DNA from: a virus
IMG/VR virus record: IMGVR_UViG_3300036823_000185
Span: 1 to 46,251 of that record
Direction: 5' to 3' (one strand)
Length of the DNA: 46,251 nt
The notes beneath the pieces were generated by a model. That model made no database searches. It was not told the DNA's origin and was given only the letters and a program-made list of their open reading frames with translations. Below, in pieces: positions 1 to 46,251 of this stretch (position 1 is its first letter; the number at the start of each line of letters is the position of its first letter). A program made the translations under genes and the position numbers.

Positions 1-47
1 AAAAGCCCCAGGAAGGCGAAAAGTAAAGGTTTGATCGTGTTCTTCAT
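1..47 (-). CDS. Host secreted or membrane protein, N-terminus only
   Basis: Reading leftwards from an ATG at 47, the first residues are MKNTIKPLLFAFLGL, with two lysines followed by a hydrophobic run, which is the start of a signal peptide or membrane anchor. The gene leaves the window after 15 complete codons, so its function cannot be told. It lies outside the left attachment site and is host DNA. Before integration it would have been divergent from glmS, with about 90 bp between the two start codons. Confidence 0.5.
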   Translation of the reverse strand, partial: MKNTIKPLLFAFLGL

Positions 48-118
48 GATTATTCCCGGTCTACGGGAGCGTTGCGTAACCCATGTTAGCTCACTATCCA
101 GCCGCGCGGATCGCACGA

Positions 119-139
119 TTCCGTACAATAAATCCATGT
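119..139. other. attL: attL: left attachment core
   Basis: This 21-bp core is identical to 46148-46168. It contains TACAAT (124-129) and an ATG (136-138), which in the right copy are a promoter -10 element and the glmS start codon. In the left copy the ATG opens only an 11-codon frame (136-171). The integrase begins about 100 bp inward, the usual placement. The exact strand-exchange bases within the core cannot be told. Confidence 0.88.
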
Positions 140-178
140 CGGGAGTAAGTCACGACTCACAGCTGAAATAGTACTTCC

Positions 179-206
179 TTGCGCCCTGAAATGTCACGGG
201 TATAAA
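179..206 (+). promoter_or_regulatory. Candidate sigma70 promoter of the integrase
   Basis: TTGCGC (179-184) and TATAAA (201-206) are separated by 16 bp and point at the integrase, whose GTG start is at 244. Spacing and -10 are good, the -35 is moderate. Its place between attL and int means it would be retained with int in both integrated and excised forms. Confidence 0.45.
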
Positions 207-243
207 CTCAGATCGCTCGGTTTTACACGACGCGGATCAGCGG

Positions 244-1236
244 GTGCCCGGGAAAAATTGCTCTTATGAGGCGGACCAGCTCTGCCTTTTCGATTTCGGA
301 GGTATTGACCTGGCTCGGCTACGCGAAACAAGCAAAAGGTTAAGCCGAACTCCGCGCGCGCGATTGACGATCCGCGGATACGCCTCCGACTGGCGCCAGT
401 TTACGCGGTGGTGCGACCGCGCGGGCCGCAATAGCATTCCCGCCAGCGAAGATACCGTCAAGCTCTACGTGACTTGGATGCTGACGGAGCAAAGCCGTAA
501 GTTGACCACGACAGAACGGCACATTTCTGCAATCGCCCATTTTCACCAGGAGCGGCAGTTGCCTGTACCAATAACAAAGGAAATTAGGAACATTTGCGCG
601 GGCGTACGACGAGAGCGCAAGGAAAAACCGCAAGGAAAGGCTGCCATGACCGCCATCGATCTGGCCTCAATCTCGCGGAGTTGCAATGAAACAAACATGG
701 GACTTCGCGATCGCTCTCTCCTGGTCCTCGGCTTTGCCACGGCGCTGCGCCGCTCAAATATCGCGGGCCTGCGCCTATCCGATGTCAGTTTCCTTGCAGG
801 CGGACTTATAGTCGCTGTTCGATTTTCGAAGACGGATCAGCTCGGAAAGGGCAAAGTGATAGAGGTTTGGCCCGGAGAATGCCCCGCCACCGATCCGATA
901 ACAACTTTGCGGGCATGGATCGAGCGGAGAGGAGATTGGGACGGCCCGCTCTTCGCGCGCATTAACCCGCGCGGCGATATCATCCAGCGGTGCGGTCTGA
1001 GCGGCGACGCCATCGGCGATGTCGTGAAGCGGGCGCTAAGCCGAACTGGCCTGGATGCTAGCAACTACAGTCCGCACTCGCTCCGCGCTGGCTTCATCAC
1101 CGCGTCGCACGAGCGCGGTAGTACGGATCAGGAGATCCTCAATTTTTCCGGTCACTCCAGCGTCGACATGATGCGGCGTTATATTCGGCGCTCGATCCCA
1201 TTCGCTGGACGGAATCCGCTCGAAGGCGTCCTTTGA
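244..1236 (+). CDS. int: Tyrosine recombinase (phage integrase)
   Basis: This 330-residue site-specific recombinase would integrate and excise the prophage at the 21-bp core next to it. An N-terminal SAM-like core-binding domain (about residues 25-125) is followed by the catalytic domain. The full catalytic set is visible: R169 in ALRRSN, K196 in SKTDQ, H278-x-x-R281 in HSLRAG, H304 in SGHSS and the nucleophile Y313 in RRYIRR. The start is a GTG; no in-frame ATG precedes the core-binding domain. It reads inwards from attL, alone on its strand, and ends at a strong hairpin. No small excisionase is evident beside it; the double-HTH protein at 40144-40728 could fill that role. Confidence 0.96.
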   Translation: MPGKNCSYEADQLCLFDFGGIDLARLRETSKRLSRTPRARLTIRGYASDWRQFTRWCDRAGRNSIPASEDTVKLYVTWMLTEQSRKLTTTERHISAIAHFHQERQLPVPITKEIRNICAGVRRERKEKPQGKAAMTAIDLASISRSCNETNMGLRDRSLLVLGFATALRRSNIAGLRLSDVSFLAGGLIVAVRFSKTDQLGKGKVIEVWPGECPATDPITTLRAWIERRGDWDGPLFARINPRGDIIQRCGLSGDAIGDVVKRALSRTGLDASNYSPHSLRAGFITASHERGSTDQEILNFSGHSSVDMMRRYIRRSIPFAGRNPLEGVL

Positions 1237-1297
1237 TATCGTGGCAGGCAGAGCCGCGCCGCGAGCGCTGATCCGCAACTCTTCGCGGCTTCCCGTC

Positions 1298-1333
1298 AGC
1301 CCGCGTCCCGCGCTAACCCCGCGGGCGCGGGCT
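1298..1333 (+). terminator. Hairpin terminator after the integrase
   Basis: A 14-bp GC-rich stem with a single bulged T (arms 1298-1312 and 1320-1333, loop 1313-1319) is followed by only a short T run. It lies 62 bp after the integrase stop and would shield the convergent toxin-antitoxin genes. Confidence 0.6.
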
Positions 1334-1353
1334 TTCGCGTTCGAAAGGAGTCT

Positions 1354-1419
1354 ATGGAACTTGACCCGGAAACGATCGAAGAGGCGAAGCGCATCGAGCT
1401 AGGCGTGGTGTGCCAGTAG
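1354..1419 (+). CDS. Possible 21-residue peptide
   Basis: An ATG at 1354 follows AAAGGAG with a 3-base gap and opens a 21-codon frame, MELDPETIEEAKRIELGVVC plus a glutamine. Its start is just beyond the integrase hairpin and its 3' end overlaps the convergent antitoxin gene. It could be the remnant of a longer gene. The Shine-Dalgarno spacing is short and no function can be given. Confidence 0.25.
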   Translation: MELDPETIEEAKRIELGVVCQ

Positions 1420-1794
1420 CTGTTTCTGTTGGGGGGGCTTTGCGTGTCCCACGCGCTTCGATGCCGCGGTCGGCCCGGAGTTGATAGCCGCTATACCTGC
1501 CAGGACAATTGCCGGCCGGTCCGGAAATTCGGCTACGAGAGTAAGACTGCCGCCCATCGCCGCGACACTCTTTCGAAGGGTCGAAAGTAGAATGTCAGTG
1601 CGTTTTTCGATCCGCGAAACACTATCCTGAGTGATTCCCAGCGACTTAGCCAGATGAGCCTGCGTCAGCTTCCGCGCTTGCCGCAGTTCCCGCAGAGTCA
1701 TCTCTTCGGCGGCCAGTTGCCCGGCGCGGGTCTCGACCTTTTTGCGCTGGGCAGGGCTCAACTTTTTGATGATGTCATCGACGTTCGTGGGCAT
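1399..1794 (-). CDS. XRE-family antitoxin, HigA-like
   Basis: This 131-residue protein has a helix-turn-helix of the XRE/HipB type at about residues 35-75 (LRELRQARKLTQAHLAKSLG, then TQDSVSRIEKR). It stands 2 bp behind a HigB/Gp49-like toxin in the toxin-first order typical of higBA modules. Such antitoxins bind the toxin and repress their own promoter. The tail after residue 100 (SKRVGHAKPPQQKQ) looks disordered. As one of few HTH proteins here, it could also act in lysogeny control, but nothing in the sequence demands it. Confidence 0.85.
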   Translation of the reverse strand: MPTNVDDIIKKLSPAQRKKVETRAGQLAAEEMTLRELRQARKLTQAHLAKSLGITQDSVSRIEKRTDILLSTLRKSVAAMGGSLTLVAEFPDRPAIVLAGIAAINSGPTAASKRVGHAKPPQQKQLLAHHA

Positions 1795-1796
1795 AA

Positions 1797-2168
1797 TTAT
1801 CTCCGTTCTTTCTTCAGCCGTGACAGATGAGCCGCGTAGCGCTCATCTGCTTTGCTGATCAGATTGCGGTAGAACCGCTTTTCGCTGATGCCTGATTTGT
1901 CTCCTGCAACGAGGAGTATCGCCTTGCGCCTTGTGTCAAAAGCAAAGGCTGCGCGCCATTCTCCATCGGCCGCGCTGAAGCGCAGTTCCTTCATGTTGGC
2001 GTACCCGGAACCGTTCAGTGTGTCTACCCGGGGGCGCCCCAATTGCGGGCCGAATCGCTGCAGGTGCCGGGCCAAGGCTAAAATCTCGCTCTGGACGTCT
2101 ATATGCAGCGCGAAAAACTCCGGACCGAACTCATCACCAATCTCGACGATCCAGTCCACTTTTCGCAT
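1797..2168 (-). CDS. HigB/Gp49-like (RelE superfamily) toxin
   Basis: The 123-residue product has the features of phage Gp49/HigB-type mRNA-interferase toxins: an early acidic region (VEIGDEFGPEFFAL), the stretch LGRPRVDTLNGSGYANMKEL, and a C-terminal core (WRAAFAFDTRRKAILLVAGD, then EKRFYRNLISKADERYAAHL). Members cleave mRNA in a ribosome-dependent way. The ATG at 2168 gives the family-length protein; another ATG at 2201 would add 11 residues. Neither has a clear Shine-Dalgarno. The frame remains open upstream to 2348 but without family character. The antitoxin follows at once. Confidence 0.85.
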   Translation of the reverse strand: MRKVDWIVEIGDEFGPEFFALHIDVQSEILALARHLQRFGPQLGRPRVDTLNGSGYANMKELRFSAADGEWRAAFAFDTRRKAILLVAGDKSGISEKRFYRNLISKADERYAAHLSRLKKERR

Positions 2169-2195
2169 TATGACGTACAATCCATATGTTGTCAA
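2167..2195 (-). promoter_or_regulatory. Consensus-like promoter overlapping the toxin start codon
   Basis: On the minus strand TTGACA (2195-2190) is followed after exactly 17 bp by CATAAT (2172-2167). The -10 element overlaps the toxin ATG at 2168, so a transcript starting about 7 bp downstream (near 2160) would lack that start codon but include the whole antitoxin gene. A toxin start at 2201 would lie upstream of this promoter altogether. Confidence 0.45.
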
Positions 2196-2290
2196 GGACA
2201 TATTATGGGCACGCGCGCGATGGAAGTCGCGCGGAGGGGCGGCGAAACTTTGAAGAGTTTCCTGCAGGTGCGGCGGAAACTTTGAGGCAT

Positions 2291-2482
2291 TTATCGCCAA
2301 CCCCTCATCGACCGGGTCGTCCCGGCCGGCGCTTCGTCGCCGGCCCATTTCGCGGCCGAGCGCTTCAGGGTCGCGCGTTCGGCCCTGCCCCGGCGGTCAA
2401 CAATAGCGCACGTAATCCCGTACGCCAGGAAGGAACCGCCAACGAGGCCTACCGCGATCATGAGCCAGCCAAGCGGGCTCAC
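2291..2482 (-). CDS. Small single-pass membrane protein
   Basis: A 63-residue protein with one hydrophobic segment near the N-terminus (GWLMIAVGLVGGSFLAYGI), then a basic tail rich in R and K. The start chosen is a GTG (2482-2480) whose bases overlap the TGA of the preceding gene, the GTGA coupling used throughout this prophage. It is last of a leftward series (3796 to 2291). No family is recognised. Confidence 0.55.
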   Translation of the reverse strand: MSPLGWLMIAVGLVGGSFLAYGITCAIVDRRGRAERATLKRSAAKWAGDEAPAGTTRSMRGWR

Positions 2483-2613
2483 AGCGCCGGCTCCGTCGCG
2501 AAGAGCGACCAATCGTCCGGGGTGCAGTCCGCGAATTCATCCGGGTCCTCGCGCTCGTCGCGCGACTGATCGTAATAGTCGCGGTCGCTCGGCGCGTCCC
2601 ACATACTCCACAT
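2479..2613 (-). CDS. Small acidic protein, 44 residues
   Basis: The ATG at 2613 overlaps the stop of the Gp157 gene (TGATG), and the TGA at 2481-2479 overlaps the GTG of the next gene, so this short frame fits exactly between two coupled neighbours. The product is acidic and aromatic (MWSMWDAPSDRDYYDQSRDE at the start). The tight fit and composition argue for a real gene. No homologous family is known to me; small acidic phage proteins are sometimes inhibitors of host proteins, but that is speculation here. Confidence 0.6.
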   Translation of the reverse strand: MWSMWDAPSDRDYYDQSRDEREDPDEFADCTPDDWSLFATEPAL

Positions 2614-3269
2614 CACGAGCGCACCAACCGCATTCCCCTCTCGACGTGCGCGCCATCAACAACGGCCCCGGCGGCGATCGCCTGTTTGATCGCGGTCTTA
2701 TCCGGTACAGCCGCGGGCGGCGCCGGAATCCGGAGGAACGCCGGCGGGATGGCGTTCTCGTCATCGATCACGACTCGCTCCGGGCAAATCCGCAGCGCGA
2801 TCGCGCTCGTCTCGCCGTCCAGCTTCTTCAAGCCGGATTGCTCGATCGTGGCGATGAGGTAGTTTTCGAGGCGTTCCCGCTGCCGGGCGAATCTCTTCGC
2901 CCGAAGTTGTAGGCGGGCGCCTTCCGCGAGGGCGGCCGTCTCGAGATGCTCGTACATCGCGAGCACCTGGGTGGAATTGTCGATCTTGCGCTTCGTGCCG
3001 GTGATGGCGTCGAGCAGCATCGCGGCAAGCTCGTTACGCGCCTCATCCGTAAGGTTTTCCGCGTCGAAGGCTTCGATCGTGTCCGCGATCGCGTCGACGT
3101 CCGAAAGATGTTCGCGCAGCGTCTTGCGCGGATCGGGCGCCGCCGCGGGCATGAAGCGGACATTCGAGACGCGCTCGATCGAGGCTTCGAGCAGTGGCGC
3201 AAGATCGACGCCGGTATCGAGATCCGGCGCTGTATCGAAGAGCGGGCCGAGCGGAGAGGCGGCGCTCAC
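2613..3269 (-). CDS. Siphovirus Gp157-family protein
   Basis: The 218-residue protein matches the Gp157 layout. A long helical part (about 70-150) rich in E, R and A contains RLQLRAKRFARQRERLENYL, then SGLKKLDGETSAIALRI, then VVIDDENAIPPAFLR and the signature PDKTAIKQAIAAGAVVDGA near residue 190. Gp157 proteins occur in phage early or recombination regions, and their function is poorly known. The GTG start at 3269 overlaps the upstream TGA, and the next gene starts within its own stop. The N-terminal 60 residues are low complexity. Confidence 0.85.
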   Translation of the reverse strand: MSAASPLGPLFDTAPDLDTGVDLAPLLEASIERVSNVRFMPAAAPDPRKTLREHLSDVDAIADTIEAFDAENLTDEARNELAAMLLDAITGTKRKIDNSTQVLAMYEHLETAALAEGARLQLRAKRFARQRERLENYLIATIEQSGLKKLDGETSAIALRICPERVVIDDENAIPPAFLRIPAPPAAVPDKTAIKQAIAAGAVVDGAHVERGMRLVRS

Positions 3270-3796
3270 CGCGCGCCCCGCTGATTACCGATGAAGATGG
3301 AAAGCCCGATCGCTCGAACCGATTCCTCGGAGAATGTGAGGCCGCGGCCGCGGCGGGCGGCGTAGGCTTCGGCCTCCATCACGGCGTCGAGCGCCGAGCA
3401 CATGGCGGCGCACATCTCGATACTTGCCGGGTTGAGCGCATTGGGCGTGGAGTTAGTGCTAACCTGAGCGCGTTCATTCGTAGTTGAAGCTGCGGGTTGA
3501 ACCGGTGCGGGCGCGTTGCTCTGCCAAGATGGCGCGCTCGCCTCAGCTCTCATCGGCGTGATCTCGAATTTTCCACCTTGCCGCTTACACACCTGCACCG
3601 GTGTTTGCGGCTGGATGCGGTGACGGTAGATCTCCTCCGCGGCCGACGTGGGCAAATACATCGTCCGGCCGTCCACCAGCGTGAACATCACGTCTGGCGG
3701 CGTGTTCGGCAGGGTCGACGGTTTGAGTTTTCCCTCCGCGAACTTCAGAGAGATGATCTCGGGGATGTTAGTGCTGAATCTGAGTATTTCCGGCAT
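3266..3796 (-). CDS. Phage protein of unknown function, early leftward operon
   Basis: 176 residues. The N-terminal third is compact and beta-rich (PPDVMFTLVDGRTMYLPTSA, then PVQVCKRQGGKFEITP), followed by a proline/serine/asparagine-rich linker (about 85-120) and a helical C-terminus (MCAAMCSALDAVMEAEAYAA). I do not recognise a family. Its stop overlaps the GTG of the Gp157 gene, so it is co-translated with it, suggesting a partner in DNA metabolism. A purine-rich stretch lies just before the ATG. Confidence 0.7.
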   Translation of the reverse strand: MPEILRFSTNIPEIISLKFAEGKLKPSTLPNTPPDVMFTLVDGRTMYLPTSAAEEIYRHRIQPQTPVQVCKRQGGKFEITPMRAEASAPSWQSNAPAPVQPAASTTNERAQVSTNSTPNALNPASIEMCAAMCSALDAVMEAEAYAARRGRGLTFSEESVRAIGLSIFIGNQRGAR

Positions 3797-3838
3797 CTTC
3801 GTTTCGTCCTTTCTGGCTTTCTTGCTTTCTGTCTTTCG

Positions 3839-4108
3839 TTACGCGACCTTCGTTCCGATGCGGACCGCGCGGATCCAGCCGTTAATCGCCGCCGCGACGG
3901 GCTCGGCGACCAGCTCGTCGACGGCAGCGCTTTCCCGCATTTCGATTGCGTATTCCTCGCCGCCGTTGCGCGCGGCGCCGTAGCTGACGCGGCCGGCGCC
4001 GAACATCTCCATGCGGGCTTCGAGTTGCGCCTCTGCGCGATCGCATGCGGCGCGCTCGGCCGCGGCGTGAGTTTCGTGGGTTCGGGGGTAATCGTTGGGT
4101 TCGTACAT
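3839..4108 (-). CDS. Small helical phage protein, first gene of the Gp157 operon
   Basis: 89 residues from an ATG at 4108 preceded by AGGAGG four bases upstream, the best Shine-Dalgarno in this part of the window. The frame is open further upstream, but that part would cross the operator region and lacks protein character. The product is acidic and helical (RAACDRAEAQLEARMEMFGA, later AIEMRESAAVDELVAEPVAA). It is first behind the leftward promoter at 4179-4208, hence under the control of the triple operator. No family recognised. Confidence 0.7.
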   Translation of the reverse strand: MYEPNDYPRTHETHAAAERAACDRAEAQLEARMEMFGAGRVSYGAARNGGEEYAIEMRESAAVDELVAEPVAAAINGWIRAVRIGTKVA

Positions 4109-4154
4109 TAAACCTCCTGCCTGTGAATCGCCAAGATGGGACTTGCCTTCAATG

Positions 4155-4183
4155 GCGATACCATAAGCGGCTACCGGTATAAT
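4155..4183 (+). promoter_or_regulatory. Rightward promoter of the moron pair
   Basis: A perfect TATAAT at 4178-4183 with a weak -35 (GCGATA, 4155-4160) at 17 bp. The first operator copy (4161-4177) fills the spacer exactly and the second begins at the expected transcription start, a layout expected for repression. It would drive 4260-5239. Confidence 0.5.
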
Positions 4184-4247
4184 GCCATAAGCGGCTTGCA
4201 GTATGCAAGAAAAAAATGTCGCACCATTGCCGGTAAGCGGCTTATGG
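4161..4247. promoter_or_regulatory. Three copies of a TAAGCGGCTTA-type operator
   Basis: Copies lie at 4161-4177 (CCATAAGCGGCTACCGG), 4185-4199 (CCATAAGCGGCTTGC) and, inverted, 4231-4247 (CGGTAAGCGGCTTATGG). The core AAGC-G-GCTT is itself a near palindrome, as for a dimeric repressor. The first two overlap both divergent promoters; the third lies 13 bp before the ATG at 4260. A further perfect inverted repeat, CTTGCA-gta-TGCAAG, is at 4195-4209. The protein that binds here is not identified. Confidence 0.65.
4179..4208 (-). promoter_or_regulatory. Leftward promoter of the Gp157 operon
   Basis: On the minus strand TTGCAT (4208-4203) is followed after 18 bp by CATTAT (4184-4179). Operator copy two lies in the spacer and copy one at the start site. 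It points at the gene starting at 4108. Confidence 0.45.
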
Positions 4248-4259
4248 TAAAAGAGAACA

Positions 4260-4439
4260 ATGGCATCCACGCCACCCAAATCGTTCAGCAAATACCTCGC
4301 TGAGATAGGCCGGAAGGGTGGCGAGGCGCGCGTTGCGAAGGGTTTTTCAAAGCTCTCTCCCGAGCAACGGGCTGAGGTTGGTCGGAAGGCTGCCGCGAAG
4401 CGGTGGGCAAAGAAAGGTGCGGCGAAGAAGGTTCAATGA
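4260..4439 (+). CDS. Small basic KGG-type protein
   Basis: 59 residues, very rich in K, R, A and G: FSKYLAEIGRKGGEARVAKG, then LSPEQRAEVGRKAAAKRWAK. The paired G-R-K-G-G/A-A and K-R-W repeats recall small basic KGG-type proteins common in soil bacteria, for which nucleic-acid binding is often supposed but not shown. Its TGA overlaps the ATG of the next gene (ATGA), so the two are translated together. It is first behind the rightward promoter and triple operator, so it could be the regulator of that region, but this is inference. Confidence 0.7.
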   Translation: MASTPPKSFSKYLAEIGRKGGEARVAKGFSKLSPEQRAEVGRKAAAKRWAKKGAAKKVQ

Positions 4440-5239
4440 CGGCTCGCTGGTTGAAACTACTGCTTGTTGTGACGATCAGTTCGTTATCTGCAGCTGGGTC
4501 CGAAACCGCGAATCTCTTCAAGGGACACGACGGCCCTATATACATCGAGAGCACGCTGTCCTATTCCGCAACCGGCGGGGATCATTTGCTGGCACGCGCG
4601 CGAAATGACTCTGGTCGGCCGATCCAGCATTTTGAGATCTGTATAGGCAACGGTCACGGTTGCCTTTTTAAGCTGTGGAATACCGCAATCTGGAAGCCAG
4701 ACGCTGTACTTAACTGGGATCTTGACTCAGTGGTCCACAGCAAAGACCTGACTCAATTCGTTAAGCTCACCTCTCTTCGGGTCGAAAAGGGCGCGCCCGC
4801 GCCAAAACAGAAGATAGCCTCATCCCGCCCTTCATTCATGCAGTCCTTGGCAATAGGGCTGGCCGCTGCGACAGCGAACCAGCCAGTTCCTTCTGCGGCT
4901 CAAGTGCAGGAGGCCAGCGTCGCACTCCTGCTCTTCGGCGGCGAAGGGCACAAAGTGTTTCTCGGGTGTCTTAATTGCTCAAAGTTCGACGCCAACTCGG
5001 TTTTAAATCAATTCGGTCAGCATGGAAGTCAGTACGCCACGGAGAGCGTCTTCAATCGCTACGGGGAGTTCGGTTCGGCCTACTCGACTTACAGCGCCTG
5101 CAGTCAATATGCGACTGATCCTCCCGTCATCGTCGATCAGGCAGGGCGTTATTACGGGAGGATGACCGTCAATCGGTATAACGATCCCACGCGCCTTGGT
5201 TACTACGCAGCATGGATTGCCGGCGTCTGCCAGCGCTGA
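4436..5239 (+). CDS. Secreted protein with GCxNCS / Asn-Tyr-Gly repeat domain (moron)
   Basis: 267 residues. The ATG at 4436 overlaps the stop of the small basic gene and gives a good signal peptide (MTARWLKLLLVVTISSLSAA, cleavage near residue 21). The middle contains a second hydrophobic stretch (about 137-165). The C-terminal part (175-245) has GCLNCS, then repeats of the form N-x-x-G-x-x-G-S-x-Y (187-200, 206-218) and YATDPPVIVDQAGRYYGRMT, a domain found widely in secreted and surface bacterial proteins of unknown role. It runs against nearly all other phage genes and has its own promoter, as lysogenic-conversion genes do. A change of the host envelope or surface is the likely effect. Confidence 0.8.
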   Translation: MTARWLKLLLVVTISSLSAAGSETANLFKGHDGPIYIESTLSYSATGGDHLLARARNDSGRPIQHFEICIGNGHGCLFKLWNTAIWKPDAVLNWDLDSVVHSKDLTQFVKLTSLRVEKGAPAPKQKIASSRPSFMQSLAIGLAAATANQPVPSAAQVQEASVALLLFGGEGHKVFLGCLNCSKFDANSVLNQFGQHGSQYATESVFNRYGEFGSAYSTYSACSQYATDPPVIVDQAGRYYGRMTVNRYNDPTRLGYYAAWIAGVCQR

Positions 5240-5270
5240 CATGCGCGCCCTCGGCATCCGTCGCCCTTTC

Positions 5271-5301
5271 GATCGCGCTCGGCGTCGCGCTGCGCGCGAT
5301 C
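5271..5301. terminator. Possible bidirectional hairpin between convergent genes
   Basis: GATCGCGC (5271-5278) and GCGCGATC (5294-5301) form an 8-bp stem with a 15-base loop between the secreted protein gene and the converging end of the 1737-residue gene. There is no strong T run on either side, so termination would be inefficient or Rho-assisted. Confidence 0.35.
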
Positions 5302-5346
5302 AGGCGCTTCGGTAAAAGATAAATTCGAATGGCTCCGGCGCCTGTT

Positions 5347-8300
5347 CTACTTCGGGTCCCGGAGAGCCCGCGGCGCCTTCGGCATCCCAAAAAACTGGAA
5401 CATGTCGTCGTTCGTGGGCATCTGGCCTTTCATAACACTCCTGATCGTGATCGGGAGAACCTCGCTCCCCACGTACTTCGCATCGTCGATCCAGTGCTGC
5501 GCATGCGTCCATTCCGCGCGCGAAATTGGATGATCGAAGTAGTCTTTGTTGTTCATCACATCCCAGATCAGCGACGCGAGCGGGTGAATCTTTCCTTTTG
5601 CCGTGTCGACAGGATGCGTCGCCCAGTTCACCGCATCCTTTGCGAAGCCAGGCATCGAGTGGCCGCCCGGGAAGAAGTAATCCATGGCCTTCTGTGGCCG
5701 GTTGCCGGTGAGCGCGTAGTACATCAGGCCGCCCATGATCCCGGTCCGGATCGTCATAGCTGCGAGGTAAGCGCTGCGGTTCGTCAGTCGCTCGCCTTCG
5801 CTGTTGCCTGCGATCGCGTCCTTGATTCCGCCGGCGCCCTCGCGCAAGCTGCCGAGGTCCCAGCCGACGGCGCGCACTGACGCCATCGCCATGTCCTTCC
5901 ACATCTTGTTCCAGAACAGGTTGTCGTAAACGACCTGACCGAAGCGGTTGTCGATCGAATCCCACGCGCGCGACATGGCGGCCTGTGCATCTTTCGGTGT
6001 GGCGTCCGGACCGAGGCGCGACATTTCGAACCGGGCCAGATCGGCAAATGCGCCGAGCTTCAGGCGCGGAACAAGCTCCTTCATCAGTCCGTGCGACGCG
6101 AGATCGGGAAGCGCGAGCGGCGAGCGAGCGAGACCTTCTGCGACACCCCCGAACCCGCCGCGGCGAAACGCGTCGGCCATTTTCTGGGCTTGCCCGGTGT
6201 CATAGAAGCGGTCCTGTCTTGCTCTGCCGCCGGCGACGATCGCCGCGTCCGCCAGCTGGGCAATTTCCGCGCCCTGCGTTCCCGGCCGCATCATTTCCTT
6301 CAACAGCTCGTTTCCCTGCATGGCTGTCGTGAATGGCGCCGCGATAGCGCCCAGGTGGGATTTGAGCGCGGCGAAGCCTCGCCCTTCCCCTGCCTGCCGG
6401 ATCGCGAGCGCGTCTTTCGAGATCATTGCCTCCATCGCGGTCGTGCCTGCATGGAACAGGGAGAAGCCCAATTGGAGCTGATTCATTCCGTTACCCAACC
6501 CCATGTACGCGTCGTAGAGCATGTCGCCACGCATTCCGGGCGAAAGGTAATTGTTCACGATCGTGGCGCGGTCCTCCGGCGCCCAGTAGTGCCCCCGGAC
6601 CACCATGCCGCCCACCGGGACCTCGTCCGTGCTCCTGCCGAGTGTCATCGACTTCTTGACATTGAGGAGTGGCCGCAGAGCCGGATGCGCGTAGAGCTCA
6701 TCGCGCAGGAGGTCCCACGTCTTCGGCGCCACTTCCCGGAAGCGCTCCGGAGCATAGATCATTGCGGCGATCGCATTCGCCATCTTCTCGTCGACAGTGC
6801 GCGCGTAGCTCTTGTATTTCGCAGGTGCGTTCGGTGCGCCTTCCCATCGAAGAGCGGCCAGATCGTTTAGCTCCTTTGCTATTCCCGGTCCTTTGAGCGC
6901 TTTCGAAATCCCATATTTGAACTCGACGATGTGACCGATCTCGTGCGCGAGGACCTGCTCCGGAGATCCAAATTTCGTTTGGACGTCTCCCGCTGGCGTA
7001 GCGAAACCGAGCGCGCCGCGGGGCACTCCCTGCAGGCGTACGTTGCGCTCGTGATTGATTCCCAGCGATCGGGCGAATCGATCGAGCTGGTCCATGAGGG
7101 GCTTGTCGAACGATTCCTCGACCGTGACGGTTGGCTTACCGAAGACGGTCGCGATCGCGTCTTCGATTCGTTTGTACCCGGGCGTCGGCTTCCAGTTCGC
7201 GTCGTGATATTCGACCAGCCCGCGCTCTTTCATCTCGTTCAGTGCTTCGTGCGCGAGAACGTATTTGTTCATCTCGTGCAGCTTCGCAAGCACCAGGTCG
7301 ACGGGGTTATCGGAGATAGGCTTCAGTCCCGCGGCGATGCCGTCGGCAAACGTCTCGATCGAGCGCTGCTTCAGGAACGCGCGGCGCCCCTGCAGGGGCC
7401 CCTTGGCGATGAGATCGCCGATCCAGCTCCGCGCCGCGGCCGGGTTCTCCCACATGTGCGGAAAGTAGTTCTCAAGCCAGGATTCGAGCTTGCCGGTCCC
7501 GAGTGCCCGCACGGCGTCGCGAGACGTGTCGAGCATCTGCCGTAGCGTTCGGGCAATGACCTGCTCTCCCAGCGGGAGCTTTGAGATGTCGCCAGCCTCG
7601 ACGGCGTCGATGAAAGCGCGGGTTTTGGGGAGAGGCTGGGCGGCGAAGTACTTGTGGGCCGCCTTCAGCGTCTCATGCGCCTGGTCGAAACGATTCGCGA
7701 GCTTCGCGCCCATCTCGCGCATGACGTAGCTCGTCTCGCGTGCGCCGTCTGTCCGGGCCGCCGGCGCAAGCCATTTGAGTAGAGTGTCTTTCAAGCGAGC
7801 CCAGCGAGTGGCGATCTGCGGTGCTGACACGGCGGTAGTGCCCGGCGCTGCTGTATTCGCCCCGGCCGGTGTCGCCGATGTTCTTTTCGTTCTACCTGGC
7901 GGCCCCAGCGGCGTCGCGGCCGCGCCGGCCGATCGTGACTTTCCCGGAAACTCTGCAGACTTTCCTTCAGACTTTTCGCCGAAGGCAGCTTTGAACGCGT
8001 CTTCGCGCGCCGGCGGTTCGAATCCCATGGTCATCGGCGTACCTGGCCGCGAAAGCGCCTCGTCCGATGCGTACTGCCGGAAAGCCCGGGTGATTTCTGT
8101 CGGTTTGCCTTCGAGCGTCCGCGCGATCGCTACGGCCTCGTCCGAGTGGCCGCCCGTTCCGAATAACCCTTCCTGGCGCACAAGATCGTCGACCGGAACG
8201 CCGCGGGCCTTTGCGTCCTTCAGGAGAGACACTGCCTCCTTCACCGGCTCGGTCAGATCCCAGTCGCCGCGCTGCGCGGTCCGCATGACGGATGGAACAA

Positions 8301-10560
8301 TTCGATCGAGTTTGGCGCGCAACTCGGGCGGTGTCTCCTCGAGTTCCCGCGCGGAATTAAAGAACTGGCCGGATAGCAGTCGGCCGACGCGCTGTTTTCC
8401 CTCGGGAGTCATACTGCCGTCGCCGTTCAATAACTGCGGTTTCTCCTGCGTGGTGATGACGCCGTCGTCAACGAGTCGATTCACGATGTCCCGGCCACCA
8501 GCGCCTTCGAGTGCTTGGGCGAGAGTGCCCTCGGATCCCTGTTCGTCGATGCGACGCGCCAGATAGTCGGCGGTGTCCGGAGACAGCCGCTTCGAGTCGC
8601 TGATCGCGCGCTCGGCCTGCGTCAGAGCCGCGGTGCCGGTCTTGTTCAGGTCGGTGATGGCCTGCTGCGGATCGTACTCACCTGTCATCTCGCGCGTAAG
8701 TACGGGATTTTCCATGCGGTCGACGAGCTGGGGAGCGATCCCGAAACGCTTCGCCTGCTGACGGACGAGGTTCTTGTACGCGGCGGAGGCCTCCGGCCGG
8801 TTTTCGCGCACCCGGGCCAGGGTCATCGTACGGCTGTTTCCACCGAGAACGTTCCCGTCCTCGTCGATGATCGGCGGACCGTTCGTCGCGTCCGGATTGT
8901 CGTTCACCATGAAACCGGGATCGAATTCCGCTTCCTGCTTCACCACGCGCTCGGCGTTGCGCGGCTCGGCGTAATTGCGATCGTTGCGGTGGTAGTAGTC
9001 CGGGGTCGGTTCGAAGCTGAACGGATTGTGACTCGGGTAAACGTCCGAGGCCTCGCGCACGGAATAGACCGCCGGGTACGAGCGGTTCTCGCCCGGGATC
9101 CGGACGTCGGTGTTCGATCCGTAGGCGACGGGGTTCTGCGGCTGCCGCGCGGGTTTTACGTCACCGGGTTTCTCCGGAGGTTCATTTCGGGGTTCGTCGC
9201 CGACCTCGCCCTGTGCCGTGTTGGAGTTGGCGGCTTCCGATGTGCTTTCAGGTCCGCCCTCTTCACCGGGTTTCTCCGGCTGCGCTTCGGGCGATTCTTT
9301 GGGCAGCGTCATCCCGTAGCCCTGTCGAACGAGGTCGTCGATCGCGAGACGGGACGAATTTTGCAGATCGGAGAATGACATTCCCTCCATTTGGCGTGCG
9401 AGATTTTCACGCGCGTACTGAACGCGGGTCACCTGATCCGGGACGCCTTCCTCCGGCACGGAAGACGACCCGCGCCGCTGCTGCTGGTTGTTCGAACGAT
9501 TGGCCGCGGTCTCCCGTTGCTGCAGCCGGTGATCGGCGTCTTCGAATAGCTTGTCGTAATCGAGGGTCTCGCGGAACGCATCCGCTGCCTGCTCGGCGCG
9601 CGGCCTTGGTGCAGGCGGAACGTCGATCCCGCGGTTCCGCGCATCGGCTTCATACGCATCTCTCTTCGTGCCCGGCGGCTCGGTCCGAAGCAGGCGCATC
9701 AACCCTTCATCGGTGGGTCGCGCTGATGTGGCATCGGGACTCGGCGCCATGCCCCGCGCGGTTTCTGGCGAGATCTCGTCGGGCCGAACGGGTGCTATGC
9801 CTTCCGGACTCGCCGCATGCTTTGCGGATAGAACGCCGGCGGCCGCGCTCAGCCCGATTTGCGTGAGCGTCTTCGTCGCGCCCTCGTAATCGCCGTTCTG
9901 CACCTGTTTTGTGAACTGTGGCGACTGATCGAATGCGCTCCGGAGCATCTGGAGGGAAAAACCGGTAGAGAGCAGTCGCGAGACGACGGGAAGCGCTTCG
10001 CCGAGACCGGCGGTCCCCGCGAGTATCGCGGCGTTCGTTGGCGTGGTTAGTCCGCTTCCAAAACTCTCCGCGCCCTCGACGGCGCCACGGGCGATTTGCG
10101 ATGGAGTCCCATTGCCGGGGATTGCGTCCTCGGCCCGGAGATTTTCGAGGTTCGCCAGCGGGCGGTCCGCCGTTCCTGGACGGCCTGCGGCATAGTTCAG
10201 CGATTCGCCGCCGGCGCGGATCCCGACTTTGTCGAGCGCCGCCTGGATATCCGGGTGATTGATGAGCGCGCCGCTCAGGAGACTGCCCGGTCCGGCGACG
10301 GCATCGACGAGCCGATCCGGTAGAGGCGCGGACCCTGGCGAGATCAGGTTCGAAATGGCGTCGAGGACCTGGTGGTACCACGGCCGCTGCGGCTGCGCGT
10401 TGAATGTTGGCCCGGCAATTGGCGTGGATCCAGACGCGGGGGGCGATACGGTCGATTCGACGTCCGATGCGTGGTAGGCGCCTGATCCCTGGATGTCAGC
10501 TGGGTTGTGCGTGCCCGTATCGGCTTCGAGCACATCTGCAGGGCTGTACTGTCCCGGCAT
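5347..10560 (-). CDS. Giant polyvalent / internal virion protein (DdrB-ParB-like and HExxH domains)
   Basis: 1737 residues, the largest gene. After a low-complexity start and a disordered acidic region (about 300-480), a DdrB/ParB-like domain lies at about 490-610 with PPIIDEDGNVLGGNSRTMT (asparagine near 575). A metallopeptidase-like motif HEIGH is at 1206-1210, with nearby acidic residues. The last 450 residues are helical and partly hydrophobic (TIRTGIMGGLMYYALTGNRP). Large proteins of this type in short-tailed phages and mobile elements are packaged and ejected into the cell with the DNA. It ends the tail operon and follows two other ejection-type candidates. Whether the peptidase is active cannot be judged. 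Confidence 0.85.
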   Translation of the reverse strand: MPGQYSPADVLEADTGTHNPADIQGSGAYHASDVESTVSPPASGSTPIAGPTFNAQPQRPWYHQVLDAISNLISPGSAPLPDRLVDAVAGPGSLLSGALINHPDIQAALDKVGIRAGGESLNYAAGRPGTADRPLANLENLRAEDAIPGNGTPSQIARGAVEGAESFGSGLTTPTNAAILAGTAGLGEALPVVSRLLSTGFSLQMLRSAFDQSPQFTKQVQNGDYEGATKTLTQIGLSAAAGVLSAKHAASPEGIAPVRPDEISPETARGMAPSPDATSARPTDEGLMRLLRTEPPGTKRDAYEADARNRGIDVPPAPRPRAEQAADAFRETLDYDKLFEDADHRLQQRETAANRSNNQQQRRGSSSVPEEGVPDQVTRVQYARENLARQMEGMSFSDLQNSSRLAIDDLVRQGYGMTLPKESPEAQPEKPGEEGGPESTSEAANSNTAQGEVGDEPRNEPPEKPGDVKPARQPQNPVAYGSNTDVRIPGENRSYPAVYSVREASDVYPSHNPFSFEPTPDYYHRNDRNYAEPRNAERVVKQEAEFDPGFMVNDNPDATNGPPIIDEDGNVLGGNSRTMTLARVRENRPEASAAYKNLVRQQAKRFGIAPQLVDRMENPVLTREMTGEYDPQQAITDLNKTGTAALTQAERAISDSKRLSPDTADYLARRIDEQGSEGTLAQALEGAGGRDIVNRLVDDGVITTQEKPQLLNGDGSMTPEGKQRVGRLLSGQFFNSARELEETPPELRAKLDRIVPSVMRTAQRGDWDLTEPVKEAVSLLKDAKARGVPVDDLVRQEGLFGTGGHSDEAVAIARTLEGKPTEITRAFRQYASDEALSRPGTPMTMGFEPPAREDAFKAAFGEKSEGKSAEFPGKSRSAGAAATPLGPPGRTKRTSATPAGANTAAPGTTAVSAPQIATRWARLKDTLLKWLAPAARTDGARETSYVMREMGAKLANRFDQAHETLKAAHKYFAAQPLPKTRAFIDAVEAGDISKLPLGEQVIARTLRQMLDTSRDAVRALGTGKLESWLENYFPHMWENPAAARSWIGDLIAKGPLQGRRAFLKQRSIETFADGIAAGLKPISDNPVDLVLAKLHEMNKYVLAHEALNEMKERGLVEYHDANWKPTPGYKRIEDAIATVFGKPTVTVEESFDKPLMDQLDRFARSLGINHERNVRLQGVPRGALGFATPAGDVQTKFGSPEQVLAHEIGHIVEFKYGISKALKGPGIAKELNDLAALRWEGAPNAPAKYKSYARTVDEKMANAIAAMIYAPERFREVAPKTWDLLRDELYAHPALRPLLNVKKSMTLGRSTDEVPVGGMVVRGHYWAPEDRATIVNNYLSPGMRGDMLYDAYMGLGNGMNQLQLGFSLFHAGTTAMEAMISKDALAIRQAGEGRGFAALKSHLGAIAAPFTTAMQGNELLKEMMRPGTQGAEIAQLADAAIVAGGRARQDRFYDTGQAQKMADAFRRGGFGGVAEGLARSPLALPDLASHGLMKELVPRLKLGAFADLARFEMSRLGPDATPKDAQAAMSRAWDSIDNRFGQVVYDNLFWNKMWKDMAMASVRAVGWDLGSLREGAGGIKDAIAGNSEGERLTNRSAYLAAMTIRTGIMGGLMYYALTGNRPQKAMDYFFPGGHSMPGFAKDAVNWATHPVDTAKGKIHPLASLIWDVMNNKDYFDHPISRAEWTHAQHWIDDAKYVGSEVLPITIRSVMKGQMPTNDDMFQFFGMPKAPRALRDPK

Positions 10561-10564
10561 CGCC

Positions 10565-11788
10565 CTATTCGAGATCGAAGGTCCCGTCGGGGTATACCTT
10601 CTTGATCTTGCCGGTCTTGCCGGCCTTTAGTTTTACGACTTGGCCTATCGTGAATTGCGCGCCCGCTGGCTGCGGCTGTCCCTGCGTCGCAGTGCCGCGG
10701 CCCGGGCCGCTCGCGCCCGGTGCGACGGGGGCAAACTCCACGTGATCGGTTTGCTGGCCCAGCTGCGCGCGTTCGCCTTCGTACGCGTTCTGGGTGTTCT
10801 GCTTTGCCGTTCGGAGGGCTGCGGCCGCATCGGCGACGGCCTTCTGACGGGCGTCATCGTCGAGCTTCGATTTCGGTGTGAGATTGATCCGGTTGAGTTC
10901 AGTCTGGTAAGCACGCTCCGACTGGACAAGTCCCGTGCTCTTCTTTAGTTCCGCGGACGCGAGCTGCTGCTGTGTTTTTTGCGCTTCGCGCTGATCCGTA
11001 CGGCCATTGATCGCACCCTCGCGGATGCCGGCCGCCTGCAGGCGGGCGCTGTTGGCCGCGTCGGCACGATTGCCGGCGGCCGTTCGGTTGTCGGCCGCTC
11101 GCTGATCCTCCCGTTCCTGTGTGTTCTTGTTCGTGATGATGCGGGATCCGGACGTGATCATAGGGGCCGCGTAACGCGCCGGCACGGATTGCTGGATGCC
11201 TAGCGCGTCCTTTACCGGCTGCGGCAAATCGAACGGCTGGTTCTCCACGGCGGAAGTGTAAAGGCCCGGAAGCTCCGTAGGATTCACGAACTGGGTTCCC
11301 GGCTGCGCGCCAATCATGTGCCCCATCACCGTCTGAGAGAGATCGACAGGGACCTTGCCAACCTGTGCCATCGCCTGCGCGTTGCGAACTTGCTTCGAAA
11401 TCTGCTCCTCAGGAGTGAGCAGCTCGCGCTGCATGGAATTTCCGTCCTGGTCCTTGTAAGACACGAGACGCGACTTATCGGCTTTGCGGGTGAACGTCTG
11501 CCCCGCGAGCCCGACCGTACCGGGCATGGAGTCCGGCATCTGCTCCGTGACGGTCCCGTCCGGATTCACCGGGCGCGAGTTCGCGCCGAGGAGCATTTTC
11601 TGCGTAATGTCCTGAATGCGATTGTTCCGGTCCGTCTCGATCGCCCCGCGCTGCATCGCCGCGTGCTCGTCCTGCGCGCGCTGGATCTGATTGTGCAGAT
11701 CGACTCCCTGCACCATCCCGTTGATAATGTCCTGAATCGGATTCGGACCCTGTATGAACGCGCCGATCGGATGAATTGCGGATCCCAT
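10565..11788 (-). CDS. Putative internal virion (ejection) protein
   Basis: 407 residues, hydrophilic, with a Gln/Ala/Arg-rich predicted coiled coil (about 230-345) and a small beta-rich C-terminus (AQFTIGQVVKLKAGKTGKIK, then KVYPDGTFDLE) resembling a KOW/SH3-like turn motif. No enzymatic motif is seen. It stands between a small membrane-segment protein and the giant polyvalent protein, the position of ejection proteins in short-tailed phages. The assignment rests on position and composition. Confidence 0.6.
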   Translation of the reverse strand: MGSAIHPIGAFIQGPNPIQDIINGMVQGVDLHNQIQRAQDEHAAMQRGAIETDRNNRIQDITQKMLLGANSRPVNPDGTVTEQMPDSMPGTVGLAGQTFTRKADKSRLVSYKDQDGNSMQRELLTPEEQISKQVRNAQAMAQVGKVPVDLSQTVMGHMIGAQPGTQFVNPTELPGLYTSAVENQPFDLPQPVKDALGIQQSVPARYAAPMITSGSRIITNKNTQEREDQRAADNRTAAGNRADAANSARLQAAGIREGAINGRTDQREAQKTQQQLASAELKKSTGLVQSERAYQTELNRINLTPKSKLDDDARQKAVADAAAALRTAKQNTQNAYEGERAQLGQQTDHVEFAPVAPGASGPGRGTATQGQPQPAGAQFTIGQVVKLKAGKTGKIKKVYPDGTFDLE

Positions 11789-12487
11789 TTAGTTGGACCA
11801 GCCTTCCCCGGTCGGATCCGGACTCCCGATCGCGCCAGTGCCCAGGACGTCGCCGATCGAAATCGGCGTATTCGGATTGACCGTGGCCGGCCCGGTGCTG
11901 GCTCCATTCGGGACGTTTGCCGAGCTGCTCCCACCGCCGTTGATCATTTGCTGCAGCGTGAGGAGACTGGCGAGCGAACCCAGACTGCTGCCCGCGGTCG
12001 TCAATCCGGCAGCCGCGCCGTTCCCCGGATAACTCGTACTGGCGCCACGCCCGGCCGCTACCATGCCTTGAATGATCTGCGCGGCTGAAAGCTGCCGGCT
12101 GTTTGCGAGTTGCGCCATCTGGCCGTAGAGATCGGATTGCGCGCCGAGCCGCGAACCCTCGGTGTCGTAAACGGCGTCTCCCACCTTGCCGCTCGATCCG
12201 AAACCGCGGGCCGCGAGTGCATTCGTCGCCGTCTGCGGAAGCGCGGAGTAGGCTCGATTTATTGCGTCGGAGGATGACTGCTGTATCGGTTCGAGCCCGG
12301 CGCCTGGCGAACTCAGAATGTTCTGCAGGGTTGAGAGGTCGCTGCTCTGGGCGCCTTGCAGTTCGGGCGGTAGCGTCGTAGTTGTATTTACGGTTTTCGG
12401 ACCCGAACCGATCACGGATCCGGCTACGCTCCCGGCCGTGCCAAGTCCTGCCGCCAGGAGGATTGCCGTCGAGGTTCCTACGCTCAT
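11789..12487 (-). CDS. Putative DNA-ejection protein with N-terminal membrane segment
   Basis: 232 residues from an ATG at 12487 with GGAGGTG six bases upstream and an ATGA overlap with the previous stop. A glycine-rich hydrophobic helix lies at the N-terminus (AILLAAGLGTAGSVAGSVIG), then Ser/Thr/Ala/Gln-rich sequence (LPQTATNALAARGFGSSGKV, then AQLANSRQLSAAQIIQGMVA). This composition is typical of small ejection proteins that line the channel through the envelope. Frame-open sequence upstream of 12487 belongs to the overlapping gene and is not used. Confidence 0.65.
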   Translation of the reverse strand: MSVGTSTAILLAAGLGTAGSVAGSVIGSGPKTVNTTTTLPPELQGAQSSDLSTLQNILSSPGAGLEPIQQSSSDAINRAYSALPQTATNALAARGFGSSGKVGDAVYDTEGSRLGAQSDLYGQMAQLANSRQLSAAQIIQGMVAAGRGASTSYPGNGAAAGLTTAGSSLGSLASLLTLQQMINGGGSSSANVPNGASTGPATVNPNTPISIGDVLGTGAIGSPDPTGEGWSN

Positions 12488-13032
12488 GCCGCCCACCTCC
12501 CAAAAGTGACCTGCGTCAGCCGCGCATCGTCCCCTCGGCCCCAGTTGTCGAAGATGGCGCGCGAATGAAAGTAGCTCGACGGGAATATGAGCAGCCGATT
12601 GAATCTGGCCTGCACGGTTTTTCTCGCTCCCCATCCCTGCGGGGAGCGGCCTTCCTCTGACCGCTCGTGCGGGACCAGGCTCTCAATCGCGCCGGTCGGC
12701 TTATGCGTCCAGAACGTTGTGCCGTCGCCTTCGGGCGGATTCTCGTTCAGATAGAGAATCGCGCTCCAATCGCCCATGTCGATATCGGTATGGATGAAGT
12801 GGGGCTCCTCCTGACCGAGGGGGGAGCGGCGCAGGAAAGAAAGCGTTGAGACTGATGGCGCCAGTAGTTTGCCAATCGCCGTCGGGACAAATTCAGACAA
12901 CGAGAGCGGAGCGATTCCGTGGAATGTGCAGTGCTCAAATTCGAAGCTGCGGAACGTCTGCTGCAGCGCAAATCGCCGGTAAGAATCGGGCTCCGGAAGG
13001 AATGCGTCGTATACCCCGATATCCTTCAGCAC
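12484..13032 (-). CDS. 2OG-Fe(II) oxygenase-like protein (DUF6445 type)
   Basis: 182 residues. H81-x-D83 in EPHFIHTDIDMGDWSAILYL and a distal histidine H156 in LLIFPSSYFHSR, with R171 in ARLTQVTF, match the iron and 2-oxoglutarate ligands of the double-stranded beta-helix dioxygenases, and the spacing fits the DUF6445/prolyl-hydroxylase-like group. The substrate is unknown. It starts with a GTG overlapping the stop of a GNAT gene and ends in the start of the ejection protein, so it is co-expressed with virion genes; modification of a virion or host protein is possible. Confidence 0.75.
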   Translation of the reverse strand: MLKDIGVYDAFLPEPDSYRRFALQQTFRSFEFEHCTFHGIAPLSLSEFVPTAIGKLLAPSVSTLSFLRRSPLGQEEPHFIHTDIDMGDWSAILYLNENPPEGDGTTFWTHKPTGAIESLVPHERSEEGRSPQGWGARKTVQARFNRLLIFPSSYFHSRAIFDNWGRGDDARLTQVTFGRWAA

Positions 13033-13475
13033 GCCAGTTCCTTCGCGTACAACTTCTCGACGGGATGGAACCCCAGCCGCAGATAAATTGCCTCAACCTT
13101 TTCCGGCATCGAATCCTCAAGGAACGCCATACGGATTTGGTTGCAGCCCACAGCGCGTGCCCATGCCTCGAATGCGCGGTAGAGCCGAAGTCCCGGCCCG
13201 CGCACTTCCGGCCGCACGAACCAGAACATCTCAGCCGCAATCATTTCCTCGCTATACGGGTCGCGATGGCGCACGCCGCCGAGCGCGCCCATCACCTCAT
13301 CCCCGAACAGTCCGAAGATTACGCCAGCGCCGTTTTCGAGCAGCCCGCGCCAGGTCTCGCAGAACCTGCCGATCTCGAACCGCCGCAACTGCGAGGACGA
13401 AGCATAGAACAGCCTCGCCGTGGTTTCCATCGCGGGCAGATCCGAAACTGTGGCTTCGCGGATTTCCATTTCCAT
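13026..13475 (-). CDS. GNAT-family acetyltransferase
   Basis: 149 residues. The GNAT fold is seen in order: EIREATVSDLPAMETTARLF (first strand and helix), GVIFGLFGDEVMGALGGV (central strands), EMFWFVRPEVRGPGLRLYRA (a variant of the acetyl-CoA loop, with R-G-P-G-L in place of R-G-x-G-x-G/A) and YLRLGFHPVEKLYAKEL at the end. A GAGGTAA Shine-Dalgarno precedes the ATG. GNAT genes next to tail and ejection genes are known in several short-tailed phages; substrates are not known. Confidence 0.8.
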   Translation of the reverse strand: MEMEIREATVSDLPAMETTARLFYASSSQLRRFEIGRFCETWRGLLENGAGVIFGLFGDEVMGALGGVRHRDPYSEEMIAAEMFWFVRPEVRGPGLRLYRAFEAWARAVGCNQIRMAFLEDSMPEKVEAIYLRLGFHPVEKLYAKELAC

Positions 13476-13479
13476 GTGG

Positions 13480-13965
13480 TTACCTCGTCTCCTTTCGAAA
13501 CATCGCCATCACCACGATGTCGATTGGCTTGCCCGCACGCGCCGTGTGCCCTCGCAAAGTGGCTTCCCTCCTCGCTCCGACTTGCGCGAGTGCCGAGATC
13601 AGTGCTTTGTTGCCACGCATGACCGCGATGGAAACCTTTGGGAACGAGGCGAGCATTTCAGCACTTGCCGAGGCGAGCGCCGGCACGGCCGTCTTTGCTC
13701 CCCAAAAGCTGCGCTTAAAAGCGCAACCGGCCGCACAGACCCTCGGAGATGATGGCTCGCACCAGATGACCCCGCCGAGTTCTTCCGCGCGATATACGCC
13801 CCACGTTCTGCCGCGCGCTGCGAGGGCGCTGAAATGCGTCAGAAATTCCGCCATCGTCTTCGGGCTGAAATCATCTGAGACCCGTGCGCGAAAGGGTTCG
13901 ATCCAGTTCCAGATTCGCGGCACGTCCTCGGCAGGGAATGGCGATCGCAGGACTATGTCTTGCAA
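13480..13965 (-). CDS. Second GNAT-like acetyltransferase
   Basis: 161 residues starting at a TTG (13965) with AAGGAG seven bases upstream. RTWGVYRAEELGGVIWCEPS, the glycine/aromatic stretch AFKRSFWGAKTAVPALASAS (acetyl-CoA helix) and FPKVSIAVMRGNKALISALA with GARREATLRGHTARAG correspond to the RimJ/RimL-like GNAT pattern of phage proteins. It is only distantly related to its neighbour at 13026, so it is unlikely to be a recent duplicate. Acceptor substrate unknown. Confidence 0.7.
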   Translation of the reverse strand: MQDIVLRSPFPAEDVPRIWNWIEPFRARVSDDFSPKTMAEFLTHFSALAARGRTWGVYRAEELGGVIWCEPSSPRVCAAGCAFKRSFWGAKTAVPALASASAEMLASFPKVSIAVMRGNKALISALAQVGARREATLRGHTARAGKPIDIVVMAMFRKETR

Positions 13966-14144
13966 TTGTCCGCTCCTTCGTCCGAAGCGTTCAGCCGGTC
14001 AATCGCGCGAATAGCACTCTTCCGGTACTCGATCGATCCGGCGCGCATGTCGCGGCCGAACTTATCTTTGGGCTCCGGTGACGCCACCAGTTCAAGCAGC
14101 TTCTCCTCGTGAATTCGCCGGCTGAGCGCAAGCTGGGCGCTCAT
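13953..14144 (-). CDS. Small charged phage protein
   Basis: 63 residues, helical and charged: RRIHEEKLLELVASPEPKDK, later AGSIEYRKSAIRAIDRLNAS. The ATG overlaps the stop of the preceding gene (ATGA), and its end overlaps the TTG start of the second GNAT gene, which carries its own Shine-Dalgarno inside this gene. No family recognised. Confidence 0.65.
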   Translation of the reverse strand: MSAQLALSRRIHEEKLLELVASPEPKDKFGRDMRAGSIEYRKSAIRAIDRLNASDEGADNCKT

Positions 14145-14389
14145 TGGCCTTCCTCGATCGGCTGGTATTTCCGCTCGAAAACGTCCTTCGGATTCAGGTA
14201 GGTATAGCCGTCGGACTGGACGACCCAGTAGTCCCCGGGCAGGGGAGTAAGGCGGCTGGTCATGGCCGGCGTCGCGGCCACAGTGTCGCCATTTTCGAGT
14301 ACCAGCCGCAGGCTTCCGCCCGCGACGCTCGCGACGATCTGCTTGATTTTAAACGCTTCGACGATGACAGGCCTGGCCCGGAATCTCAT
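14141..14389 (-). CDS. Conserved small phage protein with YWVVQSDGYTYLNP motif
   Basis: 82 residues from the ATG at 14389 (upstream GTG and TTG codons are possible). It begins RFRARPVIVEAFKI and ends GDYWVVQSDGYTYLNPKDVF with ERKYQPI, a pattern common in small proteins of many tailed phages, in which P-G-D-(Y/W)-(W/I)-V/I and N-P-x-x-F-x-x-x-Y recur. The function is not known. It follows the collar fibre gene by 34 bp. Confidence 0.75.
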   Translation of the reverse strand: MRFRARPVIVEAFKIKQIVASVAGGSLRLVLENGDTVAATPAMTSRLTPLPGDYWVVQSDGYTYLNPKDVFERKYQPIEEGQ

Positions 14390-14423
14390 ACACGGGTTCA
14401 ATCGCCCGCGCGGCTCCCCGGGC

Positions 14424-15377
14424 TTATACCCGTTGATAAGGAATGAGGTCGTAATGGCGCGGTTCGCCGAGCGCGTCGTTCACGAGCGTGCCGTGTGCGT
14501 GATGGTGTCCGGGATCCGTCACGACGCCGCCGCCTCCTCCTCCGCCGCCTCCGTTAATCGTCACGACTGCGTTGAAGTCCGTTCCCGTCGCTGCGCCGTG
14601 TGTTGTCGCCACGGAGGCCGCCGTAGCGGCACCCGCTGCGGAAACCGTAATACCCGTGGTGGCGTCGGCCGTGTCGCCCGTAATCAGCGGCGCGATCGCC
14701 GCCTGGAATCCGTCCGCCGCGGCGCCCCACTTCGGATAGGCCGCCTTGTTGCCGGCGCTCGTAAAATCCTCGACCGTGATGCTGGTTGTCGTCCCGTCTG
14801 CATTCAATTGCGCGATGCCGGCGGATCCGTCGCAGAGGCGCCAGCCGGTCCCCGGGTCCGCACGGAAGCCCAGGACCATCCCGGCCGGGATTACTTCCCA
14901 CGGCGCGAACTCGAATGCGCTTCCCGTCCAGCGCATCGTGCGGTTCTTGTCCGTCAGATAGACCAGCAGGTTCGCGTCCAGCGCTCCCAGTGCTTTACCA
15001 AGGGTCGGCGCCGAAGCGAGGGGGCTCGAATACACCGTGCGGACGATCCCCGACATGTACTTCCAGACGTAGCCTGCACTTCCGGACTGCAGCGGTTGAC
15101 TCAGGTAGATCAGGCTGGTGTCGGTTTCGACGAACTGCAGCCCCTTGAAGTTATTCGCGTCAAAGGCGATGATGTTCAACCGCTCATTGCGCGTGCCGAC
15201 GACAGTCTGGTTTTCTTCGCTGCTAAGCTCCGCCGCAAACTGCTTTAGCTGTTGGCCGATCCAGAGGAAGCGCATGTTGAGCTCCGAAGCGGCGCTCTCC
15301 GGAAGCTGGACGTCCGGCGGCAGCTCGAGTATCGTTGTGGCGCCCATCAGGAGATCGGAATTTCCCTCATCTGCCAC
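14424..15377 (-). CDS. Tail fibre / collar protein with His-rich tip
   Basis: 317 residues. The tail-collar signature lies at 164-185 (PAGMVLGFRADPGTGWRLCD and following GS), the motif with which fibre tip domains begin. It is followed by alanine/threonine-rich sequence, a run of nine glycines (276-284) and GHHHAHG (290-296). Histidine pairs of the HxH kind coordinate metal in some phage fibre tips. The gene overlaps the end of the nozzle gene by 31 bp. It is likely a receptor-binding or adhesion component of the tail. Confidence 0.8.
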   Translation of the reverse strand: MADEGNSDLLMGATTILELPPDVQLPESAASELNMRFLWIGQQLKQFAAELSSEENQTVVGTRNERLNIIAFDANNFKGLQFVETDTSLIYLSQPLQSGSAGYVWKYMSGIVRTVYSSPLASAPTLGKALGALDANLLVYLTDKNRTMRWTGSAFEFAPWEVIPAGMVLGFRADPGTGWRLCDGSAGIAQLNADGTTTSITVEDFTSAGNKAAYPKWGAAADGFQAAIAPLITGDTADATTGITVSAAGAATAASVATTHGAATGTDFNAVVTINGGGGGGGGGVVTDPGHHHAHGTLVNDALGEPRHYDLIPYQRV

Positions 15378-17854
15378 TCATCGGGCGTCTCCGGGATCGG
15401 GACCGTGTACCAACTCCATCCCGACTGGCTTTCCCCGAGGCCCTTGACGCGCAGCAGAATGGCAAAGATTCGGCCGACGGCTGCGCTCGTTAACGCGACT
15501 CGAAGCAGCTTCGCCCGCGTCGTCGACGGGAACTCTTTTTCAAACCACTGGCGCTCGATCGTCGCAGGGACATTCGTCGCCTGGGTGGCTGGATCACCTG
15601 CCGGGATATCGCTCGAGAGAACGGCCGGAACGGCGCCGTCGCACTGCGACGCGATCCGCATCCGGCTGACGAGCTTCAGCCGCGGACTCCCACAGTCGAG
15701 CGGAGGGCTCTTATAACCATCGCCAGAGCCGGCGAGGTACAAACCGATCGGCCGGATCTCGACGCGCGCCCCGAATACCCGGCACGATGGCAGCGAGCAG
15801 CGCACGATGAGCCTGGCCCAGCGCGCCTCTTTCACGCCCAGCGGGACTCGGAATGATCCGATGCCCGCGCCGGCTACATTCGACGCGGCCGTCTTTTGCA
15901 CCTGGTTGCCCGGCAAGTCGGAGCGCCACTCGTAACTGACCGTTCCTGCGCCGACGTTTTCGAGATCGAGTTCAAGGTTCTGCAGATAGCAGACCTTTCC
16001 ATCTGCGAGCTTGAAGTTCCCGGAATCAAAGACGACGCCATCAAGCGGGACGGCGTACCAGCGCAGAACGACGGCGAGTATCTCGACGTACGACGTCCCG
16101 GCAGCCTGCAGTTCGATCCGGACCGCGATCGAGCGCGGCTCGTTCCCATGGTCAAAGTCCGGCAGCGCGATCATCGCCCAAAGGCGATCGCCTCCGGACG
16201 TGAAGGTCCCGACCTGCGCGAGCGTTCCGCCGGCACCGTCGAAGATTACGGACACCTTCATCGTCGCGCCGTTGCAACGGTGCTCGATTTCGAGGTTCGC
16301 GTAATGCTTCCGGACGTTCGGCTGTCCCTGATTCCGGAAGCGCGACTGGTAGACCAGCGGGATCGCGGCGTCGTTGTCGTTCATTCCCTGCTCGAGCGGA
16401 TACAGGGAACCGTCGATTGCGCCCAGCAGGCTGCCGCCCTGGCCCTCGTACAGGAGGGCGGTGAAGCCGCGGCTGTCTGTCATCCACTGTCCGGTTTTCT
16501 CGTTCAGCACGAGCGTGCTATCGGGAAATCCCGTGCCGCCGAGCGAAGCAAACGAAAAATACACGCGGCCGTTTATGACCGCCATCGTCGCCCGTGCTCG
16601 CGCGACTGGGCTCGGATCGAGGGGGTTCGCCGGCACGGCGCCGTATGCCTCGACAGCATCGTCCTTGAAAATTGGTGTCAGCGGGCCTGAAACCACGCCC
16701 GTGCCGCTTACGGTGGTTTTCTGGATCCCTTCCTGTGACTGGAAGTAAACCGTCGCGCCGGACACCGCCCACGCCTTCAAGCCGATGCCGCCGACGTCGA
16801 CGTTCAAGCGCTCGATCTCTCCGGAGTCGACGTCCCCGATCAGCCGCCAAACCGACTTGCCTTTAATGATCAGCAGCACCTGCGGAAACACGGCCGCGCC
16901 GATGAACTCTTCACCCAACTCGCCGATGTCGGCCCAGTTGCCGCCGGCGTCGGTCGCGGATCCCGGGAAGAACTGCGGCTCGTCCGCTTCGGTCCAGAAC
17001 ATGCGGTTCGGGTTCGCTGCGGTCCCGAAGACGAACAAGCGCCCGTTGTAGGGCCCCACCACGAAGCGCGCTGCAGGCGCGGGGTCGTGATTGATGGCGA
17101 GAATTACGCCCAGATTCGCGATGCCGTTATCTGTGAGATCGTCGCCGCCAAGACCTGTGTTGTCGACACCATTGTCGAGGAATTCGGTGCCACCTATCGC
17201 GAGCGGCGACGCGTTGAGTTTGTATCGCTGGTTCGGAAAATCGCCGCCCTCGCGGTACACATTCCAGCCCGTGATCTGTGGATCGGCTGAGGCCGGCCGT
17301 GTGACGGTCGCCTCGTCGTTCGTCAGGCTCGATGTCGTGAGGACAGGCGACGGGTTTGTTTCCGCTCCGTCGCCGGCGACGAAGGTGACGTAGTAGTTGT
17401 AGACGCCGTTCAATGCGCCGCTGCTCGTTCCGCCGTAGGCGACGGTGGGCGCGGCCGTCGGCGCAAGAGGGCTCCACCCGTAGGTGTTCGTGCCGTCGTC
17501 TTTGAGTTGCTGCGAGCGGTTCATCGCCCAACAGCGCCCCTGGAAGCTCACCATTCCGAAGGGTTGCCCGTCAAACCCGGTCCCGATCGCTGCGCCGGTC
17601 CCGACGCGGTACCAGCTTGTGTCGACGCCAACGTAGCGCCGCGGCGTCAGAGCCTCGACGCGTCCGAGTGAATGGTGGTAGCCGCCGGCCGTGAAGACGG
17701 CGGCGCCCATGCCGAGCCGCGATCGCAACTGGCCGCCCTGATCGACCCGCCAGTTGTGAAGCGCCACGGCGCTCGTCTGATCGCCGAGCTCGCCGGGGGA
17801 GAGAAGGTCGAGGCCTCCGCCGAGAACCTGATCGGTCTGGAGTTCGTAGCTCAC
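15347..17854 (-). CDS. Tail nozzle-like protein (T7 gp12 / P22 gp10 analogue)
   Basis: 835 residues from a GTG at 17854 overlapping the upstream TGA (GTGA); the frame is open further upstream but without protein character. Beta-rich throughout, with RFVVGPYNGRLFVFGTAANP and NRMFWTEADEPQFFP, FPQVLLIIKGKSVWRLIGD and SQEGIQKTTVSGTGVVSGPL, the kind of beta-propeller text seen in tail nozzle or tubular B proteins of short-tailed phages. A fibronectin-like segment (YNYYVTFVAGDGAETNPSPV) lies near residue 190. It would form the end of the tail tube below the adaptor proteins encoded just upstream. Confidence 0.75.
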   Translation of the reverse strand: MSYELQTDQVLGGGLDLLSPGELGDQTSAVALHNWRVDQGGQLRSRLGMGAAVFTAGGYHHSLGRVEALTPRRYVGVDTSWYRVGTGAAIGTGFDGQPFGMVSFQGRCWAMNRSQQLKDDGTNTYGWSPLAPTAAPTVAYGGTSSGALNGVYNYYVTFVAGDGAETNPSPVLTTSSLTNDEATVTRPASADPQITGWNVYREGGDFPNQRYKLNASPLAIGGTEFLDNGVDNTGLGGDDLTDNGIANLGVILAINHDPAPAARFVVGPYNGRLFVFGTAANPNRMFWTEADEPQFFPGSATDAGGNWADIGELGEEFIGAAVFPQVLLIIKGKSVWRLIGDVDSGEIERLNVDVGGIGLKAWAVSGATVYFQSQEGIQKTTVSGTGVVSGPLTPIFKDDAVEAYGAVPANPLDPSPVARARATMAVINGRVYFSFASLGGTGFPDSTLVLNEKTGQWMTDSRGFTALLYEGQGGSLLGAIDGSLYPLEQGMNDNDAAIPLVYQSRFRNQGQPNVRKHYANLEIEHRCNGATMKVSVIFDGAGGTLAQVGTFTSGGDRLWAMIALPDFDHGNEPRSIAVRIELQAAGTSYVEILAVVLRWYAVPLDGVVFDSGNFKLADGKVCYLQNLELDLENVGAGTVSYEWRSDLPGNQVQKTAASNVAGAGIGSFRVPLGVKEARWARLIVRCSLPSCRVFGARVEIRPIGLYLAGSGDGYKSPPLDCGSPRLKLVSRMRIASQCDGAVPAVLSSDIPAGDPATQATNVPATIERQWFEKEFPSTTRAKLLRVALTSAAVGRIFAILLRVKGLGESQSGWSWYTVPIPETPDEWQMREIPIS

Positions 17855-18483
17855 ATCGCGCTCCCGTAGTACGCGGCGAACGCCTTTTCGAGGACGTCGG
17901 CGATCGAATCGGCCAACGCAGCCGCTTCCGGCATCCAGGCATCGCAGCGCTTTGACCGCGCATCGGCCAGGACCCGCAAGTGAAGCAAATCCGCAAGGGC
18001 ATCGGGCGCGGGCAGGGAAGTGGATCCAGTTGCGATCGGCGGCGCCCCGCGCTGACAGAAGACTGTGAATGTGGCGTTCTGTGTCGGCTGGGGATAGGCC
18101 ACGATCATTCCGGATGCCAGCCAATCGCCGATCCAGTTCGTCGGCGCCGCGGCGGTCGACGTCGACCAGTTCGCGTCCCGTGCCTCGATTTCGCGCATAT
18201 TCATTGGGCTGAGTGCGGCGGCCGCCCAGACCGCGTGGACCAGCGAGACGAAGTGTGTGTCCCTCGGGGTGTCGTCAGTCGTGTGCGCGAGATCGTAAGC
18301 GCTCTGGTTGGCGATGCCGGCGAGGTCCTGCGCATCGACGAAGAGCATCAGCCCGCTTGTCAGCTTCGAAAGCTCGAGGTCGGCGTAGCGGACCAGCTCG
18401 TCCTCGGACCAGAAGACGAGGTCCGGGGTGCCGGTGGCGTTCAGCTCCGCGCAGAGCATCGGAAGCGAAGCGGCGAATTCCAT
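17851..18483 (-). CDS. Head-tail adaptor-like phage protein
   Basis: 210 residues, helical at both ends. MREIEARDANWSTSTAAAPT with NWIGDWLASGMIVAYPQPTQ shows the N-W-x-x-x-x-G/A and Y-P-x-P pattern of adaptor-type proteins that dock under the portal. Its stop overlaps the start of the nozzle gene. It shares the general layout, not close sequence, with the proteins at 18740 and 21703. The assignment is by pattern and position. Confidence 0.55.
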   Translation of the reverse strand: MEFAASLPMLCAELNATGTPDLVFWSEDELVRYADLELSKLTSGLMLFVDAQDLAGIANQSAYDLAHTTDDTPRDTHFVSLVHAVWAAAALSPMNMREIEARDANWSTSTAAAPTNWIGDWLASGMIVAYPQPTQNATFTVFCQRGAPPIATGSTSLPAPDALADLLHLRVLADARSKRCDAWMPEAAALADSIADVLEKAFAAYYGSAM

Positions 18484-18490
18484 CGGGGCC

Positions 18491-18709
18491 TCAGTTCAGC
18501 TTCGAGGTGGAGTACTTACCCTTGATGTGCGCGTGGAAGTGCTTCCCGTGAGAAGGCGCCTTGACGAAAGCCGCGTGATCGTCGGCTGTCACACCGTCGT
18601 ACGCGTAGCGGCCGCCCGAATGAAATTCAACAGTGAGCCTCGATGTGTCGGCGTCGTATTCGATCGCGCGAACGTTGCTCGATTTGGATTCTGTTCTCGT
18701 GCCCACCAC
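18491..18709 (-). CDS. KTSC-domain protein
   Basis: 72 residues, nearly all of it a KTSC domain: SSNVRAIEYDADTSRLTVEF, then HSGGRYAYDGVTADDHAAFV and SHGKHFHAHIKGKYSTSKL. The final K-x-S-x-x-L is close to the usual Lys-Thr-Ser-Cys-like motif. These small domains occur in phages and next to nucleic-acid enzymes, without an established role. A GTG start is used. It lies between two adaptor-like genes. Confidence 0.85.
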   Translation of the reverse strand: MVGTRTESKSSNVRAIEYDADTSRLTVEFHSGGRYAYDGVTADDHAAFVKAPSHGKHFHAHIKGKYSTSKLN

Positions 18710-18739
18710 ACGGTCTATCGCCCGCGGGAGGCGCCCCTC

Positions 18740-19531
18740 TTAGGCGCTCCTGCGGTTCGGGACGAGATCCGGCCGTGTCTTCAGCATTCTTGACAGGTCG
18801 GGCATTTCGATTTCGGGCGGCGCGTGGTCGTACCGCTGCGCGAGCGATCGCATGCGGACCTGCGCGGCGCGTTTCTTTACGGCCGTCAGGAATGACTGCA
18901 GCGACGGCGCTTCGTTCTGCAGCTCCTGACCGCCCTCGCGGATCCGAAGGAAGCCCACCGCGAAATCGATCAGGCAGTTATGGTCCGGCTCGGGGATCTC
19001 CGGGACGTCGGCGGCGTTCACGAGCGCCACGGGCATGCGCGCGTAAGTGATGAGCGCCGTGTACTGATCGTCCGGCTGCAGGTCGAAGATAAGCAGCCCG
19101 AAGCCCACAGAGTTATAACGCGCCGGCATTCCGGTGCTGCCGTACCAGCCGTTGTCGGCCGCGGCGAACTGGTGGAGCGTGCCGGGCTGCAGCTTCGGCG
19201 TGGCGGCCGTCGCTGTCGTCACCTGCTGATCGTTGAACATCGCGCCGCCAAAGGTCGGATCGCCGATGATGGCGTCATTTGCGGCGGTCGGTTGGTTCCT
19301 CCACTCGCAGCGAAGTACCAGGATCATGTCGGCGAAGGTCCGCTGCAGCGCGTACCACTGGTTGCCGGGCGTGAGCTGGAACTGCCGCTGCACCTCAAGG
19401 CAGAGCGTAAGGAACGCGAAGATCCGCTGGGCGAGGTTAACCGCCGCGAGCGCGTCCGCGGCGGTGTAGAACACGCCGCCCGTCTCGTTCAGTCTTTCGA
19501 GGGTTCGGATCTGGAGGCTGGAGACAGTCAC
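18740..19531 (-). CDS. Adaptor-like phage structural protein
   Basis: 263 residues with a GTG start. SSLQIRTLERLNETGGVFYT, then AADALAAVNLAQRIFAFLTL, is the N-terminal text typical of adaptor or connector proteins in short-tailed phages of soil bacteria. The C-terminus (SLQSFLTAVKKRAAQVRMRS) is helical and basic. It follows the tailspike gene by 3 bp. The exact place in the tail cannot be told. Confidence 0.55.
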   Translation of the reverse strand: MTVSSLQIRTLERLNETGGVFYTAADALAAVNLAQRIFAFLTLCLEVQRQFQLTPGNQWYALQRTFADMILVLRCEWRNQPTAANDAIIGDPTFGGAMFNDQQVTTATAATPKLQPGTLHQFAAADNGWYGSTGMPARYNSVGFGLLIFDLQPDDQYTALITYARMPVALVNAADVPEIPEPDHNCLIDFAVGFLRIREGGQELQNEAPSLQSFLTAVKKRAAQVRMRSLAQRYDHAPPEIEMPDLSRMLKTRPDLVPNRRSA

Positions 19532-19534
19532 TGG

Positions 19535-21706
19535 TTAGTTAACCAGCGCCAGCTGGAGCGGATCGCTGCCGGTCACCACGTAAATATCGCCCGCGACCAA
19601 CCCCCCGGAAATCGCCGCCGCGTTGTTGGCGAAGGCCGCAAGGCCGCCCAAACCGAGATGGCCGTCCGACTTAACATACGTTCTGGCGTTGCCAGCGGCA
19701 TCCTCGAACGACGCCAGATTACTCGTGCTTTGTGCTGTAGCGGAAGCCTGCACGATCACACGCGTGGGTCCGCTGTCGTCCTCATTCCGTACGTACATCG
19801 TGCAGACTCCCCCGATCGGGAACGCTACCGGCGACGTATTTGGCCCGACCGCCATGCAGGAGCTTGTGAGGCCAATCATGTTGGTCGGAGATAGCGCGCT
19901 GTACCATGCACCAATGCCAGACTGCACCCACCAGCCAAGGGAATTCGCGGGTAACGGCGATGTGCTGGCGGATTCCATGAAGCGTAGCGCGCTCGTATCG
20001 TTGTAGCCGTGATGTATTAAGAAGCCATCGTTTCCGCTCAATCCCGCATCTCCGCACAGGAAAGGAAAATCTGACCCCGTGACGTCGCGCTGGCAAAACT
20101 TCGTTGCCGACCAGCTGTTCGCCCAAAGTTGGCCCGTAATGTCCGTGTATTTGTTCCTGGCATCGGTGACGCTCGTCGAATGAGGATCCTGCGCGAAGTT
20201 CACCACCGCGCTGCCTTCCACGTTGATGTTGTTCGTAAAGGTTAAGAGATCAGTGCCGGAGTAAGACGGGGACAACACAACCCAGTTGGAGTTTCCGCCC
20301 GTTTTGACACTCGGATCGGAAGGCTGATCAACCAGGCTCGCAACGACAACGCTGTCCCCGGTCAGGTTCACATGGCAGTTGATCCACTGATTGGCGATGC
20401 TGATGATGTGTTGGTTGGAGGTGACGTCGCTGTCCCAGCCGACGATGTTGCTGATCAGCGTGATGGGGCGGTTGTCGTCGACGGCATTTGCCGTGAACTC
20501 GAAAAACTTCGCATTCATCGTGATGCTGGAATCGTTCTCGGCTTGGATGCTCTGAATTACGGGATTGCCGTGAGGGCCATCGAAGCAGACGACGCATGGA
20601 TTCGTGCCCTGCATGACACCCGCAGTTCCCTGGGAAATTTCGTAATATCCGGCGTATTCGATACTGAAAGCCCGGTTGATTCCGGCGATGGAAAAGTGAT
20701 CGAACTTCGTGTAGGCGATGTTGGCGTTTTTCATCCGCACGCCGATGTCGGCATCGGTTACGTTGAAGTCGCTGATCGTGACGCCGTCCACCTGCTCGTC
20801 TGAAACGATGTCGTTGTCGCCGAGCGAAATGGCCGCGCCGGCGATATCCATCGTGGAATCACCGAAATGCTCGATAAGCCCGTTCCGAAAAGTGTTCCTT
20901 TGCGCTGTTGCGCCGGATTCCGCATCGATCATGTACCCGGTTAGGTTGGCCGTATTCGCGCCGTCGAGGCTGATCCCGTCGACCTTTGTTCCGTTCACGG
21001 CATGAACGTTTACCATCGCCGATCCCGTCGCGTAGGCGACGGATGGCGCGCTTCCTGCCCACTTGAGCATGCAGCCGCCGTCCAGACTTGATCCCTGCTG
21101 CAAATCGGTCGGTGGGCCGTAGAAATGAACGTAAGCGGGCAGCGTCAGGCCCGCGGTGATCTTATAAGTTCCGACCGGACAGAACAGCGACTTGCCGCCG
21201 GTTGATGCGTCCAGCGCCGTCTGGATGGCGGTGGTCGAATCATTCGTCCCGGTCGGGTCGGCACCATAATCCACAATCGACGGAAGCTCATTGTGCAGCT
21301 TCGTTTCGATGGCCGAAGTCTCGGCCGCCATCTGGTTGTGCAGCCCCGCCGTTACCCGGCCCTGCACGGCCCGGCTCGCGAGGTGCGACGCCGCCGCGGT
21401 TCCGTCGTAGCCGCGCCCATCCGCGTTCGGGCATGCCGATGATCCGACCGTGAAAGCCGTGCCGCTCGCGACAGCGCACACGGCGATCACCTCACTGTCG
21501 ATCGTGATGACGCCCGGAGCGACGAAGCCGGAGGTGCTGGGAACCGTCAGAGTCGTGGAAGTGGAGTTTACGCCGAGCGAAAGTGTGCTGGCGTAGTTGT
21601 TCGATGCGATCTTCAGGTCAGAATTGGTCGCCACGCGTCCGGGGAAAACGGCCGTGCTCTGCGCAAGCAGTGATCCGGCCAGAAAAAGAAGACTCAGTTT
21701 TTTCAT
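19535..21706 (-). CDS. Beta-helix tailspike with an N-terminal signal peptide
   Basis: 723 residues. The ATG at 21706 overlaps the stop of the upstream adaptor gene (ATGA), and the product begins MKKLSLLFLAGSLLAQSTA, a classical Sec signal peptide with cleavage after A-Q. Then follows a phage fibre N-terminal domain (FPGRVATNSDLKIASNNYAS ... GRGYDGTAAASHLASRAVQG) and a pectate-lyase-3 type right-handed beta-helix beginning ELPSIVDYGADPTGTNDSTT near residue 144. Spikes of this type bind and cut host polysaccharide. A secretion signal on such a protein is unexpected, since virions assemble in the cytoplasm. Confidence 0.85.
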   Translation of the reverse strand: MKKLSLLFLAGSLLAQSTAVFPGRVATNSDLKIASNNYASTLSLGVNSTSTTLTVPSTSGFVAPGVITIDSEVIAVCAVASGTAFTVGSSACPNADGRGYDGTAAASHLASRAVQGRVTAGLHNQMAAETSAIETKLHNELPSIVDYGADPTGTNDSTTAIQTALDASTGGKSLFCPVGTYKITAGLTLPAYVHFYGPPTDLQQGSSLDGGCMLKWAGSAPSVAYATGSAMVNVHAVNGTKVDGISLDGANTANLTGYMIDAESGATAQRNTFRNGLIEHFGDSTMDIAGAAISLGDNDIVSDEQVDGVTISDFNVTDADIGVRMKNANIAYTKFDHFSIAGINRAFSIEYAGYYEISQGTAGVMQGTNPCVVCFDGPHGNPVIQSIQAENDSSITMNAKFFEFTANAVDDNRPITLISNIVGWDSDVTSNQHIISIANQWINCHVNLTGDSVVVASLVDQPSDPSVKTGGNSNWVVLSPSYSGTDLLTFTNNINVEGSAVVNFAQDPHSTSVTDARNKYTDITGQLWANSWSATKFCQRDVTGSDFPFLCGDAGLSGNDGFLIHHGYNDTSALRFMESASTSPLPANSLGWWVQSGIGAWYSALSPTNMIGLTSSCMAVGPNTSPVAFPIGGVCTMYVRNEDDSGPTRVIVQASATAQSTSNLASFEDAAGNARTYVKSDGHLGLGGLAAFANNAAAISGGLVAGDIYVVTGSDPLQLALVN

Positions 21707-22605
21707 AGAACCTTGTTGATGGCGCGGAACTGCCGCGCCCAGCGATCGGCCCGGTGACGGGTGTATGTGCCCTGCATTGCCATCTGGGCTCCGCCCTGCC
21801 GGCGCGACTCCTCGTTCACCAGCTCGCCCACGCGTTTTTCGAACAGTCCCTCGTGGAGTTGCGCGGCGGCAAGATTGTTCACGCCGGGCAACATGCTGAG
21901 ATCCGCCCTGCAGCCGGCCTTGAGCGCACCCGGCCGGATCCACGGCAAAAGCGCGACGCCGGTATCGGCGGTGCCGAAAGCCGTCTGTTCGGCGGTAAAG
22001 GAAATCAGGATCGAATAGACATTGTCCGGCGCCGGCCACAGTTCGAGCTGCATCGGAATCGGCGAGCCGCTGCCGTCCGCCCACTGGCTCCATCGCGTTG
22101 GCGGGCCCACCGCGATTCGCGCTGGATCCGTTACGTCGGCTGACGCGCGATCGCGCTTCTCGATCGGGATCGGCAGGCTGATGTTCCGCAGGCTGCGGAC
22201 GATCCGACAGCTCGTCGGCAGCGTCAGGATCGACTGAGAGATTACGAAGCCCGCTGTCGCGTTCGGGTCGCCCTCGTACGGCCGGTCGAGCGTCGCGTGC
22301 GTCGCATCGACAAAGGTCAGCGTATAGGCTTCCGTGCGCCCGTCGAGGTGGATCTGGCGCCCACTCATTTGAGTGGTGAACGCCCCGTCCGTCAGGACGA
22401 GCGCCGTGCTTGCGTTCGTCGTCTGGATCGTGCCGGTGTTGTACTGGGCGACGGTCTGAATTACCGTCTCGGTATCGAGGCGGGACCACGGGAGCCGGTC
22501 GAGGATCTGCGTATAGCGGTCGTTGATGATCCCCTGGCGCACGTCGGCATCGACGCCCGGGAACTCCTTGGCAAGAAGAAAGTTGATGTCGCCGAACGTC
22601 GACAT
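21703..22605 (-). CDS. Head-tail adaptor (tubular A-like)
   Basis: 300 residues. It starts STFGDINFLLAKEFPGVDAD with DVRQGIINDRYTQILDRLPW, the N-terminal helix pair and D-R-x-P-W motif of adaptor proteins that join portal and nozzle. SILTLPTSCRIVRSLRNISL and a C-terminal helical region with basic residues (KRVGELVNEESRRQGGAQMA) complete the pattern. Its stop overlaps the start of the tailspike gene. Confidence 0.7.
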   Translation of the reverse strand: MSTFGDINFLLAKEFPGVDADVRQGIINDRYTQILDRLPWSRLDTETVIQTVAQYNTGTIQTTNASTALVLTDGAFTTQMSGRQIHLDGRTEAYTLTFVDATHATLDRPYEGDPNATAGFVISQSILTLPTSCRIVRSLRNISLPIPIEKRDRASADVTDPARIAVGPPTRWSQWADGSGSPIPMQLELWPAPDNVYSILISFTAEQTAFGTADTGVALLPWIRPGALKAGCRADLSMLPGVNNLAAAQLHEGLFEKRVGELVNEESRRQGGAQMAMQGTYTRHRADRWARQFRAINKVL

Positions 22606-22607
22606 GG

Positions 22608-23081
22608 CTACGCCCTGCCTTCGACCTGCAGCGAGAAAGAGATGCCGGTGGCGACCGTTCCCGCGATCACAAGCTCGTAACCCAGCTGGTGGCCCAGGTT
22701 GCCATGCCGGACGGAGCCCGCCGCCAGGGTCTTGGTGGCGTTTGTCGAACTGATCAGCAGGATGCCTTCGTTCGTCGCCGCGCCGTTCGACGCCATGATC
22801 TGGGGTATCTGGTCCGCCAGAATACGCGCCATGTAACGCTTGGCTCCCGTCGTTATAACCTGCGGAAAGTGGATCAGGTCCCAGCTCGATACGCCGTCGC
22901 TCGTGGTGATGTAGACGTCGTACGTTTCATCGCCGGTGTCCCGCTCGGCGGCGGTGATGTCGAGCGTGACGACGAGTTCCCGGAAGCGATTCAGCTTCTG
23001 ATCGACAGGCGCCAGTGAGAACGAGGCCGCCTTTGTGGCGGCCGCCTGCAGTTGCAGTTTTATGCGTTGCGGCGGCGTCAT
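22608..23081 (-). CDS. Probable virion protein
   Basis: 157 residues from an ATG at 23081 (in-frame upstream sequence belongs to the overlap with the secreted fibre gene). Mostly beta: AASFSLAPVDQKLNRFRELV, VYITTSDGVSSWDLIHFPQV, GYELVIAGTVATGISFSLQV. No family is recognised. Position between the fibre-like and adaptor genes suggests a tail or neck protein. Confidence 0.6.
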   Translation of the reverse strand: MTPPQRIKLQLQAAATKAASFSLAPVDQKLNRFRELVVTLDITAAERDTGDETYDVYITTSDGVSSWDLIHFPQVITTGAKRYMARILADQIPQIMASNGAATNEGILLISSTNATKTLAAGSVRHGNLGHQLGYELVIAGTVATGISFSLQVEGRA

Positions 23082-23092
23082 CCCTGTGGCCC

Positions 23093-23830
23093 TTAGTAAG
23101 TGAGCGCGATCGGTCCGGTCGACGCGGTGAACGTCGTGGGCGGAGTGATCGCGGCGGGCGTATTGAACACCCACGTGAAATTGGCGGCGTTGGTGTCGCC
23201 AAACGGCTGCGTGCGCAGCTTCGCCGTGGTTCCATTCGTGGCGACGCCAAGGTAGTAAAGTCCTGGCCCTTTCGCCGCATACGTCGCCGTAAAAGGCACA
23301 CGCTGGAAAGTGGCTGTGGTTCCGACCGTGACGGAACTGTCGAGCGCCGAGGTGGCGAGAACGGCGCCCCCGGAGTCGAAAAGAAACACAACGACCTTGT
23401 CGGTACCGCCCACGCTGCCGATCAGGTAACTGATGCCGGTCAGGGTTTCATTCGTCGGGATGAAAACCTCGGACACCCAGATCTTCGTCGCGATCCCCGC
23501 GGTGTCCGTTCCGGTTGTGGTCGCGGCGGGGACGAAGCCGGCCGCATAATTGTGCGTCCCCGACGTCGCGGAAGTCTGCACGATACCCGCGGTGGAAGTG
23601 AAGACGCCACCCGAATCGATCTTTGTGAGGATCGTATCCGAGGAGTTCCTCACCTCGAGCGCGTCGACCGACTGGCCGGCCGCGAGTTTGATCACGAGCG
23701 GCTTATCGAGCGGAGAGAGCGCCTTGATTAACAGGGCGCGGAGTCCGGTCGGCTTCGCCTGCGCAAAGAGCAAGGAAGCTGCGAGCAGGATGCCGAGGGC
23801 GGCGCCGGAAACTTTGAAGCGAGTGGTCAT
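23093..23830 (-). CDS. Fibre-like protein with signal peptide
   Basis: 245 residues starting TTRFKVSGAALGILLAASLL and FAQA, a strong Sec signal peptide with cleavage near residue 26. The next part (KPLVIKLAAGQSVDALEVRN with SSDTILTKIDSGGVFTSTAG) is the coiled-to-beta entry motif common in phage fibres, and the rest is a beta-sandwich-like domain (KVVVFLFDSGGAVLATSALD). GGAG precedes the ATG. It is first gene of the tail transcription unit: the 49-bp iteron box and the capsid terminator lie immediately upstream. Confidence 0.7.
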   Translation of the reverse strand: MTTRFKVSGAALGILLAASLLFAQAKPTGLRALLIKALSPLDKPLVIKLAAGQSVDALEVRNSSDTILTKIDSGGVFTSTAGIVQTSATSGTHNYAAGFVPAATTTGTDTAGIATKIWVSEVFIPTNETLTGISYLIGSVGGTDKVVVFLFDSGGAVLATSALDSSVTVGTTATFQRVPFTATYAAKGPGLYYLGVATNGTTAKLRTQPFGDTNAANFTWVFNTPAAITPPTTFTASTGPIALTY

Positions 23831-23864
23831 GAAATTCGTCTCCTGAGATTTGGTCTCTTTTGGT

Positions 23865-23913
23865 CGTTAACGCGACATGTCGCGGTAAATGTCGCGGCGG
23901 TGTCGCATAAAAA
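23865..23913 (-). promoter_or_regulatory. 49-bp TGTCGC-iteron box, copy 1
   Basis: On the plus strand GCGACATGTCGC (a perfect palindrome) is followed by further TGTCGC units at 11-12 bp steps, about one helix turn. The box matches 40079-40127 at 44 of 49 positions, in the same orientation. It lies between the capsid terminator and the secreted fibre gene, so it probably controls or contains the promoter of the tail unit. The minus strand holds a 13-codon frame (MRHRRDIYRDMSR) that is also kept in copy 2. Confidence 0.7.
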
Positions 23914-23942
23914 GGGCGGCGTGCGGATGCAGAGGCCGCCCT
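23909..23942 (-). terminator. Rho-independent terminator after the capsid gene
   Basis: AGGGCGGC and GCCGCCCT form an 8-bp GC stem (23935-23942 and 23913-23920) with a 14-base loop, followed on the minus strand by TTTTT. It closes the unit ending with the major capsid gene and separates it from the tail genes. Confidence 0.8.
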
Positions 23943-23957
23943 CTCGTGGGGTATCCC

Positions 23958-24884
23958 TTAAACGCCCGGCGTCCCGTAGGTGCCGTAGTAATCGGTCCAG
24001 CCGTGCGACTTCTTGTACCGCATGGCGGTTTTGCCGCTTTCGGTGTCGAAGTCGTAGCCGTAGTCCGTATACGGCTTCCGGCGCCAAAAGAATTTCAGCC
24101 CGGTTTCCGCCGGCGGCGCAACCAGGAACCATGCCACGGTCGACGTCAGATAATGCCAGACCAGAACCTTCTCGATCGGCCCGGAGTCGCCGTGCTGGAA
24201 GGCGTTGATCGTGTGGTTCGCAGTGTCCGACCGCCAGTCGCGGCCGCCCAGAATTTCGTAGGCGCGCCAGCGCGTGTTCGACGGGACGACGAGTCGCGGC
24301 GTCGGCAGCCGCAATTTCTTGCCGCTGGAGTCCCGCATGTTCTCGTAGTCTGTGAGCGCCAGCTCGAGCGAAGTGACGTCGAGGTCCGCGGCGACGGAAA
24401 GCAGGTTCGATTGCACCCCGCCGACTTTGATCAGCGGATGCGATGCGCTGAAGAGAGCCACGCCGTCGGGGCCGGCGAAGGACCCGTTAAAGCCGTTATT
24501 GAAGTGCGCGGCCGGGTCGATCTCGATCGATTCCTTGGCCGAGCGGCCGAGTTCGATTCCCATCTTTTTGACAAGCGAGATCTTGTCGTCTTCGACAACG
24601 TCCTGCGACGTCATGAAGCCCAGCCCGTAGCGGAGATGCGTGAGCGTGGAATGAAAGCCCTGCATCGGCTGGTCGTAGCGAACCGGCGAGCCTTCGTTCA
24701 CCTGCGTGAAGAGCCCAAGGCCGGTCACCTCGCCAAACTGCTCGATCGACCGGTTCGACGTTCCAACGTCGAAGATTTGCGAGTACTCGTCCGGGCGCTG
24801 GTTGTAGCGTTTCCAAATCACGCTGTTCAGTGCCGGCAGCATCGTGGTGCCGAAGAAGTCGGAAAATTGTCCTCTGATGATCAT
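23958..24884 (-). CDS. Major capsid protein
   Basis: 308 residues. It opens IIRGQFSDFFGTTMLPALNS and contains FDVGTSNRSIEQFGEVTGLG, RYGLGFMTSQDVVEDDKISL and GVALFSASHPLIKVGGVQSN, the pattern of Mu gpT-like HK97-fold major capsid proteins, in which the F-S/N-x-x-H-P motif is typical. AAGGAGA precedes the ATG. It follows the decoration and scaffold candidates and is directly followed by a strong terminator. Confidence 0.88.
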   Translation of the reverse strand: MIIRGQFSDFFGTTMLPALNSVIWKRYNQRPDEYSQIFDVGTSNRSIEQFGEVTGLGLFTQVNEGSPVRYDQPMQGFHSTLTHLRYGLGFMTSQDVVEDDKISLVKKMGIELGRSAKESIEIDPAAHFNNGFNGSFAGPDGVALFSASHPLIKVGGVQSNLLSVAADLDVTSLELALTDYENMRDSSGKKLRLPTPRLVVPSNTRWRAYEILGGRDWRSDTANHTINAFQHGDSGPIEKVLVWHYLTSTVAWFLVAPPAETGLKFFWRRKPYTDYGYDFDTESGKTAMRYKKSHGWTDYYGTYGTPGV

Positions 24885-24908
24885 GGTGTTTTTCTCCTTC
24901 TTCTCCGC

Positions 24909-25436
24909 TTAGGCGGCGAGCGTCGAGGCAGGCGTCAGGGCATGCCGATTGAAAGACACTTCCACGCGCGAATTCGCGCCGTAGGCGTTGTCAGGCTGGC
25001 TGTAAAGCCGGTGGACGTGAACGTCCTTCGCGGCTGTAGTTACCAGCGTGCCGACGATGTGGCCCGAGATGCCGGTGTAGCCGGCGCCCGGGGCGGTCAC
25101 GGACGGAGCGTTCAGCGTCAGGTTCGCGTTATAGCCCATCAGGGCGAGCGTCGACGTGTCCGAGCACTGGGCTTCGAACATCGCGTCGGGCGAGTTCATC
25201 ACCACGTGATCGCTGAGCGTCGAGGCAAGACCCGCATTCAGGCTTACGCCGGTGAAAAGGGTTGTGCCGGGTGTGGACGTGCCGGAGACGTAGCCAGCTA
25301 TGCGGCTGACTGCATCGAACATGTAAAGAGCCTGCGCGTCGCCCGAAGCTTTCTGATAAGTCCCGACGGTCGGAAACCCGCCGGAAAGCGTTCGGCCGAG
25401 CGGCCGCAGACCGTGCGGATTGTTTACGTTCGCCAT
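24909..25436 (-). CDS. Capsid decoration protein candidate
   Basis: 175 residues. It begins ANVNNPHGLRPLGRTLSGGF and is beta-rich with many Gly, Ser and Thr (GISGHIVGTLVTTAAKDVHV). N-P-x-G-L-R-P at the start and position immediately before the major capsid gene fit a head decoration or stabilisation protein. The start has GGAG ten bases upstream. Confidence 0.7.
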   Translation of the reverse strand: MANVNNPHGLRPLGRTLSGGFPTVGTYQKASGDAQALYMFDAVSRIAGYVSGTSTPGTTLFTGVSLNAGLASTLSDHVVMNSPDAMFEAQCSDTSTLALMGYNANLTLNAPSVTAPGAGYTGISGHIVGTLVTTAAKDVHVHRLYSQPDNAYGANSRVEVSFNRHALTPASTLAA

Positions 25437-25468
25437 ATAGGCGGTTCTCCTTCAAGGTCTTGTTTTTT

Positions 25469-26209
25469 TTAAAAGCCCTCCCCATCGCCTTGAAGACCTA
25501 AATCAGAATCCCCGGGGTGAGGACCTTCCGGTCCGGGATTCTCGAAGTGCGCAAATGAGCGGCCGCGGAGGCTGCTACTGAGATCGCCTTCGTGCTTCGG
25601 AGTTCGGTTGACGACCCGCTCCCTGCCGGGATTCCGCGGGTCAAAATCTTCGCCGTACATCTCGCGCTGCGCATCGTGCGACTTCTCTTCGAAGCGCGCC
25701 TGGATGGCAGCGGCGCGTTCCTCCGGCATGTAGCCGAGGACAAGCGTGCCGAGCGTCACGGGGTTGCCGTTCTTCATGCAGATCTGATAGCCGCGGGTCA
25801 TACCCTCGGAATCGACCTTGTCACGCGAAAGAAACTTCGGGCGCATCCCCGGCGGTACGTTTTCGCGGACGAGTTCCAGCATCGGATCCGACGCCTCGAA
25901 ACCCATACCGCGGTCGAGGTCGTCGCCGCGCTGGCGGATTCGGCCGTGCGTCTCGTCGCGGATGATCGACGTGTGCGCGACGGTCTTGCCCTCGTTCTTT
26001 TCCACGTAGCCCTGGTCGGTCATTTCGTACGGGAACATCGCCCAGAGATGCTCCGGAACGGGCTCGCCGTTGATCGTGCAGTTCGAAAGATGGCGCGGGT
26101 TGGTCAAGTCGTTCTCGAAGACGCCGTCGGTCGCGATGAACGGGCGGCTTTCCCCCACTCCCTGACTCATCGCGGGGCGCTCTGCGAGTTCTGGTGGTCT
26201 TTTCGCCAT
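25469..26209 (-). CDS. Phage head-region protein of unknown function
   Basis: 246 residues, hydrophilic. A compact middle (GVFENDLTNPRHLSNCTING with EPVPEHLWAMFPYEMTDQGY) and RGYQICMKNGNPVTLGTLVL are followed by a charged disordered tail ending in Gly/Pro. It stands between the scaffold-like and decoration-like genes; a minor head or assembly protein is likely. No family recognised. Confidence 0.65.
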   Translation of the reverse strand: MAKRPPELAERPAMSQGVGESRPFIATDGVFENDLTNPRHLSNCTINGEPVPEHLWAMFPYEMTDQGYVEKNEGKTVAHTSIIRDETHGRIRQRGDDLDRGMGFEASDPMLELVRENVPPGMRPKFLSRDKVDSEGMTRGYQICMKNGNPVTLGTLVLGYMPEERAAAIQARFEEKSHDAQREMYGEDFDPRNPGRERVVNRTPKHEGDLSSSLRGRSFAHFENPGPEGPHPGDSDLGLQGDGEGF

Positions 26210-26212
26210 TTG

Positions 26213-27175
26213 CTACCTCCGCCTTCCGCTGCCGGCGGCTTTGCGGATCCGCGTGGCTTCCTTCGAAAACTCCTGGTCCGTGAGGCCCATCTGGCGGGCG
26301 ACATCGCGCGACTGGTCGGACATCACGAATTCGCCGCCGTCGCGACCTGTGCGGCTTTCCTTGCGTCCGCGATCGCCCGACTGTGACGCGATGTGGATAT
26401 CACGCTCGGTACGGCTGGGCGGCGAGCGTAAGATCGGCTCGCGATCGTCTTCCTCGTCATCCTCGAAAAACTCTTCGCCGCCACGATCGGCGGTTCGGCG
26501 GTTTGCGGGCGTTCCGTCGCCCCCTTTGCCCTTGAGTTCCGCCTGGGCTGCTTTCGCGGCAAGGTACAAGGTGACCGGGTTCTTCGCCGCGGCGGGATCG
26601 AGCTTTACGGCGGCGCGGACATGTGCCGCGGTGGCCTTGTAAAGCTCGGACTCCGCATCGGCGAGATCCGGAAACTCCCGGATGACAACGCTTTCTCTCC
26701 CGACTTCGGTGCGCGCGTGACTGACAACCTGGGTAGCGGCCGTCTTAGCCGCCTTGCGCGATTCCTCGCGCACGATCTTTACGACCTCGGCCTTACGGAC
26801 AAAACCGCGTTTCGCAAGGGCGTCGCGCCCGAGCTTCGAGAGGTCCTCGACGAGCGCGGCTGGATCTTCGGGCTCATCCTCGTCCTCTTCGGGATCTTCG
26901 TCTTTACCCCAGTCGATATCGACGTCATCACCGGGTGCCGGTGTTTCCGTCCGCGGCTGCCCGTTGCCACGGAAGAGATCGAGGAGCTGCCGGTTCGAGG
27001 TGCGGAGCTCCGCCACTTCGCGCTCGAGCGAGTCCGTGCGTTCGTCTTTCTCCGGTTTCTCGGGCGGCGGTTGCGCTCCCTGCGGTTGCTGCTGTTGCTG
27101 CTGATCGCGCTGGGGCTCCGGATCGGGCGCTTCGAAGGGCCTGCCCATCAGATTGAGTGAGGTGAAGCCTCCCAT
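26213..27175 (-). CDS. Scaffolding protein candidate
   Basis: 320 residues with the composition of phage scaffolds: a Q/P-rich N-terminus (run of Gln near residue 26), a coiled coil (SLEREVAELRTSNRQLLDLF, about 48-70), an acidic stretch (DEDPEEDEDEPEDPAALVED), a helical middle (VRKAEVVKIVREESRKAAKT) and a basic C-terminus. Position upstream of decoration and capsid genes is as expected. Similarity is by type, not by a specific family. Confidence 0.7.
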   Translation of the reverse strand: MGGFTSLNLMGRPFEAPDPEPQRDQQQQQQPQGAQPPPEKPEKDERTDSLEREVAELRTSNRQLLDLFRGNGQPRTETPAPGDDVDIDWGKDEDPEEDEDEPEDPAALVEDLSKLGRDALAKRGFVRKAEVVKIVREESRKAAKTAATQVVSHARTEVGRESVVIREFPDLADAESELYKATAAHVRAAVKLDPAAAKNPVTLYLAAKAAQAELKGKGGDGTPANRRTADRGGEEFFEDDEEDDREPILRSPPSRTERDIHIASQSGDRGRKESRTGRDGGEFVMSDQSRDVARQMGLTDQEFSKEATRIRKAAGSGRRR

Positions 27176-27346
27176 TTACCGGCGGCCTCCCTTCACGTTG
27201 TTCAGGCGGGGGTTGGACTTCTTCGCTGCCGGGCTCGCCTTGCGCGTCATTGATGCGAGGATCGCGCCGGCGTCCTTCATCGGAACGCCTTCGCGTTTCG
27301 CGATTGATTTCTGGGCGCCCTTAAATCCGGGATGCGATTTCGCCAT
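27176..27346 (-). CDS. Small basic phage protein with ASMTRKASPAAKKSNPRL motif
   Basis: 56 residues from an ATG at 27346. KSHPGFKGAQKSIAKREGVP, MKDAGAILASMTRKASPAAK and KSNPRLNNVKG match a small conserved phage protein often found near portal or scaffold genes; its role is not known. The stop is followed directly by the scaffold ATG. The longer open frame upstream covers another gene and is not used. Confidence 0.75.
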   Translation of the reverse strand: MAKSHPGFKGAQKSIAKREGVPMKDAGAILASMTRKASPAAKKSNPRLNNVKGGRR

Positions 27347-27348
27347 CG

Positions 27349-27510
27349 TTAACAGCCCACCGGCTTGCCGGGTTTCACGCCGTTCGAAATTCCCGTGCCG
27401 GCACGCATGCGGGCCGCGGTCGGCATTGGCGCCGCCGTGGTCTTGCGCATCGCGCGGGGCGCGGGCATTCGGCTCGGTTTCGAAATCGGAAGCATCTGCT
27501 TTTTCGCCAT
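27349..27510 (-). CDS. Small basic protein, 53 residues
   Basis: From an ATG at 27510 the product is rich in K, R, M, P and A (MAKKQMLPISKPSRMPAPRA at the start, NGVKPGKPVGC at the end). It fits between the CxxC protein and the small basic protein with 2-3 bp gaps on each side, which supports its being a gene. Similar short Met/Pro-rich basic proteins occur in phage head modules. No function can be given. Confidence 0.6.
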   Translation of the reverse strand: MAKKQMLPISKPSRMPAPRAMRKTTAAPMPTAARMRAGTGISNGVKPGKPVGC

Positions 27511-27513
27511 CTT

Positions 27514-27879
27514 CTACACGCCTTTGCGTTGCCCATAAAGCGTGCCCCTGAGAAGGTCGGCGCGCTTCCGCTCGTAGGCATCGCTGCACGTACGGCAGAG
27601 CAACTGGTAGATTCCGTCTTTGGGGACGAGGAACATTTTGAGTTCTGCCGGGTTATCGCCAGCCTCGAGGCGCAGCCTTAGCTCCGCCCAGGTAACGCGG
27701 CACTCGAAGCATCCTTTTGGGGCGCCGTCCTTCGCGAGCGCGTCGATGTTCGCGTCGTGCCACTCGCGGCAGCGGAGGCACATCACGACGCCGCCGATAC
27801 CGATCGGGAAGACCTCGTGCGGGTTCCGGAAGACCGAGCAGTAGTGACAGCGGACGCTGACAACATTCGGCGCGTTCAC
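27514..27879 (-). CDS. Zinc-ribbon-like protein with four CxxC pairs
   Basis: 121 residues from a GTG at 27879 overlapping the upstream TGA (GTGA). Four pairs, CHYC (11-14), CLRC (34-37), CFEC (57-60) and CRTC (95-98), would bind two zinc ions. The rest is unremarkable. A nucleic-acid or protein-binding role is likely, but the family is not recognised. It is unusual to see such a protein in a head module, though HNH-like or regulator proteins do occur there; no HNH residues are seen. Confidence 0.7.
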   Translation of the reverse strand: MNAPNVVSVRCHYCSVFRNPHEVFPIGIGGVVMCLRCREWHDANIDALAKDGAPKGCFECRVTWAELRLRLEAGDNPAELKMFLVPKDGIYQLLCRTCSDAYERKRADLLRGTLYGQRKGV

Positions 27880-28100
27880 GCCGTCTTTCTCTCGAGAGCG
27901 TCGATGCGCCGGCCGTGGTCGACGTGGCGCTCGTCCGCCAGTTCTCTCCGGACGAAGGTGTCGTCGAGGTCCTGCAGGAAGCCGGCCAGCTTGCGGTCGA
28001 TGAGCGCCGAGATTACGAAGACGGCGAACGTGGAGACAGCGCTCGACGCGACGACGAGTGCTGTGACCGCCTCCCACGGAACTGACTGGCTTCCTGCCAA
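27876..28100 (-). CDS. Small membrane protein, lysis candidate
   Basis: 74 residues, TTG start with GCAGG eight bases upstream. One membrane helix (VTALVVASSAVSTFAVFVIS) is followed by a charged, probably coiled helix (DRKLAGFLQDLDDTFVRREL ... RRIDALERK). This is the layout of small holin-like or XhlA-like phage proteins, but such proteins have little sequence signature. It is next to other small membrane proteins (28520, 28744), which may together be the lysis set. Confidence 0.6.
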   Translation of the reverse strand: MAGSQSVPWEAVTALVVASSAVSTFAVFVISALIDRKLAGFLQDLDDTFVRRELADERHVDHGRRIDALERKTA

Positions 28101-28114
28101 TGTCGACCTGCTGT

Positions 28115-28519
28115 TTACTTTGCTGCGGGTACGGGACTCGCCGGCTGTGCGTTGACGGCGACGACGGCCATCTGGACACCGGTCTGAATCAGTCTGGTTG
28201 CTGCGCCTGCGAGTTCGGGTGGCAGGTTCTTCTGCACCGCGGCCGTTGCCGTGTTCAGGAGAATGTTGCCGATCGCCGCGGGATTATCGTCGATCTGCTG
28301 CGCGACGGGCCCCACGTATTTCGTCAGGACGGCGGACACTTCCTGCACGGTCCGGTTGGGCGTGAGCGCCGCGATGTCCTCGACGATCGGGATCGCGTGG
28401 GGCAGGATGTCGGCCACCTTCGCCAGATCGGCCTCGACAGCGTCGACGACCTCTTTTGCTTTGCCGCGCGTGAAGAACGATTCGACCGCGCCGAAGAACT
28501 TCTGAAACACGTTTGCCAT
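28115..28519 (-). CDS. Phage protein of unknown function
   Basis: 134 residues, entirely helical in appearance: VFQKFFGAVESFFTRGKAKE, VVDAVEADLAKVADILPHAI, then LAGAATRLIQTGVQMAVVAV. An amphipathic N-terminus and the final hydrophobic helix suggest membrane contact. GGAGAG precedes the ATG. It lies between two small membrane proteins, so a part in lysis is possible. Confidence 0.6.
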   Translation of the reverse strand: MANVFQKFFGAVESFFTRGKAKEVVDAVEADLAKVADILPHAIPIVEDIAALTPNRTVQEVSAVLTKYVGPVAQQIDDNPAAIGNILLNTATAAVQKNLPPELAGAATRLIQTGVQMAVVAVNAQPASPVPAAK

Positions 28520-28708
28520 TTACTCTCCTGAGTTCGGGGATTTCGCAAAGTAGAGGAGCACGGCGACGACGGCGCCCATGGCGGCCGCCTTCATGTGCTG
28601 CGGGCTGAAGTCGAAGTTGCCTTCGCTTATCCAGTGCTGCAGGACCGTCGCGCCGGCGCCAATGCCGACCGCGAGTGCGCCGTGTAAGCTCTTTGCGAGT
28701 TTGCCCAT
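28520..28708 (-). CDS. Holin-like protein, two membrane segments
   Basis: 62 residues with two hydrophobic stretches (LHGALAVGIGAGATVLQHWI and MKAAAMGAVVAVLLYFA) separated by a short polar loop, a size and layout like class II holins. Its stop is followed at once by the next ATG. No endolysin is recognisable nearby, so the holin assignment is only by shape. Confidence 0.5.
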   Translation of the reverse strand: MGKLAKSLHGALAVGIGAGATVLQHWISEGNFDFSPQHMKAAAMGAVVAVLLYFAKSPNSGE

Positions 28709-28743
28709 TGCGCTCGGGTTATCGGCGCGGGCGGACGGACGGC

Positions 28744-29511
28744 TTAGAAAACGCCGGCGGCTCCGGCCGCGCGGACGACGCCCGAGCCGGTGGTCAGAAT
28801 GTCCTTGATCGTCCCGCCTACGCCTCGTGGGGCGACGGCTTTCGATGTAAACGTGTGCACGTCTTCAGTGATGCCCGTCAGGTTCTTCAGAAACAGGGGC
28901 GAGTCTTTCGTTATTTCGGCGCCGGTTCGCTCCGCCTCGCCGAGAAGCCCGTTAACGCGGCTCCGCATACAGCCGCCGTAGCCCGTTCCGTCGCTGTGTC
29001 TGCAGGTGATCTCCGGTTCGAAAGAGAGCCACGCCGGCGACGCCGCGAGCTGGTCCGGAAGGATCGTGTATCGGTTCATCGCGAGCGTGACGGATCCACG
29101 CGGGCCGACGAGCTGGTCGGCTGCGAGGGCGAGCGTATGGTTTGCCGTGCCGAGCTGCGAGGAGATTTCGTCCTGCACGAGCCCCAGCCGTCTGTCGACG
29201 GTGGCCGGCAGCGCCTGTGCGATCGCGAGCGCCTGCGACGAGCGGTCGTCGGCATTCTTTCGCGTGCGATCGAGGACCTGCAGCGCCAGGTGCACTTCGT
29301 CGAGGGCGCGGTTCGCTTTGCCGTCCACCAGGTCGATTGCGCGGTTGACGTCGCGGTCGCCGCGGTCGAGGCTGTCTTTCGCGTGGCGCTCGATGTTGCC
29401 GGCGGCGGCGTCCACCTGATCGATCGCCGCGGCGACGTGGATCCCGATCAGGCCAACGATGCCCACGATCGCGACGAGGGCGGCGGATTTGACGGCTTCG
29501 TACGGTGTCAT
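28744..29511 (-). CDS. Membrane-anchored coiled-coil protein
   Basis: 255 residues. One N-terminal membrane helix (SAALVAIVGIVGLIGIHVAA) is followed by a long coiled-coil region (DQVDAAAGNIERHAKDSLDR through about residue 130), a region with two cysteines (TCRHSDGTGYGGCMRSRVNG) and a Gly/Ala-rich hydrophobic C-terminus. The ATG overlaps the stop of the secreted gene upstream. It could span the periplasm in the manner of a spanin or act in ejection; neither is shown. Confidence 0.6.
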   Translation of the reverse strand: MTPYEAVKSAALVAIVGIVGLIGIHVAAAIDQVDAAAGNIERHAKDSLDRGDRDVNRAIDLVDGKANRALDEVHLALQVLDRTRKNADDRSSQALAIAQALPATVDRRLGLVQDEISSQLGTANHTLALAADQLVGPRGSVTLAMNRYTILPDQLAASPAWLSFEPEITCRHSDGTGYGGCMRSRVNGLLGEAERTGAEITKDSPLFLKNLTGITEDVHTFTSKAVAPRGVGGTIKDILTTGSGVVRAAGAAGVF

Positions 29512-30440
29512 CAGATGAGCGGACTCACGTTCGCGGTGTTCCGGAAAATAATGTTCCAGGAATAGCTTATGTGCCCCGGCGCTGCGAGGTCGCCCTCGTC
29601 TACCGGCCCAACAATCTTGTACGGGAAGTACCCGGAGGCCAGGTCGCCAGCCTTGATGGTGCCTTGCACGTGCGAAATCTGAGCCCAGGTAACTGCGTCA
29701 TATAAATACCAGTCAATTAGCCCAGTTGGTTCCCCAGTGCCCGGGAAAAGCCCGCCGGATCCGGGCGTAAAATCCAGATGCATGCTGCTGTAGTACTCTG
29801 CGCCCTGCGTCAACGGGACATCTGGCGTGTGCCCCGTCGAGCCATCCTGCCACGTGCTCTCGATGTTTGCGCAATAACAGCCGGTAGTGCCGTTCCGCAG
29901 CTGCAAAACACCATACGGTCCCGCCCCGGAATATAGGCCGTGGAAGGTGAAGAGATTCCCGGCGTTGCCATCATCGTTAGCTCCCGGGATAAAGAACCCC
30001 GCCACGGTCCCATAGGGAATTTCGCTGTACGGGTCCTGGTAATTCAAGATGAGCAGCGGACCGGTCTGATACTGCGGGGTCGCATGATCATAGGCGTAAG
30101 ACTGGGTGGCGAAAGTGGTGTCGTACAAATCACCGTCGACAACCTGAATCTTGCTGTGCAACGGTCCCTGCGATGCGCCGACGAACTGCGGCGGGTTAGT
30201 GATCGTAGCCCCGAAGATGTCGCCGCCGTTGACATTTCCGAACGCGCCCGTCACGCCAACATCCGCGCTCATGGTCGCGCCCGGCGTCGCCCCATTCAGG
30301 GACATAAAGGTATCGACGGTAAGCGTGGAGGGTGGCGCGGAGCTTCCATACAGGATCCCGCTTACCGAGTTGTCGCTCACTCCCTGCGCCCAGCCTGGGG
30401 ACGCCATGGCAAGCAGAGCAAACACGGCCTTACTTTTCAT
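29511..30440 (-). CDS. Secreted beta-rich protein in the head module
   Basis: 309 residues with a signal peptide MKSKAVFALLAMASPGWAQ, cleavage after residue 19. The rest is beta-rich and aromatic (TGPLLILNYQDPYSEIPYGT, GYFPYKIVGPVDEGDLAAPG, HISYSWNIIFRNTANVSPLI), suggestive of a lectin-like jelly roll. The ATG lies inside the last codons of the preceding secreted gene, with GGGAG upstream. A surface-exposed or exported phage product is unusual in a structural operon. No family recognised. Confidence 0.65.
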   Translation of the reverse strand: MKSKAVFALLAMASPGWAQGVSDNSVSGILYGSSAPPSTLTVDTFMSLNGATPGATMSADVGVTGAFGNVNGGDIFGATITNPPQFVGASQGPLHSKIQVVDGDLYDTTFATQSYAYDHATPQYQTGPLLILNYQDPYSEIPYGTVAGFFIPGANDDGNAGNLFTFHGLYSGAGPYGVLQLRNGTTGCYCANIESTWQDGSTGHTPDVPLTQGAEYYSSMHLDFTPGSGGLFPGTGEPTGLIDWYLYDAVTWAQISHVQGTIKAGDLASGYFPYKIVGPVDEGDLAAPGHISYSWNIIFRNTANVSPLI

Positions 30441-30771
30441 ACGTGATCGAAGCTCCCTCGCTATTCGTCGCCGAGTCCATCCACCAGTTGTTCAGGTCAT
30501 GGGAAACGCCGGGAACCTGGTTGAGGGGAATCGCCTGCCCGGCTGTCAGGCAGACGCCGGTGTTTGTGCTGACAAGGGTGGTCGAACCGCCAACGCAGAT
30601 TTTTCCAGTGTTCGAGGAGAGCGCTTGGATCGTTCCGGAGACGAACGGCGTCGACGACGACGCCAGCCTTACGGGCGTCCCCGCCGTCGTGACGGTCTTC
30701 AGGATCGTTGTAACGCTGAGCTGTGCGATGGCGGTCCAGCAGATTACGAAAAATGCGACTAATTTCCTCAT
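30430..30771 (-). CDS. Small secreted phage protein
   Basis: 113 residues: signal peptide MRKLVAFFVICWTAIAQ, then a beta-rich domain (TAGTPVRLASSSTPFVSGTI, ALSSNTGKICVGGSTTLVST, NTGVCLTAGQAIPLNQVPGV, WWMDSATNSEGASITYEK). The second part has the text of small head or fibre-associated proteins found between portal and capsid genes of many phages, which normally have no signal peptide. The ATG overlaps the upstream TGA, which fixes the start. The two cysteines could form a disulphide after export. Confidence 0.7.
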   Translation of the reverse strand: MRKLVAFFVICWTAIAQLSVTTILKTVTTAGTPVRLASSSTPFVSGTIQALSSNTGKICVGGSTTLVSTNTGVCLTAGQAIPLNQVPGVSHDLNNWWMDSATNSEGASITYEK

Positions 30772-31004
30772 TTGTTTCCTTTGTTCCCGCGCGCTTCGGT
30801 CGCGATGATCTCGGGTACTTTGAGGGCGAGTTCGAGGGCGAGGATCATTCCGCGCGTTTTATCGCCGCAGCCGTCGCCTTCGATTAACAGCCGAACGCGC
30901 CGCGCGTGCTCTTCGCGGATCCGCTTCGCGACCAACGCCCAGCCCGGCGTGCGGAGCGTCTCCTCGATAAATTCACTGTCCAGGCGGTCGACTTCCCGGT
31001 CCAT
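30768..31004 (-). CDS. Small phage protein of unknown function
   Basis: 78 residues from ATG 31004 (a TTG at 31010 overlapping the upstream stop is a possible alternative). Charged helical N-terminus (MDREVDRLDSEFIEETLRTP) and EEHARRVRLLIEGDGCGDKT, then LALELALKVPEIIATEA. The pattern resembles small proteins encoded just downstream of portal genes in podophages, whose function is unknown. Confidence 0.6.
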   Translation of the reverse strand: MDREVDRLDSEFIEETLRTPGWALVAKRIREEHARRVRLLIEGDGCGDKTRGMILALELALKVPEIIATEARGNKGNK

Positions 31005-31006
31005 GT

Positions 31007-31255
31007 TCAATCCGCTCCGTTGGCAATGCCGACGCCGGCGAGGTGGACTCCAAGAAGGTCGTTCGGGTCGGATGATCCGGTCCCGCGTTTTACCCGCAGC
31101 GCGAGCTCCAGCCGCGACTTGCACCCGAGCTTCTGGTACATCTTCGAGAGGTAGACCTTTACCGTCCCTTCGCTGAGCGAAAGCCGAAAAGCAATCTCTT
31201 TGTTCGCGAGCCCTTCGCTTACGAGCGTCGCGATCTGCCCCTCCCGTCTGGTCAT
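31007..31255 (-). CDS. Stand-alone LuxR-type helix-turn-helix regulator
   Basis: 82 residues, almost only a GerE/LuxR C-terminal domain: TRREGQIATLVSEGLANKEI, AFRLSLSEGTVKVYLSKMYQ, KLGCKSRLELALRVKRG. The T-x-R-E start, G-x-x-N-K-E-I and T-V-K-x-x/H core match the family well. There is no sensor or receiver domain. The ATG overlaps the portal stop, so it is made together with late proteins. It may adjust late transcription or act on host promoters after infection; no target site was identified. Confidence 0.85.
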   Translation of the reverse strand: MTRREGQIATLVSEGLANKEIAFRLSLSEGTVKVYLSKMYQKLGCKSRLELALRVKRGTGSSDPNDLLGVHLAGVGIANGAD

Positions 31256-33417
31256 AGCGTTGCTCCCGCGGGCGCCGGCGGTCCGGACGGTCCGCCCGCG
31301 GGCAAGCCCGGCACAATCCCGCCGGCTGCAGGGGATTGGAGGACCTGTTGCGCCGGCGTCGGCGGAATCGGCGACTGCTGTTGGGGCGCGAGCGAGCGGA
31401 CGATCTGATTCACCATGGACTGCATCAGCATCTTCTGTCCTTTTTGCGCCTTGTGCTCCTGGATATGAGCCGCCATCTGATTGACGGCTGCTTTGTCGTA
31501 GCTCTGCCCTTTCATCTGGACGTAGTCGACGAGCCGGCGCTGGTGATCCTGCAAGTGGAAGTCGTCGTTATCGGCGGGGTTGACGTGCACGTCCTCGCCG
31601 CGCTGGATCATCGACCACTCTTCCTTCGGGTTGCGCGGCCGATCGGCATCGGGTGGCTGCGGCACGATCGACGCGAAATCGTCGTCGCCGAGCGCCTTGT
31701 GCATTCGGTTGGTCACAAGCCACAGAGCGGTTGGGTTCTGGGCTATAAGCGGGTTCTGCAGGTCGAGCTCGTAGAGCTGCAGGGCTTTCTGTTTGTCCGC
31801 CTCGCGCGACCATACGTTCGTCGCGAACTCGATGTCGAAATCGTACATCCCGCCGCGCTCGCTCGGCGTCATGTACGCGCCGCCGTGCTTCGTATCGAAG
31901 AGCCCGTCGGCGTCGTCGCCCGTCACGCGGAAGAAAACATCCTCGGTGCAGAACTGCTGATCGAGCTCCCAGATGTCGCGTGCGATCGCGCCGACGTCTT
32001 CGCGCAGGAACCGCATGTCGAGGTCCGCCCGGACGTTGCCTTGCTGGATAAGCGCGATCTGTCCGGTCGCGGTCCGCGGCGCGTTCGGCCGGTCGATCGC
32101 GCGGCCCATCGCCTGGTCTGAGTTTCCTGTCACCCGCTCGGCGTATGCCAGTACGGACTGTTCTTTGACAACGCAGCCCTGCAGGTCCGCCTGGACTTTT
32201 ACCACGTTCACCTTCTCAGGGTGCTCGCTCGGGATCGCCTCGCCGGGCCCGTACTTCTGCGCCTTCGGATCCCATCCGGAACTGGGGCTATAGAAAATGA
32301 GCGGCCACACCGTGAGTTGCTGAGCATCCGTGAACAGGTTGTGGTTCGCCGAGGCCTCCGCCTCGATTTGTTCGAGCATCTCGCCTATTCCCATCGGCCA
32401 CCGCGTGCCGTCGCGGTAGCTGAGCGCCTCGACGAACGGGCGGCGGTGCTGCATCTTCGGGTACAGCGTCATCAGGTCCTGGACGCCGATTACCATGTCG
32501 CTCAGGTCCGGCAGCGTACGCACGACGATTTCCTGCTCGTACATCGAGCGGCGAGAAAAGTCGAGGGGGTCTGCGTCCGTCTCGCCCTTCAGCAGCGGCC
32601 GCCAGCGGCCGTACCATTCGTGGACGATGAGCGAGTCGCCGGCGGATTGTGAGTGGGAGTAGAGGACGCCTTCGTCGAGGTCCTTCTCGGCCTTGATCTC
32701 CTCGCCGATCGGCTCGCGCTGCTGCCGTCGGCCGAGTTCGACGATCCGCGAGAAGTTCTGCCGGATTCCCTGGTAGATGGTGCCGTCGCCGCGCAGCAGC
32801 TGGTCCGGCGTCGCGCGGTACCGCCGCATGATGAAACTCAGCTCGTGCAGGCTCTCGACATCCTCGGCCGGCTCGATTACGTCGTCGGGCCACAGCGGCA
32901 GGAAGTCCGGCCCCTCGTAATAGATCTGCGATTGCACCTGCTGCTCGCCGCGGCGCCCGGGTGCCATCGTGTCGAATCGCTTCTGCACCCACGGCCGGTA
33001 AGCGTACGTGTGGCCGAACAGGATCTTGCGGAAGATAAAAACCGATAGCGGGTTCAGCATGCGCATCGAATTGAACATGCGCCAGCTTACGTACAAGCCG
33101 ACCTTTGGGGTCAGGCTCTCGTCGTTCGGTCCAACCGGTTTCGCGATGATCTGCGCGTCGTCGCCGAAGAGCGCTCCGTTCTCGCGCGCCCACTCGGTGA
33201 ACTGGTTCCATTGCGTGACAGGCACGCGGAAATTACTTTTCAGCTCGTCGCCGGCGCGCGGCGGATTCACGCGGCCGCGGAATGACTGGAAGTAGGCACG
33301 AAACTTTTCCATCCGCTCGTTGTGGTCGATGATCGCGCCGCGGTAGTCTTCAGCCACGCGCTGACCGAGGCGCTGCAGCTCGGCAGCCGGGAGCTTGAGC
33401 TGGAAGGAGCGAGGCAC
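31252..33417 (-). CDS. Portal protein
   Basis: 721 residues, GTG start. The N-terminal part (LGQRVAEDYRGAIIDHNERM, later LKSNFRVPVTQWNQFTEWAR), the central wing and stem text (RWPMGIGEMLEQIEAEASAN, FTDAQQLTVWPLIFYSPSSG) and the crown helices with QQ-rich tail (VNQIVRSLAPQQQSPIPPTP) fit the large P22-like portals of short-tailed phages. Portals form the dodecameric DNA gate of the head. Neighbours are a zincin-like gene upstream and the LuxR-type gene overlapping its stop. Confidence 0.85.
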   Translation of the reverse strand: MPRSFQLKLPAAELQRLGQRVAEDYRGAIIDHNERMEKFRAYFQSFRGRVNPPRAGDELKSNFRVPVTQWNQFTEWARENGALFGDDAQIIAKPVGPNDESLTPKVGLYVSWRMFNSMRMLNPLSVFIFRKILFGHTYAYRPWVQKRFDTMAPGRRGEQQVQSQIYYEGPDFLPLWPDDVIEPAEDVESLHELSFIMRRYRATPDQLLRGDGTIYQGIRQNFSRIVELGRRQQREPIGEEIKAEKDLDEGVLYSHSQSAGDSLIVHEWYGRWRPLLKGETDADPLDFSRRSMYEQEIVVRTLPDLSDMVIGVQDLMTLYPKMQHRRPFVEALSYRDGTRWPMGIGEMLEQIEAEASANHNLFTDAQQLTVWPLIFYSPSSGWDPKAQKYGPGEAIPSEHPEKVNVVKVQADLQGCVVKEQSVLAYAERVTGNSDQAMGRAIDRPNAPRTATGQIALIQQGNVRADLDMRFLREDVGAIARDIWELDQQFCTEDVFFRVTGDDADGLFDTKHGGAYMTPSERGGMYDFDIEFATNVWSREADKQKALQLYELDLQNPLIAQNPTALWLVTNRMHKALGDDDFASIVPQPPDADRPRNPKEEWSMIQRGEDVHVNPADNDDFHLQDHQRRLVDYVQMKGQSYDKAAVNQMAAHIQEHKAQKGQKMLMQSMVNQIVRSLAPQQQSPIPPTPAQQVLQSPAAGGIVPGLPAGGPSGPPAPAGATL

Positions 33418-33421
33418 GGGT

Positions 33422-33763
33422 TTAGCCGCGGCTCCGCTTGAGATTCACGAGCGCCCAGGCGGTCAGGTCGATGCCCTGCTCGAAAACGCAAAGCGAGTCG
33501 CCACCCTCGGGCGTGGCAAGGTGGAAGTGCAGGTGTATGAGTTCGTGTACGAGGGTCTGCTCGAGGTCCGGTTGGGCGTCACCGCGATCGACGGCGTCGG
33601 CAATTTCGACGTCCGCCTCTTTGAACCGGTGCCTCACTCGCGCGCGGCCGAAGCATTCATCCATGTCCCGCATGCGTCGGATACGCACGGTGATCTTCCA
33701 GTCCAGAAGGCGCAGGACCTGCTGCCACTGCCGGCAGAGTTCCTCGAGTTCCTGCTCGCTCAT
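33422..33763 (-). CDS. SprT-like zinc metalloprotein (HELIH)
   Basis: 113 residues from the ATG at 33763, which overlaps the upstream stop (ATGA). QTLVHELIHLHFHLATPEGG has the HExxH zincin motif at 73-77, and FEQGID near residue 95 supplies a possible third ligand (E95). Small stand-alone zincins like this occur in phage head regions; a role in prohead maturation or turnover of host proteins is possible. It directly precedes the portal. Confidence 0.75.
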   Translation of the reverse strand: MSEQELEELCRQWQQVLRLLDWKITVRIRRMRDMDECFGRARVRHRFKEADVEIADAVDRGDAQPDLEQTLVHELIHLHFHLATPEGGDSLCVFEQGIDLTAWALVNLKRSRG

Positions 33764-33912
33764 ACGCGTCCGCATGCCGCGGCGAACGCGAGGAAGGCTG
33801 CGGCGAGAATTACCCAGCCATTTCCTATAGCGATGTACTCGGTGTACATCCTTCCATCAGGGCGCGGTGCCCGCCGCAGTTCAAATGCGAATAGTTCGCG
33901 CAGCCATTCCAT
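33760..33912 (-). CDS. Small membrane protein, 50 residues
   Basis: From the ATG at 33912: MEWLRELFAFELRRAPRPDG, then a C-terminal membrane helix (GWVILAAAFLAFAAACG). The stop overlaps the start of the zincin gene, so the two are coupled. Topology suggests a cytoplasmic basic head and one membrane span. No family recognised; too short for most gene finders. Confidence 0.6.
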   Translation of the reverse strand: MEWLRELFAFELRRAPRPDGRMYTEYIAIGNGWVILAAAFLAFAAACGRV

Positions 33913-33919
33913 GTCCGGG

Positions 33920-34138
33920 TTATCGTCCGCGCGTTCCGCGGCGCTTAAGGATGACCTGCGCTCCCACCCGGTAGGGATTCAACGTCGACTGGGGCGACGG
34001 GGCGAGGCCTACCGCGTTGCAGAACGTCAGGAATTGCTGAGTCCGTTTTTTCTCGGCGCGGGCCTCGCGCATGCACTCACGGACCCGGGCGCGCCGGGCG
34101 TTGATCTGCGCGTCGGGCGACGGGGGCAGGCATGGCAT
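33920..34138 (-). CDS. Small basic phage protein
   Basis: 72 residues, ATG at 34138 with GGGAG seven bases upstream. A basic helix (ARRARVRECMREARAEKKRT) is followed by QQFLTFCNAVGLAPSPQSTL. Two or three further genes follow at once in the same direction. No family is recognised. Confidence 0.5.
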   Translation of the reverse strand: MPCLPPSPDAQINARRARVRECMREARAEKKRTQQFLTFCNAVGLAPSPQSTLNPYRVGAQVILKRRGTRGR

Positions 34139-34208
34139 CTCGCGCTCCCTATCGCCGTGCCCGGCTCGCGCGCTTAGTCAGCCGACGCGGGCTGTTCGGC
34201 CTTTGCCG

Positions 34209-35228
34209 CTAGACGAGGAACCGGCGCCAGCTCGCGATTGCATCGCGGTTATGTGCGGACAGGGCTTCATAGCCGGCGCGCGCCGCGCCCCGGTCCCCGA
34301 GCAACCGCATTCCGGCCTCGGCGACTTCGACGGCGTCGTCGGGGTTCACAATCCAGTTGCCCGGCACCCAGTCGATCGCCGGCCCGACGACGGACGGCAC
34401 GCCCTCGGCGATGCCGTCTGCCGTGACGCCGTTGAAGCTCTCGGTAAAGGAAGGCTGGAGCAGCAGGTTCATTCGACGCACGGTGCCCCGGCGGAATTCG
34501 AGCCACGTCGACCAGGGCGCCTCGACGAGCGTAACTTCCGCTGCGCTCGCGAACAGTTTCCGGATATTAGCGACCACGGAGGTTGCACCGTCGCCTTCCG
34601 TCCTGCCGGCGGATACCCAGAGCTCCGTCTTTACGTTGAAATGGTTTGCGATGATCCGTGTTGCCCAGGCCGCGGTGGGCAGGTTTTTCAGAATGCGCGT
34701 CGCGCCGAACGCGCCGATCCGGAGCACGTCCGGATTGTTTGGCCGCTTTCGTTCGATCGGCCCGTGTAGAAAGTACAGGTTGGGCAGCAACGCGCAGGGG
34801 GCGTTGTAGGCGCGGCTTACGGCGCGGCAGAACTTCGCGCTGTTTGCCGCGACGCGGAAGTTATGCGCGCGCATCTCAAGTGCGACCTGTTCGCCGAGTA
34901 CTCCCGTCGACCAGTTGTCGACGCCCAGGAATCCTACATTCGAGTGAAAGACGACGGCGAATCGGAGCGCGGGGAATTCCGCGCATAGTTTCTCAAGGAA
35001 TGGGGTGTCGAAGAAAGGCGCGCACATCACCAAGGCGGTCACTCCCGGCCAGGCGCCGGCGCGTAGCCTGGCTCGAAGCTGAAAGCCGTCGACGACGGCG
35101 TGCACCTCGGCGGGTATTCCGTGTTCGGTTAACATTTCAGCCGCGTTCGCGGCCGTTACGCCGAGTCCGGCGTGGCAAGCATTTGGGTTGTCTGCAGAAG
35201 GATTTTTGTAGGCGACGATGACTTTCAT
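34209..35228 (-). CDS. Glycosyltransferase, GT4-like
   Basis: 339 residues with two Rossmann-like halves. The N-terminus KVIVAYKNPSADNPNACHAG with GLGVTAANAAEMLTEHGIPA binds the acceptor in this group; the C-terminal half has RIGAFGATRILKNLPTAAWA, LLLQPSFTESFNGVTADGIA and EGVPSVVGPAIDWVP, i.e. the E-x7-E donor-sugar motif of GT-B enzymes. Phage GTs of this kind modify host surface glycans, virion proteins or phage DNA; the sequence does not tell which. It lies between terminase and portal. Confidence 0.8.
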   Translation of the reverse strand: MKVIVAYKNPSADNPNACHAGLGVTAANAAEMLTEHGIPAEVHAVVDGFQLRARLRAGAWPGVTALVMCAPFFDTPFLEKLCAEFPALRFAVVFHSNVGFLGVDNWSTGVLGEQVALEMRAHNFRVAANSAKFCRAVSRAYNAPCALLPNLYFLHGPIERKRPNNPDVLRIGAFGATRILKNLPTAAWATRIIANHFNVKTELWVSAGRTEGDGATSVVANIRKLFASAAEVTLVEAPWSTWLEFRRGTVRRMNLLLQPSFTESFNGVTADGIAEGVPSVVGPAIDWVPGNWIVNPDDAVEVAEAGMRLLGDRGAARAGYEALSAHNRDAIASWRRFLV

Positions 35229-35261
35229 CGCTCCGGCTATCGCCGCGGTCAGGCCGGGCTC

Positions 35262-35537
35262 TTAGCGGGCTCCACCTCCGTCGAGCCTTTCTTCTCCTGC
35301 GCTTTGGAGTGATCGGTGGAGCGGGCCCCCTTCGCGAACCGTCAGGGTGCATTTCAGCCACCGCAATACTGCCTTGCCGATCGCCGGTACCCGGAAAGCG
35401 TCCGGGTGGTCGATCGCTCGGACGTAGAGCGCGACTTCTCCGAGCGCCAGGATGATTTTGCGATCGTCACGGTGCCTGCGCCTTCGGCGTCTCGGCTTAC
35501 AGTGCATCTCGACGTTCTCGCCTCGGATGATGTACAT
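35262..35537 (-). CDS. Small basic phage protein
   Basis: 91 residues. The ATG at 35537 overlaps the terminase stop (TGATG) and follows GGAGGA. MYIIRGENVEMHCKPRRRRR begins the protein, with an arginine-rich stretch, then KIILALGEVALYVRAIDHPD. Basic sequence suggests nucleic-acid contact. No family recognised. Confidence 0.6.
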   Translation of the reverse strand: MYIIRGENVEMHCKPRRRRRRHRDDRKIILALGEVALYVRAIDHPDAFRVPAIGKAVLRWLKCTLTVREGGPLHRSLQSAGEERLDGGGAR

Positions 35538-37369
35538 CAGTCCTCCTCCGCTCTCGGCCGCTGCGCGCCGAACCGCCCGTACCGTACGATCTGCGCCACG
35601 CTGCGCAACGCGCCACCGTCCCCTCCGAACTCCCGCTGCTTCCGCTCCAGTTGCTCGCGTGTCAGCCGCGGCGCGTGCTTGAGTCCGACGATCGCGAGCG
35701 CCAGCGCAAGAACGTCGTCGTCGTGGTTTCCCTTGCCGCGCTGCGCGCGCGCCACGCCGTCGGGCCAGATCACGAAGCCCAGGCATTCCTTCAGCGTGTT
35801 GGCATCCCGGATGATCACGCTCATCTCGTTGACGGCCTCATCGAGCCCGGAGACGAGCAACGGTCGCGTCGCCGTGTTCGTCAGGAATCCGATCTCGTCC
35901 AGCATCGGCGGCCGCCGATCGCCCGGCACGCGGCGTTTCACGTGAATCCGTTCGAGTGGGTATTTCAACCGGAGTACTTCCTGGATGACAGCCTGCCCGT
36001 GGTTGTTCGCTTCGATCACGAGGTACGCCCAGTTGAACCATTTGCCGAGCTTGCAGAGGTATTCGGCGAAGAGCGGCGGCGTCCAGCGCTCTCGGATCTT
36101 GGCGACCTGTTCGCCGGAGCTCGTATCGAGGGCCTGTGCGCTCGAGTAATCCGGATCCGAGTCGGCCTCGTCGCCGGCGCGGTAGTTTGGATCGGCTCCG
36201 GAAGCGGGATCGGCGCCGATCGCGTACAGCTTGCCCGGCTCAGGCCGCCTGTACAGCAGCAGCGGGCCCGGGGGCGCGTCCTCGCCGGCCGCGCGGAAAA
36301 GAATCCGTTTCTGCAGCAGTTCGCTGCGCGCGTCCGTTTCGACGCTCTCCAGTTCGCCGGTGATCGGATTGCGGATGATTGGCATGCGTGCGAGCGACAC
36401 GTGGGTGAACCGCGGGCGCCCGCTGAGGAGGAACGCTTCTTCCGGACACGACGGGTATTCCTGCGCGAACTGTTTTTCCGATCGACCGCACTTATTTGTG
36501 ATTGCCCACCGGCGCCAGTGGAGCTGCTCGAACGTGAGGTTGTAGGTCCGCTGCAGCACCCGCTCGGCGCCGGTCAGCGATCGGTCGAACTCGTCGTCCG
36601 GCACGCTGAGCCGCATTGTGTTCGCGGGATGCTCCCACCAGGCGAGGAAGACGGTGTCCCATCCGGATCCGGAACGCGGATCGGACGCGTCCATCCAGTC
36701 TTCGTAAAACTCGCCGCTGGCGCCGTTCGCGGTCGATTCCTTGAACGCCATCGTCTCGGCGTCATCGGGCATCGTGCTCAGCAGGCCGAGGCAGACGCTT
36801 CGCATGTGCGCGATGAACGCGGCTTCCGAGATGTGGAGGAAGTGCAACCCCATCGCGCGGCCGATGTCTTTTGAGCCCGCGGTGGCCACCCGGAGCCACG
36901 ACGAGTTCGCGTAGCGAATTATCTGGCCCTCGTCATTTCCCGCCTTGGCGCGCGCCGGGATCTCGATCGCGCAGTTCAGGTCCGCGCCTGCCGGCTTGTA
37001 GCCCTTGGCGAATTGGTTGTAGTAGTCGAAGATTTCCTCGGCCGAATCCTTGCGATGCGCGACGACGAGGCCGTGACGGCCGGGCCAGAACGTGACGTGC
37101 TTGAAGCCGTGCGTCGCGATGCCGGCGGACATGAAGACGCGCCGCGCCTTCACGCTGATGATCCGGATCGGCTTGCCCTGGCGGCGCTGCTTCTCGATCG
37201 CGAGGTTCAGCTTGTGCGGGCCGGGAAACGTCCGGAACGGCACCGGCATGCCCTGCTGATTGCGGATAGTGAGCGATTCCTCGGCCCAGCGTTCGTGATC
37301 GGCGAAGCGGCGGATCGCGGACTCGATGCGGCGCCGCTGGGCCTGGGTCGGGTGCTGCGGGATCGTCAC
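35537..37369 (-). CDS. terL: Terminase large subunit
   Basis: 610 residues, GTG start overlapping the upstream stop. The ATPase part has a variant Walker A (ISVKARRVFMSAG, 71-83) and Walker B (LHFLHISEAAF, 175-185). The nuclease part has GADPASG (385-391, D387), VIEANNHG (E453) and GNHDDDVLALALAI (D550-D552), the three acidic clusters of the RNase H-like fold. It drives DNA packaging through the portal. It is read with the unknown gene at 37366 and followed by small genes. Confidence 0.92.
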   Translation of the reverse strand: MTIPQHPTQAQRRRIESAIRRFADHERWAEESLTIRNQQGMPVPFRTFPGPHKLNLAIEKQRRQGKPIRIISVKARRVFMSAGIATHGFKHVTFWPGRHGLVVAHRKDSAEEIFDYYNQFAKGYKPAGADLNCAIEIPARAKAGNDEGQIIRYANSSWLRVATAGSKDIGRAMGLHFLHISEAAFIAHMRSVCLGLLSTMPDDAETMAFKESTANGASGEFYEDWMDASDPRSGSGWDTVFLAWWEHPANTMRLSVPDDEFDRSLTGAERVLQRTYNLTFEQLHWRRWAITNKCGRSEKQFAQEYPSCPEEAFLLSGRPRFTHVSLARMPIIRNPITGELESVETDARSELLQKRILFRAAGEDAPPGPLLLYRRPEPGKLYAIGADPASGADPNYRAGDEADSDPDYSSAQALDTSSGEQVAKIRERWTPPLFAEYLCKLGKWFNWAYLVIEANNHGQAVIQEVLRLKYPLERIHVKRRVPGDRRPPMLDEIGFLTNTATRPLLVSGLDEAVNEMSVIIRDANTLKECLGFVIWPDGVARAQRGKGNHDDDVLALALAIVGLKHAPRLTREQLERKQREFGGDGGALRSVAQIVRYGRFGAQRPRAEED

Positions 37370-38016
37370 AGCGGGTCGTCGTGGTTTCCGTCGTGGTCTT
37401 CGTCGAGGGCGGCGTTCGCGAGTTCATTAAGGCGAACGACGAGCATGTCATGGGCTGCGCGGTCGATGGGGGAACTTAAATCCCTTGCCTTTGATGCCCG
37501 CTTCCACGCTTCGACCACGCCGAACGCCGCGCCTTGGAAGCTGCCGAAGCCGCGATGCGGCGGCAGCAGCGCCGGGTCGTGCGGTAATGCGGTTCGGTAT
37601 TGGCCGTTTCGGTGAACTACTGGCACGCAGTTGCAAAGTTCCAGAGGGTGCCCACATTGCCTGCAGGCATTGCGGGCCCAAGCCTCGGCAACGCCCAGGA
37701 TGCCACCCGTCGGTGTTTCTTCTTCCCTTATGAACGGGGGCCGCAGCGGGGAGGTTGTGAGGTTGGCGTACTGAGGTATCGACGGTAGCGTGGGCGTCTC
37801 AACCTCCAGGACAATGCTCACCTCCGGGCTCCGCTCGTTCCGTTCGAGCGCGATTCCAGTCAGCGTTCGGCCTTCCAGCCCGCACTCGTTAGCGGCCTGC
37901 GCGACGGCGCGGATTACCTCGGCCGGGTAGTCGGCCACGTTGGCGACTTCGAGGATCGACGGCGTTTTTACGCGGAAGTACTCGCGCTTCGGCCCGGGTT
38001 TGATAGTGTCACTCAC
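37366..38016 (-). CDS. Phage protein of unknown function with one copy of a 37-bp repeat
   Basis: 216 residues, GTG start overlapping the sigma factor stop. The N-terminal 80 residues look folded (RVKTPSILEVANVADYPAEV, later LTGIALERNERSPEVSIVLE); then there is a short CRQCGHPLELCNC cysteine motif and a stretch encoded by a 37-bp repeat shared with the sigma gene but read in another frame (VVHRNGQYRTA). The C-terminus is acidic and helical. It may contain an insertion at the repeat. No family recognised. Confidence 0.6.
   Translation of the reverse strand: MSDTIKPGPKREYFRVKTPSILEVANVADYPAEVIRAVAQAANECGLEGRTLTGIALERNERSPEVSIVLEVETPTLPSIPQYANLTTSPLRPPFIREEETPTGGILGVAEAWARNACRQCGHPLELCNCVPVVHRNGQYRTALPHDPALLPPHRGFGSFQGAAFGVVEAWKRASKARDLSSPIDRAAHDMLVVRLNELANAALDEDHDGNHDDPL
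37587..37623. repeat. 37-bp direct repeat, copy 1
   Basis: Perfectly identical to 38689-38725, same orientation, 1102 bp apart. It lies within the coding region at 37366-38016. On the plus strand it begins ATGCGGTTCGGTATTGG and ends GGTGAACTACTGG. Confidence 0.9.
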
Positions 38017-38753
38017 AGGCTCAACCTCCCTTGTTCTCCCTGGTTACGCAGCGTCGTCAACGCTTCGCGGTGCAGCTGCGAGACCCGCGACGACACAACG
38101 CCGAACTTCGGCGCAATGGCTTCGAGCGTCTGCCCTTCGATGTAATGCAGCCACACAAGAACCGCTAAACGCCCGGGTAGTCTGCCGATCGCGTCGACGG
38201 CCCGCACTTTCTGGGCGGCCAGCGCTTCGTCGGCGATGAGTTGCTGTTCGATCGAGGCCTCTGTGTCCTGGCGCGCCTCGCTGGTTTCCTGGTCGAGTCC
38301 CGCGGCGTTCGAATTCGTGTAGTGCCGGCGCCGGACGGAATCGACGCAGGCGCCGCGTACGCGCTGCTGCATGTAGAACGCGAACGGAACGTTGAAGGCG
38401 GCGTCGAACGTCTCGGCCGCCTGGATCAGTGCCGTCCTGGCAACAGCCGGCAGTTCGTCCCGCATATGTAGAGGAAGGCTTGATGCGACCGAGCGGGCGA
38501 TCCGGACCGCGAGGGTGGTATGGTCCTCGACGAGTTTGTTGCGAGCGATCAGTTTCTCGCGGTCGATTTTCTTCCTGCGCCAGACCCGCAACACCGTGGT
38601 CTGCGAGACCTTCACGCGTTTCGCGATCACGTGAGACCCGAGGCCGTCGCCGGTGAGGCGGACGATCTCGTTCTCCTGTTCCGGGGTGATGCGGTTCGGT
38701 ATTGGCCGTTTCGGTGAACTACTGGACGAATCGAGTGGGGGAGGGGGAAACAT
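38013..38753 (-). CDS. FliA/sigma-28-like sigma factor with N-terminal HTH
   Basis: 246 residues. After a Pro/Ser-rich start, a helix-turn-helix of Hin/transposase type lies at 27-60 (EIVRLTGDGLGSHVIAKRVK, VSQTTVLRVWRRKK). Sigma region 2 follows at 72-145 (PFAFYMQQRVRGACVDSVRR resembles the Y-A-x-x-R-I-R-G-A-x-x-D-x-x-R-R pattern of FliA/WhiG) and region 4 at 185-236 (LAVLVWLHYIEGQTLEAIAP, SSRVSQLHREALTTL). It heads the packaging genes with only the small-terminase candidate before it, so it is a good candidate for activating phage late promoters. Copy 2 of the 37-bp repeat encodes residues SSPKRPIPNRI. Confidence 0.82.
   Translation of the reverse strand: MFPPPPLDSSSSSPKRPIPNRITPEQENEIVRLTGDGLGSHVIAKRVKVSQTTVLRVWRRKKIDREKLIARNKLVEDHTTLAVRIARSVASSLPLHMRDELPAVARTALIQAAETFDAAFNVPFAFYMQQRVRGACVDSVRRRHYTNSNAAGLDQETSEARQDTEASIEQQLIADEALAAQKVRAVDAIGRLPGRLAVLVWLHYIEGQTLEAIAPKFGVVSSRVSQLHREALTTLRNQGEQGRLSL
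38689..38725. repeat. 37-bp direct repeat, copy 2
   Basis: Identical to 37587-37623. It lies near the 5' end of the sigma factor gene, where it encodes part of the low-complexity N-terminus in a frame different from copy 1. Confidence 0.9.
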
Positions 38754-38810
38754 GCGGGTGTGTTTCGGTACCTGTTTCGCCCTGTAAGATCGCCGCTGCC
38801 GCGCGGACTC

Positions 38811-39272
38811 TTAATCCGGCGCGGACCTCTCAACCGTCAGGCGCCGGTACTCGAGGACAAAATCCTCGAGCGTGCCTCGCAGCGTTCCGCCGGCGCGGTC
38901 CGCCGCCTCCTTCGCCGCGTTGTCGCTCACGCTATGAAAATCAATCAGTTCAACCATTTTGCGCAGTCTGTCGACCGCGCGCAACCGCATGAGGTGGTCG
39001 GCTTTTCGGCCGCCGGGCGTCATCGCTTTTAGCGCCTGCTCGATGGCGTCGAGCGAGCGCGGGATCATGCTGGAGATCCGCTGCCGGTGCGGTTCGAGGA
39101 GATTTTGAGCGATCTCGCGCGTCCGCGGATCCCGCTGCAGGTTGGCCGTGTGCTCGGCCGTGATCCCCAGTTGGGGCGCGAGCTGCTCCGGCGGGAGCGG
39201 ATGCGGGCTGAGGAGATTCGCCGCGACTTTCGTCCGCCGGGCGCGCGCCGTGATCTTCGTCGAGGATGCCAT
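38811..39272 (-). CDS. Terminase small subunit candidate
   Basis: 153 residues from an ATG at 39272 (a TTG at 39284 would add four residues). An N-terminal helical DNA-binding-like part (LSPHPLPPEQLAPQLGITAE, HTANLQRDPRTREIAQNLLE) is followed by a long helix (MIPRSLDAIEQALKAMTPGG, LMRLRAVDRLRKMVELIDFH) and a short C-terminal part. This is the layout of small terminases, and it stands before sigma and large terminase. It is the first gene of the leftward late region, behind the repeat-rich gap 39273-39430. Confidence 0.6.
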   Translation of the reverse strand: MASSTKITARARRTKVAANLLSPHPLPPEQLAPQLGITAEHTANLQRDPRTREIAQNLLEPHRQRISSMIPRSLDAIEQALKAMTPGGRKADHLMRLRAVDRLRKMVELIDFHSVSDNAAKEAADRAGGTLRGTLEDFVLEYRRLTVERSAPD

Positions 39273-39303
39273 CCGACCGTACAATCGGCAGCGCTGGCGC
39301 GAG

Positions 39304-39383
39304 ACTGAGGCGTCAACGCCGAACTCTCAGTGTTTACAGTGTCTTAGGATCGATTCCGTTGCAAAACCTTTTGCTTTTGCAAC
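39304..39383. repeat. Nested inverted repeats ahead of the late region
   Basis: GTTGCAAAA (39358-39366) and TTTTGCAAC (39375-39383) form a perfect inverted repeat with an 8-base centre; TTTTGCAACAC recurs at 39446-39456 inside the end of the recombinase gene. Closer to the terminase gene, ACTGAG (39304-39309) pairs with CTCAGT (39326-39331) around GGCGT-ca-ACGCC. The first set could be an operator or recombinase subsites, the second a hairpin in the leader. No clear sigma70 promoter was found here. Confidence 0.55.
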
Positions 39384-39430
39384 ACGAAAATCGCTCTCGT
39401 AAGTCCTGTAGATCCGTGCTCTCCAGATGG

Positions 39431-40042
39431 CTATTTCAGGGATGGTTTTGCAACACCCGCAAGCCGGCGCGAGACGGTCGCGAAGTTGACCCCGAGTTTG
39501 CCGGCGATCGCCCGCAACCCGTGACCCTGTCTCTGGAGCCGAAGCGCCTCATCGATGGAGAATATCCGTTTCGGACGTCCGCAGTGTTTCCCCTGCCGTT
39601 TCGCCTCGGCGATGCCGGCGTTCACCCGCGCCACAATGATCCGGCGCTCGAGCTGGGCAAGGAGGGCGAGCAGTCCCCGCTGGAATTCGGCGAATGGGTT
39701 GTCGTCTCCAGTGTCCACGTTCTCGGTTGTCGAGATCAGCCGGACCTTCCAGCGGTACAGATCGAGCGTCGTATTGACGTAGTCCTTCATCGAGCGCGCG
39801 AAGCGATCGATCCGCCAGACGAGGATCACTCCGACCCGCCCCTCCCGCGCCGCGGTCAACATTGAATCGAACACCGGCCGCTTTTTGACCGAGCTCTCTT
39901 TCTCGAGGAACTCGACCGACTGCCAGCCCATCCGCTTCGCGTAGGCGCGGAGGTCGTGGAGCTGCATCTCGTACTGCTGGTCTTTGGTCGAAACTCGCGC
40001 GTAGATCGCGGCGGTGATGGTTGGCTGGGTGAGGCGACGCAC
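39431..40042 (-). CDS. Serine recombinase (resolvase/invertase family)
   Basis: 203 residues with the GTG start at 40042; the frame is open to a TTG at 40102, within the iteron box, so the start is uncertain. The resolvase catalytic domain begins ITAAIYARVSTKDQQYEMQL (nucleophile S18), with VILVWRIDRFARSMKDYVNT carrying the conserved R-x-D-R-x-x-R at about 77-83, a long E helix (FQRGLLALLAQLERRIIVAR) and GRPKR followed by an HTH (164-195). Size fits small resolvases/invertases, not large serine integrases. It may resolve dimers or invert a segment; no inverted crossover pair was found. Confidence 0.92.
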   Translation of the reverse strand: MRRLTQPTITAAIYARVSTKDQQYEMQLHDLRAYAKRMGWQSVEFLEKESSVKKRPVFDSMLTAAREGRVGVILVWRIDRFARSMKDYVNTTLDLYRWKVRLISTTENVDTGDDNPFAEFQRGLLALLAQLERRIIVARVNAGIAEAKRQGKHCGRPKRIFSIDEALRLQRQGHGLRAIAGKLGVNFATVSRRLAGVAKPSLK

Positions 40043-40078
40043 GCCTGGGTAGTCGTCGCGGCCAGTCTGCTCTATGAT

Positions 40079-40127
40079 CGTTAGCACGACATGTCGCGGC
40101 AAATGTCGCGGTGGTGTCGCATAGAAA
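40079..40127 (-). promoter_or_regulatory. 49-bp TGTCGC-iteron box, copy 2
   Basis: Matches 23865-23913 at 44 of 49 positions, with CGACATGTCG palindrome and TGTCGC units spaced about 11-12 bp. It lies in the gap between the leftward serine recombinase and the rightward double-HTH gene, 16 bp before the ATG of the latter. Both could be controlled from it. The double-HTH protein is a possible binder. Confidence 0.7.
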
Positions 40128-40143
40128 TTCCCGGAGGTTCCTT

Positions 40144-40728
40144 ATGGAATCACTGCAAAACTTACAAAATGGATACGACGCAGCCTCCTGGCTTCCAAAG
40201 TTGAACGCCGCAGAAGTGCTCGGTATCTCCGCTCGCCAACTCGAGCGCCTCGCCGCGAAGGGTCAGATCGAGACGCAGCTCACGGCCCGCGATCGCGGCC
40301 GCGGGAAGCTCGCACTCTATGCGCGGGCCGATCTCGAAGCGATCCTCGCCGGCCATCCGAACAGCCATGCGGTGCCAGTTGACCAGGAAGCGGACGGGAA
40401 TGCTCCGGCCGGAGCTCTCCAGCTCAACCCGGCTCAACCCGCGGCGCCCGCCGTAGCCGTCCGCAAAACGGGCGGGGAAGCGATGGCGGTCTCTTTTCTG
40501 CAGCAACTGGCTGCGAGCTTCGCCCCTGCGGCGCCGTGCAAGCCCTGGCTGACACTGACGGAGGCCGCGGAATACTCCGGACTCCCCGCGGCCTGGCTGC
40601 GCCGTCAGGCGCGAGCTGGTGCGGCGTGTGCGGTCAACGTCGGATCGCCCGCTTCTCCGCGGTGGCGGTTCAGCCGCGAGTTGCTCGGCGATCTTTCGGC
40701 CGTGCGTCCCGATTCGGCCTCCGCGTAG
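40144..40728 (+). CDS. DNA-binding protein with two MerR/excisionase-like HTH domains
   Basis: 194 residues from an ATG at 40144 with GGAGG seven bases upstream. HTH one (17-66) reads LPKLNAAEVLGISARQLERL, then a basic wing; HTH two (135-182) reads WLTLTEAAEYSGLPAAWLRR and ends RWRFSRELLGDL. They are joined by an Ala/Pro-rich linker (80-130). Two helix-17-type domains in one chain could bridge repeated sites. It is one of only four main rightward phage genes, divergent from the recombinase across the iteron box, and may serve as excisionase or lysogeny regulator. Confidence 0.78.
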   Translation: MESLQNLQNGYDAASWLPKLNAAEVLGISARQLERLAAKGQIETQLTARDRGRGKLALYARADLEAILAGHPNSHAVPVDQEADGNAPAGALQLNPAQPAAPAVAVRKTGGEAMAVSFLQQLAASFAPAAPCKPWLTLTEAAEYSGLPAAWLRRQARAGAACAVNVGSPASPRWRFSRELLGDLSAVRPDSASA

Positions 40729-40832
40729 CGCCTCGATCGCCCGGACGGCGAGGTTTCCACGTCATAGATTGCCTTTGGGTTTCTGGTGCTGTCGGCCGAT
40801 CGGGATACTGCTCGGATTGACAGTATCGTGCA

Positions 40833-40871
40833 GGCGGCCTAAGGAAGCCGCGCGGGCCGCGCCGCCCTTTT
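40833..40871 (+). terminator. Terminator of the double-HTH gene
   Basis: GGCGGC (40833-40838) and GCCGCC (40861-40866) enclose further GC-rich pairing and are followed by CTTTT. It lies about 100 bp after the stop codon of the rightward gene. Confidence 0.5.
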
Positions 40872-40911
40872 CAACAGCACACCCGCTTATTACCGTGAGG
40901 GTTTAGTCCCT

Positions 40912-40929
40912 ATACCTAATACAAGGTAT
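40912..40929. repeat. ATACCT / AGGTAT inverted repeat
   Basis: A perfect 6-bp inverted repeat with a 6-base centre, 14 bp upstream of the first sigma54-type promoter. It is overlapped downstream by TGCCA-aag-TGGCA (40935-40947). It may be a binding site for an activator or repressor. Confidence 0.4.
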
Positions 40930-40942
40930 CGGTCTGCCAAAG

Positions 40943-40958
40943 TGGCAAAGACTATGCA
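40943..40958 (+). promoter_or_regulatory. sigma54-type promoter 1
   Basis: TGGCAAAGACTATGCA has the obligatory GG-N10-GC spacing (GG 40944-40945, GC 40956-40957) and agrees with the -24/-12 consensus TGGCAC-N5-TTGC at most positions. It points right, into the non-coding region. Confidence 0.5.
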
Positions 40959-40974
40959 GGATCGAGCTGGTATC

Positions 40975-40990
40975 TGGCACAGTCTTTGCC
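40975..40990 (+). promoter_or_regulatory. sigma54-type promoter 2
   Basis: TGGCACAGTCTTTGCC has GG-N10-GC spacing (GG 40976-40977, GC 40988-40989) and a full TGGCAC and TTGC. Transcription would start near 41001 and run right, antisense to the replication-type gene at 41159-42124. Because TGGCAAAGACT and AGTCTTTGCCA are inverted here, the minus strand also shows a weaker GG-N10-GC element over the same bases. Confidence 0.6.
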
Positions 40991-41158
40991 AGTCCGGAGC
41001 GCGGCTGAGGGAATTCGCGGTCTAAATATTCAGGCTCGACGGGACCGGGACCGGAAATACGTCGGCAACAGCACCACAATGGGCGGTATTTAACTCGACT
41101 TACGCCGGATTCGCTGTTTGTTCGGCTAGTAATGCCGCGGGACCGCGGTGGTCTGGGG

Positions 41159-42124
41159 TTAGGATCGCGGCCCGCGAGTGCCTGTCGCGAGGGTGGGAAC
41201 GAGAGTGTCTAATTGCCAGCGTTCGACATACCCGCCGATCCGGAGGCGCACGAAGTCAGGCGTGATGGGATTCTTGTTGCCCGTCTTCACGCGAGTTTGG
41301 CGTATCGCGTAAACCATCGACGCGATGTCCATCACAGGCGGAATAGGGCGCGCGCCGCAGGCTTGCGCCACGTGCCCCCAGAGGTAACGCGCGTCTTTTA
41401 CGTCCGCCGCGCCGCATACATTCAAGAGCGCGAGCTTCAGCTCCTCGAGGTCCGCATCGGATTTCTTCGGCAGCGGGGCCGGTGCCGATTTGGAGGGCTC
41501 GTCGACGGGCATTCGCCGGGCGTGTGCGCGCGGATCAGCTTCGGCGGCGAAGTGATTTAACTTCCATGATTCGAGTTCCGCCGGCGTCAGATGTCTGCGA
41601 CCCTTCCCGATTACATAGAAGGCGCGCTTGCCGACAGTTCCGATCTCGGAATCGTCAGCCCATTGCTGCAGAATTTCATCGAAGCGCAGTATCCGCCAGT
41701 TTGTGCCGAACGGGCTCGTGCTGGAAGACGTGCGCGATATCGATTCGACATCCCAGCGCTCGATGAACTTCTTCTTCTCCAGCGCGACGAGGCAGTGCGC
41801 CACCGTCCGCAGCGGCATGGGCTCACCGGGCGCGTCGGAGTGAATATTCGTGAATCGCACGGTTTCCTTTTGAATGCGCCTGATGCTGGCATTCAAAAGC
41901 AGGTCGCCGCGATCGCGGCCGTCTTTCCCCATCGGCAGGGGTTTGGGCTTGAGCGTCCACATCGCCTTCAGCACAATCGAATAACTCATGATCAGCGCGT
42001 GCTGCGCGAGCCAGGCGAAATGGGGCACGCCGCCGTTCTTCGCGACGTCCGGTGGCCGCGTGCAATAGAAATCGCCGCGCGTCTTCGCGCGTTTCTTCGC
42101 GGCGGTCTGGGCTGCGCTGCTCAA
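41159..42124 (-). CDS. Replication-type protein with winged helix (putative)
   Basis: 321 residues with a TTG start overlapping the upstream stop (TTGA). The first half has winged-helix text: LNASIRRIQKETVRFTNIHS, MPLRTVAHCLVALEKKKFIE and RWDVESISRTSSSTSPFGTN (recognition helix and wing), as in phage replication initiators. The second half, after a Pro/Lys linker (SKSAPAPLPKKSDADLEELK), is a small helical domain (ARYLWGHVAQACGARPIPPV ... NPITPDFVRLRIGGYVERWQ). It ends the early operon and abuts the repeat-rich non-coding region, a possible origin. No polymerase or helicase is encoded nearby. Confidence 0.55.
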   Translation of the reverse strand: MSSAAQTAAKKRAKTRGDFYCTRPPDVAKNGGVPHFAWLAQHALIMSYSIVLKAMWTLKPKPLPMGKDGRDRGDLLLNASIRRIQKETVRFTNIHSDAPGEPMPLRTVAHCLVALEKKKFIERWDVESISRTSSSTSPFGTNWRILRFDEILQQWADDSEIGTVGKRAFYVIGKGRRHLTPAELESWKLNHFAAEADPRAHARRMPVDEPSKSAPAPLPKKSDADLEELKLALLNVCGAADVKDARYLWGHVAQACGARPIPPVMDIASMVYAIRQTRVKTGNKNPITPDFVRLRIGGYVERWQLDTLVPTLATGTRGPRS

Positions 42125-42381
42125 GCCTTGACACCCTCGCGCTGCTCTTCGCCTAACGCGGTATCAATGCGGATCAGCAGATCTTCTGACCGCCGCCGAA
42201 GCCGCCGATCGCGCCGCACGGCCTCGACTTCATTCCTGTCCGTGGCATAGGCGGGGGGATAAAGGGCATCTCCGATCGTCACGGACTCAATTGATGCCTC
42301 GATGTGCTCGTTGAGCTTATCCAGCAGAGCTTGCAGCATGCGCATCTCGCGATGGTTCAAGATAAGATCGCCCATCGGCAT
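42121..42381 (-). CDS. Early-operon protein, 86 residues
   Basis: Helical and charged: MPMGDLILNHREMRMLQALL, DKLNEHIEASIESVTIGDAL, then AVRRDRRLRRRSEDLLIRID. It is coupled to the replication-type gene by a TTGA overlap, and the end of the upstream gene abuts its start. A basic middle suggests nucleic-acid or partner binding. No family recognised. Confidence 0.6.
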   Translation of the reverse strand: MPMGDLILNHREMRMLQALLDKLNEHIEASIESVTIGDALYPPAYATDRNEVEAVRRDRRLRRRSEDLLIRIDTALGEEQREGVKA

Positions 42382-42702
42382 CTAAAACCACCTCTGCGGA
42401 TTCGCGATCGCGATGCAGACGTCATCACCGGCGCGGATCGGCAAGCCGATCGTCTCCGCCGCGCGGATGATTTCCTCGACTTCTCCGCCGCCCTTCCATT
42501 TCAGATATGCGGCGATTCGCTCGAGCGTCTCGCGCGGCATTTCCGCGAGGTCGAAGAAATAGACGAGCTGCGGTTCGCTGAAGCCCTCGATCATCACGCG
42601 CTCCGGAATCGGTGTCCGGATGAAAAACGTGCACTGTCCGACCGCCCGCTCCCATTGCGCTCCGCGCGAGCCGGTGATCGTGGCGGTGAAATCGCGGGCC
42701 AT
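42382..42702 (-). CDS. Early-operon protein, 106 residues
   Basis: From an ATG at 42702 that overlaps the upstream TGA (TGATG). RDFTATITGSRGAQWERAVG, QCTFFIRTPIPERVMIEGFS, EPQLVYFFDLAEMPRETLER and IAAYLKWKGGGEVEEIIRAA suggest a small alpha/beta fold. No family recognised. Longer open sequence upstream overlaps two other genes and is not used. Confidence 0.6.
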   Translation of the reverse strand: MARDFTATITGSRGAQWERAVGQCTFFIRTPIPERVMIEGFSEPQLVYFFDLAEMPRETLERIAAYLKWKGGGEVEEIIRAAETIGLPIRAGDDVCIAIANPQRWF

Positions 42703-42914
42703 CAGTGCGGCGCCTTCTCCGCTATTTCGTACGGTGTGAAGTCCGGATTGCCCTCGTTCAGCCGATTCACGAGGCCCAGAATGCGGCCAGACGTGATCGG
42801 GAATTGCCCTTCGAGCGCCGCGCCTGTCGCAAAGCCCAGCACGATCAACAGCATGTTCCAATCGTCGAAGTTCATCTCGATCGATACGCGATCGCCTTCG
42901 CGTTTCCAGCTCAT
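42702..42914 (-). CDS. Early-operon protein, 70 residues
   Basis: KREGDRVSIEMNFDDWNMLL, IVLGFATGAALEGQFPITSG and RILGLVNRLNEGNPDFTPYE: an amphipathic protein with a moderately hydrophobic centre. Both ends overlap neighbouring genes. No family recognised. Confidence 0.6.
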   Translation of the reverse strand: MSWKREGDRVSIEMNFDDWNMLLIVLGFATGAALEGQFPITSGRILGLVNRLNEGNPDFTPYEIAEKAPH

Positions 42915-43357
42915 TTCTCCGGCGCTCCCGGGCCATCGATCAGAAAACTGAACGGCGAGGCATGCCCCTTACAGGCGACCAGCGTGAAGTCTTTTCGAAG
43001 GCAGAGGGTCAAGCGCTCGTAGCAGCCGCGATCGATCTTCGCTTGTGCCCAGAACATCTCTCGCACGACGTCGGCGAGGTCCGCGAGCAACGACGCTTCG
43101 CGCCGGTGCTCATCCTCGAAGTTCTTTTCGAGTGCCGCGCTGGCCTGTATCTCCTGTACCGCCGAATCTGTGCGCAGTACCAGCGAAAGCACATAAAGTC
43201 CCTGCGTCGCCCGGTTCGTCACCGTGCCGATGATGCGCTCGCCTTTCGCCACCTCGTTATCGATGCGACGGCCGGTCCAGTCGAACTGCGCTTGCGTGAG
43301 CGCCTCCACGCGCTCGCGAATGTCGTTTAAAACCGTTATTTCCGATGAATTGATCAT
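42911..43357 (-). CDS. Early-operon protein, 148 residues
   Basis: The ATG at 43357 overlaps the upstream TGA (ATGA). Mostly helical: INSSEITVLNDIRERVEALT, NRATQGLYVLSLVLRTDSAV, EIQASAALEKNFEDEHRREA, SLLADLADVVREMFWAQAKI. The C-terminus has RKDFTLVACKGHASPFSFLI. No family is recognised; helical bundles of this size among early genes often target host proteins. Confidence 0.6.
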   Translation of the reverse strand: MINSSEITVLNDIRERVEALTQAQFDWTGRRIDNEVAKGERIIGTVTNRATQGLYVLSLVLRTDSAVQEIQASAALEKNFEDEHRREASLLADLADVVREMFWAQAKIDRGCYERLTLCLRKDFTLVACKGHASPFSFLIDGPGAPEK

Positions 43358-43575
43358 GCCGTTGGCTCCTCGCCTCTGAATTTTTCGGACAGATATTCTT
43401 CCATTCGTCTCTTCGCTGCGGCCAGACTGCCCGCAACTTCGTTCAGCCCGTCTGCTAGGATTTCCCATTCCCCGCGCCGGCCAACGATGACTCCTCTCGC
43501 CCATCCATCGAGACGGAACACCCACACGGTTTCGCGAGAGCCAAATCTACGGTGAGGAGAGCAGGCGATATTCAC
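43354..43575 (-). CDS. Early-operon protein, 73 residues
   Basis: NIACSPHRRFGSRETVWVFR, LDGWARGVIVGRRGEWEILA, DGLNEVAGSLAAAKRRMEEY. Two short beta hairpins and a helix can be guessed. Coupled by overlaps at both ends. No family recognised. Confidence 0.6.
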   Translation of the reverse strand: MNIACSPHRRFGSRETVWVFRLDGWARGVIVGRRGEWEILADGLNEVAGSLAAAKRRMEEYLSEKFRGEEPTA

Positions 43576-43814
43576 TTATCGCCTTTCCTGACTTCGTGGG
43601 TTTGCTGCGCCCAGCGCAGCACGGACGCCGGCGACGTGTGCGCGCGATTGCGAAAGATCGCGTCGTAAACAATCTGCTCGAGCTCCTCCGCGCTGACTGC
43701 CTTGCGCGGCGGATGCATTGCGCGCTGGTAGGCGGCGTCTTTGACGATCTGCCGGACGCTCACGCGGCCCTGAATGAAGTCCGGCAAGCGGCCGCCGCGC
43801 GATTTCGTTTTCAT
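43572..43814 (-). CDS. Early-operon protein, 80 residues
   Basis: KTKSRGGRLPDFIQGRVSVR, QIVKDAAYQRAMHPPRKAVS, AEELEQIVYDAIFRNRAHTS, PASVLRWAQQTHEVRKGDK. The mix of basic and helical stretches suggests nucleic-acid binding. Overlaps both neighbours by ATGA. No family recognised. Confidence 0.6.
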   Translation of the reverse strand: MKTKSRGGRLPDFIQGRVSVRQIVKDAAYQRAMHPPRKAVSAEELEQIVYDAIFRNRAHTSPASVLRWAQQTHEVRKGDK

Positions 43815-44131
43815 CGCGAGGCCCCCTCGTACAGGAGGGCTTCATTCCGTCTGAGAGCGGCGACGCGCTGCTCTGGCTTCGCATCAATAAACGCGTCGTA
43901 TTGCCGGCACACGTAAATCCAGATGGCTTTATCGTGCGCCGTGACGGCCGGGCATGCGGCGCCGATCGCAACGTGAACTAGAATCTCCGGCAGCGCAGCG
44001 GATTCGCGCAGTACGCGCTCGATGATCGGCACGTAAGAGCGCGCCTTGCGCTCGTCTTCTTCGGGCGACGGGCGCCGCCAGTTGAGCGTTGTGGTGAGAG
44101 GCGGCGGGACGGGCGCGGAGGGATCTCTCAT
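43811..44131 (-). CDS. Early-operon protein, 106 residues
   Basis: The ATG at 44131 overlaps the upstream stop. After a Pro-rich start (RDPSAPVPPPLTTTLNWRRP) the rest is helical (EDERKARSYVPIIERVLRES, AALPEILVHVAIGAACPAVT, IYVCRQYDAFIDAKPEQRVA). No family recognised. Confidence 0.6.
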   Translation of the reverse strand: MRDPSAPVPPPLTTTLNWRRPSPEEDERKARSYVPIIERVLRESAALPEILVHVAIGAACPAVTAHDKAIWIYVCRQYDAFIDAKPEQRVAALRRNEALLYEGASR

Positions 44132-44292
44132 TGGGGACCCTTCTCGGCGCAGCGGCTGCAGCGCGCGTCTTTCGACTTCTCGCACCACGCGATAAACCAG
44201 ATCGCAAAAATCACGAAGAGCATCGCCCCAAGGGCCACCGTGAAAATCGCGATCGCGTCGACGTCCGGCTGCTCTATCTGCGGCGGTCTCAT
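44128..44292 (-). CDS. Small membrane protein with CxxC tail
   Basis: 54 residues from an ATG at 44292: a polar start (RPPQIEQPDVDAIA), one strong membrane helix (FTVALGAMLFVIFAIWFIAW) and a short cytoplasmic tail with CEKSKDARCSRC. Overlaps neighbours at both ends. An early membrane protein could act in exclusion of other phages, but nothing specific is seen. Confidence 0.65.
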   Translation of the reverse strand: MRPPQIEQPDVDAIAIFTVALGAMLFVIFAIWFIAWCEKSKDARCSRCAEKGPQ

Positions 44293-44525
44293 CGTCGGCC
44301 CTCCGCTTCCCGTGCCGCCCGCATGCTCGTCGCCCACCCGACGAGCTGCCGGTCGCGCAATCGCTCGCCGCGGGCGACGCATTCGGTCAGGTGTTCATCG
44401 AGCTCCTCGATACGTTTGGATGCGACCAGATACTTCGCTCTCCGGATCTCCGGGCGCGGCGGTCGAAACGCGTGCGCGTTGCGGATCGGCGCGAATAGAG
44501 CATCGACGACTCGATCACTCAGCAT
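44289..44525 (-). CDS. Early-operon protein, 78 residues
   Basis: ATG at 44525 inside the end of the upstream gene. LSDRVVDALFAPIRNAHAFR, PPRPEIRRAKYLVASKRIEE, LDEHLTECVARGERLRDRQL: helical and basic. No family recognised. Confidence 0.6.
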   Translation of the reverse strand: MLSDRVVDALFAPIRNAHAFRPPRPEIRRAKYLVASKRIEELDEHLTECVARGERLRDRQLVGWATSMRAAREAEGRR

Positions 44526-44766
44526 TGGTTCCTCCGGTGGCCGGCAGATGATTGCGCCGCGCCCAGCAGGCGAGCGCATCCGGAGTCCAGCCATGCTCCG
44601 GGGAATCGTAGATCCATAGCTTGAGGTCGACGGGCCGCAAGCCCAGCTCCTGCGCTTTCGCTATCAGGGTGTCCGGAAGCGCGTCGTCGGCGTGGAGCGG
44701 CACGCCGCTGGCTTCCTCGATCGCGCCGAGCACGCTGCCGCGGTCCCAGTCGGTAGGCCAGGCCAT
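44515..44766 (-). CDS. Early-operon protein, 83 residues
   Basis: AWPTDWDRGSVLGAIEEASG, VPLHADDALPDTLIAKAQEL, GLRPVDLKLWIYDSPEHGWT, PDALACWARRNHLPATGG. Acidic start, Trp-rich, likely small folded domain. No family recognised. Coupled to both neighbours. Confidence 0.6.
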   Translation of the reverse strand: MAWPTDWDRGSVLGAIEEASGVPLHADDALPDTLIAKAQELGLRPVDLKLWIYDSPEHGWTPDALACWARRNHLPATGGTNAE

Positions 44767-44999
44767 CAGTCACCTGCCTTTCGCTTCGCGGGCCGCGGCT
44801 TCATCGCCGCTTTGAGCTGCGCGAGGAACTCATCGCGCTCCTCCGGCATAAGCGCCGCCGCCAGCAGCACGCCGAGACCATCCCAGATTCGCTGCTGTTG
44901 ATCCTGCGGAATTGTTTTCGTGTCGAAGCTGAGTTTCATGGCGACGCTAACCACGCTGCCTTTCGCGCGCTTGATCGAAACGTTCCTCACTTGCTTCAT
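44766..44999 (-). CDS. Early-operon protein, 77 residues
   Basis: KQVRNVSIKRAKGSVVSVAM, KLSFDTKTIPQDQQQRIWDG, LGVLLAAALMPEERDEFLAQ, then a basic tail (LKAAMKPRPAKRKAGD). Beta start and helical end. The ATG overlaps the stop of the 39-residue gene. No family recognised. Confidence 0.6.
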   Translation of the reverse strand: MKQVRNVSIKRAKGSVVSVAMKLSFDTKTIPQDQQQRIWDGLGVLLAAALMPEERDEFLAQLKAAMKPRPAKRKAGD

Positions 45000-45115
45000 T
45001 GCTCGGCCTCCGTGCAGACTGAATCGTCGAAAAGCGGCTCGTCGAGCGCGCCGCCGGCGGCGACGTCGACGTCGCGCTGGAGCGGCGGTGCGAGTTGAAT
45101 CGTTCGGGTATCCAT
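44996..45115 (-). CDS. Small acidic protein, 39 residues
   Basis: ATG at 45115, TGA at 44998-44996 overlapping the next ATG. MDTRTIQLAPPLQRDVDVAA, GGALDEPLFDDSVCTEAEQ: acidic and likely extended. The exact fit between neighbours supports a gene; function unknown. Confidence 0.5.
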   Translation of the reverse strand: MDTRTIQLAPPLQRDVDVAAGGALDEPLFDDSVCTEAEQ

Positions 45116-45116
45116 A

Positions 45117-45338
45117 TCAGCGTTCTCTCTTTCGGTGGCCGTGCTTCATGCACGGCTTCGGCAGCGGGATCTCCGCGACGGGGATCGACGCGGTGGCCGT
45201 CCGCCAGATCGCCGCGACTTCGTCGACCGTCATGCGTGCGAGTTTCGCGAAACCGTCCTGCATCGCCTGCACGGCCTGCGCCTCGGGGATTGTTTCTTCG
45301 CCCGGCGCGATTTCGATCCGGACTGTCATCGTGGGCAT
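45117..45338 (-). CDS. Early-operon protein, 73 residues
   Basis: PTMTVRIEIAPGEETIPEAQ, AVQAMQDGFAKLARMTVDEV, AAIWRTATASIPVAEIPLPK, PCMKHGHRKRER. One beta strand and two helices, with a basic tail. The start overlaps the last base of the replication-type gene. No family recognised. Confidence 0.55.
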   Translation of the reverse strand: MPTMTVRIEIAPGEETIPEAQAVQAMQDGFAKLARMTVDEVAAIWRTATASIPVAEIPLPKPCMKHGHRKRER

Positions 45339-45967
45339 CAGTGCGCGCTCCTTCCAATAACTGCGGCAGTTCTTGCTTCCACGTGCGCGGCGCCCGCCGG
45401 CTGCCGGCGGCGCCGCAGCGCCTCGCGGATATACCAGCCGTAGTTCGCGTCCGGGATCGCGCGCTCCGCAGTGAGCTCGTGAATCAGGTTTTCGATCTGC
45501 AGCGGATCCAGAATCGCGGTCAGCCGCTCGACAACCTCATCCGGAGGCGCCGCGTACCCTGGCATCCGGAACCGCTGGTGATACCGGTGGATCCAGCGGC
45601 GGGCATGATCGAGAGTGGCCTCCGTATTTTTCTGATGCGGTGGCCCTGATTCAGGGCCACCTGTGGAGGCTAAATCCGGGAGCAGAATGCTGAATTCGGT
45701 TGGCCGCTGCCTCGCGGAGTCCGCCTTGATCAGCCCTTTTTCGGCCAGGCTCGCGACGGCAATCTGGGCGTTCGATCGCGAGACGCCGGCGCGCGCCGCG
45801 AGGTCGCGCTCGCTGATCGTTCCTTTCCGCCCAGGCGCCTCAAGGAAGAGGGAAATGATCGCGATGAGTACCTTCAGCTCGCATTCGCGCAGATCGGGGG
45901 CTAAGCGCGCAATTGTGCGAAATACTGCGCAAGCGCCTGTCTTTTGGCCTTCTGGGCCGGTTTCCAC
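45338..45967 (-). CDS. Winged-helix replication-type protein, first gene of the early operon
   Basis: 209 residues with a GTG start and AAGGA nine bases upstream. The N-terminal domain is a winged helix (ELKVLIAIISLFLEAPGRKG, TISERDLAARAGVSRSNAQI, AVASLAEKGLIKADSARQRP), as in phage replication initiators and transcriptional regulators. The C-terminus (ERLTAILDPLQIENLIHELT, DANYGWYIREALRRRRQPAG) resembles the end of such proteins (a DnaD-like or primosome-type helical part). It may act as replication initiator or as early regulator. It faces attR with about 180 bp of leader. Confidence 0.6.
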   Translation of the reverse strand: METGPEGQKTGACAVFRTIARLAPDLRECELKVLIAIISLFLEAPGRKGTISERDLAARAGVSRSNAQIAVASLAEKGLIKADSARQRPTEFSILLPDLASTGGPESGPPHQKNTEATLDHARRWIHRYHQRFRMPGYAAPPDEVVERLTAILDPLQIENLIHELTAERAIPDANYGWYIREALRRRRQPAGAAHVEARTAAVIGRSAH

Positions 45968-46013
45968 TGCATGAGGTCCTTGAAATTAACGCGGAAGGTG
46001 CGTCAGAATGGTG

Positions 46014-46042
46014 GGGCACGCACAGTCGTAAGACATGTGCCC
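46014..46042. repeat. GGGCAC / GTGCCC inverted repeat before the early operon
   Basis: GGGCAC (46014-46019) and GTGCCC (46037-46042), 17 bases apart, lie upstream of the leftward early operon and between it and attR. It may be an operator for the early promoter. No clear sigma70 promoter for the early operon was found in 45968-46147. Confidence 0.35.
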
Positions 46043-46129
46043 TTCGCTAGTGCCTGTTTGGGTCCGCGATGCCGCCTCTGTGGCTACCAACCGTTCGGCG
46101 GTGCCGCGGAATGCGGGTAAAGGCGGAGG

Positions 46130-46158
46130 GCGACACGTAGCCTTCGGTTCCGTACAAT
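46130..46158 (+). promoter_or_regulatory. Hybrid promoter of glmS across attR
   Basis: GCGACA (46130-46135, prophage DNA) and TACAAT (46153-46158, attachment core) are 17 bp apart. A start 7 bp downstream of the -10 would fall on or next to the A of the glmS ATG (46165), which would make the mRNA leaderless. The -35 is donated by the phage. The matching place left of attL (101-106) is GCCGCG, no better than a poor -35. Confidence 0.45.
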
Positions 46159-46168
46159 AAATCCATGT
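46148..46168. other. attR: attR: right attachment core
   Basis: The second copy of the 21-bp repeat. It includes TACAAT, the ATG of glmS and the first base of the second codon (Cys). Integration thus leaves the glmS reading frame intact from its first codon while replacing everything upstream of the core by phage DNA. Confidence 0.9.
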
Positions 46169-46251
46169 GCGGAATCGTAGGCTACGTGGGAACGCAACGC
46201 GCCGTCCCTATCATTCTTGACGGACTCAAACGGCTCGAATATCGCGGCTAT
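46165..46251 (+). CDS. glmS: Glutamine-fructose-6-phosphate aminotransferase, N-terminus (host)
   Basis: The 29 visible residues, starting [20 protein letters not shown] and followed by LKRLEYRGY, are the hallmark start of GlmS: Cys2 becomes the N-terminal nucleophile that hydrolyses glutamine. GlmS makes glucosamine-6-phosphate for peptidoglycan and lipopolysaccharide. The gene runs out of the window. No Shine-Dalgarno is seen in the core just before the ATG (AATAAATCC), consistent with a weak or leaderless start. A glmS ribozyme is absent from the visible leader. Confidence 0.95.

Follow-up and report, generated by a model that had tools for sequence, protein, structure and literature searches.

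By textbook accounts, tailed phages assemble in the cytoplasm. Filamentous phages, in contrast, make their coat proteins with a Sec signal peptide, and their virions form in the membrane, from which they are extruded. The leaders of SAR endolysins stay uncut. Endolysin Lys44 of phage fOg44 is exported by the host Sec system (PMC6116005), and Sec-exported and SAR endolysins resemble the four proteins described here (SP1–SP4) as phage proteins on the host Sec pathway, but they are lysis enzymes and not appendage proteins. The lambda Lom protein is also exported, with its gene inside the tail module (PMC12309495), but it is an outer-membrane beta-barrel and neither a fibre nor a spike. Export by tailed phages is known for lysis proteins and Lom; for spikes or fibres of tailed phages, our search of the open-access literature found no earlier mention of Sec leaders.

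The closest cultured comparison comes from the Tunturi viruses, the hosts of which are Acidobacteriota (PMC11924767). Tunturi_1, a cultured podovirus of Tunturiibacter (PP887698; PMC11924767), is like the DNA analysed here (a 46,251-base record of an uncultured soil phage with 62.5% GC, hereafter the window) in having neighbouring fibre and spike genes with Sec-type leaders, mostly A|Q junctions and Cys-rich products. It is cultured, with a known host. It differs in its protein sequences, as the window proteins have no match at E 1e-3 in Tunturi_1, Tunturi_4 or the first 50 kb of Tunturi_3. Leaders were found in Tunturi_1 gp12, gp13, gp14 (annotated tail spike), gp16 and gp17 (annotated virion structural protein); these five genes lie in the six-gene run gp12–gp17 and amount to 12.4 kb of 63.2 kb, i.e. 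20% of the genome. In four of the five, Q lies no more than three residues from the predicted cut, and the gp13 leader scores only 5.4 on the scale described below. Tunturi_4 has at least two leaders, clear in gp113 and gp114, while a leader in gp111 depends on taking an upstream TTG as the start. The domain under the gp114 leader is internal in Tunturi_1 gp17, where the leader fronts another domain, which suggests that the leader has been retained through domain shuffling. No leader was found in the structural genes of Tunturi_3 (first 50 kb scanned), whose annotated fibres are leaderless; since Tunturi_3 and Tunturi_1 infect the same host strain, export appears not to be obligatory for phages there. 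The term 'signal peptide' is absent from the Tunturi paper (PMC11924767).

The minus strand of the window carries a terminase gene (35537–37369), a portal-like gene (31252–33417) with a match in phage G006 to a gene that lies upstream of the capsid gene there, the major capsid gene (23958..24884; PF25209, E 2e-10), adaptor-like and nozzle-like genes assigned by position and reading, a gene for a 1737-aa ejection-type protein with a ddrB-ParB domain (5347–10560; PF18763) and a gene read from its sequence as a collar-type tail-fibre-tip protein (14424..15377). The capsid and collar-type proteins have no leader, and the latter is a possible non-exported receptor-binding protein. A GT4-conflict glycosyltransferase gene (34209–35228; PF20706) adjoins the terminase gene, a putative GNAT-like acetyltransferase gene (13026–13475) is flanked by the nozzle and ejection genes, and a sigma-70-like protein with regions 2 and 4 is encoded at 38013–38753. 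In Tunturi 1 and 3, too, some structural-region genes are interspersed with annotated acetyltransferases. Searches of IMG/VR by capsid, SP1 and SP3 found no close relatives.

The preliminary description had proposed that four genes of the virion modules carry Sec signal peptides, and Sec-type leaders are present on all four. Each gene is on the minus strand, and each leader has a basic end and a hydrophobic core, which is short, and finishes in an A|Q junction. SP1 (19535..21706, 723 aa) is tailspike-like, and its gene follows the adaptor-like gene; its leader MKKLSLLFLAGSLLA (21662..21706) has a predicted cut before Gln16. SP2 (23093..23830, 245 aa) is a fibre-like protein whose gene comes immediately after that of the major capsid protein, with leader MTTRFKVSGAALGILLAASLLFA (23762..23830) and a predicted cut before Gln24. 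SP3 (29511..30440, 309 aa) is beta-rich, with leader MKSKAVFALLAMASPGWA (30387..30440) and a predicted cut before Gln19, and SP4 (30430..30771, 113 aa) is a small jelly-roll-like 'KTVTTAGT' protein with leader MRKLVAFFVICWTAIA (30724..30771) and a predicted cut before Gln17. Two K/R residues precede each core, and the cores are uncharged, hydrophobic and ∼12–17 residues long, which is shorter than a membrane helix. The -1 residue is A in all four leaders; at -3, SP4 has A and SP3 has G, while SP1 and SP2 have L, and neighbouring STA or AQA sites would fit the -3/-1 rule. SP1–SP4 show neither the lipobox Cys of a signal peptidase II (lipoprotein) signal, Gln occupying +1, nor the RR motif of a Tat signal.

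Signal peptide prediction with our own score, which combines n-region charge, hydrophobic core and the -3/-1 rule, gave 7.8, 10.6, 6.7 (the lowest of the four) and 12.0 for SP1–SP4. Among 7,435 internal starts taken as a null, 1.0% score at least 6, 0.5% at least 7, 0.13% at least 8 and none 10 or more, and 12 E. coli leaders range from 7.0 to 11.6. A score of at least 6.5 is reached by 14 of 19 secreted and 7 of 62 other annotated E. coli genes; all seven of the latter are membrane-anchored by name, so the score alone cannot separate a cleaved leader from an anchor. Besides SP1–SP4, no virion gene of the window has a cleavable-looking leader, and the only other high-scoring gene of the virion region (28744–29511, score 7.7) reads as a membrane anchor. 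Thirteen virion-region genes of P22, examined as a control, contain no convincing leader (top score 6.6, a 69-aa ORF). The starts, also described as pinned, hold up well. That of SP1 forms an ATGA overlap with the stop of the preceding gene, the sole other nearby start being a GTG at codon 25 without a Shine-Dalgarno; SP2 has the Shine-Dalgarno CAGGAG; and the SP3 start lies in an 11-bp overlap with the SP4 gene. SP4 has AAAGGAAA, and its codons 2–70 contain no ATG, GTG or TTG, while the 'preceding gene' that it overlaps (30768–31316) is itself merely an ORF.

We then compared the four proteins with their families. In SP1 the leader is followed by a conserved phage N-domain (∼residues 17–140) and a pectate-lyase-type beta-helix (PF12708, E 9e-10). 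Leader and N-domain are 43% identical over 151 aa to the homologue SP1h of an uncultured phage, G002, and the N-domain also occurs, leaderless, within another tail protein (L077–L079). SP2 has a structure model with pLDDT 60, and the C-terminal domain of the protein is found in nine viral contigs, in both leader-bearing (e.g. L083, GFG|Q; L084, LDA|Q) and leaderless relatives (L069, L070, L080, L081 and L085), and some genes of the leaderless kind lie close downstream of a capsid gene. SP3 is lectin-like (LamG-type) by eye only, and searches found neither a family nor a homologue. The 'KTVTTAGT' family of SP4 is present in 219 viral stretches and, judged by these matches, is a widespread phage domain, without a match among the Pfam and PHROG models; in L024, L026, L030 and L062 it forms the C-terminal end of fibre-like ORFs of 550–1254 aa. 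Among 61 distinct loci examined, a leader was found in L016 only, the remainder starting near the domain or having other N-terminal extensions. The SP4 model (AlphaFold2, pLDDT 93) matches unnamed phage proteins in BFVD; the top PDB matches, endospore appendage (Ena) subunits (E 7.5e-3, TM 0.48), were set aside as too weak. Two database matches were set aside, i.e. L017 as a false positive (pectate-lyase start) and L154 as doubtful (GTG start). The preliminary description named homologues with an internal start past the leader as evidence against it; such homologues are numerous for SP2 and SP4, but in the window no start that leaves out the leader is supported. The occurrence of both families with and without leaders, and of the leaderless SP1 N-domain in L077–L079, points to repeated gain or loss of leaders.

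Leaders recur in other uncultured phages. The 87.8-kb phage G002 (IMGVR_UViG_3300037424_002164; L084, L167–L171) is like the window in having SP1 and SP2 homologues with leaders, a leader on the gene that follows the capsid gene and A|Q junctions; it is unlike the window in its P22-type coat protein (PF11651) and an additional leader-bearing subtilase, and its capsid and terminase have no match in the window. The subtilase (S8), with Big_7, is encoded in the virion module at 70417–71874 (L170:10418–11874; leader score 6.2). G002 also has a giant ejection-type protein (5551-aa ORF, 44326–60981) and, at a comparable location, a gene similar to the GNAT-like acetyltransferase gene of the window. 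A reading of the left part of G002 as host DNA was dropped in favour of phage, given terminase- and portal-like genes there (by position and reading), and its A|Q leaders were therefore left out of the host evidence below. L016 has five leader-bearing genes: the post-capsid gene, the KTVTTAGT gene, the fibre gene after it, a gene for a 108-aa protein and another fibre-type gene. In L004 and L028 a fibre gene with a leader immediately follows the KTVTTAGT gene, and in L027 one lies farther away; the capsids of these four phages are distant kin of the window capsid. The gene directly after the capsid gene carries a leader in the window, G002 and L016.

Leader-bearing proteins are Cys-rich in four of the five phages tested: Cys accounts for 15 of 1314 residues against 11 of 5086 in leaderless virion proteins of the window (p 3e-5) and for 83 of 4017 against 29 of 5581 in Tunturi_1 (p 5e-12), with enrichment also in L016 (p 8e-4) and L028 (p 0.03) and none in L004 (p 1.0), although these p-values are optimistic because residues are treated as independent and the comparison genes were hand-chosen. 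The mature part of SP4 has two Cys and its L016 relative four, against 0 or 1 in the leaderless domains listed (one exception with 2). A Cys pair is common to SP1 and SP1h, and leaderless relatives of the domain have one Cys. SP2 contains none, and the SP1 count is odd. Such enrichment suits an oxidising compartment.

The junctions also bear on the host. A resolvase was uninformative in this respect (31–34% to Bacteroidota, and also found on plasmids of many phyla), so the A|Q code was used. [AGS]Q occurs near the cut in 19 of 30 leaders predicted in 200 kb of a Granulicella (Acidobacteriota) plasmid and in 3 of 14 secreted E. coli proteins; four A|Q junctions out of four, as in the window, have a chance of 0.16 at the Granulicella rate versus 0.002 at the E. 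coli rate. The better fit to Granulicella makes an Acidobacteriota host likely.

Leader anatomy, host-type A|Q junctions, recurrence in unrelated phages and Cys enrichment in most phages tested support the earlier suggestion that fibre-like proteins are exported, and the leader-bearing proteins are, on this evidence, probably exported via Sec. Export may serve one of the purposes suggested with it, namely receptor blocking, biofilm degradation or attachment outside the cell. As for their fate, we consider a mechanism in which Sec signal peptides would have been added to the outer, last-attached virion proteins, i.e. the tailspike, head or fibre proteins and the small jelly-roll protein. Sec would move these proteins across the inner membrane of an Acidobacteriota host, signal peptidase I would cleave ahead of Gln, and the beta-rich proteins would fold outside the cytoplasm, often disulfide-bonded as their Cys content suggests. 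The capsid, portal, adaptor and ejection proteins, which are leaderless, would assemble in the cytoplasm; cell lysis would bring both sets together, and the appendages would dock onto finished particles. The leaders, starts, recurrence, junction code and Cys content are observations, while export, cleavage, disulfides and docking are inferred; late docking of exported appendages on virions seems to us close to an even chance, though slightly below it. More tentatively, we propose that in some tailed phages virion building is split between two compartments: the particle would form in the cytoplasm, while Sec would export the spikes and fibres, which would be oxidised beyond the cytoplasm and join the particle only once the cell has lysed.

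A conserved N-domain with a variable remainder is typical of particle-anchored spikes. SP1 and SP1h have this pattern and the leader genes retain virion positions, both of which lead us to lean to late docking; 'exported' need not mean off-virion. The same N-domain pattern speaks against a possible but doubtful alternative, that the exported proteins never become virion parts and act off the particle, either coating or stripping receptors, which would prevent re-infection and keep progeny from being lost on debris, or loosening exopolysaccharide, a role assigned to the beta-helix spike, the subtilase and the lectin-like proteins. Against off-particle action also stand the SP2 and SP4 relatives, which are virion-module proteins of other phages, and the Tunturi products, which are annotated (by annotation only) as tail spike, tail fibre or virion structural protein. 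In its favour are the leader-bearing subtilase with Big_7 among the virion genes of G002, which looks like a secreted enzyme, and the leaderless collar-type fibre of the window, which could be the receptor-binding protein; both count against late docking. Off-particle action is further favoured by the PDB entry closest to the SP1 beta-helix, a pneumococcal surface protein (a weak match, E 8e-5), and by the precedent of lambda Lom, an exported protein encoded in a tail module (PMC12309495). Late docking, for its part, requires that diluted proteins find particles after lysis; Tunturi_3 infects the host strain of Tunturi_1 with leaderless annotated fibres, and the unenriched L004, the Cys-free SP2 and the odd count in SP1 also argue against it.

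An unlikely alternative is that the N-termini stay uncut, as inner-membrane tethers or as hydrophobic assembly or membrane-inserting peptides retained on the virion. Our score also catches anchors (the seven high-scoring E. coli proteins among the 62 not secreted were all anchored), and the annotation of P22 gp7 describes a host protease that trims the N-terminus of a virion protein without export. However, a membrane helix would be longer than these cores of ∼12–17 residues, all four A|Q junctions match the presumed host code, and an uncut peptide on a cytoplasmic protein would leave the Cys enrichment unexplained. Chance hydrophobic N-termini or miscalled starts are very improbable: the SP1 and SP3 scores are merely moderate and most SP4 and SP2 relatives lack a leader, but null rates are 0 to 1% each, SP4 has no alternative start and the others no supported one, and the leader is kept despite divergence in G002 and clustered in Tunturi_1.

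Two-compartment assembly, if true, would represent a new way for tailed phages to assemble. If several lineages give up to a fifth of the genome to exported fibre-type proteins, these may be either late-docking appendages or an overlooked secretome of phage-encoded surface-modifying proteins misannotated as virion proteins. Since leaders occur in cultured phages of Acidobacteriota, both readings are testable now, and genes annotated as 'tail fibres' in soil viromes would have to be checked for signal peptides.
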